DNA of 64,000 nt from Chrysogorgia sp. JL179-B06 (taxonomy: Eukaryota > Cnidaria > Anthozoa > Scleralcyonacea > Chrysogorgiidae): positions 5,986,001 through 6,050,000 of the forward strand of contig JAYKKM010000149.1 of the NCBI GenBank assembly GCA_035772405.1, read 5' to 3'. The translations under genes were made by a program, and so were the position numbers. Positions within the stretch are counted from its first letter, which is position 1. Each line of letters begins with the position of its first letter. Shown here one piece after another: positions 1 through 64,000 of the stretch. The notes under the pieces were generated by a model. It searched no databases, had not been told where the DNA came from, and saw nothing but the letters and a program-made list of their open reading frames with translations.

Positions 1-303
1 TGGTATACATAAATGGATTTTGGTTTGGGTTACTAGCTATCAATTTTTTATGATGTGTATTAAACATGACAGATTTGTATTACCAGCTTTTAAACAGTAT
101 CTGTCACATATCTGTGACAGATATATCTGTTGCAGAGATGAATGAATGAATGAATGAATGAATGGTTTAATACAACATAAACTGGCACCCGAAGGTGAAA
201 TACATTATGTTTACAACAAGTTATTTTACAAAAATGGTAAAAACAAGGTACTGGTCTAACAATTAAAAATTAATTAAAAATCTATTATACAAAGTAAAAA
301 AGG

Positions 304-1419
304 TCATATAAAAGTTCTGTATGCAGGAAAAAAGCTATCTTTATATCTGTTAGTACGGCATCTAGGCAAAGCTAGAGCTGAACGATTGCGTAGGTTGTAA
401 TTGTGACATTGTGAACGCATAGGAGGTAACAAATGGTTTAATTGCGAATTTGATTGTTTAATTTGGTGAAGAACTTTATTGCAAATTTCTTCCCTCCTAC
501 CATCCAGACGGGTGCATTGAGAAAGAGTAAGGGCGTCGGAATAGTGGGTCTGGGGATGAATAATCCTCATAGCGCGCTTCTGCACCATTTCAATTTTGTC
601 CTTGAGATAGTAAGGAATACTGGTTGTCCATGTGGTACAGCAGTATTCAAGAACCGACCTAATAAGCGCGTAATAAATATGAACAAGATCATGAGGTGGA
701 ATTCCAGCTCGCTTTAACACCCTCAGCATATACAGTCTCTTTGAAGCCTTTGTTATAATCTGCTGAGTGTTTTCGTTCCACTTTAGCGTGTCACTTATTA
801 TTACCCCGAGTACTTTGTAAGATATCACCTTCTCTAAAGGAAGCCCATTTACAGTAAGAGGTGCGATGTCAGGAACGGATTTCAGCGGGCAGATCACCAT
901 TTCTTTACATTTCTTTGGATTCAAATTCATATTGTTATCCCAGGCCCAGCTCGTTATTAAGTCCAAATCACGTTGCATGCTGGAGACATCGCCTGCAGAA
1001 AGAACCTCGGATATGGTCACATCGTCAACGTATTTCCAGTGGGAAGACGTCATGGAGAACTTTGTGGCGAGATCATTTATCATTGCCAAAAAGAGGATTG
1101 GTCCAAGTTTGGTTCCCAGAGGGACCCCAGCATGGGTGGTCTCCCATTTATAAATAAAATGTTCTAATTTAACGGCCTGGCGCCTACCAGAAAGAAAGCT
1201 GCAAATCCAGTGAACCAGTGATCTTCTCACTCCAAGTTGAAGAAGTTTGTCAACCAAAATATTGTGGTCTATATGATCGAAAGCCTTGCTAAAATCTAGA
1301 TAGCATACTCTAAGGTAGGATCGAGGTTGGTCCAAAGAGGACAGCCAATTCTCAAGCATGTCTAGTAGACAGAAAGTCGTTGAAGTACCTTTCAGGCAAC
1401 CAAATTGTTTGAGGATCAA
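304..1419 (-). pseudogene. LINE reverse transcriptase domain
   Basis: This 371-residue open stretch is the catalytic and C-terminal part of a LINE reverse transcriptase. The first catalytic aspartate sits in YLDFSKAFDHIDH near residue 42 and the second pair is in KYVDDV near residue 130. GVPLGTKLGPILFL is the usual motif before the active site. The C-terminal third is the thumb and tail region seen in CR1-like elements (LEYCCTTW, VQKRAMRII). It lacks the fingers region, which should lie to the right in other frames, so it is a fragment of the broken element. It is not a host gene. Confidence 0.9.
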
Positions 1420-1539
1420 TCATATGTTGTTCGTCATCAATGAGCCACTTCACAGCGAAATCTTCTTGGATCTTGGATACACAGGACGTTAGCGCTATAG
1501 GTCTTAAGTCACTATCACAGGCGACCGGTGAGACTTTTG

Positions 1540-1980
1540 CTATTGGGGCGATAAGGGAGTCCTTCCATGGTGTAGGGAAATAACCAGCGATATATAAAAG
1601 GTGTTAAGTCTTTCTGCTAGTTTAGCTCCAGACAGGATATTCCCATTCTTATCTTCGTAACTAATCGGCGTTTTATCACTAGATTTACCAGAGATTTTAT
1701 TAATAGTGTTCCACCATTTACGTGGGTTACTAGTCTTAAGATGTTGTACCTTATCTCGGTAGTAGCTCTTCTTTCTTTGGCAAATTACATCGCACACTTT
1801 ATTCTTGAGACACCTCCACTGTTCGACATGTCCAGAATGGTATGCACGTTGTCTGTCCAGAATAAGTTGTTTGATTGATGACGTCATCCATGGTCTGTCT
1901 GTGTGATGGATTTTTACGGACTTTACAGGAAAGAAGGTATCTCTAGCTTCTATAAGATCCCGCGTAAAAGAAATCACCAT
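1540..1980 (-). pseudogene. LINE ORF2 linker between endonuclease and RT
   Basis: A 146-residue open stretch in the same orientation, between the endonuclease and RT pieces. It contains the segment that commonly links these domains in CR1/Jockey LINEs (DRPWMTSSIKQLI near residue 28, then a Lys/Arg-rich helix, then NPRKWWNTINKISG near residue 85). It is separated from the RT ORF by a frameshift or stop at about 1420-1540, so it only has meaning as part of the dead element. Confidence 0.75.
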
Positions 1981-2089
1981 GGTATCAACAGACGCTAAGT
2001 CCTCCGCACGCTTAAACCAGCAATGCTGACTGACCCACCTGCCAAAGGCATCCAGCGAGGATTTTGCATAGCGTTGTAATTGGCATCTC

Positions 2090-2590
2090 TTATGCGCGTA
2101 AGAAAAGGTAGAACTGGCGTAATTGGCAAGGGGTTTCCAAGATATTACCCAGGGGAGCAGTGCATACTGGTGAGTTGTACATATGACTACAGTTAGTTAT
2201 GATAAGATCAAGGATTGACGAGCCCCTAGTGGAGTCTTTAACAACTTGTATAAGATTGAGGTGATATTTTAAATCAGAGATGTCAATCTTGTTAAAATCA
2301 CCAAGGACTACAACACCACAATCTGGTGAAGAAGAACGGACTGTATCAACAGTATCAACAATATATTGTATTAGGTCTTTTTGCTCCTGGATGGATTTAT
2401 CTGGAGGACAATATACTCCGCAGATTATAAAACCAGAAACAGGGCGTGGTAGACGGTGGGGGCGTAGCCAAAGCCAAATACACTCGAAAGGGGGGCTCTC
2501 CAAGTCTAGTCTTCGTTTACATGGTATATTATTTGAGATATATGCACAGACACCACCGCCACGACTTTCAAACCTGTCTTTCCGGTGCAA
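2090..2590 (-). pseudogene. LINE endonuclease, C-terminal half
   Basis: Carries hallmark pieces of the exonuclease-endonuclease-phosphatase fold. GGGVCAYIS lies near residue 12, a GVYCPPDKS strand near residue 58, the catalytic-site VVLGDFN near residue 95 and SSILDLIITN near residue 124. The N-terminal half of the domain is in another frame immediately to the right (2659-3111). In the live element this nuclease nicks the target site for target-primed reverse transcription. The C-terminus here runs out of frame after ILETPCQ. Confidence 0.85.
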
Positions 2591-2658
2591 CGAGTATCCC
2601 GGAATGGAAAGTAGGCTGTTATCAATTCCAGAATGCAGCCAGCTTTCCGTAATAATTG

Positions 2659-3111
2659 CTACTTCTGTAGAACTTCAAATGTAGCTGAGAGTTCGTCTAA
2701 TTTAGGCAGAAGTGAGCGAATATTAGTCGGAAAGAAAGCGGGAAGATTAGGTTTTTTCCTTTCAGTAGAGACTGGCATAGATGAACGTTGAATGCTGATA
2801 AGGTTGGTCCGGCAAGCGAAACGATCATTGTTTTTGTGGCGACGCATCAAGTTAGGACGAATAGTTGCTATTGAAAAAATGCCATTAACACCATTGTTCT
2901 CTTTGTATTCGGCTTGAGATGGATAACTAATTTGATTCTCTTGGTTATCATGGTCAGGTATAGGTGGATAGATTTGCAAACAATTCCTCAAGTTCGATCT
3001 AGAGGTAACAGTAGACACCTTACCAAAATGAGAAGGTCGTCTGTTTATGGAAGTACAACGGACAGGTAGAGTACGATTATTGTTTATGGAAATGGTGGCG
3101 AGAAATTCCAC
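2659..3111 (-). pseudogene. LINE ORF segment leading into endonuclease
   Basis: A 150-residue open stretch whose C-terminal end (PAFFPTNIRSLLPKLDEL) is the conserved first strand of LINE endonucleases. Upstream of it is a low-conservation basic region. It overlaps the neighbouring N-terminal ORF by about 35 bases in another frame, which is consistent with a frameshift in the element. Confidence 0.7.
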
Positions 3112-3574
3112 ATGATGATAAAATGTTTTGAAATATCACATTACTATTGAATAAATTATGTGCATCACTTGGTTGTTGGGCGATTTGCATAAGTTTACAT
3201 GATGAATACGAAATCCTTGTATTGCTGTCAGTTCGAGAAAGTTGTAATTCGGATTCCATAGAGTTCGAAGGTCCAGGATGAGGTTCAATATCGCCACAGG
3301 AAAGCAGCAGCAGAACATTTTCAGGCTCGTAAAGAACATCAAAGGTGTTATTGCCAGGCAAAGCGAGTGTAGATCCACCATGTTTACTCCATTTTACAAC
3401 TGCAAATTTCAAAGGTGACATACGGCTCTTACACTTGATGAATGGCAAAGACGAATATCGTTGTCTATAAAAGACCACATTCGAAGAGCTGTAGGAACTA
3501 GACACACAAATATAACTCACTAAACAAGCGATAAAAAACAAACATATTACAGAGCCCGATGGAAACACGTTCAT
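3077..3574 (-). pseudogene. LINE 5' ORF with signal-like segment and degenerate 2A-like motif
   Basis: This 165-residue ORF starts with a hydrophobic segment (residues about 8-28) that resembles a signal peptide. At residues about 92-102 it has LSCGDIEPHPGP, which resembles the ribosome-skipping 2A-like motif described in CR1-type elements of marine invertebrates. The key Asn before PGP is replaced by His, so skipping activity is doubtful. Position at the 5' end of the LINE fits the known location of such motifs. Confidence 0.65.
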
Positions 3575-3600
3575 TCGCCATCAGTCCCAGTCCCAAGCAG

Positions 3601-3844
3601 ATATGTAACATATAGTTTTCTGCAGATATGGTTACATATGTTTATGCAGTGCTGTTCCATATATCTGCAGCATATCTGTCCGTTTGGTGAGGGTATTCAT
3701 GCATGTGTGTTTATACAGTATTATAATACATTTACAGTATCATTGACTCAGCATCTCAATCTAGCATGAGTGTTATTTTCTCTCAGATAAAGCCCTGCAT
3801 AGTTATTATCAAACAAAACTTAAGCAGTTAAATATATAGAGGAT
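3601..3844. other. Flank of the LINE insertion
   Basis: About 240 bases without coding potential. Short repeats of the form CATATCTG/CAGATATG resemble the sequence at 60-135 on the other side of the LINE, so this is probably the same pre-insertion repeat split by the LINE. Confidence 0.4.
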
Positions 3845-3981
3845 ATTACACGGTGGTGCAAAGATATGAATTTTATCTTCAAGTGGTGAAAACAATATTT
3901 TACGAATGAGCGCAGCGAATAAGTAAAATATTGTTTTCACCACTCGAAGATAAAATTCATATCTTCAAGCCATCTTGTAAT
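3845..3981. mobile_element. Palindromic MITE
   Basis: Two arms of about 59 bases (3845-3903 and 3923-3981) are near-perfect inverted copies around a 19-base spacer containing GAGCGCAGCG. The terminal sequence reads ATTACACGGTGGTG. A half copy of the same family (ATTACATGGTGGTGACAAG) begins near 4403. There is no coding capacity. This is a non-autonomous foldback or MITE family. Confidence 0.75.
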
Positions 3982-4099
3982 TTTCTTTTTATTATATAGA
4001 TTCAATGCAAAAGGTGGGAAAATGTTTAATCATGTGATCGATATCTTCACTACTGAGGATATGGAAAATATGTCACTGCATATTTCTTAGTAAAACACT

Positions 4100-4310
4100 C
4101 CCATCTATATAATAAATAAGTAGAGTGCTGCGTAGATAGTGTTTTGAATATATAGCAAAGTGAAAAGGTGGTAAACTGCCAAGAATTTAGTGACGAGATA
4201 CTGACGTTTCGAGCGGAGCCCTTCATAAGAGTATGAATGGCTCCGCTCGAAACGTCAGTATCTCGTCACTAAATTCTTGGCAGTTTACCACCTTTTCACT
4301 TTGCTATATA
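4100..4310. repeat. Head-to-head Penelope-like 3' ends forming a perfect 72-bp hairpin
   Basis: Bases 4149-4220 and 4239-4310 are perfect inverted copies of each other with an 18-base spacer. The arm sequence (GGCTCCGCTCGAAACGTCAG, then a tail with ACCTTTTCACTTTGCTATAT) matches the region after the Penelope-like endonuclease remnant at 29178-29290, including the downstream GCAGCACTCTACT (here at 4110-4125 in reverse). So this is a fused inverted pair of Penelope-like terminal segments. Each arm carries a hammerhead-like core. Confidence 0.7.
4193..4236 (-). ncRNA. Degenerate hammerhead ribozyme motif
   Basis: On the minus strand: stem I strand ATACT, then CTTATGA (consensus CTGATGA, one core mutation), stem II GGGC/GCTC with loop TCC, then GAAA, a minimal stem III and GTC, then AGTAT closing stem I. 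Penelope-like elements are known to carry minimal hammerheads of this kind. The core substitution makes activity unlikely. Confidence 0.5.
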
Positions 4311-4444
4311 TAATAAATACATACATGTATGTCATATCACAGTGGTCATATGCAGGTGTAAGTGTATTAAATAATAACTTGCGTTACTTATATAAATTAG
4401 ATATTACATGGTGGTGACAAGATATTAATTTTATGTTCATGTGG

Positions 4445-4764
4445 CAGTGGCGGCACTACGGGTGTGCAAACGGTGCACCGCACCATGGGCCGAGGGCAAT
4501 CTTATCTCTGCTCCCGCCGGGTACGAAGTTGGGCCGAGGGGGTCCATCCGGCAAATTGCCTCTTTTTATTAATGGTACTATTATTAATGATAGTTTCTTA
4601 AAAATAATGGATACACTACAAAAAAAGTGATTTGTGCTCTTAAGATTTTACTCAAAGGTGCTCTCGCAGGAAATGTCATTTCAGAGACCCTAAATTCATT
4701 TTGTGGGAGGGGGGCCCAAATTGGTTTATTTCACCGGGGCCCACACCACGTTGTGCCACCACTG
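4445..4764. mobile_element. hAT-superfamily MITE with intact 8-bp target duplication
   Basis: The termini are CAGTGGCGGCACTACGGG on the left and the complement of CAGTGGTGGCACAACGTGG on the right. The element is flanked by identical 8-bp direct repeats TCATGTGG (4437-4444 and 4765-4772). CAGTGGCGGCA ends plus an 8-bp duplication are the hAT signature. It is about 320 bp with no transposase, so non-autonomous. It is inserted into the half copy of the palindromic MITE family seen at 3845. Confidence 0.88.
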
Positions 4765-4944
4765 TCATGTGGCAAGAAAGTTCCTGCCTTCTACATAGAT
4801 ATTTTTTTGTTTTCTGGCAAATGTGAACATTTATGAACCTACAGGTAAAATTATATTTCCATGATAACAAATGGCAGGAATCAATATCTTCTAGTTATCT
4901 CAGGGGCACTTTAAGATCAATGCTTACAGAAATTTCATACAATG

Positions 4945-5580
4945 GTACACAGCTTGCACGTTGCTTGAGTTACCATGATTAGACTCACTCAACATAATAC
5001 AATTATTAACGTTTTGAAAATTGACATTTAAAGCATTTATTTACTAACATATAATGTTATTTCAGGATTTTCTTGACTTAATTCAACAGTCATCATCATT
5101 TTCGTATTATATCCAGTCATCATATGAAAACATGATAATGCCAAACAAGTTAGATGTATGTGCCTTATATGGGAAGAAGTTCCTGGGATCATCATCAATG
5201 ACAGAAAAAAGAAAATAAAGACATTCTGCTTTGTCTGTGTGAAAGTCATCTTTGTAATCGGTTAGTATCTATTATGTATTGTGAAATTTGAATTACTGTG
5301 TAATGTATTACATTTTTGCATATTGTGTACATGACAGTCATAATTAGCTCAAGATGCCATTAATTAGTAGAAGGGTTAACAGCTCTGTGACATCTCATAC
5401 TATACACATCCATAAGTTGGTATGGGCTACCAAAGCATTATAAGACACAATAGTTCCTAAATTATGTTTAATTAGCACTGTCACTTAAATTGAATTGAAC
5501 CTGTGTCAAATAACTACCTAAATGACTATATCACTATACCTAGTCAAATGACTACCTAACGGAATAAAATGCCTTTACTA
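4945..5580. repeat. Diverged duplicate of 7560-8170
   Basis: The stretch shares ordered blocks with 7560-8170: GTTACC..TTA..ACTCACTCAACATAA, AAAATTGACATTTAAA.CATTTA, a TTTCAGGAT block, GGGAAGAA.TTCCTGGGATCATCATC and AAATAAAGA.ATTCTGCT. No protein is evident in either copy. This is either a dispersed repeat with two local copies or an old segmental duplication separated by 2.6 kb. Confidence 0.6.
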
Positions 5581-5780
5581 ATTAGCAGCTTCCTTAAGAC
5601 ACTGGAAATTTGCCCTCACCCATGGTCAAAAGAGACTTCAAAAAGTTTATTTTTCTCATGCAAGCTACAGTATGTTTGCTTCTTACTGACCTATATAACT
5701 CTGTATGAGTTAGAGTAAGAGGAGAATCAAGAAAATATTCACGCATGCCATTGTGTGTTATATTTAAGAAATAGAAAATA

Positions 5781-5890
5781 TTTTCCGTTATACATACAGT
5801 TATAGAAACACGAGTGGAAGTTTTCCACGCTATTTTGAGTTCTCCCAAACTTTTACAAGTGTTTCTAGAACTGTATGTAAACACGGAAAG
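5781..5890. repeat. Short inverted-repeat element
   Basis: TTTTCCGT..ACATACAGTTATAGAAACAC on the left is inverted as GTGTTTCTAGAACTGTATGT..ACGGAAA on the right, with about 20 bases between the arms. It is a probable small MITE. No target duplication could be fixed. Confidence 0.5.
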
Positions 5891-6216
5891 ATGTTTTTTG
5901 AACATACAGTAAACGCTATTAACTGTGAAGAAAAGCATCCAATCTTCTCGCTTTTTTTCTTGTTGGCTGTCACAAAAACATATTTATCGACATTTTAGCT
6001 GTTTGTGAGCAAAGGTTCGTCTTGCAGTCCATTTTATAAAAATGGCGGTAAAAATCCATGTTTACATTACAGTTATATAAACATGGCTCTTAGCCAATCA
6101 GTGTGCAAGTTTTCAAAATGTTATTTGATAAACAGTGTTATAATACATTTAAGATTGATCATCACTTTATTCTTGCATGAGTGTTATTTTCTCTCAGATA
6201 ATGTCCTGACTCATTA
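5891..6216. other. No gene recognised
   Basis: AT-rich sequence with only short chance ORFs. One of them (6005-6217, 70 codons) has no recognisable domain. Confidence 0.4.
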
Positions 6217-6475
6217 GGCCACACCAATTTAATTGTTCGGGGCACGGATCTGACCGACCCTGTTTTTGTGAAACCAAATAAAATAAAATTTGTACCTATC
6301 ATTTACTTCGATCAAAAATTGGTTATTTTTGTGCTTTTCACCCTCGTACATAGGCTTTTCACCTGCTAGGCAGGTGAAAAGACTGAGTACGAGTTTGTAC
6401 TTTTTTTATTTCCATTTTTCTGACCAACCCTAAAAATTTTGAATCCGTGCCCTGAAGTATCAAATTGGTGTGGCC
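6217..6475. mobile_element. PIF/Harbinger-type MITE with TTA target duplication
   Basis: About 33-bp terminal inverted repeats begin GGCCACACCAATTTAATTG on the left and, read in reverse, GGCCACACCAATTTGATAC on the right. Both edges are flanked by TTA (6214-6216, 6476-6478), the 3-bp preference of PIF/Harbinger. The interior is 259 bp and non-coding, with a central hairpin CTTTTCACC/GGTGAAAAG. It is non-autonomous. Confidence 0.82.
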
Positions 6476-6554
6476 TTATCCAATCAAACTTGAACAGTTA
6501 AACTTGAATATTTGTATATATGCCATGGTGTACTGACGTATGAGGGATATTACA

Positions 6555-7262
6555 GTAATAATAATAATAATATTTAATTCTTATATAGCGCTTCTTCCAT
6601 AAATGCCCAGAGGCCCTTTACGATTTATGATATAAAATTAGGTATCTTACAAGTAAAATTACATACAATCAATTTCTAATAGTTAAAAAGTTATAAACAA
6701 GTCTTAGCAATTATTAAAATATATTAGATCAAGTCCGTGTAAGCATTTCTAAACAAATGTGTCTTCAGTTCAGATTTAAAACATCTAGTGACTCGCATAG
6801 TCTTAGACTTTGTGGTAGATTATTCCACAACAATGGTGCAGACACTGAAAAGAACCTTCTGCCATAGGATTCTAGATTATACTTTGGGACTACTAACCTC
6901 CTATCTATTGATGATCTAAGATTACGTTTGGGAACATAAACTTCTAACAAGTTCATAATGTATTTTGGCGCTAGTCCAGCTAGGGACTTATATGTCATTA
7001 ACATTATCTTATACATAATCCTTTCTCTGATTGGCAACCAATGCAAATCATACAGTACTGGTGTTATATGATCCCTTTTCCTTGTTAAAGTAATAATCCT
7101 AGCTGCAGCATTTTGAACCTTCTGAATTCGATCTAAAAGAGTGTTTGATACTCCATACAATAGTGCATTTCCAAAATCCAATCGTGATGTAACCAAGGCA
7201 TGTACTAAAATCTCTGCTGATTTAAAACTGAGATATTTCCTTATTTTGCTTATTTTTTCTTA
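6555..7262 (-). mobile_element. CR1/L2-like LINE 3' fragment
   Basis: The minus-strand open stretch 6765-7196 (143 codons) is the C-terminal tail of a LINE ORF2. VTSRLDFGNALLYG is at the start, KVQNAAARIIT near residue 26, HITPVLYDLHWLPIRERI near residue 43, then YGRRFFSVSAPLLWNNLP near residue 112. After the ORF the 3' UTR ends in GCGCTATATAAG and a (TAA)n tail at 6555-6571, both typical LINE tail features. The element is truncated at its 5' end near 7260. Confidence 0.85.
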
Positions 7263-7559
7263 AATAGTAGAATCCCGATCTGCAGACCGTTATCACATGC
7301 ATTTCCATGGTTAAATATAAGTCCATTATGACCCCAATGTTCCTTGCTTTGGGAGAAAGATGAATTATGTCATCACACACAGCTATTGAAGCTAAAAATG
7401 GATAGGGTCGATGAAGGTCGATGATGGTCAGTACAAGGTTGTCTCAGCAGTCAAGATACTCAGCTCTTGTACTGTATGTAGTGGATTATGGATTCTATGT
7501 CTGATTTTGTTTCCTGCCTTCTCCATGAGAAACATTATAGCTTGAATTTATTTATGAAA

Positions 7560-8170
7560 ACGTTTTTCTACACAGCATGCATGATGCTTAAGTTACCGTT
7601 ATTAAACTCACTCAACATAACCCATCTTTAACATTTGAAAATTGACATTTAAAACATTTACAGTATTTACTAACACAATCATATAATTTTGATTTCAGGA
7701 TATTCGTGACTTAATTCAATGGAAATTACCATATGAGATGATGAAAAATGCCAAACAAGTTACATTTATGTGCCATATTTGGGAAGAAATTCCTGGGATC
7801 ATCATCCATGACAGATGAAAGAAAATAAAGATATTCTGCTATAGACTTTTGAACGTCATCTTTGTAATTGGGTATAGTATTGTGAATTACTGTTAAAATT
7901 ACATTTTAGAAATTATATAAAAATTACATTTTTATCTTTTAGCTGACATATTTACATATTGTGTATGTGGCAGTCATGTCCTAATTAGCTCTTACCGTTT
8001 AGTTAATAGAAGAGTTAACAACTCTGTGACAACTCATAAATCCATAGAAATACAAGTTGCTTAATAGGCTAACTAAGCAGCCACAATAGATTCTGAATTA
8101 TCCTTAATTAGCAATGTCACTAAAATTGCATTTGAATCTGTGACAAATTACTACCTAGCTAATATATGGT
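7560..8170. repeat. Second copy of the 4945-5580 repeat
   Basis: See the first copy for the shared blocks. This copy ends in a (TA)n array at 8175, where the first copy has non-repetitive sequence (ACTACCTAAATGACTATAT), suggesting that the microsatellite expanded after duplication. Confidence 0.6.
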
Positions 8171-8173
8171 AAA

Positions 8174-8541
<368 letters not shown>

Positions 8542-8704
8542 CAGGAAGGATATTGGCTAAAATCCTTCTCTCCCAGTAAAGGAATTGTGCAGCAATATGC
8601 TGCCATGCAGTTGGTGTCAAGAACTTTTTTACATGTTTAACATCAACAAATGACCCTGGAGGTTAGGCTAACTAGATATAATATGCAAAGGAAAAATAAG
8701 AGAG

Positions 8705-8875
8705 AACTTCAATGTATCGAAAAATACTTATGTAAGAGTACTTACGTATATTCATGGATGATGTTTCGGACGATGTGTCCTTCTTTATCTGACGTGAAGA
8801 AGGACACATCGTCCGAAACGTCGTCCATGAATATATGTAAGTATACTCTTAAGTATTTTTGGACACATTGAAGTT
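8705..8875. repeat. Inverted repeat with hammerhead-like core
   Basis: Arms of about 80 bases (8705-8785 and 8797-8875) form a near-perfect palindrome. The right arm contains GAAGGACACATCGTCCGAAACGTC, which has the GAAAC-GTC and GGAC/GTCC stem of a Penelope-type hammerhead, but the CTGATGA box is disrupted (CTGACGTGA). It resembles the head-to-head structure at 4100-4310 in layout. Confidence 0.55.
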
Positions 8876-9084
8876 CAGTATACTCTAAAGTATTTTTCGA
8901 CACATTGAAGTTCCTTGTCACAGGACAATTGTAGATACGATCATTTAAATAAACCTTAGGCGCCGGTATTCAGTTAGGTCGACGCAAATGTTTTATCAAG
9001 ATAAAGTTCATAGGTATAATAATAGATTACATATATCTGTTGCATAACAATATATACAGAACTCGTGACTAAGCTCTCGGCAAC

Positions 9085-9205
9085 GGCTTCCGTAGCTCAG
9101 TGGTCAGAGCACTGCACTAGCATCGCAGGGTCGCGGGTTCAATTCCAGCCGGAAGGCCTTGAAGTTGCATTTTTCGCAACTGGTCCCGGTTTGGTCTTAA
9201 AATAT
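9085..9205 (+). mobile_element. tRNA-Ala-like SINE, copy 1
   Basis: The 5' part reads like a tRNA. CTTCCG pairs with CGGAAG as acceptor stem, with an A box in GTAGCTCAGTGG, an anticodon arm CTGC/GCAG around loop CTAGCAT (AGC, alanine-like) and a B box GGTTCAATTCC. A conserved body follows (GAAGTTGCATTTTTCGCAAC, then TGGTCCCGGTTTGGTC). The same module recurs three more times at 21.6-22.2 kb, so it is a dispersed SINE rather than a single tRNA gene. Confidence 0.8.
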
Positions 9206-9659
9206 AATATATATATGACTATATATATATATATATATATAGTCAGATGTATATTGCAACCGACTAACGTACGGTAACATATTTGTTAATATAGACGATA
9301 GAAATACATGCCATTGAAAACATTCGTCAGAGTTTGACACAACTATGAACACAATACACACATCAAAACAACAGGTTGGATATTGATACTCGTTTTAAAG
9401 TTCTTTCGACTGTCATATATACACAACAGAAAAGTTAACAAACAAACAGTAACATTTTGAAACATGTTTAGCTAATTTTCTCTAACATCGCATGCAACAA
9501 AAAGCAAGAAGAACAAAACTGTATACAATGATTTACTGACGGTTTTGCTTGTGAAGCCATAACTAAATCATAAGCTCCAAGATAAAACGAAATGAATCCC
9601 TACTGGAATATATAATTAAGAAACAAAATATGTTAGACTAGTGTAGTACATATATCTTA

Positions 9660-9792
9660 TTAGATGTTTTGGTATGTTAGTATCGCTGTATATTTTTACG
9701 AGTTGTGTCGTATTTTGACGAGCCCGCAGGGCGAGTCAAAATACAAACAACGAGTAAAAATATACAGCGATACTACATACCAAAACATCTAA
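9660..9792. mobile_element. Palindromic MITE with GCCCGCAGGGC loop
   Basis: Near-perfect arms run from TTAGATGTTTTGGTATG to CATACCAAAACATCTAA, with the centre at GAGCCCGCAGGGCGAG. It has the same architecture as the elements at 3845 and 48711. Part of the arm (TATCGCTGTATATTTGTA) recurs at 10510. Confidence 0.7.
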
Positions 9793-9800
9793 TTAGAGAT

Positions 9801-10577
9801 TTATTATACAACTGCTTTGATCAACAATTTGTTTATGGAAAAAGAAAACTGTAAAAAGGCAAGGGAAGTGGCGTGACTTGCAGCAGGACAAAATAATAAG
9901 CATACATGAAGTAGTCGCCCGTGCAACAAATTTGTTTGGCTAACAAAATAAACTTGTCAAACCAGTTTGAGAATTATCTTGTCAACAGTTTTATTAACGT
10001 TACAGTTTTTCAATATTTCAAAATGAACAATGGATCGGTTTGAAATGTTAGCATAACAAAAGTGTTTAAACTGAATTCGATGAACTTGTCTTAAAACTAA
10101 TTGTCATCTTCATCGTCTCTGAATTTCCCTTTCTCACCGATGGAGGAGGACCATCTTTTCCAGACATTCAGGTCAGTTTTTGTTTTTTGGCCGTATTTGT
10201 GTTTTGTATATGAATTTTAGTATATGAACTCGCCTATCTCAACATCATTTAGCGAGTCATTTCTAGTCGGAAAACATACTTCAGTTCTTTCGCGCCTACG
10301 GTTTGGTTGTTTATAGTCTTTATACTAGCAAGCATGTTTTCAAACTCTGAAAATTTCATTGTCGCCTTCAAATGTTGCCAAAATGTCATCCATTCTTTTA
10401 CTAAAAACTACGTTTGCTGGTAAATTATAAACAGTGCTCACGTCAGCCGATCTGTCAAACCGGTTTTCTACTATACAAATAACCAACTATCCAAATAACT
10501 AACTGTCCGAATATCGCTGTATATTTGTATTCGTTTTTAGCGTTATTTGGACAATTTTCAACACAGTTGTATAATAA
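9801..10577. mobile_element. Probable non-autonomous DNA transposon
   Basis: TTATTATACAACTG at 9801-9814 is inverted as CAGTTGTATAATAA at 10564-10577. No open frame is recognisable inside. It lies against the palindromic MITE at 9660-9792, whose arm motif reappears just inside the right end. The two may therefore be one composite unit. Confidence 0.4.
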
Positions 10578-11150
10578 ACACAGATATATCAAATATACAA
10601 AAAGGGACAAAAGAGAAACCACATTTATTTAAAATATTCAAAGCAATACTCACGTTGTGTACACGATGTGAAATCTTTACTTTTGACGTCGTGAACGCGA
10701 CGTGAACGTCGATGCGGCTCTTAAATATCATGCGCAGTATCCAGCCTCTTCGCGGTCGTCGCGTTGCCGTGATCGTCGACGTTGTGCAGTCTTAGAGTCC
10801 CCTATTATAGTTGTGAGACCGCCCTTGTTCGAATACATAATGATGTGCTATACGTGCGATAGATGACCGAAGATATGTTTCCTTTTTTTACTTTGAACAC
10901 GGTAGAACGTGAATAATTGCTGCTTGAATCCCTTAGATTTTTTGATTATTTGAAAATCAAGTGTTCTAAAAGAAGGGAGTTCTCCAATCTTCAGAACGCC
11001 TTTGTTATTTCTGCTGTTTTCAACGTTTGAAATAGGGCGCAGCACTCTCTGGTACGTATAACACTTCGTATAACATAGGACATTCGAGTGCATGACAGCA
11101 CTGGTCATAGTGGGCTTTTTTCATCAGGAAGCAGTTTATAGATGTGGGTA
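10578..11150. other. No gene recognised
   Basis: Contains a CpG-richer patch at about 10680-10800 without an ORF of note. The 86-codon minus ORF at 10848-11108 shows no domain. Confidence 0.4.
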
Positions 11151-11259
11151 ACAATATAATTCTGTTTTAATATATACGCTGCTGTAGTGAATGTGGGAGA
11201 GGTCTGAGTAGACAGATGATGCATGGACGATCGTCAAGCTCGAATCCTCAGAAAAAATA

Positions 11260-11342
11260 ATTCTGAGTCCCGGACAGGAATCGAACTTGTAACCTTCTGA
11301 TTTCCGATGAGACGCTCTAACCTGCCAACCTAGTCTCCACCT
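11260..11342 (-). mobile_element. tRNA-derived SINE, second family
   Basis: The minus strand contains GGTTAGAGCGTCTCATC (A-box region) and AAGTTCGATTCCTGTCC (B box), ending CCGGGACTC. Flanking sequence up to 11160 (GACGATCGTC, TAGTGAATGTGGGAGAG) is shared with the SINE near 46200-46450, which is in the other orientation. Confidence 0.65.
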
Positions 11343-12757
11343 AGCGCTAAAATAACGATAGATAGCGCATGCGTTTAACAGTCAATTTATAATCCCACAT
11401 TCTTAGTCTCTCCACAGGGAACCGTAACGTCTATCAGTGAAGTGAGTTTAACAGTAAATCGGGTTTATTTGGTATTTTTTACACAATAATTGTATTAAAT
11501 CGCTATTAAAATGTTCTTACTTGTTAATTTTGTCGACAATCAGGACAAATTACAGGCAACCACACCAGAAAGGCAACGAGTCAGTGTTTACATCAATTCG
11601 GAAGGCCGTTGGACTGTGCTTGCCCCGCCCCCTTCGTTAGCGTATCGCGCGCTTGTCACATTTAAATTCAGAAGGCCGTTAGACCGCCCTTTCGTGGGCG
11701 TCTCGCGATTTTCGGTAGTAATATAAAAAGTTAGAAGGGATGAAACTCCAATAAGTTTTCGTAGCATGAATGCCCCAACTTGACTCGACCACTTAATTTA
11801 TGGAATGTGTGACGTAGAAATAATAAATGAACGTGGGAGTATACCAAATGCTTTTGAAAGAAAAATAACGGATATTTCGACCTCACTGGCATTCATTCTC
11901 ACAGTGAACTGATCTTTTTACCCAGTGCATTGGCTTATTTTGTGGGATTATCAACTAAATATATTTATTTGTCCAGGGCGCTATATAAACGAGGGCACCT
12001 TTGTTTCGTTTTGTTTTAAAACCCCATTTAATTTGATAACAATCGAAAAACTACACACAAGATAAACCTTATATTATATTTAAATATATTTTAGAGCATC
12101 CTGGTTTGTATTTCTGCCTTTAAATACGGTTTCAAAAGTGACGGCTATTATATAAATTGCTAGTTAAACAAGCTACCTCGCAAGCTACGACAAGGTTCAC
12201 TTCTGTCGGAAAGCGGAGAAGATTTATATGTCAACATCGCGCATAGTGTTCAGGATAGTCATCTGCAAAATTCCCTCTCGTTCGAATATTTGAAGTAATT
12301 TTACCAGCCAGGTCACGGTTTTAATCGCTCTGCATAAAAACATGACACATTTGTAGATTTTTTTCATGTCTGTGTGTCGTCTACCGTTGCAACGATAACC
12401 CGATTGTTCGCGAAAGTATCTTCCCAAAGAGTATGGCCGAAATATCTGGAATATGTATATCCCAGTCACCGTGGGAGAAAATTATGTTGACAAAATGTTA
12501 TTTATTTTGTGTAAAAGATTGACATATGGGAAAGAAAAAGTTAGTTATGACTGTATTTCATGGGCAACAATCAATCCAAGCTCATTATTTTGTGCAATCT
12601 TAACGTACTGGGTTGCCGCTTTAACTCATGTTTTCCCACCTTACATTCAATAATTTTAATACATGATTTATTTAAAAAAACAAGCGTTAACATTTTTCTG
12701 TCTGGAGTTACGGATGAGATTAGTTTATCAATAAGATTCACATTAATAGCAACTAAC
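11343..12757. other. Intron or intergenic, no gene recognised
   Basis: Repeated GGAAGGCCGTT/AGAAGGCCGTT near 11600-11680 is the only local structure. The region is 3' of the fibrinogen-like exon, and I could not find its following exon here with confidence. Confidence 0.35.
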
Positions 12758-13138
12758 CTGAATAACCTGCAACGGTTAACTTGTATTTTTCTGTTTGATT
12801 TGCCACTGAAAATATTGAGTAATCAGCAAAGCGTGTCTCATTCTCAAAATCCTCCATGTCAACTCTCAGAAAGTTTTGACCACTCTTTGTCAATCGATGG
12901 ATATTATCTAGACCAAGCCAGAACTCGCCATTTAAGTCTCCAAAGCCTTTCTTATATTCGTCCCATCCAAGATAAAAGTCAACACTTCCGTCCACTCTTC
13001 TTTGAAAGACAGTCCAACCTCCTCCAATTGTTGACATATCACAGCTAACATTGAATGCTCCAAGACCATCAGGGTCAATGGTGTAGGCACTATCTTTTCT
13101 TTCTCCTTTTTTGTACAAATCAGAACAACTCTTCGGGA
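12758..13138 (-). CDS. Exon encoding fibrinogen-related domain (FReD), N-terminal part
   Basis: A 381-base exon on the minus strand with a plausible acceptor (TTTAG at 13139-13143) and donor (G|GTTAGT at 12752-12758). It is phase 1 at both sides. The product contains KSCSDLYKKGE, then GAFNVSCDMS, GGGWTVFQRRVDGSVDFYL and GEFWLGLDNIHRLT, ending in TVAGYSG. These are the diagnostic N-terminal half of the fibrinogen C-terminal domain of ficolins, angiopoietin-like proteins and FIBCD1-type receptors, which bind acetylated sugars or proteins outside the cell. The C-terminal half, with the calcium and ligand site, should be on a further exon to the left that I did not identify. The frame is clean, so the exon is probably functional. 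Confidence 0.88.
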
Positions 13139-13154
13139 CTAAAGGAATACAATG

Positions 13155-13280
13155 AAAGTTACATTATATTATTATTATTAATAGTAGCAGTAGCAGTAGA
13201 AATACTATATATTATTATTATTATTTATTATTATTTATTTTATTATTATTATTATTTATTATTATTATTAATGAATTTTA
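13155..13280. repeat. (ATT)n microsatellite
   Basis: Imperfect ATT/TTATT runs directly upstream of the fibrinogen exon acceptor, in the intron. Confidence 0.9.
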
Positions 13281-13348
13281 ATTACTTCTTTAACCGTTTT
13301 TAAACATGATGACATTTAATTAACTCAGGACGATCGCAATTTGAGCTA

Positions 13349-13517
13349 CAGTGGAATCCCACCATGTGACCACCCCGTTAATACGACCTCCTCGTTATTG
13401 CGACCACTATTCCTGGTCGGAATATAAGCTATATAGGCGATTCTCCCCCGTTAATATGACCATCCCGTTATTACGACCACCGGTTCGACATCGCTCGTAT
13501 TACCGGGGTTCTACTCG
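13349..13517. mobile_element. pogo/Tigger-type MITE
   Basis: Ends CAGTGGAATCCC and, in reverse, CGAGTAGAACCCC are flanked by TA on both sides (13347-13348, 13518-13519). The interior repeats CGTTAATACGACC/CGTTATTACGACCAC, a pattern common in Tc1/mariner pogo-like MITEs. There is no transposase. Confidence 0.7.
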
Positions 13518-13552
13518 TATTAGTTGAAGTAGTGTTCTCGCGAGTGAAAGTA

Positions 13553-13728
13553 AACTTAGTGAACCATACCGGGTGAGCGAAATATTAAATACACTTAATA
13601 TCACATTCGTTCCCAGCTTGATCATGTAGCTCAGTCGGCAGAGCACCGTTCTGGAAATAGGGAGCCTCCGTTCGAATCCCAGCCGTGGTTGAGAAATTTT
13701 TTGATCGTCCGGTATGGTTCACTAAGTT
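13553..13728. mobile_element. 20-bp-TIR element containing a tRNA-like promoter
   Basis: Perfect 20-bp inverted ends, AACTTAGTGAACCATACCGG at 13553-13572 and its complement at 13709-13728. Inside, on the plus strand, is a tRNA-like unit with an A box GTAGCTCAGTCGG (13626-13638) and a B box GTTCGAATCCC near 13670. This combines SINE-like Pol III boxes with DNA-transposon-like ends. Next to its right edge is an (AATTT)n run that is the tail of the LINE beyond. Confidence 0.65.
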
Positions 13729-15480
13729 AAATTTAATTTAATTTAATTTGTTTTCGTGTTTACATACACAAGGCAAGACACAACAGGGATGTTCAGCCCT
13801 AGTCATGGTGTCTTACCCTCAGAATTAACAAACATACATAATACATTACATATATAACTATAACATTTACATATTACTATATCACAGCCTGTGATACGCT
13901 TATTATAGCACTTATTACAACAAATACATTATACTAACACACACACTCACGTACGCACGCACAGTTAATATTAAAGTGTCACCAAGACGAAAAAATAGTC
14001 CACCAATTCTGATCCTAGTTTATCATAACTACGAAACGAGGAAGAAAGGCGCCCTCGGTTTCTCAACATCCCATCCCGTTCTCGAGATATTCAGGTTTTT
14101 GACATATGCAAATTAGACAGTGTATGACGCCACTTTCTCACATAGACGTAAATAAAATAAACAAAATGAGGACTACCTCTGCAAATAATCGGTAGAAAGT
14201 CCTCAAACCTTGGACACCTATGGCAGGGTGGAATGTACACTCTACTGTACATATCATATAGTTGCCACGGAGATCGTTTGAAAATAAGCGTCTTTCGCCT
14301 AATAAAATTAAATCTTAATTTTTGTCACTTTTTAAAAAAGAATAAGGTGATTTAAACCTCCGAAGTACAATATTTACATGTCTACAAATATTCGTGTGTA
14401 TGCATTACAATAAATGTTGTTTGATAAAGAAGAAATAAACACTTTTTGTTTTATAAATGACAGGTGCCTATTTCCAAACGATCTTCGCGGCAACAACATA
14501 ACTTGTGCAATACGGTGCACATCTCACCCCACCACAGATGTGTAAAGTTTTGAAAACTTTCTACCTATTACCTGCAGAGACATTCCACACTTTGTGAATT
14601 TTATTCTAGTCTATGTGAGAAAATGACGTCATACACCGTCCAACCTCCAAACATCTCGAGAACGGGACAAGACATTGAGGAACCGATAACGCCCCTCCAC
14701 CCCATTTCGCTATTATAATTTACCAAGATCAAAATTGGATAGACGACTTTTTTCGTCTTAGTGGCACTTTAACAACAAATACTGAAGTTCTGCGATTCAA
14801 GGTCTCTAACAGAATTACAATTCAAACATATTGAGCGCCAGGTAGATATAATATCAGTATTGAATGTGTTCTGAAGAGCAACAAAGTATCTTGATTTTAA
14901 ATAATTTTTAAAGAGACCATGTTTGTTAATTTCTTTTGTTTGATCGGAGAGTGTGTTCCAAAGTCTGGATGATCTTATGAAAAAACTTTTTTGAAAATGT
15001 TTAGTCTAGAGGTTTTGGTATTTTGAAATTATGTTTGTTTGAATGCCTGAGATGGTTAACCGGTAGATTTGGAAGATACGGTAGTTAGATAAATCGATGT
15101 TGTATTTTCCATTTAGCAACCATGAAGAAAAAGCAAGTCCTTAATTTCGTGCCAATATGAAAGCGGAAGAAGTTTGGTTTTTATTAGTCTGACTTTGTAA
15201 TCGGCGGACAACTTTGGTATGCCAAGGATGTATGTTGTGCCTCGCCTTTGGACGCCCTCGATATCTCTCATTTGATTAATTGATTGGCCAGACCATATCT
15301 CACTAGCATAGTCAATATGAGGACGAACATGGGCCAGGTAAAGCAATCTCTTTGAACTAATGCTGAATGACTTGGTATTTCGTTTCAATAGTCCAAGTAT
15401 TCTGTTCGCTTTACTGACCGCATTGGACGTATGTGATTTCCACGTGAGATCAGAAGTCACCAACACTCCAAGATCTTTCT
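13729..15480 (-). mobile_element. LINE 3' fragment interrupted by a TTAA element
   Basis: Minus-strand RT tail at 15113-15466 (LVTSDLTWKSHT, SKANRILGLLKRN, VRPHIDYASEIWS, VQRRGTTYILGIPKL, LLPLSYWHEIKDLLFLH) is the C-terminal part of a CR1/Jockey-type ORF2. The remaining tail (RLWNTLSDQ) and 3' UTR continue left to about 13729 and end in an (AATTT)n repeat. The element at 13975-14768 is inserted within its 3' region. Confidence 0.8.
13975..14768. mobile_element. TTAA-flanked foldback DNA transposon (Kolobok/piggyBac class)
   Basis: Ends AGTGTCACCAAGACGAAAAA and, in reverse, AGTGCCACTAAGACGAAAAA are flanked by TTAA (13971-13974, 14769-14772). The inverted similarity continues inwards for about 300 bases (GTTCTCGAGAT/ATCTCGAGAAC, TGACGCCACTTTCTCACATAGAC and its inverse), so most of the element can fold on itself. 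It is non-coding and inserted in the LINE fragment. TTAA sites are used by piggyBac and Kolobok elements, and the family is not decided here. Confidence 0.78.
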
Positions 15481-15615
15481 GGGTAGATGTAGAACCAAGG
15501 ACGTGGCTATACCCATCTTATAGTCAAAGCACACCGGGTTTTTCTTTCTTGTAATAGAAAGAGACTCGCATTTTGAGTTCATTTTTGTTTCTTTCTTTCT
15601 TTACTTTCTACTAAG

Positions 15616-15771
<156 letters not shown>

Positions 15772-15967
15772 GGGCGGATCCAGCTAAAAATCTGACGGGT
15801 GCTCGATTATTTAAAAATACGGGGGCGGGAGAAATTAGACCCCCTGATTTTCAAATTTTACCTTTGATTTGATTTGATTACTATGTAATTGTTCAACGAA
15901 ATACTAATCCTAACGAATATTTATCATCAGAAGAAAACACGTAACCTCGCGAAAATACTAATAGCTG

Positions 15968-17980
15968 CACTGTTATTTTCAACGAGTAGTTTTAACTCCA
16001 GAATCGGGGTTTAAATTTTGAGTTCAGAACAATCCGATTTTTGGAGTTAAATGTTACTCTTCTTTTCAGAGTTAAAAATAACTCGGCAATGAAGAGTTAA
16101 TTTTACTCCAGAAATTAGGGTTAAAATATAAAAATAAACTCCATGATTTCGAGTCAAATGCATTTGCATGTCTTTATTTTAAACACTATCGTAACAAATA
16201 TTTTTACTTAACACAAGTTTGTATAAATAAAAATAACTCAATATCGGTCTCTTCCTGATAAACTTGCGTGGAGGCGAGCCATAGCTCGGTAAGCGAGATA
16301 GTTTTTGGCTCGTGTTTATATGAGTGAATGTCATTCCCGTCTATAGTCTCCTTCGCAGCCGCTAGCTCCTGAGGTAAACGAGTACGTCGACAGTTGGCTG
16401 ACAGAGCCTTTTTTCTCCCAAAATGTACGCCACAAAAGGCCCACATTGCCCGGTCGCTTTTTTCAAGTCTTATCTCGCCAGGAACCAGATTCGCGATTTT
16501 ATTTGACAGCAATCAGCCCCAAGCTCCGAAATAGTTTGGTATATAACAGCGACAACCACTTGGCCAAACTCATATCTGGTCGCTTCACCAATCATATACA
16601 TGTATATTCCGTTCGTCGGATAATGATTTCCACACTACGCCACGCGAATGTCGACCATTAATTAAACATCATTGGGTTGGCTTGACAAATAAATTTGAAG
16701 TCTTTGGACCTCGCTTTGGACAATTATTCTGAAGCGTCCGAACAGCAACAAACTTGAAAGACATGTCCCTGAAGTTGAGCGGTATTAAACACGTCGAGGA
16801 AATGAAAGCATCGACAAGACCGAAGAACGAGTTTTACAGTCTTTATCCACCAATTTGTCCTCCCTTTCAAAACCGGCATCAACCATGTTCTCAGGACTGC
16901 TCCTTTTCGTTCGGTGATGGCAATTTGCCTGAAGTCGGTTCTGGTTCTTCAAGCTTCGACCAGTCGTCAGGTTCGCCACGATTAATTAAACGATTCAAGT
17001 TCTGGACAGCAGCGAGGAATAACTTTAAGCAATGTACTTTTCTGTCATAATAGTAATATACATTTTACAATTCATCATCTCTTAGAACTTTCTTTGCCGA
17101 CTGCCGAGGCGCAAACGAAATTTTAATTAAGTTTTAACTGCCGCTAAAAACTTGATTGACAGGTTTTCGCTGTTTGTAATTTTTCTCCAATTTTTGTCGA
17201 GTTTTCATATACCCCCGGAAGATAGATTTTAATGGCTTTGAAAATACTTTACAAATCATGAAACACAAGTATTAAATATAATAAATATCCCATTGAGGTG
17301 TTTGTGCAATAATATTGCCGGGCATTTTACCATTTTTAAAATACACCAAATTCCGAAACTCCGAAAAAAATATTCGGCCGTATATAGGTTCGGTTCATGA
17401 GAAGTATGACGTTTGAATTAGTTGTCGAGCCTATCAACCAAACGAAGTCGAAATTCCCGACAGCTCGAGTCGAACTTAATTATTCAAACTCGCTGAATTA
17501 GGTTCGGAAGAATGATAAGTTCGACGATTGAACCGGGCCTTAGCTAGCATGCAGCGTGCAGACTCTCCGTATCCGTCCCTGATTAATCTGCACTGAATAT
17601 TCCGCCGTCTATATCGTAGGCTAGGCCTTAGCGGTCTGTATTAAAAATTATCATTAAATATTATTTAATAAAACAAATAAAGAACACAAAAACACAAATT
17701 GTTGTTTACGCGTGTATTTTGATCGTGTTTGTTATGATTGAGATCTTATCTCAGGAATTCACCCCCAAAATAGAGTTTAAATAACTCCGACAAGTTTTAA
17801 CTCCTCTAAAAGAGTTTGCGTAACCCCAGTTGAGACGGTTAACTCCGGCGTAAGGGATAACTTTCAGATACGGTACTCCAAAAAGTAGAGTTAAAATAAC
17901 TCCTGTAAAATAACTCACCCGCATGGAGTTAACTTTGATCCTCTTAAAAGAATTAAAACTACTCGTTCAAAATAACAGTG
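15968..17980. mobile_element. CACTG-ended DNA transposon, about 2.0 kb
   Basis: Ends CACTGTTATTTTCAACGAG and, in reverse, CACTGTTATTTTGAACGAG form inverted repeats of about 30 bp flanked by TG on both sides. CACTG ends with a 2-3-bp duplication occur in EnSpm/CACTA-type elements. Subterminal zones at 15980-16130 and 17760-17960 are packed with short AACTC/GAGTT palindromic units. The central ORFs (16204-16512 minus, 16754-17050 plus) show no recognisable transposase, so it appears non-autonomous. Confidence 0.68.
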
Positions 17981-18329
17981 TGTGAGGTATAGTAGAAGAA
18001 AAAATTGTGCGTTTTATGATACTATCACGAAACTTGGCAGCCTTATAGAGTTTGAGGTGTTTTAAAAAGATAGGGTCGGGACTCCAACGCTAAAGTGCCT
18101 CTAAACGCTATTTTTATACAGCCCAACTACCCCCGGAGAGTTTTGTGCAATTTAAACTTATAGCGAGACCCCAGTTGAAAATGGACACAACTACACACTT
18201 CCTTCTTTACAACGATATATTTACTTGCTATATTATACATAACCGAATTTACAATAATTTAAGGGCGTTACTTGGCCACAGTCCTCCAAGGTATGTATGG
18301 GGAGTCACTTATAGATTTACCCCAAGTTA

Positions 18330-18720
18330 TAGAATTGGGCTGTGTACTGTGACAGACGGTATCGGTTTCTCCACCTACCCTTTGAACTCGACTCCGCACC
18401 TGAAGTATTTCAAGGACGAATGAATCAAGACTTTGACGATATTGATGGGACAAATATCATTATGGATGATATCCTTGTCTGCGGCAAGGATGACGCACAA
18501 TACAACGACCGCTTGAGGCAAGTATTAATTCAGAGAGCTCGCGACGTTAATTTGAAACGGAATCCCGAAAAGTCTAAGGTACAAACCAGTGAAGTCACCT
18601 ACATAGGATACATCTTTAGTAAAACAGGGATCAAGCCTGACCCAGCGAAAGTGAATACCATCACAGAGATGAAAGCACCACAAGACAAAAAAAGAACTTA
18701 TTCGATTTATGTGCATGGTA
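18330..18720 (+). pseudogene. Ty3/Gypsy reverse transcriptase fragment
   Basis: The open stretch 18342-18812 includes YRFLHLPFELDSAPEVFQG, then IIMDDILVCGKD (the catalytic YVDD-equivalent box, with MDD), then VTYIGYIFSKTGIKPDPAKV. This is the classic motif order of Ty3/Gypsy RT palm and thumb. The upstream fingers part is missing. Distal to residue 110 the frame is disturbed. This is retroelement debris, not a host gene. Confidence 0.9.
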
Positions 18721-19330
18721 AACTACTTGGGAAAGTTCATCCCAAAATTGTCCAATATGACCCTGCCACTGCGAGAGTTACTGAAGAAGGAGACAGCATG
18801 GCACTGGATTGAAATCCACGAAAAAGCTTTCCAAGAAATAAAGAAAAGTCTAACTGATGAGCAAATCCTGAAATAGTACGAAGTTACCAAACCGGTGACA
18901 ATATCAGGTGATGCATTTTCCTACGGGTTGTGGGCATGTCTGATGCAAGATGGACGCCCGGTCTCATATGCGTCACGTTCACTAAACAAGTCTGAAGAAT
19001 ACTATGCCCAAATAGGAAGGAACTTCTTGCCAAATTTCACCAGTATATCTACGCCAAACATGTGACCATCGAAACAGACCACAAGCCCTGGAGTACTTGT
19101 TCCGAAAATCTCTCACAGCCACGCCACCAAGATAACAGCGTATGATGCTTACACTCCAAAAGTATGACCTGCATTGTATACAAGTCAGGAAAGAGCCTAT
19201 ATATAGCTGACACTCTGAGCAGAGCTCCTGGGAATAAATAGAAGATCCTTATCAAGTGCACACCGTCCAATACCTGCAAGTATCACCAAAAAGATTAGCA
19301 CAGCTTCATTCCGAGACCAAGGCCGATCCA
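18720..19330 (+). pseudogene. Ty3/Gypsy RNase H remnant
   Basis: In shifting frames one can read the YGLWACLMQDG-like, VSYASRSL-like and VTIETDHK-like motifs of the retrotransposon RNase H domain (around 18910-19090), and SLYIADTLSRA near 19200. Several frameshifts and stops are present. It lies in the expected position between RT and integrase. Confidence 0.7.
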
Positions 19331-19450
19331 GTCCTACAGAAACTGTAGCACGTCGTATACGTTGGTTGGCCAAGTGACAAGTCAGCAGTAGATCATGACA
19401 TTCGCGAATACTGGTCCATTCGACACGAAATCAGCGCACAGGAGGGATAT

Positions 19451-20001
19451 TTGTTACGAGGAGAACGGCTAATAATACCTACGTCACTTAGACGAGAAAT
19501 GCTAAGTATAATTCACGGAAATCATCTCGGCATTGAGAAATGCAAACGACGTGCTCGTGATGTGCTCTACTGGCCAGGCATGAATGACCATATTGCCAAT
19601 CTTATTAAGCGATGCGAGACTTGCCAAACCTTTAGAAGCTGTCAGCAGAAAGAGCCAATGAAAGGACACACGATACCAGACCGACCATTGCAGAAAGTGG
19701 CTTTGGACCTCTTCGAGCTACAGAACGAAAACTGGTGATTACCGAATACTTCTCAAAATTCTTTGAAATCACGAAGCTTTCCAGTACAGCGAGTGCATCA
19801 ATGATCAAGCATCTTAAACCACACTTTGCCAGGTATGGAATTCCAGAGCAAGTCATCAGTGACACGGCCTTCAATTCAGCAGTGCAGAATTTTATATCCT
19901 TTGCCAAGACCTACCACCAGTTTAAGCATACTATGTCCTCCCCGAAATATCCCACTTCTGACGTACGCCATGAACAACAACTACTTTATTCATGCGCATG
20001 A
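19451..20001 (+). pseudogene. Ty3/Gypsy integrase remnant
   Basis: The 95-codon stretch at 19451-19738 carries the integrase zinc-binding domain: H in IIHGNHLGIEKCKRRA and the C..C of IKRCETCQTF, with LYWPGMNDHI between. The rve core continues in the adjoining frame at 19735-20001 (ITEYFSKFFEI, LKPHFARYGIPEQVISD, FISFAKTYHQFKH), ending before the catalytic Glu. One frame break and the missing C-terminus make it non-functional. Confidence 0.88.
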
Positions 20002-20076
20002 CCGCTGTTTATCCCACAAGCGGTTGTCACTGGCAATCGTTTGTGTATAATTGGTACTCATGCCCATATCTAGATT

Positions 20077-20249
<173 letters not shown>

Positions 20250-21030
20250 GCAATGGGAAAGTATCTCCCAACTGGATGACCATCCCAGATGCTTCCAAGG
20301 CTTGTCGTGAGCTTATAATCAAATGTGGTTGCAAACAGAAATGTTCCACAAGATGCAAAGTGTAAATCACTCAGATTAGAATGTACAGAGCTCTGTGATT
20401 GCAATGGACAGTATTCACAGGGATTCGATGAATGAACTCAGTTTCATGTGTAAATAATATAAACAGCATATTCAAATGGATCCAGATGAATCAACTTTTA
20501 CTGCGAGATTGCAATATTGCTACGTTATGGAAATAAATTCACAAATTTGAAAAGTTGAAAAGTAATTTGTTTTATTAGATATTTGGATCAATAAAACTGG
20601 GACCTAGCACCTACTAAAAAGGATTGGGTGAAAGTTTTCATTTTCTGATCTATCTTTTTGGTTATAAAGTGTTGAACATTTAATGTTAAGCTTAAGCTGA
20701 GGTTCATTTTCGAGTAAGAGTGTGTGTATTGGAGGACTGGGCCAAGTAACACCTTAAATCATTTTAAATTTGGTTATGTATAATATAGCAAGTAAATATA
20801 TCGTTCTTAAGATGGAAGTGTGTAGTTGTGTCCATTTTCAATCTGAATTAATTTAATCTCGTTATAAGGTTAACTTGCAGAAAACTCTCCGGGGGGTCTG
20901 GGAGTTGGGCTGTCTAAAAATAGCGTTTAGAGGCACTTTGGCGTTGGGTCCCGAACCTATCTTTTTAAACACCTCAAACTCTATAAGACTGCCAAGTTTC
21001 GTGTTGGTATCATAAAACGCACAATTGGGG

Positions 21031-21588
21031 CTATTTATGACCCCAACAGCCTCACTATAACCGTTACCAATTAGTATTAATATTATCCTCCCGCGGCGCG
21101 AATAAGACACTTCGTAATATTAAACCTGACATGTCTGATTGTTTCTAGAATCAATATGAGATGTATCTGTCTTGAATATTATTGTTAGCAAACATTTCTC
21201 TTTTGCTAACGTAGCGCAGCACAGTTTATTAGCAAACAGCTGCACAGTTGGGTCATAATTTCTGATTTGTTCTCCCGCGCCGCGTGAAATTGACCAGATT
21301 ATCAATAAGTTATCACTAGGTCATTTTACTTTTACGAAGTGGCTATTCGTACTGGAGTTGTACGGACTTTCATTTGCTATTTGTACTGGAGTCAAAATAT
21401 TTTCTCCAATTTTCTAATAAGTACTTGTTTCAAATGATTTTCATTACTCTACCTTTGATTAAATTAAAGTACTATTAGCGATTCCGACAAGCGTTCCCAT
21501 CGTTCGTAAAACGAATTTCTAGACTCTTTACTTACTACAGTTTATCGACACTTAGCAAATTTCATTCATATTTACGCCTGGAAAATAC
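21031..21588. other. No gene recognised
   Basis: AT-rich, without open frames that resemble known proteins. It contains the pair CTGGAGTTG/ACTGGAGTCA near 21350-21390 but no clear element borders. Confidence 0.35.
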
Positions 21589-21662
21589 GGCTTCCGTAGC
21601 TCAGTGGTCAGAGCACTGCACTAGCATCGCAGGGTCGCGGGTTCAATTCCAGCCGGAAGACC
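21589..21662 (+). mobile_element. tRNA-Ala-like SINE, copy 2
   Basis: Same A box (GTAGCTCAGTGG), loop CTAGCAT and B box as copy 1. The body is shortened, because CCTTGGTCTTAAAATGTATG follows the tRNA part directly. Confidence 0.8.
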
Positions 21663-21721
21663 TTGGTCTTAAAATGTATGTATTTCAACACTCGAAATTT
21701 TCCTTCACCATAAATCCTTTC

Positions 21722-22320
21722 AACATGTAGTTTGATCGAGTGAAATGCCAAATATTACCTATAATATACCCAGAATCTTATCCCTGCATTACCACCATAT
21801 ATACAGAACACGTGACTAGGCTCTTGGCAACGGCTTCCGTAGCTCAGTGGTCAGAGCACTGCACTAGCATCGCAGGGTCGCGGGTTCAATTCCAGCCGGA
21901 AGGCATTGAAGTTGCATTTTTTGCAACTGGTCCCGGTTTGGTCTTAAAATGTATGTATTCCAACGCTCGAAATTTTCATTTTCCTTCCATAAATCCTTTC
22001 AACATGTAGTTTGATCGAGATATATATATATATATAGGTTCTGAGGATTTTTGGTAAAGGAAAAATTCGGGTATTGGAATATATACATTTCAAGACCAAA
22101 CTGGGACCAGTTGCGAAAAATGCAACTTAGAGGCCTTCCGGCAGGAATTGAACTCGCGACCCTGCGATACTAGTGCAGTGCTCTGACCACTGAGCTACGG
22201 AAGCCGTTGCCGAGAGCCTAGTCACGAGTTCTGTCTATATAGTGGTGGTAATGCCGGGATAAGATTCTGGGTATATTACAAGTAATATTTGGCATTTCAC
22301 TCGATTAAATTACAGGTCCC
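21722..22320. repeat. Inverted pair of SINE-containing units
   Basis: The unit 21722-22015 (TTTGATCGAGTGAAATGCC, ATACCCAGAATCTTATCCC, then SINE copy 3 with its tRNA-like part from 21832) is repeated in inverse at about 22036-22320, with SINE copy 4 on the minus strand (tRNA-like part 22133-22205). A short (TA)n stretch at 22020-22035 lies at the centre. The conserved sequence extends about 45 bases 5' of each tRNA part (GTGACTAGGCTCTTGGCAAC). Confidence 0.75.
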
Positions 22321-22890
22321 AGTTTGGTCTTAAAATGTATATATTCCAACACTCGAAATTTTCAAGGTCAGCTATAGCCGTATGGAGAACATGAGAAATA
22401 TAATCAACCGCACCTAGCCGAAGTTAACAATCCCGGACAACAGAACTACTTGACATATACTGGTATAACTAGCACCACTTTTAAGCTAAGATACAGTATT
22501 AATCACAAAAAATCCTTCCGCGCTGAAAAGCACATTAATGAAACAGAACTCTGAAAATACATTTTGTCTGATCTATTAGCTAAAATGGTGAATTATCAAA
22601 CAACTAAGTGGATACCGGAATGATCAAAGAGGTGCTGTCTTTGTTTGGAAGAAAAGCTCTATATTCTAAAGGCAAAATGTTTGTTTAATAAAAGCTCGAA
22701 GGGAGCTCCTTTCAAAATGCTGGCATGCGAGAATAAAACATATCTTAACAATGCTAGCCGCAAAAACGGTATAAAGTAATCAAGAACGTCCAAACCTTGA
22801 TGTATATATAAACTAGAAATACGTTCCGCAATAAAACGTCACCCGCCTACCACCCCCCCCCCCCCTAGTGTTTCGTTTCCCCATGGTCCC
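22321..22890. other. No gene recognised; contains a poly-C run
   Basis: A homopolymer of about 14 C lies at 22851-22865. Nothing else could be assigned. Confidence 0.4.
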
Positions 22891-23299
22891 ACGGTTAAAT
22901 ATTGATCGAGATAACGTTCAAAATAATATACGACGAAGCGGTCTCCCGATTTCCGACTAATTTCTAAGTACATAAACCATTTTACGAATGGCATGCACGT
23001 TCTCGTAATATAAAAGGCACGTATGTTATGGACTCGCTAATCGCCGTGTATAATTTTATTGTCTGCAGATATTAAACAAATAGCACGTAGATATTGAAGG
23101 TTATCTCGGCCAATATTCAATCGTTTTCAACTATGTAAACAGATTTGGAATTAGCGAGTCCATAACATACGTGCTTTTATATTACGAGAACGTGCATACC
23201 ATTCGTTAAATGGTTTATGTACTTAGAAATTAGTCGGCAATCGGGAGACCGCTTCGTCGTATATTATTTTAAACGTTATCTCGATCAATATTTAACCGT
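22891..23299. repeat. Inverted repeat with 150-bp arms
   Basis: Left arm 22891-23041 (ACGGTTAAATATTGATCGAG to TTATGGACTCGCTAAT) and right arm 23150-23299 are near-exact inverted copies with about 108 bases between them. Related sequence occurs at 23280-23410 and at 44900-45010 (TTCGGTCAATGTTTAACCG-type blocks), so the arm belongs to a dispersed family. Confidence 0.8.
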
Positions 23300-23656
23300 T
23301 TTCAATTCTGAAATCAGATTTGGAATTAGCGAGTCTAAATACATAACACGCGCGCGCCTATTATATTACGCAAACGCGTATATGCTTCGTAAAAACTTGT
23401 TTATGTAGTTCGTAAGATCACAAATCACCGATGGCCGCTTCGCGTTGTCTTCCCAAATATTGCCCAAAAAATTGATCGGATCTACTGAAACGTAAATGGT
23501 CGAAAATTTGCAAGGCATGTTTAGTATCTTTGATATAAGAAGGTAACTTCTTAACCAAAGGATACATAACGTTGTCTTGTAAACTGGAAATGAGCTCGGT
23601 GGGGCAACTACAAGCGGAAAAGTTGTTAGGTTTTATGAATTTTAGGTAGGAAATAT

Positions 23657-23893
23657 ATGACAGGCCTTTGGGGGGTTGTTAATATAAGGTTAGATGCAGA
23701 TGCAGGCAATTCGTCGTCTTTGGATGAAATTATTGATAGTAGTTTTGATGGATTTTTGGCGATATCGAGTGGGATAGAAATTCAACTTAGTGAAAAAGAT
23801 GCTGTCACTGAATTTGCAATGAAATTCAGACAACACAATATTGATCATTTAATGGCTCTGTCCAGAGAATATTCATTCCGATTGACGAATTAA
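23657..23893 (+). other. Unidentified 78-codon ORF
   Basis: Acidic, soluble-looking, without a recognisable domain and without clear splice borders. It could be a remnant exon of a mobile element or chance. I report it only because its codon pattern is less AT-biased than its surroundings. Confidence 0.2.
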
Positions 23894-24355
23894 TGGCTTA
23901 TCTATTTATTAGTAAAACAAGACGCCCGCTAGGCGTTAACTCGGGCTACTTGAGGTTGTGCCGTAGTGGCTTGTTGAAAGACATTGTAGGCAAATTCAGT
24001 GATTTGAATTCAATATACACAAATCTATAGTTGTAGGTACAATGGTACATGTAATGATACAGCTGTCAGTGCAGGGGTGGTTAAATTTTCCATCATTGCA
24101 AACCCATAACGTATTGTTGGCCAACGGCTTTGATTATATGAAGGTGAGTTCGCTCAGTATCCAAGCTGGCTTACGGCTGAGAAGTCTGCCCCACCAAATG
24201 AGCCATCCAGTTTGCTGACCTAATCCAGTTCTAGTCAACAGGGTCAACCTGGCAAGCAAGCCCGGCCTGTGCTCATGTAACAACAATTCATCTGGCCAGT
24301 CCCGCAAACAGGTTCAGTTTGAGCAAGTATTAAATCAGTTATATTGTTCTCAGTA

Positions 24356-24519
24356 CTTGTCACTGGAAACCACTACGGCACCCAAGGAAACTCCGAAGGT
24401 GACTTGTAGGTGGGGTTTAGGATGTTATTTTCCCCTATACTGTAGGTGGGGCATTTTCTTAGATTTGTTTCTTGATAAGTCTAATCTCTCATACTTACCT
24501 GGGGTTTCCAGTGACAAGT
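24356..24519. mobile_element. 164-bp MITE
   Basis: Perfect 17-bp inverted ends ACTTGTCACTGGAAACC / GGTTTCCAGTGACAAGT. The interior repeats GTAGGTGGGG twice. There is no ORF. The superfamily is not determined. Confidence 0.7.
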
Positions 24520-25284
24520 GCATTTAAATCAAACCATTTAGCTGGCAGTAGCAAGACATCATAAGCAAAACAGCTCAAAGAAATATAATTCAAAATCTTT
24601 ATTTCTTTGTGAAGTCAACATTTTGAGCCAGTAAACATATTCATAAATTTAGCACATTTATTATTGGGCCAGCTCGCTTCATGTAATATCAAAAATGTAT
24701 CTGGCTGTACAGACCAAGTAACAGTTGGCAAATGGTGTGCTTGTTAGCAAGTCTGGCATGTGGGCTAGCCTGTCTCATGTACTGTAATATCAGGACTATT
24801 ATTACTATCTCGATTAGAGAGCGAGCTTGCCTCCTGCATGTACAGCTTGCCTAGTTCATATACAGCTATAGTAATCATGAAACTAGCCAAAAATCAGTAT
24901 GAAAAGTTTGTATCTGTCTGTGCAGACCAAGTAACTGTTGTAACAATGGAAAGTATACATGGCAACAGGCTGTCATTGGTAAACCAGCAAATAACAAACT
25001 CTTTACTCTTTGATCTTGATAGTTGGTATGGGTGTCAGAGAGTTGATCGATACAGACTTATTGATAACCAGCACATTTTGGAGGCCCATTTAAGCTTACA
25101 CATATCAAGTGAAACAGGTTTATTCGAGAAGCAATTATAGAATTCAAAAGTGGACACTTTTTGAAAGGTTGCTCTAAAATCTCTAAATAATTATAATGTC
25201 GAAGGTTTATATATTGTGTATGAAACAATAAACTGTTGATTAGCATCGACTTTATTTTGTATATAGACATATAAACAATAAACA
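24520..25284. other. No gene recognised
   Basis: Contains diverged direct copies of a block with ATGTATCTGTCTGTGCAGACCAAGTAAC-like content (near 24700 and 24905). An open frame at 24838-25140 has no identifiable domain. Confidence 0.3.
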
Positions 25285-25310
25285 ATGCAGGCAACAAAGC
25301 TTATAAAACA

Positions 25311-25590
25311 TATTACAGTTACCTCAGAAACAGTTAACATATTTTCAAAAACATATTACAGTTACCTCAGAACAGTTAACATATTTTCAAAAACATATTA
25401 CAGTTACCTCAGAACAGTTAACATATTTTCAAAAACATATTACAGTTACCTCAGAACAGTTAACATATTTTCACACAGCATTCAATATTCATATGTTGAG
25501 TTTTATAAACAATAAACAATGCAGGCAACAAAGCTTATAAAACATATTACAGTTACCTCAGAACAGTTAACACATTTTCACACAGCATTC
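25311..25590. repeat. 42-bp minisatellite
   Basis: The unit (ACATATTACAGTTACCTCAG then AACAGTTAACATATTTTCAAAA) is repeated about four times at 25311-25475, and once more at 25547-25585 together with a duplicated flank ATAAACAATGCAGGCAACAA. Because 42 is a multiple of 3, the array is open in one frame, which produces a spurious repetitive ORF. Confidence 0.9.
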
Positions 25591-25599
25591 ATACGTTGA

Positions 25600-26242
25600 G
25601 TTTCATATTAAATTGTTAAACATAGGTTTAATCGAGTACACAGCGTACAGGTACGGCATTTTCAGTGTACGGTTTATATCGAGATCGCAGACAGAGACCA
25701 CCAAGGCCCAACCGTGTCGAAATCGCTCGTTATCTTTTAGTGTAGCCGTAGGTCTTCGGCGATCGGCGTGTGCGATTGTAAGCATCGTGAGATCAAGATA
25801 CTGCCAGCCACATCAAATATTTTCAGTGAAGAACACTCGAGGAAAGGTAACCAGATGAATATTAAAATATGACAATGGCGCATAAATATATGCGGTGGTT
25901 CAGATCGATCTCGTACCCAGACCCAAGTGGGATGATGCAAGAATTGCCATTTCGCGACATTGCCAAATAAACAGAGCCCTTTTTAAGACTCGTGCTCTCC
26001 CCCCAGGGGGAGGCCCGATAATAACACAACTAAGCTGTGAAGGCTTCAAACAGTAAGCGGGCGAGGGTTTTTTGAGTACACGTATTTCGAGTTAACTTCA
26101 TATGAAACTGACCGCCGTTATGTTTAAATTATGAAAATTTGTTGTGCTGCGCAGGTAGTTTAGAAGTACAAAGCGAAAACTAGAAAGGAATTGGTGTATA
26201 GTGTATTGCCGAAAGAATGTTTAAGACACCATTTACATTTCA
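25600..26242. other. No gene recognised; dispersed repeat block
   Basis: The block 25680-25800 (AAATCGCTCGTTATCT, GATCGGCGTGTGCGATTGTAAGC) is also found diverged at 45040-45120. No coding sequence could be assigned. Confidence 0.4.
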
Positions 26243-26276
26243 CTAACTGACGAAAGGCCTTCGCTAAAAACGTTAG
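26243..26276 (+). ncRNA. Hammerhead-like motif, degenerate
   Basis: CTAA, CTGACGA (fits CTGANGA), a poor stem II, AAAAC in place of GAAAC, then GTTAG, which can pair with CTAAC. The changed GAAA box and weak stem II argue against activity. Confidence 0.3.
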
Positions 26277-26749
26277 ACTTCCTACACACTATTTCATCAA
26301 TACGCTAACGTTTTAGACTGTTTGACGTTATGTTTGTCAAACATCGTCGCTTCATGAATGATGTCAATAAACCCGTCTGTTGCGCGACATTTGAACAGTG
26401 CTAATCGCACCGCCAGACATGACACTAATCTGTGCACTCCTATACCCATCTCATATGGCAATGGTAGCCGTAACCGACGTGAAAGACATGATGTCTCGAT
26501 ATTAACCTTGGTATACCATCCATCCAAACGGCCACACTGACAGCTTTTCCTTTATTTAATTTCTGGCAAGTCATTGGCTTGCAGAAACATTGGTTTGTTC
26601 TGTTTTATAATGGTAATGGTATGTTGCTTGAAAATACGAATATCAGTAGAAGAATTAAGTTTGAAGTCGATCGTCTATGTTGTTGTTGGTGTTGGTTTAC
26701 TTAGGTTTCGATGGTCTTAGCGGATTTAGAATTTTTACCTCATACTAAC

Positions 26750-27275
26750 CTGTTTCGTTACCGTTGCTCACAAGGCTGCAGTTCTGGTTGCTGTTCAGGC
26801 AAACACAAGGTTTGGCAAAGTAAAACGTCATAAACACAATCGACAAGGTGGCAAAAATGGCGACAGCTATCATCAGTACAACTTGTGCTCCTGTAAAAGA
26901 TTTTTGACGACGTGCTTGACTGCTGCTATGGTCGACGATGTTCAGTATTTGACGAGTAGCCACGTCCGAAATCTCATCACAGTAAACATGTTCTTCCTCT
27001 TCCATTTTTGCAGTACTGACTTCAACACTGTTGGTAACTGCTTTACTACAGTCAAACTGACGGATGTTTTTTTGGGCGCGATGTTTTCGTTGTTCTTTTG
27101 ACCGGATGTTCTTTTGGGCGCGACTTGGCAATTTGCATTTACAAGTTCCTCGAGGAAATTGTAACCGACCCAGAAAGATTGCTGTCACAGTACCACTTGT
27201 GTTCTTGACAATGTCCTTGACGTTATGGTCGACGATGTTGGGTGTTTGAGGAGAAGGGAGCAATCTAATAGCCAT
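26750..27275 (-). CDS. Exon encoding a type II single-pass membrane protein N-terminus
   Basis: An open reading frame of 175 codons ends at a good splice donor (ACAG|GTTAGT, GT at 26748-26749), phase 1. A hydrophobic segment at residues about 130-152 is preceded by Arg/Lys (QARRQKSF), which predicts an N-in, C-out topology. The acidic stretch before it begins at an internal Met (27005, MEEEEHVYCDE), which may be the true start. From 27275 the extra 90 residues contain two RAQKNIR copies. Cysteines and an N-glycosylation site (NGNETG) follow the membrane segment. This is the layout of membrane-anchored lectins. The next exon in phase 1 downstream on this strand that I can identify is the fibrinogen-like exon at 12758-13138. 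Confidence 0.6.
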
Positions 27276-27739
27276 ATGTCCGTATCATTTAAATAGAAGT
27301 AAATATTCTCTGCAGAACCTTCCATTTTTCTATGCATCAACCAGAAAGAACTTCTCGTGTTAATCTATCAACTTCCTGTATCATGACCATCTTGGGTTTG
27401 AAAATATGTATAGTAAACTTATAATGTGGCTCCAGAATGTCTCAATCTTTTAATTAATGGTGGACCGAACCATAAATATGCAAATAACACCCCACAGCAA
27501 TTGGTGATATTTTGTTTTTCAATTCTCAAAGTAAGTGGAGTGATTTAAATCGGATTTTTTTTATTTCTATCCTCAGTTTTCTACCATTTTGACCACAATT
27601 ATTAACGCTGTGTACAACTATAAGAATTTGGAATTCACAGACAAATGGAAAGTCTCCTAACAAACTTCAATCATATTGCCGTTGATTCACTTCCAACATT
27701 GTGATTTCGTTTAACGTTTCATATTAGTATCCCGAATTC

Positions 27740-27815
27740 AAAACATAGTCCTAACCCCAAACCTTATCCTAATCGTAACCCTAAACCTAATCCTAACCAT
27801 AACTCTTACGATTTT
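27740..27815. repeat. Degenerate interstitial telomere-like repeat
   Basis: Imperfect CCTAAC/CCCTAA units (CCTAACCCC, CGTAACCCTAAACC, CCTAATCCTAACC). These are short interstitial arrays that occur commonly and do not mark a chromosome end. Confidence 0.6.
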
Positions 27816-28354
27816 AGAACTAACAGCTGATTAATTTTAATTTCGAATTTTACTATCGATAGTCTATGTGACGTCATATTGGGACTTAAATGAAACTTCA
27901 GCCATGATATGGGATACCAGACGAGGTACGACTTTGTGTACGCTACGGTACATGGAATCCTATAGCTTCTAATAATGCTTCAATCGTCTATTTCGACTCA
28001 TTTCGTAATTAGTATTACCTGATTATTCAATGGTTATTGCAGCGCATTTAACTAATTATTTCGATCAGGATAACGACTTCGACTTGTCAATTCTGAATAA
28101 CCACCGTTTCGTTGATTTAAATAATAATTTCCTGCATCAGATAAACAATTATCTACACTAAATAACAATATACTGAATGGTAGATCACTAACTCTCCGGA
28201 ATTGTTGTGCATTACCGATGGTCTTATTCAATTCTCTCCAATACAATGGACCTATCTACCGATCACAATGATTTGATCTTTGACATCCAAGTGGTTGTAA
28301 ATGCGTCATTACTGTCCCTAAAGCCGACCACACTATCAGTCATACTTTTTAATG

Positions 28355-29317
28355 CACGTCCTCCAACATCATTTATTGCATTTCTTGCGATAAATGCCCT
28401 AAAATGTACATCGGTGAAACTGGACGACGTCTTTCAGACGAGTTTTTTGATGAACAACGTCGTTCCGTGTGAAACAATGATGTTGACAAACCTGTAGCCC
28501 GCCATTTCAATAGCTCTAACCATTTGATTTCAGACATGAAAGACTGTACCATCGTTCCCATCTCAGGTGGTAACGATAACAACAAACAACAAGATAAGCA
28601 GCTCATTTTTAAACGAAGCACCACACATCCCGTGGCCTTAAGGAACGTTTTTCTTTTATTTAATTTCCTACTAGTTTTTGTTATTTTAGTTTGCGAGGAA
28701 CTTTATTACTAATTTGTGCATTTACATCCCTTTTCAAGTTTTCATTCCTTGAGTATTAGACCTATCATTTCACCCTTGTCTACAGTATTTCTCCCGCTAC
28801 CTCATTATGTTTGCTGATCGACTGTAAAAATAGCAACTGATTTAAAGATCAACTATTCCTTTTGAGGTTCTATTTTCCTCCGAAAGAGATATCATCTAAC
28901 TTTGTAGTAAAAGTTAAGAAAAAAATGAATTTCATGATATGGTGCAGGATTTATTGAAGAGTATTTCTTCGGATCTCCTCATGCACGACCGCGTTTTGAA
29001 AAGAATGGCGCTACTACCTGTTTGATGTCATAGTCATACTGGTAATAGGTTTATTGAACAAAATAATATTGCAGTGCTTGATATTTGGTTTGTCACTTAT
29101 AACTCACCTAAGAGTAAACAGTATTCCAAACTTCACAACATATTAGCCCTATTTATTTCATTTCATCACGTCTTGCTCTGATGAAGTGCTCGGTTCGAAA
29201 CGTCATTGATAAAGAACTCGGCAATTTCACACCTTTTTGCTTTACTATATCCAAAACATTGCCTGCAGCACTCTACTTTTTTACTTTCCTTTTATTACAG
29301 CATGGATATCGCTGGTA
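28355..29317 (+). mobile_element. Penelope-like element 3' part, copy 1
   Basis: Frame-broken GIY-YIG endonuclease region reads CDKCPKMYIGETGRRLSD-like near 28390, then VARHFNSSNH near 28500, then ISGGNDNNKQQDKQLIFK at 28566-28620 and a (H)P-VALRNVFLLFN tail. This is the C-terminal signature of Penelope-like retroelements. A hammerhead-like motif (29178-29204) and a tail (ACACCTTTTTGCTTTACTATAT, GCAGCACTCTACT) follow. The RT part is not evident upstream. Confidence 0.78.
29178..29204 (+). ncRNA. Penelope-associated hammerhead-like motif
   Basis: CTGATGA is followed by a degenerate stem II (GTGC/GTTC), then CGAAAC and GTC. The spacing is that of the minimal hammerheads of Penelope-like elements. 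Stem I pairing is not convincing, so this is probably a decayed copy. Confidence 0.5.
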
Positions 29318-31141
29318 CAGTATGGCCGGAAATAAAACTCGCTGTAAATCACAAATACACCTTTCAGTATTGCTAAATGAACTTTATTTGAATTACGGAA
29401 ATTTTATAATATTTTCACAAATCGAATGATTTCCACAAAGTCTCCTATAATAGATCTTACATAAAGCAGAATCTATTAGGACAACATATTCGCTGTTAAT
29501 ATCCCAAATCAGACAGAAAAGACAAGAACACGTTGTAGTATAGGTAAATGAACTATCTTTCTCAATATATGGCAATATTCTAACAAATCGGATAAATTGC
29601 CATTAATTCCATGCAAAGTCTTATACAATATAGGTCCAGTGTAATATATATGTCTCATATAATAAGTTTGGACTGGTGTGGTGTACATAAAGAAGAGAAG
29701 CTAATTAATTAATTAAAAATCTATATTGGTCATGAGGAACACCAATATGGCCGTCAAGTATCGAGAGCGCTCCTTCAAACACTGCCTTAGGATAAGAAAT
29801 AGTACTTCTAAAATGTTTTAAATATTCATAGAGTCAAGGGAATAGGACTTTTTGATTTTCTTTATTATTTTTTGACAGAAAGAGATCAGAGTTAATTTAA
29901 GTAAATCATCAATTGCAATCGCTTCATTAGAGTAAGTGCTTTTGTGAAATGGCTATTGACTGACGTTGGTTGAAGAGTGAATTCGTTCTTGATTTGCTTC
30001 TACAAATTTTGAAGAAAGAAAAAGTGAGTATATAGATGTCAGTAGAAACATTCAAATATTGGTTAGGGATACAAGTATCTTTAAGAAGTTTCCGATATAG
30101 GTGGGCAGAAATATATAGTAAACGCTATTTATCAGACTGTCATATGATATGTAATTACCGCTTCTTCGAGAAGAAAAATGAAATGGTAGAGTTGAAATCA
30201 TATGATTACTTTCCTAAATGGCTACCTTTTATTTATCGCATTTCTTGCGATAAATGCCCTAATATATACATCGGTGAAATTGGACGACGTCTTTGAGACG
30301 GGCTTGCCGAACATCTTCGTTTCGTGAGGAACAATGATTTTTGACAAACCTGTAACCCGCCATTTCAATAGCTCTAACCATTTAATTGGTTTCAGACATG
30401 AAATTCTGTACCATCCTTCCCATCTCAGGTAGTAACGATAACCACATGCAAGCAACAAAAGAAGCGTCTCATTTTAAAACTATAAGCACCACACATCCCG
30501 ATGGCCTTAACGAACGTTTTTCTTTTATTTAACTTTCCTACAAGTTTTTTTTATTTTAGTTTGGGAGGAACTTTATTATTAGCTCATGCATTTACATCCC
30601 TTTTCAAGTTTTTATTCCTTGAGTATTGGACCTGTCGTTGTACCCTTGACTACAGTAGTTCTCTCGCTTCCTCATTCTGTTTGCTGATCGACTATAAACA
30701 TAGCAACTGATTTCACATTTTCACATTTCATTTGCTTTGATACCCTTTTAAACACGAAATATTATCAACTGGGATATTCTATTTCTAGATTTTTTGAAGA
30801 AAATTAAGGAAAAAACCTAAATATCTTCAAAAATCCGGCTCATTTGAGATAAACATCTATATTATATTTAGTTTCGGTCAAATGAATCCTGGAGAACTAA
30901 ATATCACTGACCGTTTCTGCCAAAACCAGCACGACTCACAATTTTGCAGTGCAGAAATATTCTTGAAAAATCATTTAGTTTCAACACTATGTGAGTTCAA
31001 GGTAGTGCACAGACACAAAACGGGTGGCAAATGGCCTATTTTGTCAATTTGTGTCAGATATGTAATGTCATATTTCATATTAAACTGGCATGCTATCCAG
31101 TTAACGAAAAATCATGTAAAAAATGATAAAATTACGGGAAT
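29318..31141. repeat. Left arm of a 1.8-kb inverted repeat
   Basis: It matches 34519-36342 in inverse along its whole length. Outer ends share TATGGCCGGAAATAAAAC and inner ends share ATTACGGGAAT. In between, GTCCTATTCCCTTGAC, GCAGTGTTTGAAGGAGCGCTC, the Penelope-like segment and AATCCTGGAGAACTAAATATC-type blocks all recur in order. The arms are about 1.82 kb each with 3.4 kb between. Confidence 0.85.
30036..30720 (+). pseudogene. Penelope-like GIY-YIG endonuclease remnant, copy 2
   Basis: The open stretch 30036-30296 ends ISCDKCPNIYIGEIGRRL. The Cys pair and the IYIGE core belong to the Penelope-type GIY-YIG nuclease. The frame breaks after that, and VARHFNSSNH/ISGSNDNHMQATKEASHF-like sequence follows to about 30500, then a FVLLFN-type tail and an LLIDYKHSN-like 3' flank. 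The RT is absent. Confidence 0.78.
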
Positions 31142-31910
31142 AAGTCTACCACAACTACAATTGATGCAAAGTTTACACTATTATTTTTCAAATATGAAGT
31201 ATTTCAAGCAATAATTATTTTCATATCATGTAAATTGACTTTTATCTATATCTCATACTTTTAAAGTGCTGACGCATATCATGATTGAGCCACGAGGGAG
31301 CAATTTAGTGAGACTCCTGGAACCATTATTTGTAAATTCGCTTAAAAGTGAAATGTTGGAACGACAGAGCAGCTTTCCAAAGCCTCTGATAGCCATCATC
31401 AAAGGTGTTTAACCAATTTGCACATTTTCAGATACGGTTTATGTTTTAGATATCACTTTTGGTTACATATGTAAAATAAAAATCCCATTTTTTGACAGAA
31501 ATGTCTGAGCAGGATGCACTATACGTCTGGCCGAACTACATAACAGGGTGGACACAGTTCGTCATGATTTAAGTACAAGTGCCGAGGTACTTTAAATTTT
31601 GGTATTTGTTTAAATTATTATGATGACGAGGTATATTGGAGCAATGAAATGTCTTGTACAGGATTTAATTTTTTGCTGTTGCAGTTTTTGTAGATTGAAC
31701 TTTGCAAGAATGTATTGTCACATCATTACGAGGGGGGAAACGTGTTGAAAGGCGAAAGATGTGTTGTGCTATAATTGGAGATAACGTGAGTATAACTTGT
31801 AATAAGTTCCTTTATTCTTTGTTTATTCTGTTTATAACTCCTCAAAGTATGCACTCGTAGATATTTTATCTATCTCATTCAATAACTAATAGTCCAAAAC
31901 ACGTGGTTTA

Positions 31911-32198
31911 GGTTTAATCTCCGGGGATATAACCGTCAAGTACAAGAACTCAGGTGAGGTTGCCGTTTCGGTATCACACGTTTCCTTCGTCATCATCAAG
32001 CACGGCGTAGCATTGGCCGAACGAAGACTTGGAGCAAAGATGTCGTTTGCATTCCAGACGGTCGAGATGGAAATGAGGAATGGTCGGGCCCGTCACCGAC
32101 ATATTTTTTCCATCCCAAGAGGGCCAGCTCGATCGAAATTGACTGATGACGGACTAGTGGGTAAAGTTAGAATCGTTTCTACATGGAGTCCGAGGCAG
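31911..32198 (+). CDS. Candidate host exon, product unidentified
   Basis: A 288-base open segment runs from a possible acceptor (GGTTTAG|G) to a consensus donor (CAG|GTAAGT at 32199). It is phase 0 at both ends, 96 codons, and clearly richer in G+C than its neighbours. The peptide includes GLISGDITVKYKNSGEVAV, LAERRLGAKMSFAFQTVEME and LVGKVRIVSTWSPRQ. I recognise no family. A shorter possible exon ends at GATAAC|GTGAGT near 31785. The segment lies inside the central part of the large inverted repeat, so it may be a captured host exon rather than part of a live gene. Confidence 0.45.
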
Positions 32199-32501
32199 GT
32201 AAGTGATTCATCATACCTTATACCTTATTATCGGATATTAACGATGCACTTGCAAATTAGCGATGTGAATTTGAAAATTTAGCGTTTATTTAATTAACAT
32301 TAATCCGAATAATTAACATTGTTAGTATTAATTATGCACGAGTTAATTCCAACATTGACCATCCCCAGGGCATTTGTAGAGTCTAACTCTACTCGTTATA
32401 GGTAAACCAATACTGTTAATACCCAATACCAATACTGTTATTACAGTTGTCTGTAATAAGTTAGTCAAATAAGTTTGTCAAATAGTTATTGACGATACGT
32501 G

Positions 32502-33069
32502 CACTGTAAATTCAAAATAGTCGTTTTGACCCCAATGAGTCATGTCAGCACCATTCCTCGAAGGGTCATTTTGACGCTTGAGGGAGTGGTTGGACTCTAA
32601 GAGTTGTTTTGACCCAAATATGGGGTCAGAATGAAACTTTAGTGGACTCCTTGGGGTCAAAAGAGTAAAAAATGACCCAAAAGAAGGGACAAAATGACTC
32701 CTTCAAAGGTGTCGTCTGACCCTACAAAGAGTAAAAATGATACAAACGAAGGGTCAAAATGACTCCTTCGAATGTGTCGTCTGACCCTACAAAGAGTAAA
32801 AATGACCCAAAAGAAGGGTCAAAGGTGTCGTCTGACCCTACAAAGAGTAAAAATGACCCAAAAGAAGAGTTAATTTGCATTTAAGCTCTTCCAAGAGTCA
32901 TTTCTAAACGACTTTTTGAGGATTCAAAATGACTCTTGTAAAGGGTGGAAATGAATCTTTAAAGGAGTAGGCCCAAAAGGAATCAAAATGACTCTTTGAA
33001 GGTGTCGTCCTGGAGTAAAAAAAATGACTCCTTCAAATGAGTCAAAATGACTCTTTTGAATTTACAGTG
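32502..33069. mobile_element. CACTG-ended MITE with internal GACCC/GACTC tandem units
   Basis: Ends CACTGTAAATTCAAAATAG and, in reverse, CACTGTAAATTCAAAAGAG are flanked by TG on both sides (32500-32501, 33070-33071). The interior is a tandem array of about four copies of a roughly 60-base unit (AAAATGACTCCTTCAAAGG, TGTCGTCTGACCCTACAAAG, AGTAAAAATGACCCAAAAG). It has the same end class and the same design as 15968-17980. Confidence 0.75.
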
Positions 33070-34518
33070 TGTGTACCTAGAAATAAACCATAAAATAACT
33101 ATCTACACACTGTATATTGTTAAAATATAACCATAAGCACTGTGGCCGTAAAAGCTCCTGAAAAACCCAAATTTTCAGAAGTGATATGGTGGCAACATTT
33201 TCTCAATTTCAACTTGTAGGATATTCTGCGCGTATAACACTAAATAGAAGTTAACCAAAGTTCAACTTAATCAAACAAAAGCTAAAAGCCATTTTGTGAT
33301 ATGGAGTTTGCATTGTTGTGTGACCAAAATAAAATTCAGTTATGTGATCAATTGATCATGCAAAGCCTCAATAACAAAATGGCGTGTAACTTTTGATTCA
33401 GCAAGTTGAAATTTGGTTGACTGTTATCTGAGTAGCATACTGCAAGATGAAATATGGAAACTGTTGCAACCATCATAATTTCCAACAAATTTTGATTTTT
33501 TAGCTGCTTTCCCATCCAGCGTGTGCCGATGAGGCACTGTAATTAACAAGTAGACAATGTGTAGGATTTGTCTATTTAACAATTAGACAGTGAGTCCATG
33601 TTGTCTATGATATTCGACGCAGTGGAGTGTACTATACTGTAGTTGCCTATTGATCATAAACAACGTGGGCTATCGAGAGTTTTAGTATAAATCTACTAGC
33701 CGGAAAAAATATTATTTGAAACAAATTATCGAGAAACTCGCATTAAACCTCTTCAAGATGCTTTGAAAAGCAACTCCTTTTGCTACTAGTTGTCTTTCAC
33801 TAATAGACGGTGACGGTACTGTAGATCAGCGAACAAGAATGTAGGCTTTGTAATGGCTGTTCATTGGTTATAGGTTTATACTAATAGCTATTCAATTAAG
33901 TATTAACAAATTATTTTAATGTGTAATACTTAATCGAAACATCTAAAGGAGGACATTGTGAAAAACAGCAAATAACAGACATTTTTAGTAAATGAATTTT
34001 ATTGTTTTAATATATTCAATATTACAGGTCGTATATTTCACTTCTTGACGATGACGATCTCAGTGATGATCCTGATGACATTGTACTTAATATTTACAAC
34101 ATGAGCATTGCATTTGTTTAGTGTGTTGATTGCATACAAATGAACAGTGAACAGATAAGTTTAACAAATTTTTCTTCACTAGGGATTTTTGGTGATTGAA
34201 AATTTAGAGTGTTACAAGCATTCTGGTTGGAAAGCTAGTCCATTGCTCTATTACCATTGAGCTATGGAAGCAGTTGCGCAGAGTTATTAAAGCTACACGT
34301 TATATTATATTATAATTAATAAGTGGCCGTGCATGGTAATGCTGGTGAAGTATGGATTAATTAGTACAAGTTAAAGCTAATACTTGGCATTTCATTCGAT
34401 TAAATTAACTGTTTATATAAGAACAGTTAGTTTAATCAGGCATATGTTACTAATATTAACTGCACATGTTTTTCACCACGAACTTCAACGGAATAGATTT
34501 GCGACAGTTCGAAAGCCG
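33070..34518. other. Centre of the inverted repeat, no gene recognised
   Basis: There is a degraded SINE relic at 34240-34275 on the minus strand (CCATAGCTCAATGG-type A box). The rest is AT-rich, without a supportable ORF. Confidence 0.4.
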
Positions 34519-36342
34519 TAATTCCCGTAATTTTGTCATTTTTACATGATTTTTCGTAATACGAAATATTACATCCCATTTTCTGACCCAAATTTAAAAA
34601 ATAGGCCATTTACCACCAGTTGTGTGTGTGTGCACTACTTTTACCTCACATAGTGTTGACACTAAATATTTTTCAAAATTTACCACACTGCAAAATTGTG
34701 AGTCGTCCTGCTTTTGGCAGAGACGGTCAGTGATATTTAGTTCTCCGGGATTCAATAGGCCAAAATTAAATATAAAACAGACGTTTAAACCCAAATGAGT
34801 CGGGTTTTTGAAGAAAATTAAGTTTTTTCCTTAACTTTCTTCAAAAAATCCATAAATAGAATATCCCAGTTGATGATATTTCGTGTTTAAAAGGGTATCA
34901 CAAGTAGAAAGTAGCCAATCAAATACACGGGATATAAACAAACTAATAATTAATGAAATGTGAAAATGTTAAATCAGTTGCTAATTTTACAGTCGATCAG
35001 CAAGCAGAATTAGGAAGCGGTAGAACTACCGTAGTCAAGGGTGCAATGACAGGTCCAATACTCAAGGAATAAAAACTTGAAAAGGGATGTAAATGCATGA
35101 GCTAATAATAAATTCGTCCCAAACTAAAATTTAAAAAAAACTTGTAGGAAAGTTAAATAAAAGAAAAACCTTCGTTAAGGCCATCGAGATGTGTGATGCT
35201 TAGTTTAAAAATGAGTCGCTTCTTTTGTTGCTTGCATGTGGTTATCGTTACCACCTGAGATGGGAAGGATGGCACATAATTTCATATCTGAAACCAAATG
35301 GTCAGAGCTATTGAAATGGAGGGCTACAGGTTTGTCAAAAATTATTGTTCCTCACAAAACGAAGATGTTCGACAAGCCCGTCTGAAAGACGTCGTCCAGT
35401 TATTAGGGCATTTATCGCAATAAACGCGATAAATTAACGTAGCCATTTAGGAAAGTAATCATATGATTTCAACTCTACCATTTCATTGTTATTCTCGAAG
35501 AAGCGGTAATTACATATCATATGACAGTCTGATACACATCGTTTGCAAGATAGTTTTTCCCACCTATTTCGTAAACTTCTTAAAGATACTTGTATCCCTA
35601 ATCAATATTTGAATGTATCTACTGTCATCTATATACTCACTCTTTCTTTCTTCAAACTTTGTAGAAGAAAATCAAGAACGAATTCACTATTCACCCAACG
35701 CCAGTCAATAGCCATTTCATAAAAACACTTACTCTAACGAAGCGATTGCAATTGATGCATTTACTTTAAATAACTCTGATCTGTTTCTGTCAAAAAATAA
35801 TACAGAAAGACAAAAAGTCCTATTCCCTTGACGCCATGAATATTTGATAAATTTGAGAAGTACTATTTCTTATCCTAAGGCAGTGTTTGAAGGAGCGCTC
35901 TCAATACTTGACAGCCATATTGGTGTTCCTCATGACCAATATTGATTTTTAATTAATAATCTTCTCTTTTTATGTACACCACAGCAGCCCAAACTTATTA
36001 TATGAGACATATATATAGTATACTGAATCTATTGTATAATACTTTGCATGGAATTTATAGAAATTTATCCTATTTGTTAGAATATTGCCATATATTTAGA
36101 AATATAGTTCATTTACCTCTACTATACAACGTGTACTTGTCTTTTCTGCCTGATTTGGGACATTAACAGCGAGTATGTTGTCCTAATAGATTCTGCTTTA
36201 TGTAAGATCTGTTATAGGAGACTTTGTGGGAATCATTCGATTTGTCAAAATGCTAGAAAACTGTCGTAATTGAAATAAAGTTCATTTAGCACTACTGCAA
36301 TGTGTATTTTCATTTACAGCTAGTTTTATTTCCGGCCATATT
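34519..36342. repeat. Right arm of the 1.8-kb inverted repeat
   Basis: Inverse copy of 29318-31141. It carries the Penelope-like nuclease remnant on the minus strand (about 35170-35440, where GCATTTATCGCAATAAACGCG mirrors the CDKCP region in broken form) and the same flanks. Its outer edge abuts the CACTG terminus at 36343. Confidence 0.85.
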
Positions 36343-36772
36343 CACTGCACGAAAAAATTAATTTACGACAGCAGTAAATACGAGGGAAATATATCGTGAA
36401 TACCGTATTTAGTCAGATTTACGCGAATTTGCTCAAAATCGGATATGGTGTTTGCATTGGATTTACTTCGCTGGTAAACGAGGTGAATACCGTTTTTACG
36501 TCAAATTTAACACCAAATGCAAATCCAAACCAAATATAGACATTTGTCATGAATTTACTTCAAAGTAAATGCGAAGTAAAAACCATATTTGCGCTCATTT
36601 AAGCAAGTGGTAAATATTGTCAAATGTTATGTATGCCTTTATTCGTAAATGTAGTAAATATAGCGTAAATACCTTATTTACTCATGTTTGATCAACAATC
36701 GGATTTGCATGTTTGCATTGGATTTACTTCGTTAGTTAATGAGGTGAATACCGTTTTTTACACCAAATTTAA

Positions 36773-38475
36773 AGGGGCTATGTCACGATTTGCCTGGTTA
36801 ATCAGCCAGCACTAATTTTAGCCTCTTGTTCAAGATAGTACACGGCAATCCGCGTGGCCTTCCAGCTCCTTCCCGTTTAGACATTAAATTGTCATTATGC
36901 TTTACTTATAACTCGTCCAAAAATAACCCACCAACATGAAAATAACAAATACTAATCGAATAAATCGTTTAGCTTTCGCTTCGCTTTGATTTTGGATTCC
37001 GAATCAAAAATAAACTAGGTCCCAAGGACAGTGCAAAGTTTTATAGAATTATATATCATATTAAATAAAACACTAGTAGCATAATGCATGACATAAATTA
37101 AGTTTAATGCTATGCAGGATTAAAGATTGCTTGCTTATAAAGCTGCAGGTTGATAAAGGTGATAAGTTGGACAGAAAATTATGACAACTATGTCTATGGA
37201 TAAAATTTCACGGGCTAATGCCCTATGATTATTGGGAATAAACACAACATCCTAATAAGAAAGTTATTGCTGAAAAATTATGAAAATAAATTAAATGACG
37301 ATGAACAATATAGAAAGAAACAACAGAAAATAATGCTAGTCCAGTGTTTTGATGACGTTAAATTAAGCGAAGTACAAAGAACAAGAAATACAAGATTGAT
37401 TTTGTAATAAAAAGTGCCATATAATGGACAACTCAATAACCTCAACTGTTTGGTCTTTACAGTAAAATACTAAACCTTGGCCACTATTGCCTAGTCCAGT
37501 GTTTTGATGACGTTAAATTAAGCGAAGTACAAAGAACAAGAAATACAAGATTGATTTTGTAATAAAAAGTGCCATATAATGGACTACTCAATTACCTCGA
37601 CTATTTGGTCTTTACAGTAAAATACCAAACCTTGGCCACTATTGCTCGGCCAATACAGCAAGATATCGGTTAGATATTTCACCATAAAGACCTCATTCTT
37701 GGTCATTAAGTAGTTAATATTAAAATTATTTTTATGTGTCAAAAATCCTATCCCTTAAATCCGATCTTTAAAATCCGATCTTTAAAAAAATAAAAATTCC
37801 CGGTCTCGGAAAAAGTCAATCAGTCAATATCCCATCAGTGTTCCCGCACCCTGGGTTAACATTGATAGTCTGATATTTACATCACAAAAATTAATATCTC
37901 TAGTGAAGGAACATTGGCTAATAGTATTCAATAAGTCTATTCAGCTCAGTCTATAATATTCAGTATTGAATGAAGTGATGTATTGAATGAAGTGATGTAA
38001 ATAAATAAATATAATTATTCAGGCAGTTTCAAATGGTCTTAATTTTGACAATTCATATTATTGGAACAGCACCAAATTTCTCCAAGGCTACAATTATACA
38101 GCCAATAAATGGCCAAGGAACAAAATTATGTTTCAACATAATACTGTAAGTCCACAAAATCCCTGTTTTGAGAAGAATATATCGCTCATTCGCTCCATGG
38201 GTCGGCCATTTCGATAAATCGAAATTTCAGCTCGCGCGTGCGCAGTAGCATGTTAACATAAAACCGGGGGACACATATTATATATTCGAGACAAATATAA
38301 AGTAAATTGAAGTCAAAACACCACGAAATAATAATGTTGCCACCCCTCGGTGTTAACACTACGGTTGACTATCGTGTGAATTTTCGCCACTCATCACAAT
38401 ACTGCAAAGTTTAAAAAACTTTGCACTAAAAAGTACGCTTAGGTGAGTAACCAGGCAGATCGTGACATAGCTCCT
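36773..38475. mobile_element. TTAA-flanked DNA transposon, 1.7 kb, non-autonomous
   Basis: Ends AGGGGCTATGTCACGATTTG and, in reverse, AGGAGCTATGTCACGATCTG are flanked by TTAA (36769-36772, 38476-38479). The interrupted GTAAAT repeat of the host element continues on both sides (CACCAAATTTAA / TTTAACACCAAGTGC), which proves nesting. No transposase is present. The end sequence resembles Kolobok-type elements. Confidence 0.85.
37336..37645. repeat. 155-bp tandem duplication
   Basis: CTAGTCCAGTGTTTTGATG begins at 37336 and again at 37491. The two 155-base units differ at only a few positions, and both lie inside the TTAA element. Confidence 0.9.
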
Positions 38476-39136
38476 TTAACACCAAGTGCAAATCCAAACC
38501 AAATATAGACATTTGTCATGAATTTACTTCACAGCAAATGATAAAGTAAAAACCATATTTGCCCTCATTTAGGGAAATGATAAATATTGTCAAACGTTAT
38601 GTTTGCCTTTATTCTCAAATGTAGTGAAAATGAAGTAAATGTATAAAAATAGCGTAAATACTTTATTTACTTATATTTGCTCACGAATCGTATTTGTTTG
38701 CGTTGCTAGTAAACGAGGAGCAAGCGCACATCCAAACCAAATATAGACATTTATTATGAATTAATATAATATACTTGATATACAGTAATATACCTGTATG
38801 ATATAATATAATGTAACATAGTGTAATATGGTATCATATACAAAATAATCTCTTCTGGAGTCAGTTGTTTGAGGTTAAATTAAAGTAATTTTTTAACAAC
38901 TTCTTGTCAATTTTAAATTTTACACTAGTGACCAACAATACATATTTCCTAAATTTGCTTCAATATGCACAGGCAATGGTTCGATGTTAGGTTTGGTAGA
39001 CAACTCACCTGCACTCGGAGCCATTGTTGTGTGGGCATCAGAGTAAAGCCAGTCTGTTGAATTTGTTGCTGGTCAAATAATAAAAATCCAGGTGCAGCCT
39101 GTAAAACAAAGACCACTTTCATAGAAATGAAAGGAT

Positions 39137-39640
39137 TTAACAGTAAAGTAGTACCAAAAAACCAAAACATTTTTGAAAAAAAGACTGATTTTCTGGCAGA
39201 GGAGCATTACTTGCACAATGAGTAAATAACTGTGTAATCACAGCCTTCTCAATCGCCTTAGCCACAAAAGGTAGATTACTAACTGGTCGGAAGTTATTAA
39301 AAATCAAATCAAGTCCCAGTTTTTTCAGTATAGGAAGGACGATTGCAATCTTCCAATTATCGGGAACATACCCTTCTTGTAGAGATAAATTAACCATTTG
39401 TGTGATGACTGGTGTTAGTACATCACAACACTGTTTCAATAGCCATGTTGGAATGGGATCAAGGTCACAAAAGGCATTAGAGGTACCCATGATAACCTCG
39501 CGCACTTCCTCTTCTGAGATCGATTGAAACTGCTCCAATGTGACACTAGGCGCACAAAATTCCATTTCAAAATGCCATTTAATAAAACAGTTAATAAAAG
39601 TGAAGTTATTCATGCTAAGTTTAGTATAGTTTTTAAACAA
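39137..39640 (-). pseudogene. CR1/L2-like LINE RT fingers fragment
   Basis: Contains SISEEEVREVIMG near residue 40, LDPIPTWLLKQCCDVLTPVI near residue 60, VNLSLQEGYVPDNWKIAIVLP near residue 83, then FRPVSNLPFVAKAIEKAV. These belong to the N-terminal RT region of CR1-type LINEs. It is truncated at both sides and inserted in the CACTG element. Confidence 0.85.
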
Positions 39641-39929
39641 CTGACACTAAATTCCTTTCATGCACTGTGTGCAATGCAGAACCAATTTCCTTAATGTTAA
39701 AAATGTTAAAGCACATGTAAGTTCAATGTTTTTTACACATTTATCACTGCCTGACAACCCATGCAGGGTGGCATGGTGTTAATGTGTTTACGTATATTTA
39801 CGGTGTGTCAAATCTTTAGATTTACTACCTAATTTCTCCTCCAGCAAATCTATAGTAAATTTAGAGCTCCAAGTTTACATCACAGTTGCTTGAAATGTAA
39901 ACATGAGTAAACTCATTTTTTCGTGCAGT

Positions 39930-41360
39930 GCGATAATGATAGTGCAGGTGATGATGGTGGTGATGATGATGGTGATGATAATGATGGTGATGATGGTTGT
40001 GATGATGATGGTTGTGATGATGATGGTGGTGGCGTGGTGATAATGATGCTGCTAGTGCAGGTGATGATGATGGTGATGATGGTGGTGATGATAAAGATGG
40101 TTATGATGATGATGGTGATGATGGTGGTGATGATAAATATATGGTGATGATGGTGATGATGATGGTGGCGTGGTGATGATGGTGGTGATGATAATGATGA
40201 TGGTGATAATGATAGTGGTGATGGTGGTGACGATGATAATGATAGTGCAGGTGATGATGGTGGTGATGATGATGGTGATGGTGATGATAAAGATGGAGAT
40301 GATGGTGGTGACGATGATGATGGTGGCGTAGTGATTATGGTGGTGATGATACTGATAGTGAAGGTGATGATGATGGTGATGATGGTGGCGATGATAATGA
40401 TGGTGATGACGGTGATTATGATGGTGGTGATGATAAAGATGGTGATGATCATGGTGGCGTGGTGATGATGGTGGCGATGATGATAATGATGGTGATAATG
40501 ATGGTGGTGACGATGATAATGATGCTGATAGTGCAGGTGATGATGATGGTGATGATGGTAGTGATGATGATGGTGATGATGATTGTGGCGTGGTGATGGT
40601 GATGATGATAATGATGGTGATGATGGTGGTGATGATAAAGATGGTGATGATGAGGATGATGATAGTGGCGTGGTGATGATGGTGGTGATGATGATGGTGA
40701 TGATGGTGGTGACGATGATAATGATGATGGTGGTGATGATGATAATGATGGTGATAGTGCTGGTGATGATGATGGTGGTGATGATAAAGATGGTGATGAT
40801 GGTGATGATGATGGTGGCGTGGTGATGATAGTGGTGATGATGATAATGATGGTGATAATGATGGTGATGATGGTGATAATGATGGTGATGATGGTGGTGA
40901 CGATGATAATGATGCTGATAGTGGTGATGATGGTGGTGATGTTGGTGGTGGTGATGATAATAATGATGGTGATGATGATGGTGGTGACGATGATAATGAT
41001 GCTGATAGTGCTGGTGATGATGATGATGGTGGTGATGATAAAGATGCTGATGATGGTGATGATGATGGTGGCTTGGTGATGATAGTGGTGATGATGATAA
41101 TGATGGTGATAATGATGGTGATGATGGTGGTGACGATGATAATGATGCTGATAGTGCAGGTGATGATGGTGGTGATGATGGTGGTGATGATAATAATGAT
41201 GGTGATAATGATTGTGGCGATGGTGGTGACGATGATAATGATAGTGCTGGTGATGACGGTGGTGATGATAAAGATGGTGATGATGGTGATGATGATGGTG
41301 GCGTGGTGATGATAGTGGTGATGATGATAATGATGGTGATGACAGTGGTGATGGTGGAGC
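39930..41360. repeat. GAT/GGT trinucleotide minisatellite, 1.4 kb
   Basis: A long array of (GAT)x(GGT)y variants with a higher-order repeat of about 150-250 bases (GGCGTGGTGATGAT and GATAAAGATGGTGATG recur). The 507-codon Ser/Pro/His-rich ORF on the minus strand and the Met/Val ORFs on the plus strand are consequences of the triplet period and not genes. Confidence 0.95.
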
Positions 41361-41375
41361 GCCGAAACGTTGATT

Positions 41376-41416
41376 CGTAAACCAGGTTTCGTTTCCCGGT
41401 TGGGGCAGTCACGTTT
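41376..41416 (+). repeat. SINE 3' end bordering the minisatellite
   Basis: CCAGGTTTCGTTTCCCGGTT then GGGGCAGTCACGTTTTCCAT, shared with 15616-15655. In front of it GCCGAAACGTTG resembles the last part of a hammerhead core. Confidence 0.55.
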
Positions 41417-41490
41417 TCCATATGTGTATTTGACAATATATTATATATTATATATTACATATTATATATTACATATTATATATTATATAT

Positions 41491-41746
41491 TATTGTTATA
41501 ATAGGAGATCTTCATCATTTCGCTTGCGTAACAGAAATAATAGCAATCTAAAAATTCGCCTTGTAAAACTTTATTAATTGTGTTTACAACTGATTGCTTT
41601 CTTGAAGAAAAAAAATTACATATTACATATTACATATTATTGTTATGTTTGGAGATCTTCATCAATTCGCTTGCGTAACAGAAATAATAGCGATCTAAAA
41701 ACGCCTTGTAAAACTTACTAATTGTGTTTACAACTGATTGCTTTCT
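41491..41746. repeat. Tandem duplication, about 146-bp period
   Basis: TATTGTTATAATAGGAGATC and TATTGTTATGTTTGGAGATC start two copies that share CTTCATC.ATTCGCTTGCG and TTTACAACTGATTGCTTTC. TATATTACA runs surround both. Confidence 0.8.
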
Positions 41747-42294
41747 TGGTAGTAGTGTCTGTTAGGCACATCAAATAGTGTAGTAGTGTCAATTAGGCAC
41801 ATAATAGTGTTAATTAGGCACATCTGACTCACCGAACATATTAAATATTTCATGTTCACCTTTGATCCTCGCCCGCGATATAGCAAACTTAGAGTTTGAG
41901 CTCGAAGTAGTCTCGGGTGAATAAAATGAAAATGCCGCCGAGTTGATCGAAATTGATGAACGAAGCTGTTTATCTATATGATATACCCACGGAGAATAAG
42001 ATTTAGGTTAGGGCTATGGTTAGTTTTGTATTAGGGTCAAGTTACAGTTTAGACTGTTCAATATTGAACTGTTTAGCTGCGGGTTTTTCGGCTTCGTCGT
42101 GTAATTTTGAACCAAATACTCTTGTGAGGACAGTTATTTAATCGAAGATCAAAAAGGCTGATATAGTAAATTTGCATCGCATTTGAAATTAGTGTATATA
42201 ATGGGATATTAAGGAAAAGATTGGGCTTATGGTATGATATATGAAAGGGACAACATGTCTGTCTTGTATTGGCAAGAGCAGCATTTTCATCTAA

Positions 42295-42530
42295 TTTTAA
42301 TAATAGTCAAAGAACAAAGTGGCGAAATCACCGCTGTAAAGCAGCATATTTAATACTATAAGCAAGTTATTATTCTATATAATAAGCAAGTTATTATTTT
42401 AATAATAGTCAAAGAACAAAGTGGCAAAATCACCACTGTAAAGTAGCATATTTAATGCTATAAGCAAGTTATTATTCTATATAATAAGCAAGTTATTATT
42501 TTAATAATAGTCAAAGAAGAAAGCAGCATG
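42295..42530. repeat. 102-bp tandem repeat, 2.3 copies
   Basis: TTTTAATAATAGTCAAAGAA starts at 42295, 42397 and 42499, exactly 102 bases apart. The unit also contains ATCACC.CTGTAAAG.AGCATA. Confidence 0.9.
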
Positions 42531-44232
42531 CATAATATATTCAATACTAGAAAGAGATCTGTGTCTTTTGCATAGACTGATAAGATCTTGATACGTGTTG
42601 TCAATTTGATTTTCGACATCGGAAAACAATTTGGATAAATTTTGTCGCATTGCAGTGCACGACGGATTGTCGCGCCCGTTCCTGACTCTCAATTGCTGTG
42701 TTTTGCTCTCAATTCCTGTATTGCGTTTTCCAGCATAGGTTTTACGATGTCGGTCCTGTCTGTGTCTACGTTGGGTTGCGTTTTGTCAAGATGTCAAGTA
42801 TTCGTTTGTTGCGTTGCCTTTTGTTGCCTTATGTACGTTGAGTTACTTCTATGTAATAGTACAGTTAATTAACGTATCATTGCGTAAAGCTGAGATATGT
42901 TACGTTGTTCTGCATTGTCTACTTTTCGTTTCCTTCTGTTTAATATCGTTGGATTACTTTACGTTGTGTTGTTGTATTGTGCTGAACTATACTGCGCGGG
43001 TCTTAAAATGCATTTCGTCAAGTAACACAGGGATGCACCAAGTTGTGATTCGCGGTTTTCCATTGCGTTAATATGGCTCCCTAGGCTAATTTTAACTAAC
43101 TTTTGATAACTAAATTTCGCCTTCATTTCAACTGCAATACAAGTAGACTCCGTAAAGGTTAGTAAGTGATCTTGGAAAAACACATTGTGAGTTAAAACTT
43201 CGGATATAGTATTCCAGCGAAACCTTTAACAGCGATAACGTGTCTGACGTTTTGACCCATACAAATACAATTGTTTCACAAGTATATATTTTAAATTGTA
43301 TTATGACTCTTATAATTCTAGGAATTAAAAGTTAAAAGCTAATGACTTTAAAGAGAAGATAGTTTACCATAGTTCCATATCTCTCTTAGATATCATTAGG
43401 TCAATATAGCAACAAATTTATGAAGCTATTTACCAAATTCTAAAATAAATAATAAAGCTACTTATACCATACGTACCAAGCACCTCACTAACTTAGATTA
43501 ATTAAACTTTCACTTAATTCTAATTGCTGTATACATGTAACATCACTTGAAAATAAAACTAAACAGATATAATAAAACAATCCCAACAAATATCGAGGTA
43601 TACTCCTTGGGTTGTGCAAACCTTTGTTCGATACCGTCTAAAACTATAAACTATAAACTATAAACAATAAATATAAACTATAAACCGTAAGCTATAGACA
43701 ATATCTATACACAATACTCATTATCTCACCAATTTTCAGATATGCGCAAGAGAAAACTGGAGTTATATCGCGAGAATCATGCCATTGTTAGCAATATATA
43801 TACCAATGTAATATCGTCGTTGTTACCACCATGGTATAAGCAAAAAATATATTTTATGTCTGTATATAATTTTGCTATATACTGGGATACATTTAGCGTT
43901 TGCATGTCTATCAATTTTCCTAAGTTAAGTCAACTTATATTAGGTACTACTTAATAAGATACAAATATAGAAACTATAGGGAGCCATATTAATCTAGTTT
44001 GCGTTCACTTACGTTAGCCTGCGTTCGTTTCCACTACTTTATGTAAGGTCAATGCCGCGCAAGTTATAATTTGTTCATCAGTCGTCGTAATATTGGGATC
44101 GTTGTGTTGTTTAACACTTTGTTCAATACAAACAGTCTATGCATATACAACACAAAACTTTTTTCTATAAATAAACTAAGAGTAAATATTTTAAATTAGC
44201 AATAACAAGTAAAGTATAATGTTTGGAAAGGA
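42531..44232. other. No gene recognised; short (AAACTAT)n run
   Basis: Heptamer-like repeats AAACTATAAACTATAAAC at about 43636-43680. The 42642-43183 stretch is richer in TTG/GTT codons on the plus strand, but no protein family is visible. Confidence 0.4.
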
Positions 44233-44267
44233 TCACAAAGCTTTCTCTTCCTCCTCTTCAGGATCTC
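44233..44267 (-). CDS. Candidate terminal exon of modular host gene
   Basis: The acceptor TTCTCACTTAG precedes GA GAT CCT. Read in phase 1 it encodes DPEEEEEKAL and a stop at 44233. The phase agrees with the exons at 47.4-49.8 kb on the same strand. At 35 bases it is only credible because of that context. Confidence 0.4.
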
Positions 44268-46378
44268 CTAAGTGAGAAAAAAGCCAAGTTATAGAATATC
44301 GGAAAGACAAATATGGAATGAATTCAAGCAACTATAACTTTCCGAGTTATCATTGTTCAGCTAAACTGGGACTGGTTGTCTCTTAAATACAGTTTAACTG
44401 TTGTTTCATGAGTATTTAAATTGTAGTGAACTTCTGAAATAATGTAACTGCTTGACAAAGTTGCCGTGTTATCACATATTCGACCTGGTACTGATTTCCG
44501 TTGTTTACTCATGAATTTTTAATTATTTAAGATGATAAATATGGCAAATTACACGCGCTGTGATCGCGGCCGTAACTGCAAAAAAAGCAGTTGCACAAAG
44601 CAGATCTCTTGAAAACACAAGTTAAAACTATTAGATTTTTGCTGAATAGTTTTTCAGAATGCCGGAAATACCATTTCAGACAACCAAAATGCGGTCAGTT
44701 TTGACGGAGTTCAAAAAATTTCTAGATCCGCCCCTGACACAAAGCACTTCTAACTTAGTTATGCTATTCAGGGCCATAGAGTTTCATACTAACCCCACTG
44801 CGAGATTTCCCCCGTCCATGTTCCCGCACACGCCATGCCATGTGTATAATTGTTGATCACAAACCGGAAAAGGATGCATGTTTAATCGTATATTTTGAAC
44901 GTTATCTCGGTCAATGTTTAACCGATTTCAATTCTGAAAACAGATTCGGAGTTACATAACATCGTGTCTATTATATTACAGGAACGTGTATACCCCTCGT
45001 GAAATCTGTTTATGTACTCAACACACTATTTGAGATCGCGGACCAACCCGTTTCGCAATCGCTCGTCATCTATTAATGTAAGTCTTCCGCGATCAGCGTG
45101 TGCAGTTGTAAGCATAGTGAACGTATTCACGATCAACACAGTTGTCAGTCATATTGCTTATTAAGACAGTTACTTTCAAAATCTACCAACAGAATCAGAG
45201 AACAACTCGACCAAAAGTAAAGCTGTGGAAAAGAAAGAACTCGGCTATTGACCCGCAACATGCCTCGCGGTTCGCAAAAGCCTAACGGGAAATATTATTT
45301 TTCAATTTTGCAAAATTGTAATAAAAAAAATAATAAAAAAAAAAAATAATGAGCAGAATTTAAGACTCGTGCCTGCAGGTATTCCGAGTAATAAGGTTAT
45401 TTTATCTAATCTAAAGTAAATTATAAAACAAGTCAGAAAGAACACACGCTCTGATCATTGGCAACTGAGTGTGTTGTATATTGAGTTCTCAAAAAAATTA
45501 ATAATTCATGAGGAAAATACAAAGGAAAATCATAACCATGAAGACGTTGTTTGTAAATGTGGTAATACATGTCCATAAATTAAGCCAACTTTTTCCTCAA
45601 ATTTCTCTTAAAATACTGGTTAGTTTAAGAAGCTATATCATTATCTGATTTGAAAACACCTCAAAGTTGGTTAAAAAACTCGTGTGCAGTTACAAGCTTA
45701 TCTCCTGTTTTCTTAACTTGTCTCCTGCAGCTATAATAAAAAATTGCACGCCATACGTTTTCTAAATAGCTCTTTTAGAAACCCTTTACAAGTAACCGCA
45801 GTGATTTCAATACATTTGTTTATTTATTTTAACTTCACGTACTCATCAATTAATTTGACGCCTTTAATTAAATCTATTGATTTCATTTTTTTATCATAAC
45901 CATCCAAATGTATTCGTTTGACACATTAGTCATAGCAACTATAGCGTCTGTGGTAAGTTAAATAAAATATATGTCGAATTACAAGCTATAGTAAATAAAT
46001 GCATTTATTATATAAAAATCAGTGTTATATAATAAATGAGAATTATTGTGTTATATTATAAACGAGAATTAAATATAATAAATGTGAATTATTCGTGATA
46101 ATCTTACATGTGCTACATTATTGTGACTCCGCTAATCAATGTTTGTTTTGAAATAGGACTATTGGAGTATTTTTGATATAATAAACATAGAAATACATGG
46201 CTCGTTGCATGGACGATCGTCAACTTCGTTTCATCAGAAAAATGATCGTCTGTCTACTCCAAGCTCTTCCACATTCACTACAGAAGTGTATATATTAACA
46301 TGTCCAAGCATTACTGATAAAGTCAGTACATATCTCAATCAAACCAGTACATTATTGTATAATTCGTTCTCCATCTGA
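44268..46378. other. Probable intron, no gene recognised
   Basis: Diverged copies of repeats seen at 22.9-23.4 and 25.7 kb occur at 44900-45120. The remainder is AT-rich. Confidence 0.4.
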
Positions 46379-46450
46379 GTCTCGGTGGCCCAATGGTTAA
46401 AGCGTCTCAATGGCAATTAGAAGGTTACAGGTTCGATTCCTGTCCGGCAC
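46379..46450 (+). mobile_element. tRNA-derived SINE, second family, copy 2
   Basis: GTCTCGGTGGCCCAATGGTT (A-box region) and ACAGGTTCGATTCCTGTCC (B box) close to a tRNA-like end CCGGCAC. The flank at 46200-46260 (GGACGATCGTCAA) is shared with the minus-strand copy at 11260-11342. Confidence 0.65.
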
Positions 46451-46511
46451 TATGAGCTTGACGATCAACCATGTAATTCCATGCTCTCGCGCATTCACTA
46501 TGTGTATGGCA

Positions 46512-46643
46512 GAAAATACATGAATTCTTGGAAACATGGAATTAATTTCTCATGTTGAACTGGGAATCTCACTTGTTTGGTTGCGCTCACTCCAGATAAA
46601 CGCACGAAATATGTTACATATTTTCAAGAATCCATGTATTTTT
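46512..46643. mobile_element. Small inverted-repeat element
   Basis: AAAATACATGAATTCTTGGAAA at the left is inverted as TTTTCAAGAATCCATGTATTTTT at the right. No ORF is present. Confidence 0.5.
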
Positions 46644-46789
46644 TCTCTATATAATCTATCATTATATCATTCCTTAGCGTTGTAGTAATCCATAATCCTA
46701 TTATTTCCATAATCAATTTATATTTGTGATTATTATAGTTATCATAATTTATTATAAGTGATAATAATGTTTACAGTATAATGTTTACT

Positions 46790-46870
46790 ATTTATATAGC
46801 GCAAATTAGCATGTGTATATGATCAAATGCGCTTTACAACATCAACAATTTATTATATTTTATTCAGTAC
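46790..46870. mobile_element. LINE tail relic
   Basis: TATATAGCGCAAATTAGC and AAATGCGCTTTACA resemble the 3' UTR end of CR1/L2-type LINEs, as near 6590. Nothing else of the element is present. Confidence 0.4.
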
Positions 46871-47054
46871 CTAGTACCCAGTACCCCCAATCAATTAACC
46901 TTATCTATTTATTTTTACAGTTTTATCATCATTAGTTTTCCTAACTATTTATCCTAACCCGCACTGTCAACTTCCCAATTGGACAATTGTCAAGTTCAAA
47001 TAGAAAAAACGTTTTTGTGTACCTTGCGTACTTATTTTTCTGAGCGGCACACTG

Positions 47055-47105
47055 ATTTCATTCTGATCGCCGATAAGACGCTTTACCAATTGAGCTACTT
47101 AGCCT
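47055..47105 (-). mobile_element. tRNA-like SINE fragment
   Basis: The minus strand reads AGTAGCTCAATTGGTAAAGCG (A box), followed by CTTATCGGCGATCAGAA. There is no B box. Confidence 0.4.
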
Positions 47106-47473
47106 ATGATGGAGGGCGTTGGTTGCAATGTTGAATTTGTTTCCATTATCGTCTGTCAACTGCAAGTTCGCACAATTATTAATGCAATGTATATACAAAG
47201 TATTAATTATCATTTGTAAAAAAAACAATAATATTTTTAATAATTTTACAGGAACGACTTTCAATTGATGAACCTTTGATCACTGTCATTTCATATCCTC
47301 TTTCCTCTTTTCGTTGTCTTTTTTCTGTAGAAAACCAGGAAATATAAACTATAAATTATTTATCAAATGATAGACATACATTATTATTATAAAAATGATA
47401 CTTAAACATTTATTAGTTATAATAAAATAATCAAATTAGCTTTTAAAACCAGCATATGCTATAGTTAGGTTAC

Positions 47474-47548
47474 CTTTTGACTTGAATCTCAATTTCTTGG
47501 CATGATGCTGTGATGGTACCTCTTTCTCTTTCACGGAACTTGATGTTG
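47474..47548 (-). CDS. Modular host gene, exon C (75 bp)
   Basis: Acceptor CTGAACTAG and donor AAAAG|GTAACC, phase 1 on both sides. It encodes TSSSVKEKEVPSQHHAKKLR followed by FKSK. It is highly charged and low in hydrophobics. Its size and phase match three more exons on the right. Confidence 0.55.
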
Positions 47549-47650
47549 CTAGTTCAGAAAGGAGGATATTATAAAACAATTAATCACTATCATCAGTACA
47601 TCATAATTACAATCACTAATAAGCGAATGATGAATTCAATTTGTCATTAC

Positions 47651-47740
47651 TTTTATCTGATTCGATTTCTCTGCCTGAATTAGTACCCATCATGCTCGAT
47701 CCTTCTCCTTTCTTCACCTTAAATTTTTTATTGTCTCCCT
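47651..47740 (-). CDS. Modular host gene, exon B (90 bp)
   Basis: Acceptor TTGTTTTGTAG and donor AAAA|GTAATG, phase 1 at both sides. It encodes GDNKKFKVKKGEGSSMMG then TNSGREIESDK. A diverged duplicate with a stop codon is present at 49471-49557, including the flanking intron sequence. Confidence 0.6.
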
Positions 47741-47842
47741 CTACAAAACAATGCAGCATAATGTAAAGACATATTTAACCCTGAAGTTGGCGTAAAGACT
47801 GGATGATTTACGAAATTTTAACAAAGAGTAGAATGCTGTTAC

Positions 47843-47950
47843 CTTTGACAGCATGACCACGTTTCCCACGAGGATGAGATGGACTTTTTCCTTTCAGGAT
47901 TCGCGCAATCAGGGAAGAATGCTGTTTTTCTTTCGAAGATTTCGACGGTT
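47843..47950 (-). CDS. Modular host gene, exon A (108 bp)
   Basis: Acceptor TTTTAATTAG and donor CAAAG|GTAACA, phase 1 at both sides. It encodes PSKSSKEKQHSSLIARILKG followed by KSPSHPRGKRGHAVK. It is Lys/Ser-rich and basic. No domain is recognised. The product could be an intrinsically disordered segment. Confidence 0.6.
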
Positions 47951-48710
47951 CTAATTAAAACGAACAATTTTTCAAGATGTAGAACTAGCATAAATATTCA
48001 ACGTTTAATAATTGAAGTTATATTATAATATCGGATATTATTATCAAATATTTATCTCATTAGCAAATCCAGTTCGCAATGATTTGAAAATAATAATCGT
48101 ATCTTACTGCTACTAAACCAGAAACTAATGCAACGAACAAAAGTTTCGGTTATAGAGCTGCATTGGTTATAGGATGCTTTATATTAAGAAAAGTGTAGTT
48201 TTATTGTTTTCATCGAAGGTTAAGAAGTTTTATCATATTACTCAAGTTTAATTGCAGTGTATACTGTAGGTTATTGTGTATAAATATTATTAAATCACAT
48301 TCGAATCCTAGTATCAAGTTATATTATATAATATAAATTGGGGTTAAGGAACTAGCTACATCGCCTTCTTACGAGCACGACGTCTTCACGTGGCGACAAT
48401 AGTCTGTATACAATTGTCTAGAAGAACATCTACTCTCCTAAGAGAAGAACCGCTGTCCGACAAACAACAAAGGCACCATTTAGTGGGCCACTAATCTAGA
48501 TATTCCATTCAGTCGCTTTGATCATTCTAACTTTACCAACCTGGAATATGTAAGCTGGCAGTCAAACAAAAAATAAAATAAAATACAATTTCCAAGCCAA
48601 CTCCCTAATTAAATATTAAGTCAATGAAATAACTCTTATTGTATATGAACAATTAAGTAGCCTTACAATAACCCTTATCATTGAATTATGTGAATGAACT
48701 TTTCACGTAA
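47951..48710. other. Probable intron, no gene recognised
   Basis: A G+C-richer block at 48350-48540 does not form an ORF. The remainder is AT-rich. Confidence 0.35.
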
Positions 48711-48853
48711 TAGATCAAACACGAGTTTGAGTGTTTCATCAGGGGTTCCAAACACGAGAAAACAAATGAAAACCGAGGGCGTAGCCCGAGGTTTTTATTG
48801 TTTTCGAGTGTTTGGAGTCCCTGATGAAACACGACAAACGAGTGTTTGATCTA
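48711..48853. mobile_element. Palindromic MITE with GGGCGTAGCCC loop
   Basis: Arms TAGATCAAACACGAGTTTGA / GTGTTTGATCTA and GTTTCATCAGGGGTTCCAAA with its inverse surround GAGGGCGTAGCCCGAGG. It has the same plan as the MITEs at 3845 and 9660. Confidence 0.78.
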
Positions 48854-49470
48854 GCTTCTCAAACGAGTATTCCTATAGCGATTTTCTCCCATAGCGATTT
48901 TATTTTAATATTTTATTTTATTAAGAAATGTGATCCAGTTCACTAGGAATTTTCACAGGTTTTCATTGGGTATCAAAACTCATGCATGTGATGTGGTATA
49001 CGTTCATGGATTGGCTACGATAATTCATGAATTATTAATGAGTTTGAGAAATTAACTTATTAACCTGACAATATTTCACCCACGTGAAAGCCACACAAAG
49101 ACACGAGATAATGTTCTTTCCAATTATTTTCCTCTCCAAGGCATTATCAAGATACTTAAGTAGAGGATGGGAATTTGTGAGAGAACACAATTACATTTTT
49201 ATAAAATAATTTTGGATTATAATTCTATGCTTAAATCTCTGTGTTCATTCTTTCTATTCCTGTTTTACGTTAATATATCACAAATTGGAAAAAATATTCA
49301 TCATCTTTTTCACCACAGCCATCATCAACGTAACGATCACCATGTTAATCAGCGTTATCATCATTAACACGATATGCAGTATATTCATTTCAAATACAAT
49401 CATCGTCATCATCAATGGGAAAATCATCAAAGCAATAAATATATTAAAAATGGACTTAAATTGTCGTTAC

Positions 49471-49557
49471 TTTTAGCCGATTTGATATCCACTGCTATCC
49501 CCTCGATTTTAGTAATTCGAATGGCTTTCCCTTCCTCGTGCTTGTCTTCTTATTTGT
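49471..49557 (-). pseudogene. Decayed duplicate of exon B
   Basis: The 87-base segment keeps both splice sites (acceptor TTTAAATAG, donor AAAA|GTAACG) and aligns to exon B along its length, but in the shared phase its second full codon position gives TAA. The adjoining introns are also similar (ATCATCATT/GATGATGA-rich blocks at 49290-49430 and 49810-49950). It is a nonsense-bearing exon copy. Confidence 0.5.
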
Positions 49558-49706
49558 CTATTTAAAGCGAAAATAATGAACATATTTCGCTTATTTCCAT
49601 CACGTTGGCATACTGTTCATGGCACATACTGTTCATGATTTACCATATTATAACAAAATCTAGTAAATTCGTGTGTTACCTTTCGATGCTTTATCACTTT
49701 CATTAC

Positions 49707-49787
49707 CAGGCTGATAATGACTTTTTTCTTGCAGAACTGGTACAACAATGGAAGGGGCGTCATTCTCTTCCTCAATCTTTGATACTT
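49707..49787 (-). CDS. Modular host gene, exon E (81 bp)
   Basis: Acceptor TTCTGATTAG and donor CCTG|GTAATG, phase 1 at both sides. It encodes VSKIEEENDAPSIVVPVLQE then KSHYQP. It is acidic and otherwise similar in size to exons A-C. Upstream exons would lie further right, beyond the Polinton insertion or outside the window. Confidence 0.55.
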
Positions 49788-50041
49788 CTAATCAGAAAGA
49801 GAATATATATTTTTAAAAATCATCACTATCTTCTTTCACCACAATCGTGGTGATTGTCATCACCATAATGATACCATTGAAATCAGCGTCATCGTTCTTA
49901 ACACGATATGCAGTATCCCCATTTAAAATACAATCACCATCATCATTTCCATAAGAATCACTCATGGGTATTAAAGCATGGCTCTTGACTTCGAAACTGA
50001 AATTTCCTATTTTCCAGAGATTTTGTCCAAACAAAGTAAAA

Positions 50042-50486
50042 CTTACCAAACATATTTCTCATACAGTAGGAACTAATTTAAGGTTTTGTTTACATAACAA
50101 CAAAGTAACGTGACTCATTGACTGCCATATTAGATGAATGCGAATAAATATAATTTAAATAATTAAACAGCGTAATTTTATGCAAACTTTAATTACGTTT
50201 ATTTATGTTTAATTACGTTAAATTGTAATTAGATGGAAAATCAGGCGCTCAAAGTTTCCATTTATGGTAAAGCTATACAATCTTGTAACTTAGCTTGAAA
50301 AACCAGATCAATATTTGCATTAAATTACGCTGTTTAATTGTTAAAATTATATATATTCGCCTGCCCCACGACTGTTTTAAGTTTTCATCCAATACACTGA
50401 TGACCGCCATTGAGTCCCGTGACCTTGTTGTCATCGGAACTAAACCGTACATTAGTTCCTACCGTATGATAATATGTTTGGTAAGA
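50042..50486. mobile_element. Inverted-repeat element abutting the Polinton end
   Basis: CTTACCAAACATAT and GTAGGAACTAAT on the left are inverted as ATTAGTTCCTAC and ATATGTTTGGTAAG on the right. The arms are about 145-160 bp (50042-50185, 50325-50486), including AATTAAACAGCGTAATTT and its inverse. It is non-coding. Confidence 0.7.
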
Positions 50487-50939
50487 GTAGTATAGAGAGT
50501 GGGGCTACGGGCTCATTTTTTACATATTCAATGACCAAATTTACACCAAATTCCAAACCCCCAAAAATTCGATGTCATTTCGGTAATTCTAAATTTACAA
50601 CATACATCAAATAAGACCACAAACTCGATTTATATGCTAATAATGTGACATTTCAATATTTTACATGTTTTTTTAAAAATAGAATGTGTCGTTTCACATT
50701 TTTCACATATTTAAAAAAGAGAGTGTCGTTTCAACATTTTCACATATTTAAAAAATAGAGAAAGTCGTTTCAACGTTTTCACATTTTTTTCAACAAACTA
50801 CTGCTGTCTCAACTCACGCGCGAAAAAAAACCACTAGATTTTCAAGTCTAGTGGTGATGTTTATCCAAATGGATAACAAAATGGTGCTCTTTTGATTGGC
50901 TAACAACATTGACTAACAAATAGCCAACTACTCTACGAA
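50487..50939. repeat. Polinton terminal region with subterminal direct repeats and a hairpin
   Basis: The unit GTCGTTTCAACATTTTCACA plus TATTTAAAAAATAGAG recurs with about 37-39-base spacing at 50687, 50724 and 50763, with a weaker copy near 50645. A perfect hairpin CCACTAGA/TCTAGTGG (50831-50854) lies 85 bases 3' of the polymerase stop and may end its transcript. No ORF is present. Confidence 0.6.
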
Positions 50940-53666
50940 TTAGTCTGTTTGTTCACTACTCTCAGTGGTGTCTCTCACTACAATGTTTTTGTGGCCATAC
51001 GCGTAGGAGTCAATACCATTCTCTAAAAGGTATCGTTTGTCGTCAAAGCAGGACAGCGACACTTTATTAATTTCGTAACTACCGAGCTGATGTTTGACAC
51101 TTCTAATGGTCTTCATTGTGTGTCGCAACTGTTTCTGCTTGAGTAACACACTTTTGTAATCTTCGTGTCTGATTACCTTTTTAATTATATTTTTTCTAAT
51201 ACCTTTAGCGGTTTTCCCGCCACCTCCACCCTCTTTCAAATAGCTGTACATTTTACTGCGCAACCCGACGAACTCGACAATTGGCGTTCCAGCGCACTCG
51301 TCCTTCATCTTCCCAATAACTTTCTTATTCTCTCTAAAAAAGAATGGGCTGTCTGCAGGATAGTCGCTATTGTCGAACTTTTCGCACTCCATCATAAAGT
51401 CGGAATAAACGTCATCGGTTTTGATTGAGTACAGCAGACTGTCAGTGTCGGTGAAGTGTAATCTGCAGGTGTCGCTAGAGTACTTTTTCATAATATAATT
51501 GTAGTGAAAATTGTACATCAACGTTTTACTCAAGTCTAGTATGCACATACCCACATATGCAGGTCTGTTTAGTGTCAGCGTTTCTTTAACTTTGTGGACA
51601 GCAACTAAGTTCTCGCTAAATATTTTGCAAGACACAAACGTCGGCTTCGAGACAAGCTTTTCTAATTTCTTCGCAGTGGTCACTAATCTTACGTCCACAC
51701 GCTTCCTCAAATTTTCCATCGTTTTTCCGAACACACTATTATTCATCAACTTGAAGAAGTCCTTCTCAAAAGCGTTCTTAGCCGCAGTTCTTTTGACTGT
51801 GTTAAAGTCGATGTACTTGCCCAACCACTTGGATTGGTCAAACTGTAGGACCCTATGAATCTTATTGATTTTTAATCCAAGATCCACATACAACTGCAGA
51901 TTTCCGTAGTGACACACATACTTTTTTTTATCCTTCAAATTAGTCACCAACTTCTTCACACCACCAACACTCACATTAAACTTATTTTTGATTTTCGTGC
52001 AGTACTCCGACAACATGTCAACGGTTATCTCCATCTTCTCAGGAGCCAACGGGTAATCGTTGTGTAGGTCATGTAAATGAGCTGGATACTCCAAGTCGAC
52101 TTCAAGCAGTAAGCCCTTTTTACTATCGTTGTGATAGTCGCATAGATTAACTTTTTTTATTTCTTTCTCAGTCAACCACTTGAAGCCACCCGTAGGTAGA
52201 CTTCGACTCATCGCCCATCCATACAAATTGTTGGCGTCAAGGTACATCAAATACTTCGACTCTTGCTCTTTGTCATACCCTTCCATGTATTTATTATTCG
52301 CCACGCCGTGTCTGTTGCATATGTAGCTCACACCACCACGCATACCTAATTCTACAAACTGGAACATGTCAATGTCAGACAATAGTTCAAGTTCTACTCC
52401 AGTCATCTTTAACATAGCGTCCCAAGCCAATCCAGGCGATGTGAAATAATGGCAAGGGTCTAATTTATACTCGCGATGACATGTCTTTCTAAAGTTCTCA
52501 AAAACGTCGGTAAGTAAGAGCACATCACTTTTCAAATACAGGTCGTGATACTCACCCATACTCTCAACGTCGAAGTAGTCCCACACGTCGATGGCACGCT
52601 CGTACATTTCTTCCGTGATGTGCTCATCATTCAGAATGCTGTAGAAATCTTTTTTGGAGGGTAGCTCGCGCTCATCGAATTTATTAAAGGAGTCCATGTA
52701 ATCATAGGGATAGACCCCCTTTCTTGTCATAAGTGTCAACCCCTCGTCGTGAAACACTTCTGACGTGTATTTGAAAGCGTCCCTTGGTAGGTTCCTTACC
52801 AAGTTGTCTAGACCACTACCCATGAACTGAAAGCTGTCCAAAAATACCAAGTTTTTTCCAAGCATGAACGCCATGTACTTCTCCATGTTGTTCGGTATCA
52901 CATTTATGTCTTGACTAAACTTACCAATCTCCTGCATAATGAAATGACTATCGTAGCCACGTAAGTTGTGAAAGATCACAGGGATTTTATCAGTCAACTT
53001 AAAGTTCACGTTACAATCGCGATGTGCGGACCCTCTGTACTTACCTGACACGTGACAGTGGTCTCTCACTCTAACGTCAGCGCCAGTGTACTCAACACTG
53101 CAAATATGGCAACTTTTAGCCTCGTCAAAGTTCTTCTTATCGACATCAGTTAGTATCATTTCTTTGTTAAAGTGACTCTCAGACGTCTCTTTACAATATT
53201 CAACAATTTCTAACATCTCCCCGATGAACTTGTTGACTGCATTTTCACCACGATACACTTTCACTGGCTTACTATACTCATTGTCATAGCAACAAACTAG
53301 TTTATACCCATAACCGCAGTCAACGTGTCTCTGGTAAGCATTTGTGTAGCTACACTCGCTTGACAGCTTTGCTGTGTGCACCTTCTGTGTGATAGCCTCA
53401 AAGTCTGCATACACCACAAATGGTACGTTTAGCTGCCTACTAAAATTCTCGTATTTCACTTTCGCACCTTTTTGCGGCATTTTAATAGCTTGCTTCCCAT
53501 TGATGACCAAACATACTTCAACATGACTTTCAAGCACGTCCGCTCGACTAAAACACTGCAGGCAATGTCTACAAAAATGTTTTCTAGCCTTATGCTCTGT
53601 CTGACGGTACATAAACTTGTTGAAATCGCGAATGTACACGTAGTGCTTGTTGCCCACATCGTTAGT
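50940..53666 (-). pseudogene. POLB: Protein-primed DNA polymerase B, exonuclease and polymerase domains (larger part of a split gene)
   Basis: About 905 codons. Near its start is a Cys/His cluster (CRHCLQC..HVEVC). The 3'-5' exonuclease has YADFEA near residue 83, FHNLRGYDSHF near 233 and YLKSDVLLLTDVFE near 375. Between the first two is an endonuclease-VII-like patch, DHCHVSGKYRG..H..CN. The polymerase domain has YLDANNLYGWAMSRSLP (motif A), KLMNNSVFGKTMEN (motif B) and FTDTDSLLY (motif C). All catalytic aspartates are present. The frame begins without an ATG (GTG at 53657) right after the stop of the neighbouring ORF on the same strand, and the conserved sequence reads on from that ORF. The gene is therefore split by a small insertion. 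It would replicate the element using a terminal protein primer. Confidence 0.93.
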
Positions 53667-54645
53667 TTATCAACAGTAGGTCCATGTGGTCAGGGTACGC
53701 TTCCTTAGAAACATACACAGGGAATGGTTGCTTATTTTCATACCCGAAAACGTTGATGCTAATTTCGTTAGCCTTTTCGATCTTGTTGTAATCTTTGAGT
53801 GTGACTGGGAAGTTAATTCCATCATAATTCAACTCACTGACATGCCTAGCGTACTTTGATGTTCTATCAGAGTTTTTTCCAACAGGGAACTTATGCGCTA
53901 GGTGACACCATCTAAAACACTTGTTGTCATCATCATTATTCACGTTTACCAAACCCTTCTTACTATTGCGCAACTCCTTTGGTAACGTAATGTAGCTACT
54001 CCCATGCAGAGGTCTATAAATAGCAATATTAACGTAGTGTGCATCTATTTTGTCGATAGTCCACCCAGACCCCTCAGATAACCACCCGGCTATCCGCGTC
54101 AAGATCTGTTCCGACCCACGGTTGGCAACACCTTCGATGTCGTGGTCATTAATGACGACGAACGTTTCGCTGTTAAAGTAGGCAGTTTTGTATGTGGTCT
54201 TATCGAGTTCTAAAGCCTTCTCAAAAGTGACCTTAACTGTCTCTACCACTTTCATTCCGTTGGTCTCATTTAGTTCACGTCTCAAAAGATTAATGACAGC
54301 GCTTCTACTGCCGTTTACCTGATTGATGTCTCTATCGTTAACCACCTCGACTCCATAGGACCTGGTGAACCCTCTCAGCGCTTGACTCAACAGCCGTGGG
54401 CTATGGTCTTCAACTGCGGGTCGCGCTTCCTGATCTCTAACAAGACGGTTGTGTGTCCGACTGCCAACGTTAACTCGCCTGTTTGTCAGCGGATTAATAG
54501 TGCTGACATTTGTCGTGTCACTAAAAACACCATCTCTAACAAGTTGATTGTAGACTCGCCCGTGGACGTTGATTGCTCTACCTGTTAGTGGATTTACAAC
54601 GGCTGCACCATTTCTAACAAGTGAGTTTTCTGTGACGTCATCCAT
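53662..54645 (-). pseudogene. POLB: N-terminal part of the Polinton DNA polymerase B
   Basis: 327 codons from an ATG, ending in a stop next to the larger polymerase part. Residues about 20-75 hold two copies of an NPLTGRxINVxGRxxNxLVRD repeat, similar to the 2-cysteine adaptor-type repeat found in large DNA viruses but without the cysteines. From about 200, the sequence (WCHLAHKFPVGKNSDRTSKY, GINFPVTLKDYNKIEKAN, NVFGYENKQPFPVY) is the conserved segment in front of the exonuclease of invertebrate Polinton polymerases. Upstream is GTAGTATATAG 12 bases before the ATG, a likely promoter. The break sits between this part and the catalytic part, so the protein from this copy would lack polymerase activity unless frameshifting occurs. 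Confidence 0.85.
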
Positions 54646-54650
54646 GGCTT

Positions 54651-55220
54651 CTATATACTACACTTGTTTTTTTTCCTAAGCCACTCGTTGTAATAGCGAT
54701 CACCACTCTCACACCATCCCAACTTTGGATACACCACCCCAAACAGATTGTCGTCAAACAAGTCTTTCACCTTCCCGTCTTTGAGGTCTGACACCTTCTT
54801 GAGTGTCTCGACTCGTCTTCTGTGGCACAACCTAATAATGTAGTACCCGTATCTGCTGACATTTCTACCCTTTACCAAATTGCATGAGTACAATGCGTTG
54901 ACAACTTTCAAGAAGTCCTCTTTTATCGACTCAAGGTGCTCACCCTTCACAACGTTCCGTAGTCTCCTCCCCATCCACCAAGACCGCTTGTGAACGCTTT
55001 TTGGTCGCGTGAGTCTCATGTCACTATAACTCTGAACGTAACCCCATTCGGTGTCACCACACTTTGGGCACGCGTACCCACCACATTCAGTCACATTTTT
55101 CACAATGTCACAATCCGAGCAGTAGTAGAGCCTAGGGGTGTCTCCACACTCAATTTGCGTCTCACTCGCGATTTCGTCAATTGTGTAGCCGTAACTCATC
55201 TGCCTCATAAGTTTGTCCAT
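54651..55220 (-). CDS. VLTF3-like zinc-ribbon transcription factor
   Basis: 189 codons from the ATG at 55220 (a GTG at 55223 also opens the frame). Cysteines CSDC near residue 34 and CPKC near residue 53 form a zinc ribbon (YYCSDCDIVKNV, YACPKCGDTEWGY). The rest is helical and basic (HKRSWWMGRRLRNVVKGEHLE, SIKEDFLKVVNAL). The order zinc ribbon, then a Y/HKR-x-LR-x-GKE-type helix, resembles poxvirus late transcription factor 3 relatives of large DNA viruses. GAGTAGTATAAGAG lies just before the start. It is six bases from the polymerase N-terminal gene. The function is inferred from weak similarity, and an alternative is a generic zinc-binding protein. Confidence 0.55.
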   Translation of the reverse strand: MDKLMRQMSYGYTIDEIASETQIECGDTPRLYYCSDCDIVKNVTECGGYACPKCGDTEWGYVQSYSDMRLTRPKSVHKRSWWMGRRLRNVVKGEHLESIKEDFLKVVNALYSCNLVKGRNVSRYGYYIIRLCHRRRVETLKKVSDLKDGKVKDLFDDNLFGVVYPKLGWCESGDRYYNEWLRKKNKCSI

Positions 55221-55247
55221 CACTCTTATACTACTCCAACATTTTTT

Positions 55248-55667
55248 TTACCGAGTTAGCACCCACACCGCTATTCCACTACCCAAACCTAACGCGCTAA
55301 CAAATAACAATTGGTACTCCTTCATTTCCGCACTCGGTTGGTAGTAATCCGCAACCCTCGGGGGGTCAGTGAACACTCGTCCGCTGTACTGTATGGTCAT
55401 TACGCTTCTAAGTTCTTCCAACGCATGGTTTGTGTCATTGATGTCAGCGTTAGCATCTGAGAGCATTTGCCGTAAACGCTGGATCTTATCTCTCTTGGCG
55501 ACTTCGTTTTCAGACCACGCTTCTTTCGCGCTGGCTAACTGCTCCAACGCATGGTTATGCCTTTTCATCTCAGCTTCATAACCTGTGTGATTAAACTTCG
55601 AAAACATAAAGCCAGCGCCTGCGAAAGCCACTGCATTAAATATCCCTCCAGCCACAACACTCGCCAT
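55248..55667 (-). CDS. Small Polinton membrane protein with coiled coil
   Basis: 139 codons. Hydrophobic segments lie at residues about 5-24 and 122-138, and between them is a heptad-rich, charged region (residues 30-100) with EAEMKRHNHALEQLASAKE. It looks like a protein anchored at both ends with an extended coil. The family is conserved among invertebrate Polintons as far as I can recall, with no assigned function. It lies 27 bases from the zinc-ribbon gene in the same orientation. Confidence 0.75.
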   Translation of the reverse strand: MASVVAGGIFNAVAFAGAGFMFSKFNHTGYEAEMKRHNHALEQLASAKEAWSENEVAKRDKIQRLRQMLSDANADINDTNHALEELRSVMTIQYSGRVFTDPPRVADYYQPSAEMKEYQLLFVSALGLGSGIAVWVLTR

Positions 55668-55671
55668 TAAC

Positions 55672-55908
55672 TTACGTTGATTTGAATGGGTCTGTCGGTA
55701 TCCACTTTTTCGATTGCATCCATTTTACTAACAGCGTTCCTGCACCAACAGCTGCAGCAAGTTTCACTATGCCTTTCACTGTCTCTGGTGTTCCCAATGG
55801 TTCTCCCAAAGCCTTTTTAGAAATCATACTCACTACCACAGCACCAGTCGTAACAAGTAGCGCATCGTACAGTTCGTTCATAAGTTCTTTTCGATCGATC
55901 GCAGTCAT
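55672..55908 (-). CDS. Small Polinton two-helix membrane protein
   Basis: 78 codons from the ATG at 55908. The frame is open upstream to 55935, but only from a TTG, and ATG at 55908 avoids overlap with the next gene. Two hydrophobic helices (residues about 17-34 and 47-63) precede a basic C-terminus ending KWMQSKKWIPTDPFKST. TATAT immediately precedes the ATG. Function unknown. It is grouped with two more membrane proteins, probably inner capsid or membrane-associated virion parts. Confidence 0.7.
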   Translation of the reverse strand: MTAIDRKELMNELYDALLVTTGAVVVSMISKKALGEPLGTPETVKGIVKLAAAVGAGTLLVKWMQSKKWIPTDPFKST

Positions 55909-55931
55909 ATATACATTGTCGTGTGTTTTGT

Positions 55932-56267
55932 TCAAGAATCAAATGTGTCTAACGCTGGACGACGAGTTTTATGACTCTCTGACACAGGTGCTGGTGCAGT
56001 ACTCACAGGTTCTTTTTCACTGCTAATTGTGTACCATAGTGAAGCAGCAGCAATGATTACACCAAGTGTTCCGACAATGTAACCATAGCTCCACTCACCA
56101 CCCTGTTCTTCGTTAACTATCATTTCACGCATTTTCTTTTCTTTCGCAGCTTTCGATATCTCAGCCAACTTTTTACCAGCAGCGACACGCTTTGGGTCCT
56201 TCACCTTAACACTCTTCACATCAGCCGTGATCTTAGCGTCGACAGCCGTCTGTGAGTCTTCAGCCAT
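55932..56267 (-). CDS. Small Polinton protein with basic patch and one membrane segment
   Basis: 111 codons. Residues 23-48 are Lys-rich (VKDPKRVAAGKKLAEISKAA), a pattern repeated in many invertebrate Polinton small proteins. A membrane segment follows at about 60-82 and a Pro/Ser-rich tail at the end. It is the first gene of the leftward block and faces the divergent intergenic region. Function unknown. Confidence 0.72.
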   Translation of the reverse strand: MAEDSQTAVDAKITADVKSVKVKDPKRVAAGKKLAEISKAAKEKKMREMIVNEEQGGEWSYGYIVGTLGVIIAAASLWYTISSEKEPVSTAPAPVSESHKTRRPALDTFDS

Positions 56268-56398
56268 CTAATACACTATCACGTGTTATCTTACTCACAG
56301 TTGACCTCACAGGTATCTCACAGTTGACCTCACAGGTATCTCACAGTTCCAGACCAAACGCACTAAAAACTAGGATTTTTTTCTGAGAGTATAACATA
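56268..56398. promoter_or_regulatory. Divergent promoter region with direct repeats
   Basis: It separates the leftward membrane-protein block from the rightward gene at 56399. TCTCACAGTTGACCTCACAG is repeated 2.5 times (56294-56348). On the plus side CTGAGAGTATAACATA ends at the ATG, a TATA-like box close to the start. Confidence 0.55.
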
Positions 56399-57040
56399 AT
56401 GACTCAAGACCGAGAAATTAGCGAAGAAGTTATTGACCGCTTGCTGAGAACAGCCTTTGTCAGTGTGTCTACCCCACGAGTCGACAATGGACCCAACGTC
56501 TTAAACGAGTACTTTTCAATATACAATCTGCTCGACCTCAGACGTGAAGAGGTGTTAATAAAACAGCCTATCCCCCAGGTCGACTGTGCGAGACATCTTC
56601 ACGACACTTGGATCGATCTTCGAGAAGATAGAGCCAAGGAGATTGCTGATAGATTAGCTAGCATAATCCCTGTGTGGTGTTACTCATCATTCAAGTACCT
56701 TATGTTAGCAAGTGATGTCTACTTGAGCAACCCTAGTGGGTCCAACGGTACGTTACTCGGTAACTTCCTCCAAGTGTTCTTAGTGACCCTTATATGGAAA
56801 CCATGCCCAACCAAAGCCAAAGCGTGGCTAGAGCTCGCTGCAAACCGTGACGTTCACGTTTGCAAGGTGGGGTGTAACGAGATACTAGGCGCGGATGATA
56901 TCAGGGACCACGTACTCTCGCCCGCCCACAGACACTTTGCGAGAGACGAAAACGTGTACACCTGTCACCCATGCGGTGTGGTCACCAACGACCCACTGCA
57001 TCGCTTAATTGAGACACGAGAGCTCGAGGTCTCATCTTAA
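56399..57040 (+). CDS. Polinton protein of unknown function with C-terminal zinc-like cysteines
   Basis: 213 codons. The N-terminal 100 residues are mixed alpha/beta and charged. A moderately hydrophobic stretch follows at 95-135 (YLMLASDVYL, LLGNFLQVFLVTLIW). The last 60 residues have Cys and His spaced as in a zinc-binding module (HVCKVGCNE, LSPAHRHF, YTCHPCG). I recognise no family. The promoter-like GAGAGTATAACATA directly precedes the ATG, in common with the next gene. Confidence 0.7.
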   Translation: MTQDREISEEVIDRLLRTAFVSVSTPRVDNGPNVLNEYFSIYNLLDLRREEVLIKQPIPQVDCARHLHDTWIDLREDRAKEIADRLASIIPVWCYSSFKYLMLASDVYLSNPSGSNGTLLGNFLQVFLVTLIWKPCPTKAKAWLELAANRDVHVCKVGCNEILGADDIRDHVLSPAHRHFARDENVYTCHPCGVVTNDPLHRLIETRELEVSS

Positions 57041-57109
57041 AAACTTAGAGCTCCAGCGGATATTCAACATGGAACGACGGTTTCCACCACAATAAAAAAT
57101 ATTTCTCTG

Positions 57110-57123
57110 AGGGTATAGTAACC
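57110..57123 (+). promoter_or_regulatory. TATA-like box shared by Polinton genes
   Basis: GAGGGTATAGTAACC directly precedes the kinase ATG. Closely similar words are GAGAGTATAACATA before 56399, GAGGCTATAGTA before the Bro-N gene start (minus, 58468-58480), GTAGTATATAG before 54645 and GTAGTATAAGAG before 55220. All lie within about 15 bases of the start. Confidence 0.5.
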
Positions 57124-57495
57124 ATGAGAAAAGTTGGTAAACTGGAGATCGTGATTGGTCCCATGTTCGCAGGAAAAACGACAGAGACTCTCCGCAGGTT
57201 AGTCGCGTTAAGTAAATCAGGGCTCAAAGTCCTCTACATGAACAACACAGGTGACACTAGGCGAACTGACCACGCGTTCTCCACGCATCGTCAGACCATT
57301 GTCGTTGGATCAGACAGTTTACCTGCAAAGTTAATCACCAACCTCCCGAGTTCTTCCGAGATAGCTGACTATGACGTCATCGGCATTGATGAAGGTCATT
57401 GGTACTCTGGGTTACTCCCAATTACCCGTGAATACATTAAAGCTGGCATTCACGTCATTCACGCAGTGTGCAGACGTCATCATCCTTCCACATAA
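57124..57495 (+). pseudogene. TK: Thymidine kinase, type II, C-terminally truncated
   Basis: 123 codons. It has the P-loop GPMFAGKTTE (residues 12-21), the Walker B and catalytic patch DVIGIDEGHWYSGL (84-97) and the linking helix ITREYIKAG. These define the type II (TK1/viral) thymidine kinase, which phosphorylates thymidine for nucleotide salvage. Family members are usually about 180-200 residues, with a lasso and zinc site after this point. Here the ORF stops right after the core, and traces of the missing part (CADVIILP-like) continue in another frame at about 57468-57500. A deletion plus frameshift has removed the C-terminal lobe. The gene is probably non-functional. It is an uncommon Polinton cargo. 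Confidence 0.85.
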
Positions 57496-57705
57496 AATTA
57501 AGGGTGTTCTCGAATACCCCACTTTTTTAAAAATTTATACATTGGTCACATGAAGCGTCCAATGTACAGTAGAAACGTTTTTTCACACAGTGGTCAGAAG
57601 GTTTGTGAAATAAAGAGAGAAAGTTTCGCAGATATTTTTTTACTGAGTTAAAAACGTCTTTAAAAAATGCTAGAGCAGTTGTCTCAACGACTCATTACTC
57701 GATGT
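57496..57705. other. Kinase remnant and convergent 3' region
   Basis: Out-of-frame kinase debris, then AT-rich sequence between convergent genes. No terminator hairpin was recognised. Confidence 0.4.
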
Positions 57706-58467
57706 CTAAAAAGTCTCTTTACAATAGCGTCTCTCGTGGTTACTCAACGCTGATTTATTTTTAAATTTACGAAAACATTGAGAGCACTGAAACCCAACGT
57801 CAAAGAGATATTTTATTACTGTGGTAATAGCGTCGTCGTACGAGTCGCACAAGAGTGTTAGATAACCAGCGGATTTATATCTGAGCAACAGAGACTCCTG
57901 CTCTTTGGACGTCTTGCCTGTGCCACCTGGATTCTTGAACTCAATCACGAGCCCGCTGTGCTGTCGGTTTGCATTGGCAATAATCAAGTCAGGCGTTCCA
58001 CGTTGGTAACCTTTTTTCCACGAATTTATTCTTTTACTCGAAGTGTCTTGATTCTCACCACAAGCGGCTATCAAAATAGCTTCTGGACAATATTTCCTAA
58101 GAAAACCAACAACTTTCGTATGAAGGTCGAACTCGGTGATCATTTTAAACTGATTGTGTTTGAGACCGACGTCAGCTAAACCCTTTCTAATGCTTGGCAA
58201 GACTTCTGAGTGCACCCACCTTCTAAAGTGTTTCGCGCGCTCCAATTTACTCGAGAACGTCAATGAGTAGACCCCAAGTTCGTTGATAAACGAGGCCTGT
58301 TCCATCTTCATTTTACAATCAGGTTCGACGTGGTCGTTAACTGCATCTTTTGGTCGAGCGTAACCTAGAGCGCTTGCGACTTCTCTTGCTTTGAACCATA
58401 TGTCACCGTTGTGATTAGCCATCGTGATTTGGTGGCCATCGAATAATTGCACCGAGTTGGTTGCCAT
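57706..58467 (-). CDS. Bro-N / VRR-NUC nuclease fusion with C-terminal zinc finger-like motif
   Basis: 253 codons. Residues 1-100 are a Bro-N domain (WFKAREVASALGYARPKDAV, ELGVYSLTFSSKLERAK, FRRWVHSEVLPSIRK), a DNA-binding module frequent in baculoviruses, phages and large DNA viruses. Residues about 112-225 fit a VRR-NUC type PD-(D/E)XK nuclease (GENQD at 138, YQRGTPDLII with D160, VIEFKNPG with E176 and K178, EQ at 189). Residues 226-250 have C..C, H and C spaced as a zinc finger. The frame is intact and the catalytic residues are present. It is likely to act on branched or damaged DNA during replication. GAGGCTATAGTA precedes the ATG. Confidence 0.82.
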   Translation of the reverse strand: MATNSVQLFDGHQITMANHNGDIWFKAREVASALGYARPKDAVNDHVEPDCKMKMEQASFINELGVYSLTFSSKLERAKHFRRWVHSEVLPSIRKGLADVGLKHNQFKMITEFDLHTKVVGFLRKYCPEAILIAACGENQDTSSKRINSWKKGYQRGTPDLIIANANRQHSGLVIEFKNPGGTGKTSKEQESLLLRYKSAGYLTLLCDSYDDAITTVIKYLFDVGFQCSQCFRKFKNKSALSNHERRYCKETF

Positions 58468-58491
58468 TACTATAGCCTCGCAAAAAAGAGA

Positions 58492-58632
58492 CTACTCGAC
58501 ATAGGTGTCAGGTTTTTTATAGATCTGGTTTGTTGTGTACCAATGCAGCAGGTGTGTTTTATTAGTCTTCAGTTTTCTACGTCGTCTGAAAAAGTTTCTA
58601 ATGTTACGAACCAGTTTTCTAAGCCAACCCAT
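58492..58632 (-). CDS. Small basic peptide, 46 aa
   Basis: An ATG-to-stop frame of 46 codons fills the gap between two genes of the same strand, starting 8 bases after the stop of the myristoylation-signal protein and ending 24 bases before the next start codon. It begins MGWLRKLVRNIRNFFRRRRK, an amphipathic cationic helix, and ends in a polar Tyr/Pro-rich tail. Tight tiling with its neighbours supports reality. A membrane- or DNA-binding role is possible but only inferred. Confidence 0.6.
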   Translation of the reverse strand: MGWLRKLVRNIRNFFRRRRKLKTNKTHLLHWYTTNQIYKKPDTYVE

Positions 58633-58640
58633 TACATAAC

Positions 58641-58847
58641 TTAGGTCACGTCTCCTACCACTCCCACAGTGTCTAATTCTGGTAACATAATAGGTTTGCC
58701 GTAAGTCTTTTTAGACCTCATACCAATCTCAGCGTGGAGCTCGAGAGTAACGTCACCGCGACCAAATGATCCACCAGCTTTGAACATGTGGTCAGTCGTT
58801 TTATTTATCTTATATGTTTCGTGAGGTCTCGAAATACATGCTCCCAT
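58641..58847 (-). CDS. Small protein with N-myristoylation/palmitoylation signal
   Basis: 68 codons. MGACIS at the N-terminus matches the G-x-x-x-S myristoylation consensus with a neighbouring Cys suited to palmitoylation. The rest is polar (TDHMFKAGGSFGRGDV, ELHAEIGMRSKKTYG). The ATG follows the stop of the fibre-like gene with no gap. Membrane targeting is expected. The protein family is unknown. Confidence 0.65.
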   Translation of the reverse strand: MGACISRPHETYKINKTTDHMFKAGGSFGRGDVTLELHAEIGMRSKKTYGKPIMLPELDTVGVVGDVT

Positions 58848-59798
58848 TTACTTTACACCATATTCCTTCATCATTTCTCCACCCATGATTATGATGTCTC
58901 GGTTTGTCATGTAACCACTCACAATTTTCACACCGTAGAATTCTATCAACGATGGGTATGCATAAGGTGCGAGTGGTATTCTTGGTCGGTGTATTCCAAA
59001 AATTGTTCCGTAGGGTGTGCCTATTTTTTTCATGTTCGCTACGAAGTCTGAGTCGGCTGACTTAACGTTGTTGACCCTGACATGTGAGTTGCTCATTTGC
59101 CAGTGTATTGATATCATATGCATTTTACTTATGTCAACACCACTTGGAATAGTGCATATGCTCTCCATTGCTGGGATGCTACCACCATACGCGAGTCCAT
59201 TAGTCATACCAGTCTTGTACCCTATGAACTTGTCCCACTGACCGTCGTCGTTTGATATAATTGTCTCCCAATTTGATCCAGCGGTGCGAGCAGGTAACCT
59301 CACCACAACAAAAATGGAGAGATCACACCATTGCATACTGGGGCAATTAAAATGGAGACCTGACTCAAGTGGGATTGGTGTTAACACAGGGGATAGAAAA
59401 CTTTGGCTTACACTGCTGATGCCGATAATAGGACCATAAGTCGGGTTGTTTTGCACTAACTTACTTGTTTCACCAATGGCTTTCACTTTGTTTGAACCAT
59501 TGGTGTGAAATTCCACATTTTTCAAGGCGTGTGTGCTAACGTTGAAGTCGAGCACAATGTTGTAGGACTGACTCTTGAGGTAGCTTGATAGCAATTGTTC
59601 TAGAGTTCTTTTATTCGTGGCGTCTGAGTCATCGACTGGGTCTGCTACGTTTTTTATCGCTGAGCCTTGCATGTCTATTATTCCAGACATCCTTCCACCA
59701 GTCGCACTTAATTTGGGATCTTCGTCCAGATGCCTTTTCGTTCTCTTTAGTATTTTATCGTGAGAGTCGTCAGACTCATACCCGTAGTTTAGACTCAT
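58848..59798 (-). CDS. Fibre-like protein with tail-fibre repeat and lectin-like C-terminal domain
   Basis: 316 codons. Residues 30-63 (GGRMSGIIDMQGSAIKNV, ADPVDDSDATNKR) match the repeat common to phage and virus fibre shafts. The C-terminal 170 residues are beta-rich and end in IEFYGVKIVSGYMTNRDI, resembling a concanavalin/laminin-G-like sandwich that would bind glycans. The N-terminus MSLNYGYES is nearly shared with the penton-like protein at 61886, suggesting a common docking or sorting peptide. The gene overlaps none and begins 2 bases after the 457-aa gene ends. Confidence 0.6.
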   Translation of the reverse strand: MSLNYGYESDDSHDKILKRTKRHLDEDPKLSATGGRMSGIIDMQGSAIKNVADPVDDSDATNKRTLEQLLSSYLKSQSYNIVLDFNVSTHALKNVEFHTNGSNKVKAIGETSKLVQNNPTYGPIIGISSVSQSFLSPVLTPIPLESGLHFNCPSMQWCDLSIFVVVRLPARTAGSNWETIISNDDGQWDKFIGYKTGMTNGLAYGGSIPAMESICTIPSGVDISKMHMISIHWQMSNSHVRVNNVKSADSDFVANMKKIGTPYGTIFGIHRPRIPLAPYAYPSLIEFYGVKIVSGYMTNRDIIIMGGEMMKEYGVK

Positions 59799-59800
59799 TA

Positions 59801-61174
59801 CTACTTCAAGGTGTATTTGGTTACTAAATAGCCAGAGACTGCTGAGAACCCTAAGATTATCGCCAACGTTGTCGTGGTGTCTGACTTACTTGTGGTGGTC
59901 TGCGCTATTTGATTGGTGGTGACCACTGTTTTCTTTGCAGGTGGCGTAACTAGAGTTTCCAAGTGAAGTCCTGCCGCTTGGTGGACTTTTTTATGCTTCG
60001 CTTTTGACGCTCGGTGGTAGTTCAACCCGTCATTATACCCAAACGTCATCCCAGTTTCGGACGAAGTTCTTAGCACGTTATTGTAACCAACGATGGGGTC
60101 CTTTAACAAGACCATGCTTCTGGGGATCAACCAAGTGTTGGGTGTCACAGCTGTGTCTAGCTTAACGTTGGTGTCACTAATCGCTTTGTTCATAAGGTTG
60201 ATCCAAACACTTGGTGAATACTGAACCACAGCGTTTTCAACGATGTCTCTAAAGATTTGTTGCGTTTCTCGAGCACTAGCTCTAGTTCCCACGATGCTTT
60301 GCTTTGACCTCGCTTGGGCTCCAAGAATGGCGTACATGTAAACTTCAATCGATTGGTTTAGTAGCTCTTGTCCTAATGGTGTGAACCCGTCAGAGTGTCT
60401 CGGGCAATACCGACGATAATCACCTTGGATGTCTTTGATGTATCTATTGTCAACATCAGTCAATGGTAGGTGACCTTTCAAAAGTCGCCAGTCAGGGAGG
60501 TACAGTCTTAAGATGTTGTTAATGTCAACTTGACTCTTACTCAAACGGAACATCACACGACGAATGGTGAAGTACACGTGAAACCTCATGAGACCCACGA
60601 CTTGCTTTGGGACGTCGACGTGATAACTTAAGTTTTGTAGAGACACTCCTGAGCGATATGTAGCGATGTACATACCTGCGATCGCTTGATAGTAGCTCTC
60701 GAGTAGAGTCCAAACTGTGTTAACGTTACCACCAATTGCCTTGTCGTTGTGACGTCTTTTGGTGTCGATGAGTATTTTCGGTAGGTCTGATTTGAAGGAA
60801 TTATTGTCGTCAACAAAGACGTCAAAATTGTGGGTTGGGTAATTTAGGACGTATGGTGGAAACGTCTCAACTTCTCTGTAGCTCTTGTGGGTCTCTGTCA
60901 GTAATAACTTTGGGACACGCCCATCGCTCGACCATATTCTTGGGAATCTTGGTGTGTTGCTAAGGAATTTTGTAAAGCCCTCGTTCTTCGTGAACTTTGG
61001 TGACTTTATGTTTATCATGTCAGAGTACTTTGGACCTGACTTGAAGTAAATGTCGACGGTCTTGACTGTTTTATTGTCGTCTGCGAGGTTGTACCCAAAC
61101 TCAAACTTGTTTAGTTGCGCGTTTGGAAACTCACTAAGAAGAATTAGTTCACCTTGCTTTCTTTTTGTTAGCAT
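59801..61174 (-). CDS. Conserved Polinton protein with C-terminal membrane anchor (structural candidate)
   Basis: 457 codons. The N-terminal 270 residues are mixed, with IDTKRRHNDKAIGGN near 137. The 285-340 region is helical (LLNQSIEVYMYAILGAQARSKQSI then ETQQIFRDIVENAV). After a basic stretch (HRASKAKHKKVHQAA near 397) there is a Thr-rich linker and a terminal membrane helix (TLAIILGFSAVSGYLV, 435-450). I have seen this family in invertebrate Polintons without a function. It is not recognisable as a double-jelly-roll capsid protein. It faces divergently from the minor capsid gene over 23 bases. Confidence 0.65.
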   Translation of the reverse strand: MLTKRKQGELILLSEFPNAQLNKFEFGYNLADDNKTVKTVDIYFKSGPKYSDMINIKSPKFTKNEGFTKFLSNTPRFPRIWSSDGRVPKLLLTETHKSYREVETFPPYVLNYPTHNFDVFVDDNNSFKSDLPKILIDTKRRHNDKAIGGNVNTVWTLLESYYQAIAGMYIATYRSGVSLQNLSYHVDVPKQVVGLMRFHVYFTIRRVMFRLSKSQVDINNILRLYLPDWRLLKGHLPLTDVDNRYIKDIQGDYRRYCPRHSDGFTPLGQELLNQSIEVYMYAILGAQARSKQSIVGTRASARETQQIFRDIVENAVVQYSPSVWINLMNKAISDTNVKLDTAVTPNTWLIPRSMVLLKDPIVGYNNVLRTSSETGMTFGYNDGLNYHRASKAKHKKVHQAAGLHLETLVTPPAKKTVVTTNQIAQTTTSKSDTTTTLAIILGFSAVSGYLVTKYTLK

Positions 61175-61197
61175 CTACATAACACACACTATATTAT

Positions 61198-61860
61198 ATG
61201 GTCAGGGTTGTAGTGTTGATTAGAGGTCCAACGGAGACTGTGGATCTACCAGAAGCACTTTTGACGTTTGGCTCAGATCCTCACTTACTAGTAAAAAAAG
61301 CGACCATCTTTTGGGACTACGTTAATGTGGAGACCGGTGTGAATGATGAAATAAGTTACAACAGTAACAAACACGTTTTTGAGCCTGGGTACCACACTTT
61401 TAAAATGATCGCCGACGAACTGAAGGGATTAGGGGCTATCGAGCTAGTAGCCAACAAACACAATTCAAAGTGTGAGATAAAAACTGACCAACAATTAGAG
61501 CTGTTTAAATTTGGAGAGCTGTTAGGGTTCAACGATAACACAACGGTGAGTAGTAGTGGTTTGGTCAGCCCTAATGTTGTGGACGTTAACAAAGGGCTGA
61601 AGTACGTACAAGTGGGTTGCAGCATTGTGAACAGACCTGAGAATATTGTTAATGGCAGCAAAAGCGAGGTTATCGTTGAGTTGCCATTGACCACCACCCA
61701 ACCACTGAAGAGCTCTGTTCAACAATTCTTCAACATTGAGTCGAAGGTGTCGATAAACAAAGGCGCTTTTACACAGCTGGTGTTTAATGTGACTGACCAA
61801 GATGGTAGTGGTGTCAACGTTGGTGACATATTGTTGGATTTGTATGCGACGCTCGAGTAG
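61198..61860 (+). CDS. Penton/minor-capsid-like protein, paralogue 1
   Basis: 220 codons, all beta. Key pieces are FKFGELLGFNDN near residue 103, PNVVDVNKGLKYVQVGC near 125 and VFNVTDQDGSGVNVGDILL near 198. This series resembles the Polinton PX (penton-type single jelly-roll) family, where an S-I-x-LLGF box, a V-N-I-x-x-V-N-x-I-x-V-x-C strand and a final D-Q-x-G-x-x-x-x-G-E-x-I strand recur. Its paralogue is the next gene. The ATG is preceded by ACACTATATTAT, a TATA-like element. Confidence 0.6.
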   Translation: MVRVVVLIRGPTETVDLPEALLTFGSDPHLLVKKATIFWDYVNVETGVNDEISYNSNKHVFEPGYHTFKMIADELKGLGAIELVANKHNSKCEIKTDQQLELFKFGELLGFNDNTTVSSSGLVSPNVVDVNKGLKYVQVGCSIVNRPENIVNGSKSEVIVELPLTTTQPLKSSVQQFFNIESKVSINKGAFTQLVFNVTDQDGSGVNVGDILLDLYATLE

Positions 61861-61885
61861 CTAACGTTAAACGCGTGCTAAAGTA

Positions 61886-62677
61886 ATGAGTCTAAACTAT
61901 GGGTTCGACTCTGGTGGTTACACTGAAAAGCGGCGTGTAGACGACAGTCCTCAAAAGTTGACGGTGCTTATTGAAGGTGTGGAGAAAGTTGTAACTTTTG
62001 ACTACAGTGTAGTGGTCACACACGATAACCCACACATTGTAGTCAAGACAGCCACTGTGTTTTGGAGCTATGATAATGTGACTGGTAGTGATGATATTCG
62101 ATTCTTACATGTTGGATTTGGAAGACCAGCGCCAGGATTCTCGACAACTCGATTGAGTGGGGGTCACTACGACTTCGACGCGTTGGTTAGAGCTCTACGA
62201 CTCACGCTCAGGGCGGTTAATGTAGACTTCGTGGTGGAGAAACTGGCGACCACAGGTAAAAGTAGGGTCAAAATTCAGCATATGAGGCGTGGCCCCAACG
62301 ACCGAATAGAACTTAGGCTAGGTGACATTGGGCTTTTGCTTGGTTTCGCGAAGGACGCAGGAATTGTGTTAGATCATAAGTGGCACGACAGTCCAAACAA
62401 GATCGATATGAACAGAGGTCTAAAGTATGTAGAAGTCTCGTGCGACGCTGTTGAGACGGAGAGCAATGTGGGCACTGACGGGAAGCGTAGTAATGTGATC
62501 ACAACATTGCCAGTGCCCACCGAGCAGTCTCTAGATGGGGGGATACAACGTTACTCATACGTTGACTCCAAGGTGAGAATTAAAAAAGGTATTTACTCAA
62601 GTATGACGTTTCGTGTCAAACCAAACAATGGTGACGCTGATGTTGGCGCGGTGCTATTGGAACTGTATATTGTGTGA
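61886..62677 (+). CDS. Penton/minor-capsid-like protein, paralogue 2
   Basis: 263 codons. It aligns with the upstream protein in KTATVFWSYDNVTG, LGDIGLLLGFAKDAG, DMNRGLKYVEVSC and DVGAVLLELYIV. It carries an extra N-terminal peptide starting MSLNYGFDS, shared with the fibre-like protein. The tandem arrangement (25-base gap) points to gene duplication. Together they would provide vertex or minor capsid proteins. The jelly-roll assignment is inferred from motif order. Confidence 0.6.
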   Translation: MSLNYGFDSGGYTEKRRVDDSPQKLTVLIEGVEKVVTFDYSVVVTHDNPHIVVKTATVFWSYDNVTGSDDIRFLHVGFGRPAPGFSTTRLSGGHYDFDALVRALRLTLRAVNVDFVVEKLATTGKSRVKIQHMRRGPNDRIELRLGDIGLLLGFAKDAGIVLDHKWHDSPNKIDMNRGLKYVEVSCDAVETESNVGTDGKRSNVITTLPVPTEQSLDGGIQRYSYVDSKVRIKKGIYSSMTFRVKPNNGDADVGAVLLELYIV

Positions 62678-62682
62678 ATTAT

Positions 62683-63786
62683 ATGGAACTTGGTGTGGAG
62701 ACAGAGCAAGGGTTGAGAGACATTTATTATAATCCTAAGACAGGGTTCAGTGGTGTAGAGAAATTGTATCAAAGTGCATTGGGAGACGGATTGAAAGTAA
62801 CTAGAAAAACAGTGAAAGAATGGTTGACAGCGCAGGACACTTACACTAGGTACAAACCCATTGTTAGAAGACATAAGTTCCGCGCGACTTTTGTTGGATT
62901 TCTTGGTGAAGAGCTCCAAATGGACTTAGTGGACATGAGTAAGCACTCAAAACAGAACAAAGGGTATTATTGGATATTGACAGGCATTGAAATATTGAGT
63001 AGATACGCTTTTGGCATCGCAGTTTACAGAAAAGACACTAAGAACATGACTAAGGCTGTTGGAAAGTTGTTGAATGACTTTAAAGATCGGTTTAGAGCCA
63101 TGCCTAAGTTAGCGCAATTTGACGATGGACTCGAGTTCCACAACGTTGGTGTGAAAAGTTTGTTGAAAAAACATGGTGTTGAATATTTCAGCACTAAGAG
63201 CGATAAAAAGGCTGCTGTTGTCGAGCGTTTTAATAGAAGTCTCAAGAGCATTATGTGGAAGTACTTTTACGCATGTGGAACGTATAAATGGATTGACGTT
63301 TGGGATCAGTTTGTAGACAATTACAATAGCAATGTGAACCGTAGTATTATGATGAAGCCGAAGGATGTCAATAAGTCAAATGAGGGCGAGGTTTGGACCA
63401 CTTTATTTGGTCACCAATTTGCAGACAATCCATTGCCAAAGTTCAAGATTGGTCAATCAGTGAGAATTAGTAAATACAAGAGTGTGTTCACAAAGGGTTA
63501 CGAAGCCAACTTCACTGAAGAGCTGTTTAAAGTGGTGAAAGTTATTCGCGGTGATCCGAATGTATACGAAATTGAGGACCACACCGGTGAACAGATTATT
63601 GGTAAATTTTACGAACAGGAATTATCGCTGGTTAATAGGAAACGTGGTGACGATGTGTACAGAGTTGAAAAGGTGTTGAAAAGAAAGAAAGTCGGAGGGA
63701 AGAAGATGGCGTTGGTTAAATGGTTGGGTTATGAAAGCAAACATAATTCGTGGATACCAGAAAGCGATATTCAAAACGTGAGCTAA
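62683..63786 (+). CDS. INT: Polinton integrase with chromodomain
   Basis: 367 codons from the ATG at 62683, six bases after the preceding stop (upstream in-frame GTG at 62674 overlaps that stop). The N-terminus (DIYYNPKTGFSGVEKLYQSA, VKEWLTAQDTYTRYKP) is the usual helical region of Polinton integrases. The rve core has QMDLVDM (first Asp), AQFDDGLEF (second) and AAVVERFNRSLK (Glu), with about 33-34 residues between the last two. The C-terminal 45 residues (DDVYRVEKVLKRKKVGGKKM, ALVKWLGYESKHNSWIPE) form a chromodomain, which can guide insertion to modified histones. The frame is intact. Confidence 0.95.
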   Translation: MELGVETEQGLRDIYYNPKTGFSGVEKLYQSALGDGLKVTRKTVKEWLTAQDTYTRYKPIVRRHKFRATFVGFLGEELQMDLVDMSKHSKQNKGYYWILTGIEILSRYAFGIAVYRKDTKNMTKAVGKLLNDFKDRFRAMPKLAQFDDGLEFHNVGVKSLLKKHGVEYFSTKSDKKAAVVERFNRSLKSIMWKYFYACGTYKWIDVWDQFVDNYNSNVNRSIMMKPKDVNKSNEGEVWTTLFGHQFADNPLPKFKIGQSVRISKYKSVFTKGYEANFTEELFKVVKVIRGDPNVYEIEDHTGEQIIGKFYEQELSLVNRKRGDDVYRVEKVLKRKKVGGKKMALVKWLGYESKHNSWIPESDIQNVS

Positions 63787-63792
63787 TGTAAT

Positions 63793-64000
63793 ATGGCTGA
63801 AGGTGGGGAAGGTTTCGACGACTTTGAGATGGAGAACTTAGATAGACTTGATAGGTACACCGATGATCAAATAAACGTTGAATTTGAAAGAGACACTCAA
63901 GCTTACAATCTACTTGACGAGGAGTACGCCAGCGGTGGCATGCCAGATGTTGTGCGCGTTAAATATGAAAAATTGTCTGGGAGAGTGAATAGATTGCAGG
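63793..64000 (+). CDS. Polinton gene, 5' part only
   Basis: The ATG at 63793 (MAEGGEGFDDFEMENLDRLD, then a Asp/Glu-rich stretch) is six bases after the integrase stop, and the frame stays open for 69 codons to the window end. It is acidic at the start. No family is recognisable from this part. Confidence 0.7.
   Translation, partial: MAEGGEGFDDFEMENLDRLDRYTDDQINVEFERDTQAYNLLDEEYASGGMPDVVRVKYEKLSGRVNRLQ

What the first reader, a model, noticed from the sequence alone, without database searches (positions are those of the whole stretch)
50487..64000. Polinton/Maverick with an unusual gene set: kinase, Bro-N/VRR-NUC nuclease, fibre and duplicated penton genes
POLB and INT define a Polinton. The accompanying thymidine kinase, Bro-N nuclease, VLTF3-like factor, fibre-like protein and two penton-like paralogues are more typical of large DNA viruses than of textbook Polintons. 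It could mark an undescribed lineage that still forms or recently formed virions. The missing ATPase, protease and double-jelly-roll MCP may lie beyond 64000.
Basis: partly seen in the sequence, partly recalled or inferred. Interest (0 to 1): 0.85.

Follow-up and report, generated by a model that had tools for sequence, protein, structure and literature searches.

The report
Polinton with interchangeable virus-vertex gene cassettes
A virus-like mobile element, present in more than a hundred copies in one likely animal genome, keeps its copying and packaging genes nearly constant while swapping the genes for the likely corners of its particle, which suggests that it spreads as real virus particles.

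Summary
The block is real: a 17,649-bp Polinton from 50486 to 4.1 kb beyond the window, with ~0.5-kb terminal inverted repeats and a 6-bp target duplication. An A32-type packaging ATPase and a candidate major capsid protein lie to the right; no protease was found. This copy's POLB is split by a frameshift and its thymidine kinase is truncated. Bro-N/VRR-NUC/C2H2 and two penton paralogues are confirmed; the VLTF3 call is not. The new finding lies in the other copies: capped gene lists overlap as if ~750-1,050 exist, and 5 of 5 checked have private target duplications. Backbone genes are under strong purifying selection (dN/dS 0.05-0.14), but p457 has two discrete classes, pentons occur singly or in pairs, p478 and p213 also vary, and classes recombine (p457-B with the A penton pair in 2 of 9). 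The second penton starts with the fibre's N-terminal peptide and has an insert with dN/dS 0.94 against 0.13 in its core. Best reading: an adintovirus-like Polinton that likely spreads as virions and diversifies its vertex by cassette exchange, as adenoviruses do. No particle or transcript was tested.

The parts
50480..50485 (.). target-site duplication GGTAAG, left copy (right copy directly after window-equivalent 68134, i.e. after L090:4634)
   Evidence: identical 6 bp on both sides
50486..50967 (+). left terminal inverted repeat; the right one is L090:4124-4634, window-equivalent 67624-68134
   Evidence: 469 of 480 aligned bases match the right repeat (33 gap columns); first 20 bases exact
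50940..53657 (-). POLB second ORF (905 aa): endonuclease-VII-like zinc site (E 1e-4, just under its cut-off) and polymerase; its stop lies in the repeat
53662..54645 (-). POLB first ORF (327 aa): 2-cysteine adaptor repeats and N-terminal part; other frame than the second ORF, so POLB is broken in this copy
   Evidence: 2C_adapt E 1.6e-9; 49% over 233 residues to P0010; 9 bases between the two matches, i.e. one frame at this junction, in 8 of 8 other copies
   Evidence: dN/dS 0.16
55248..55667 (-). p139, two hydrophobic segments
   Evidence: dN/dS 0.12
55672..55935 (-). p87, unknown
   Evidence: dN/dS 0.20
55932..56267 (-). p111, one hydrophobic segment
   Evidence: dN/dS 0.14
56399..57040 (+). 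p213, variable cargo gene; no match in 2 of 8 other copies
   Evidence: 54.7-95.1% identity in 6 of 8 other copies; dN/dS 0.60
57124..57495 (+). thymidine kinase, truncated here (123 aa)
   Evidence: Pfam TK E 9.3e-16; frame 180-190 residues in 8 of 8 other copies
57706..58467 (-). Bro-N / VRR-NUC / C2H2 protein (253 aa)
   Evidence: 150 scored matches in the genome, none with an inner stop; 418 homologues
58848..59798 (-). fibre-like protein (316 aa), N-terminus MSLNYGYESDD
   Evidence: PHROG tail fibre E 4.1e-4; 126 scored matches; same N-terminus in the 12 other copies where it was covered
59801..61174 (-). p457, vertex-cassette gene of class A; two discrete classes among copies
61198..61860 (+). 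first penton paralogue (220 aa)
   Evidence: dN/dS 0.08
61886..62677 (+). second penton paralogue (263 aa), fibre-type N-terminal peptide and hypervariable insert 61-176
62674..63786 (+). integrase, rve core and chromodomain
63793..64000 (+). start of p478, which runs on outside the window to L090:1729 (two hydrophobic segments; variable, sometimes in tandem). Beyond it, in L090: candidate capsid protein 412 aa at 1782-3020 +, A32-type ATPase 199 aa at 3036-3635 +, p170 at 3639-4151 +, right inverted repeat to 4634 (window-equivalent = L090 position + 63500)
   Evidence: dN/dS capsid candidate 0.05, ATPase 0.06, p170 0.07

Best explanation
This is a 17.6-kb adintovirus-like Polinton, one of more than a hundred copies in its genome that share a conserved backbone but carry exchangeable classes of penton genes and of the neighbouring p457 gene, likely because the element spreads as virions whose vertices are diversified by recombination. 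Shown: inverted repeats with 6-bp target duplications, a conserved gene order, strong purifying selection on the capsid candidate, packaging, replication and integration genes, two discrete p457 classes, one- and two-penton cassettes, mixed combinations, and a penton insert that changes at near-neutral dN/dS while its core is held. Inferred: the element is copied by its protein-primed polymerase, packaged by the A32-type ATPase into capsids of the 412-aa protein, and integrated by INT; copies or co-infecting strains recombine through the conserved fibre and INT genes that flank the cassette, so new vertex types arise on a constant chassis. In two-penton elements the first penton is likely the constant vertex protein, and the second, which bears the fibre's N-terminal peptide, is likely the variable display protein for attachment or escape from host recognition.
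Confidence: 0.7

Rival explanations
1. Capsid-free transposition with relaxed vertex genes: the element moves inside the germline by POLB and INT, and penton, p457 and p478 simply drift, with ectopic gene conversion between dispersed copies making the mosaics.
For: High copy number in one genome; near-neutral penton insert; p478 dN/dS 0.42 and p213 0.60; mosaics such as C47-C327 could arise by gene conversion; frame breaks in several copies.
Against: Capsid candidate and ATPase are as constrained as POLB's second ORF and INT (0.05-0.06); p457 within classes is 0.08 and 0.20 and the penton core 0.12-0.19; p457 classes are discrete with long open frames rather than a continuum of decay.
Confidence: 0.17
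2. Two or more distinct Polinton species colonised the genome and the mixed types are rare by-products, so there is no selected cassette system.
For: p457 class and penton number go together in most typed copies: 7 of 9 class-B copies in the clustering have one penton; the POLB N-terminus also differs by group.
Against: The backbone does not split: INT is one class at 94.6-99.5% in 16 copies, and p478 and p213 variants cut across p457 classes, e.g. C352 against C105 and C439 against C309.
Confidence: 0.1
3. Assembly chimera or mis-join of viral and host genes at the window's right end.
For: None beyond the GC step at the left edge.
Against: Inverted repeats plus target duplication in 5 of 5 copies checked, and the same order of backbone genes in 8 of 8 others.
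Confidence: 0.01

Closest known systems
Polintons/Mavericks and adintoviruses (PMC11071296: passages and section 16 read; PMC11071308: passages read)
   Same: POLB with an N-terminal extension, rve integrase with chromodomain, A32/FtsK-type ATPase, penton, inverted repeats, 6-bp target duplications (the last two recalled as Polinton hallmarks); duplicate pentons and inserted penton loops are reported for some adintoviruses.
   Different: No recognised protease; the capsid candidate has no sequence match to a known capsid; thymidine kinase and Bro-N/VRR-NUC cargo; vertex classes segregating among copies of one genome.
Human adenovirus species D (PMC6010623, passages read)
   Same: Works like it: conserved genome with recombination at penton base hypervariable loops, new types made by exchanging vertex genes.
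   Different: An integrated Polinton with its own integrase; whole penton and p457 genes are exchanged, and a second penton carries a fibre-type N-terminus.
Vertebrate Mavericks (PMC8097293, passages read)
   Same: All core genes under strong purifying selection, which its authors read as evidence for particles and reinfection.
   Different: Here the contrast is between constrained backbone and variable vertex genes, within one genome.
EMALE virophages of Cafeteria (PMC8547959, passages read)
   Same: Endogenous elements with recombination, including a probable exchange of the whole morphogenesis module (EMALE02).
   Different: Exchange here is seen in vertex and accessory genes, while the capsid candidate and ATPase stay constant in the copies read.
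OmPLV of Oxyrrhis marina (PMC12721341, passages read)
   Different: In OmPLV the rve integrase was not detected and a helicase is fused to POLB; here the Bro-N/VRR-NUC protein also ends in a C2H2-like finger and sits in an INT-bearing Polinton.

Membership tests
Polinton/Maverick | POLB of the Polinton type | tested here: met
   7992 proteins at E<=0.001 in a capped search, the best 120 at 66-70% identity; some of them carry Pfam PF03175, which the window's own ORF did not match at E<=1; a 44% relative lies in an IMG/VR contig beside INT- and ATPase-like genes
Polinton/Maverick | rve integrase | tested here: met
   rve E 1.4e-5 (under the family's curated cut-off) and Chromo E 8.3e-11; 24% to the integrase-like ORF of L081, E 5e-15
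Polinton/Maverick | terminal inverted repeats and 6-bp target duplication | tested here: met
   5 of 5 copies examined
Polinton/Maverick | packaging ATPase | tested here: met
   Pox_A32 E 2.4e-16
Polinton/Maverick | single jelly-roll minor capsid (penton) | tested here: met
[quoted passage not shown]
Polinton/Maverick | Ulp1/adenain-type protease | tested here: inconclusive
   no protease family at E<=1 for the 18 ORFs scanned; a divergent one is not excluded
Adintovirus | POLB with N-terminal OTU-like domain | tested here: inconclusive
   the N-terminal part aligns with a full-length relative; the OTU fold itself was not modelled
Adintovirus | rve integrase with C-terminal chromodomain | tested here: met
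Adintovirus | Hexon recognisable by BLASTP to adintovirus Hexons | not testable with these tools
   no named adintovirus Hexon was on hand

The most novel reading that the evidence does not exclude
Polintons have serotypes: a high-copy Polinton population inside one genome keeps a constant chassis and reshuffles a vertex cassette, with a duplicated penton split into a constant structural copy and a hypervariable copy that docks with the fibre's own tail peptide to display changing surfaces to hosts.
Probability: 0.45. Interest if true: 0.88.

Novelty: new variant of a known kind. Interest (0 to 1): 0.7.

Why it matters
Whether Polintons make particles is a long-standing question; PMC8097293 (2021, passages read) states that none had been observed. 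A genome that holds many separate insertions with constrained capsid genes and shuffled vertex genes is a record of selection that makes most sense if particles meet hosts. It names testable proteins (two pentons, p457, fibre, a 412-aa capsid candidate) and offers a natural comparison with adenovirus typing. [quoted passage not shown]

Tried and rejected
Chimeric join: rejected. VLTF3-like factor: no Pfam support and only chance-level PDB matches. A natural gene split of POLB at this junction: rejected for this copy, because 8 of 8 others have the two parts in one frame there. p457 as a capsid: its model is mostly helical and of very low confidence (mean pLDDT 35.5), so nothing is concluded. 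Relatives in viral contigs: INT, p457, POLB alone, the p457 alignment and the capsid candidate found none; the Bro-N/VRR alignment gave 557 relatives, of which the best 80 were listed: 78 match no further than query residue 96 and the other two end at 101 and 115, i.e. the Bro-N part; the POLB alignment found one polinton-like contig, L081. The host could not be named; 'animal' rests on a Fibrinogen_C exon and is an inference. Literature on vertex-cassette exchange: nine answered full-text searches listed no paper whose title or shown start of abstract reports it for Polintons; up to 20 papers were listed per search, out of up to 724 found. Starrett 2021, the paper that named adintoviruses, was not held. 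A lead: the POLB and Bro-VRR lists each name a protein whose longest contig is 2,165,548 bases, so both genes may sit together elsewhere.
Full report
The window lies in a 781-Mb assembly of 522 contigs, at C149:5986001-6050000. A fibrinogen C-terminal exon (E 8.4e-49) fits an animal, but no name is available.

Extent. The first 20 bases at 50486 recur exactly, inverted, at L090:4615-4634, with no match in 200 shuffles. The repeats align over 513 columns, 469 of 480 aligned bases identical. Six bases, GGTAAG, flank both ends. The element is therefore 17,649 bp, from 50486 to window-equivalent 68134 (L090 position plus 63500). The right part adds p478 (L090:293-1729), a 412-aa candidate capsid protein (1782-3020), a 199-aa Pox_A32-type ATPase (3036-3635, E 2.4e-16) and p170 (3639-4151). 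No protease family was matched at E<=1 by the 18 ORFs scanned.

State of this copy. POLB reads as two ORFs in different frames. The first holds 2-cysteine adaptor repeats and aligns with the N-terminal part of a full-length relative. In 8 of 8 other copies the two matched parts lie in one frame at this junction; elsewhere in the second ORF, 4 of the 8 match in one stretch and 4 in two or three. The thymidine kinase frame ends after 123 residues here and after 180-190 in 8 of 8 others. So this copy, like several others, is partly decayed or carries assembly indels. By published work on Polinton POLBs (PMC11071308, passages read) the N-terminal part holds a terminal-protein region and an OTU-type protease; that was not modelled here.

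Cargo. The 253-aa protein joins Bro-N (E 6.6e-21), VRR_NUC (E 5.2e-6) and a C2H2-like finger (E 0.0019, under its cut-off). It has 418 homologues at E<=0.001 among 693 candidates, and 30 aligned members share invariant residues in the nuclease part. PMC12721341 (passages read) describes a Bro-N/VRR-NUC fusion from a dinoflagellate element as new for polintons and related viruses. Thymidine kinase matches Pfam TK at E 9.3e-16.

Copy number. Own-genome searches scored 111 INT, 150 Bro-VRR and 126 fibre matches at 94-100% identity; 0 of 111, 0 of 150 and 1 of 126 have an inner stop. These lists hold only the best candidates. Their overlaps on the map (25 Bro-fibre, 15 INT-fibre and 16 INT-Bro neighbours) give capture-recapture figures of 756, 932 and 1041. 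The lists are not random samples, so these are rough. Four more copies show their own 6-bp duplications, so 5 of 5 checked are separate insertions.

Constant backbone. Counts are by my own Nei-Gojobori script, with codons aligned through the window's proteins. Among 9 copies (36 pairs) median dS is about 0.2-0.4 for most backbone genes (p87 0.12), while median dN/dS is 0.05 for the capsid candidate, 0.06 for ATPase, INT and POLB's second ORF, 0.07 for p170, 0.08 for Bro-VRR, 0.10 for fibre, and 0.14 for POLB's first ORF and thymidine kinase. Neutral decay after insertion would push this toward 1. The divergence was therefore mostly built up in functioning lineages, and the capsid candidate and ATPase were needed as much as POLB and INT. 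PMC8097293 (passages read) made the same argument for cyprinid Mavericks.

Variable cassette. Between fibre and INT the copies differ sharply: window against C309 is 92-94% over the fibre, has no nucleotide match over most of p457 and the pentons, then 87-93% toward and over INT. p457, in the 14 copies with a frame of 400 aa or more, falls into classes of 5 and 9; 46 of 46 within-class pairs are at least 80% identical and 45 of 45 between-class pairs lie below 60%. Two further copies were left out of that clustering: C352, with a split frame, resembles class A, and C169, partial, resembles class B. Of 19 copies, 8 have one penton, 9 the A pair and 2 other pairs; one A-pair copy, C101a, has a stop in its first penton. 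Spacing between fibre and INT in the 15 copies found in both capped lists clusters at 2.19-2.21 kb (7), 2.87-2.88 (3), 3.00-3.01 (3), 3.11 and 3.66 kb. p478 and p213 vary too, with dN/dS 0.42 and 0.60.

Recombination. p457-B occurs with the A penton pair in C101b and C54. C352 has p457-A with a p478 at 69%, C105 p457-A with p478 at 95%. C47 and C327 are 97-100% identical in 23 of 27 bins of the middle part (four bins in p457 and INT are 92-96%) and 91-97% in 16 of 16 aligned bins at the two ends; their dS per gene is 0-0.14 in the middle and 0.25-0.35 outside. Which process does this, co-infection or conversion between integrated copies, is not shown.

Comparison. Adenovirus species D makes new types by recombination at penton hypervariable loops (PMC6010623, passages read). 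PMC11071296 (section 16 read) reports duplicate pentons and loop inserts in adintoviruses. EMALE virophages show a probable exchange of a whole morphogenesis module (PMC8547959, passages read). What I did not find in nine answered searches (listed titles and starts of abstracts only) is vertex-class exchange among copies of one Polinton.

Limits. No expression or particle data; a small, non-random sample of copies; no named references for trees; low-confidence models; capsid and protease calls open.

Noticed in passing
39949-41342: Long G-rich (TGA)n-type triplet array of about 466 units with extreme GC skew (0.88).
   Followed up: no
50056-50472: Nested inverted repeats (73 and 61 nt arms) end 13 bases before the element's left end; possibly an older palindromic transposon beside the insertion.
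   Followed up: no
12756-13163: Exon-like frame with a Fibrinogen_C domain (E 8.4e-49).
   Followed up: partly
307-1419 and 18333-19735: Reverse transcriptase fragments and an H2C2 integrase zinc domain: remains of retroelements.
   Followed up: partly
9086-46452: Five tRNA genes, four of them tRNA-Ala.
   Followed up: no
L101:8347-8506 and L117:190-349: Copy C428 has a second, inverted repeat-like end about 160 bp inside each terminus.
   Followed up: no
L085: Copy C54 has ATPase and p170 in inverted order next to a p478 fragment: a rearranged copy or two elements side by side.
   Followed up: no
L093, L095, L097, L105, L107: p478 occurs in tandem, a partial and a fuller copy, in these five one-penton elements.
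   Followed up: partly
L081: IMG/VR contig with a 44% POLB, an integrase-like, an ATPase-like, a GIY-YIG-like and a lipase-like ORF (the last two labels by eye): a distant polinton-like virus.
   Followed up: partly
50940-50967 and L090:4124-4151: POLB and p170 both end inside the inverted repeats and so share the C-terminal peptide ESSEQTD.
   Followed up: no
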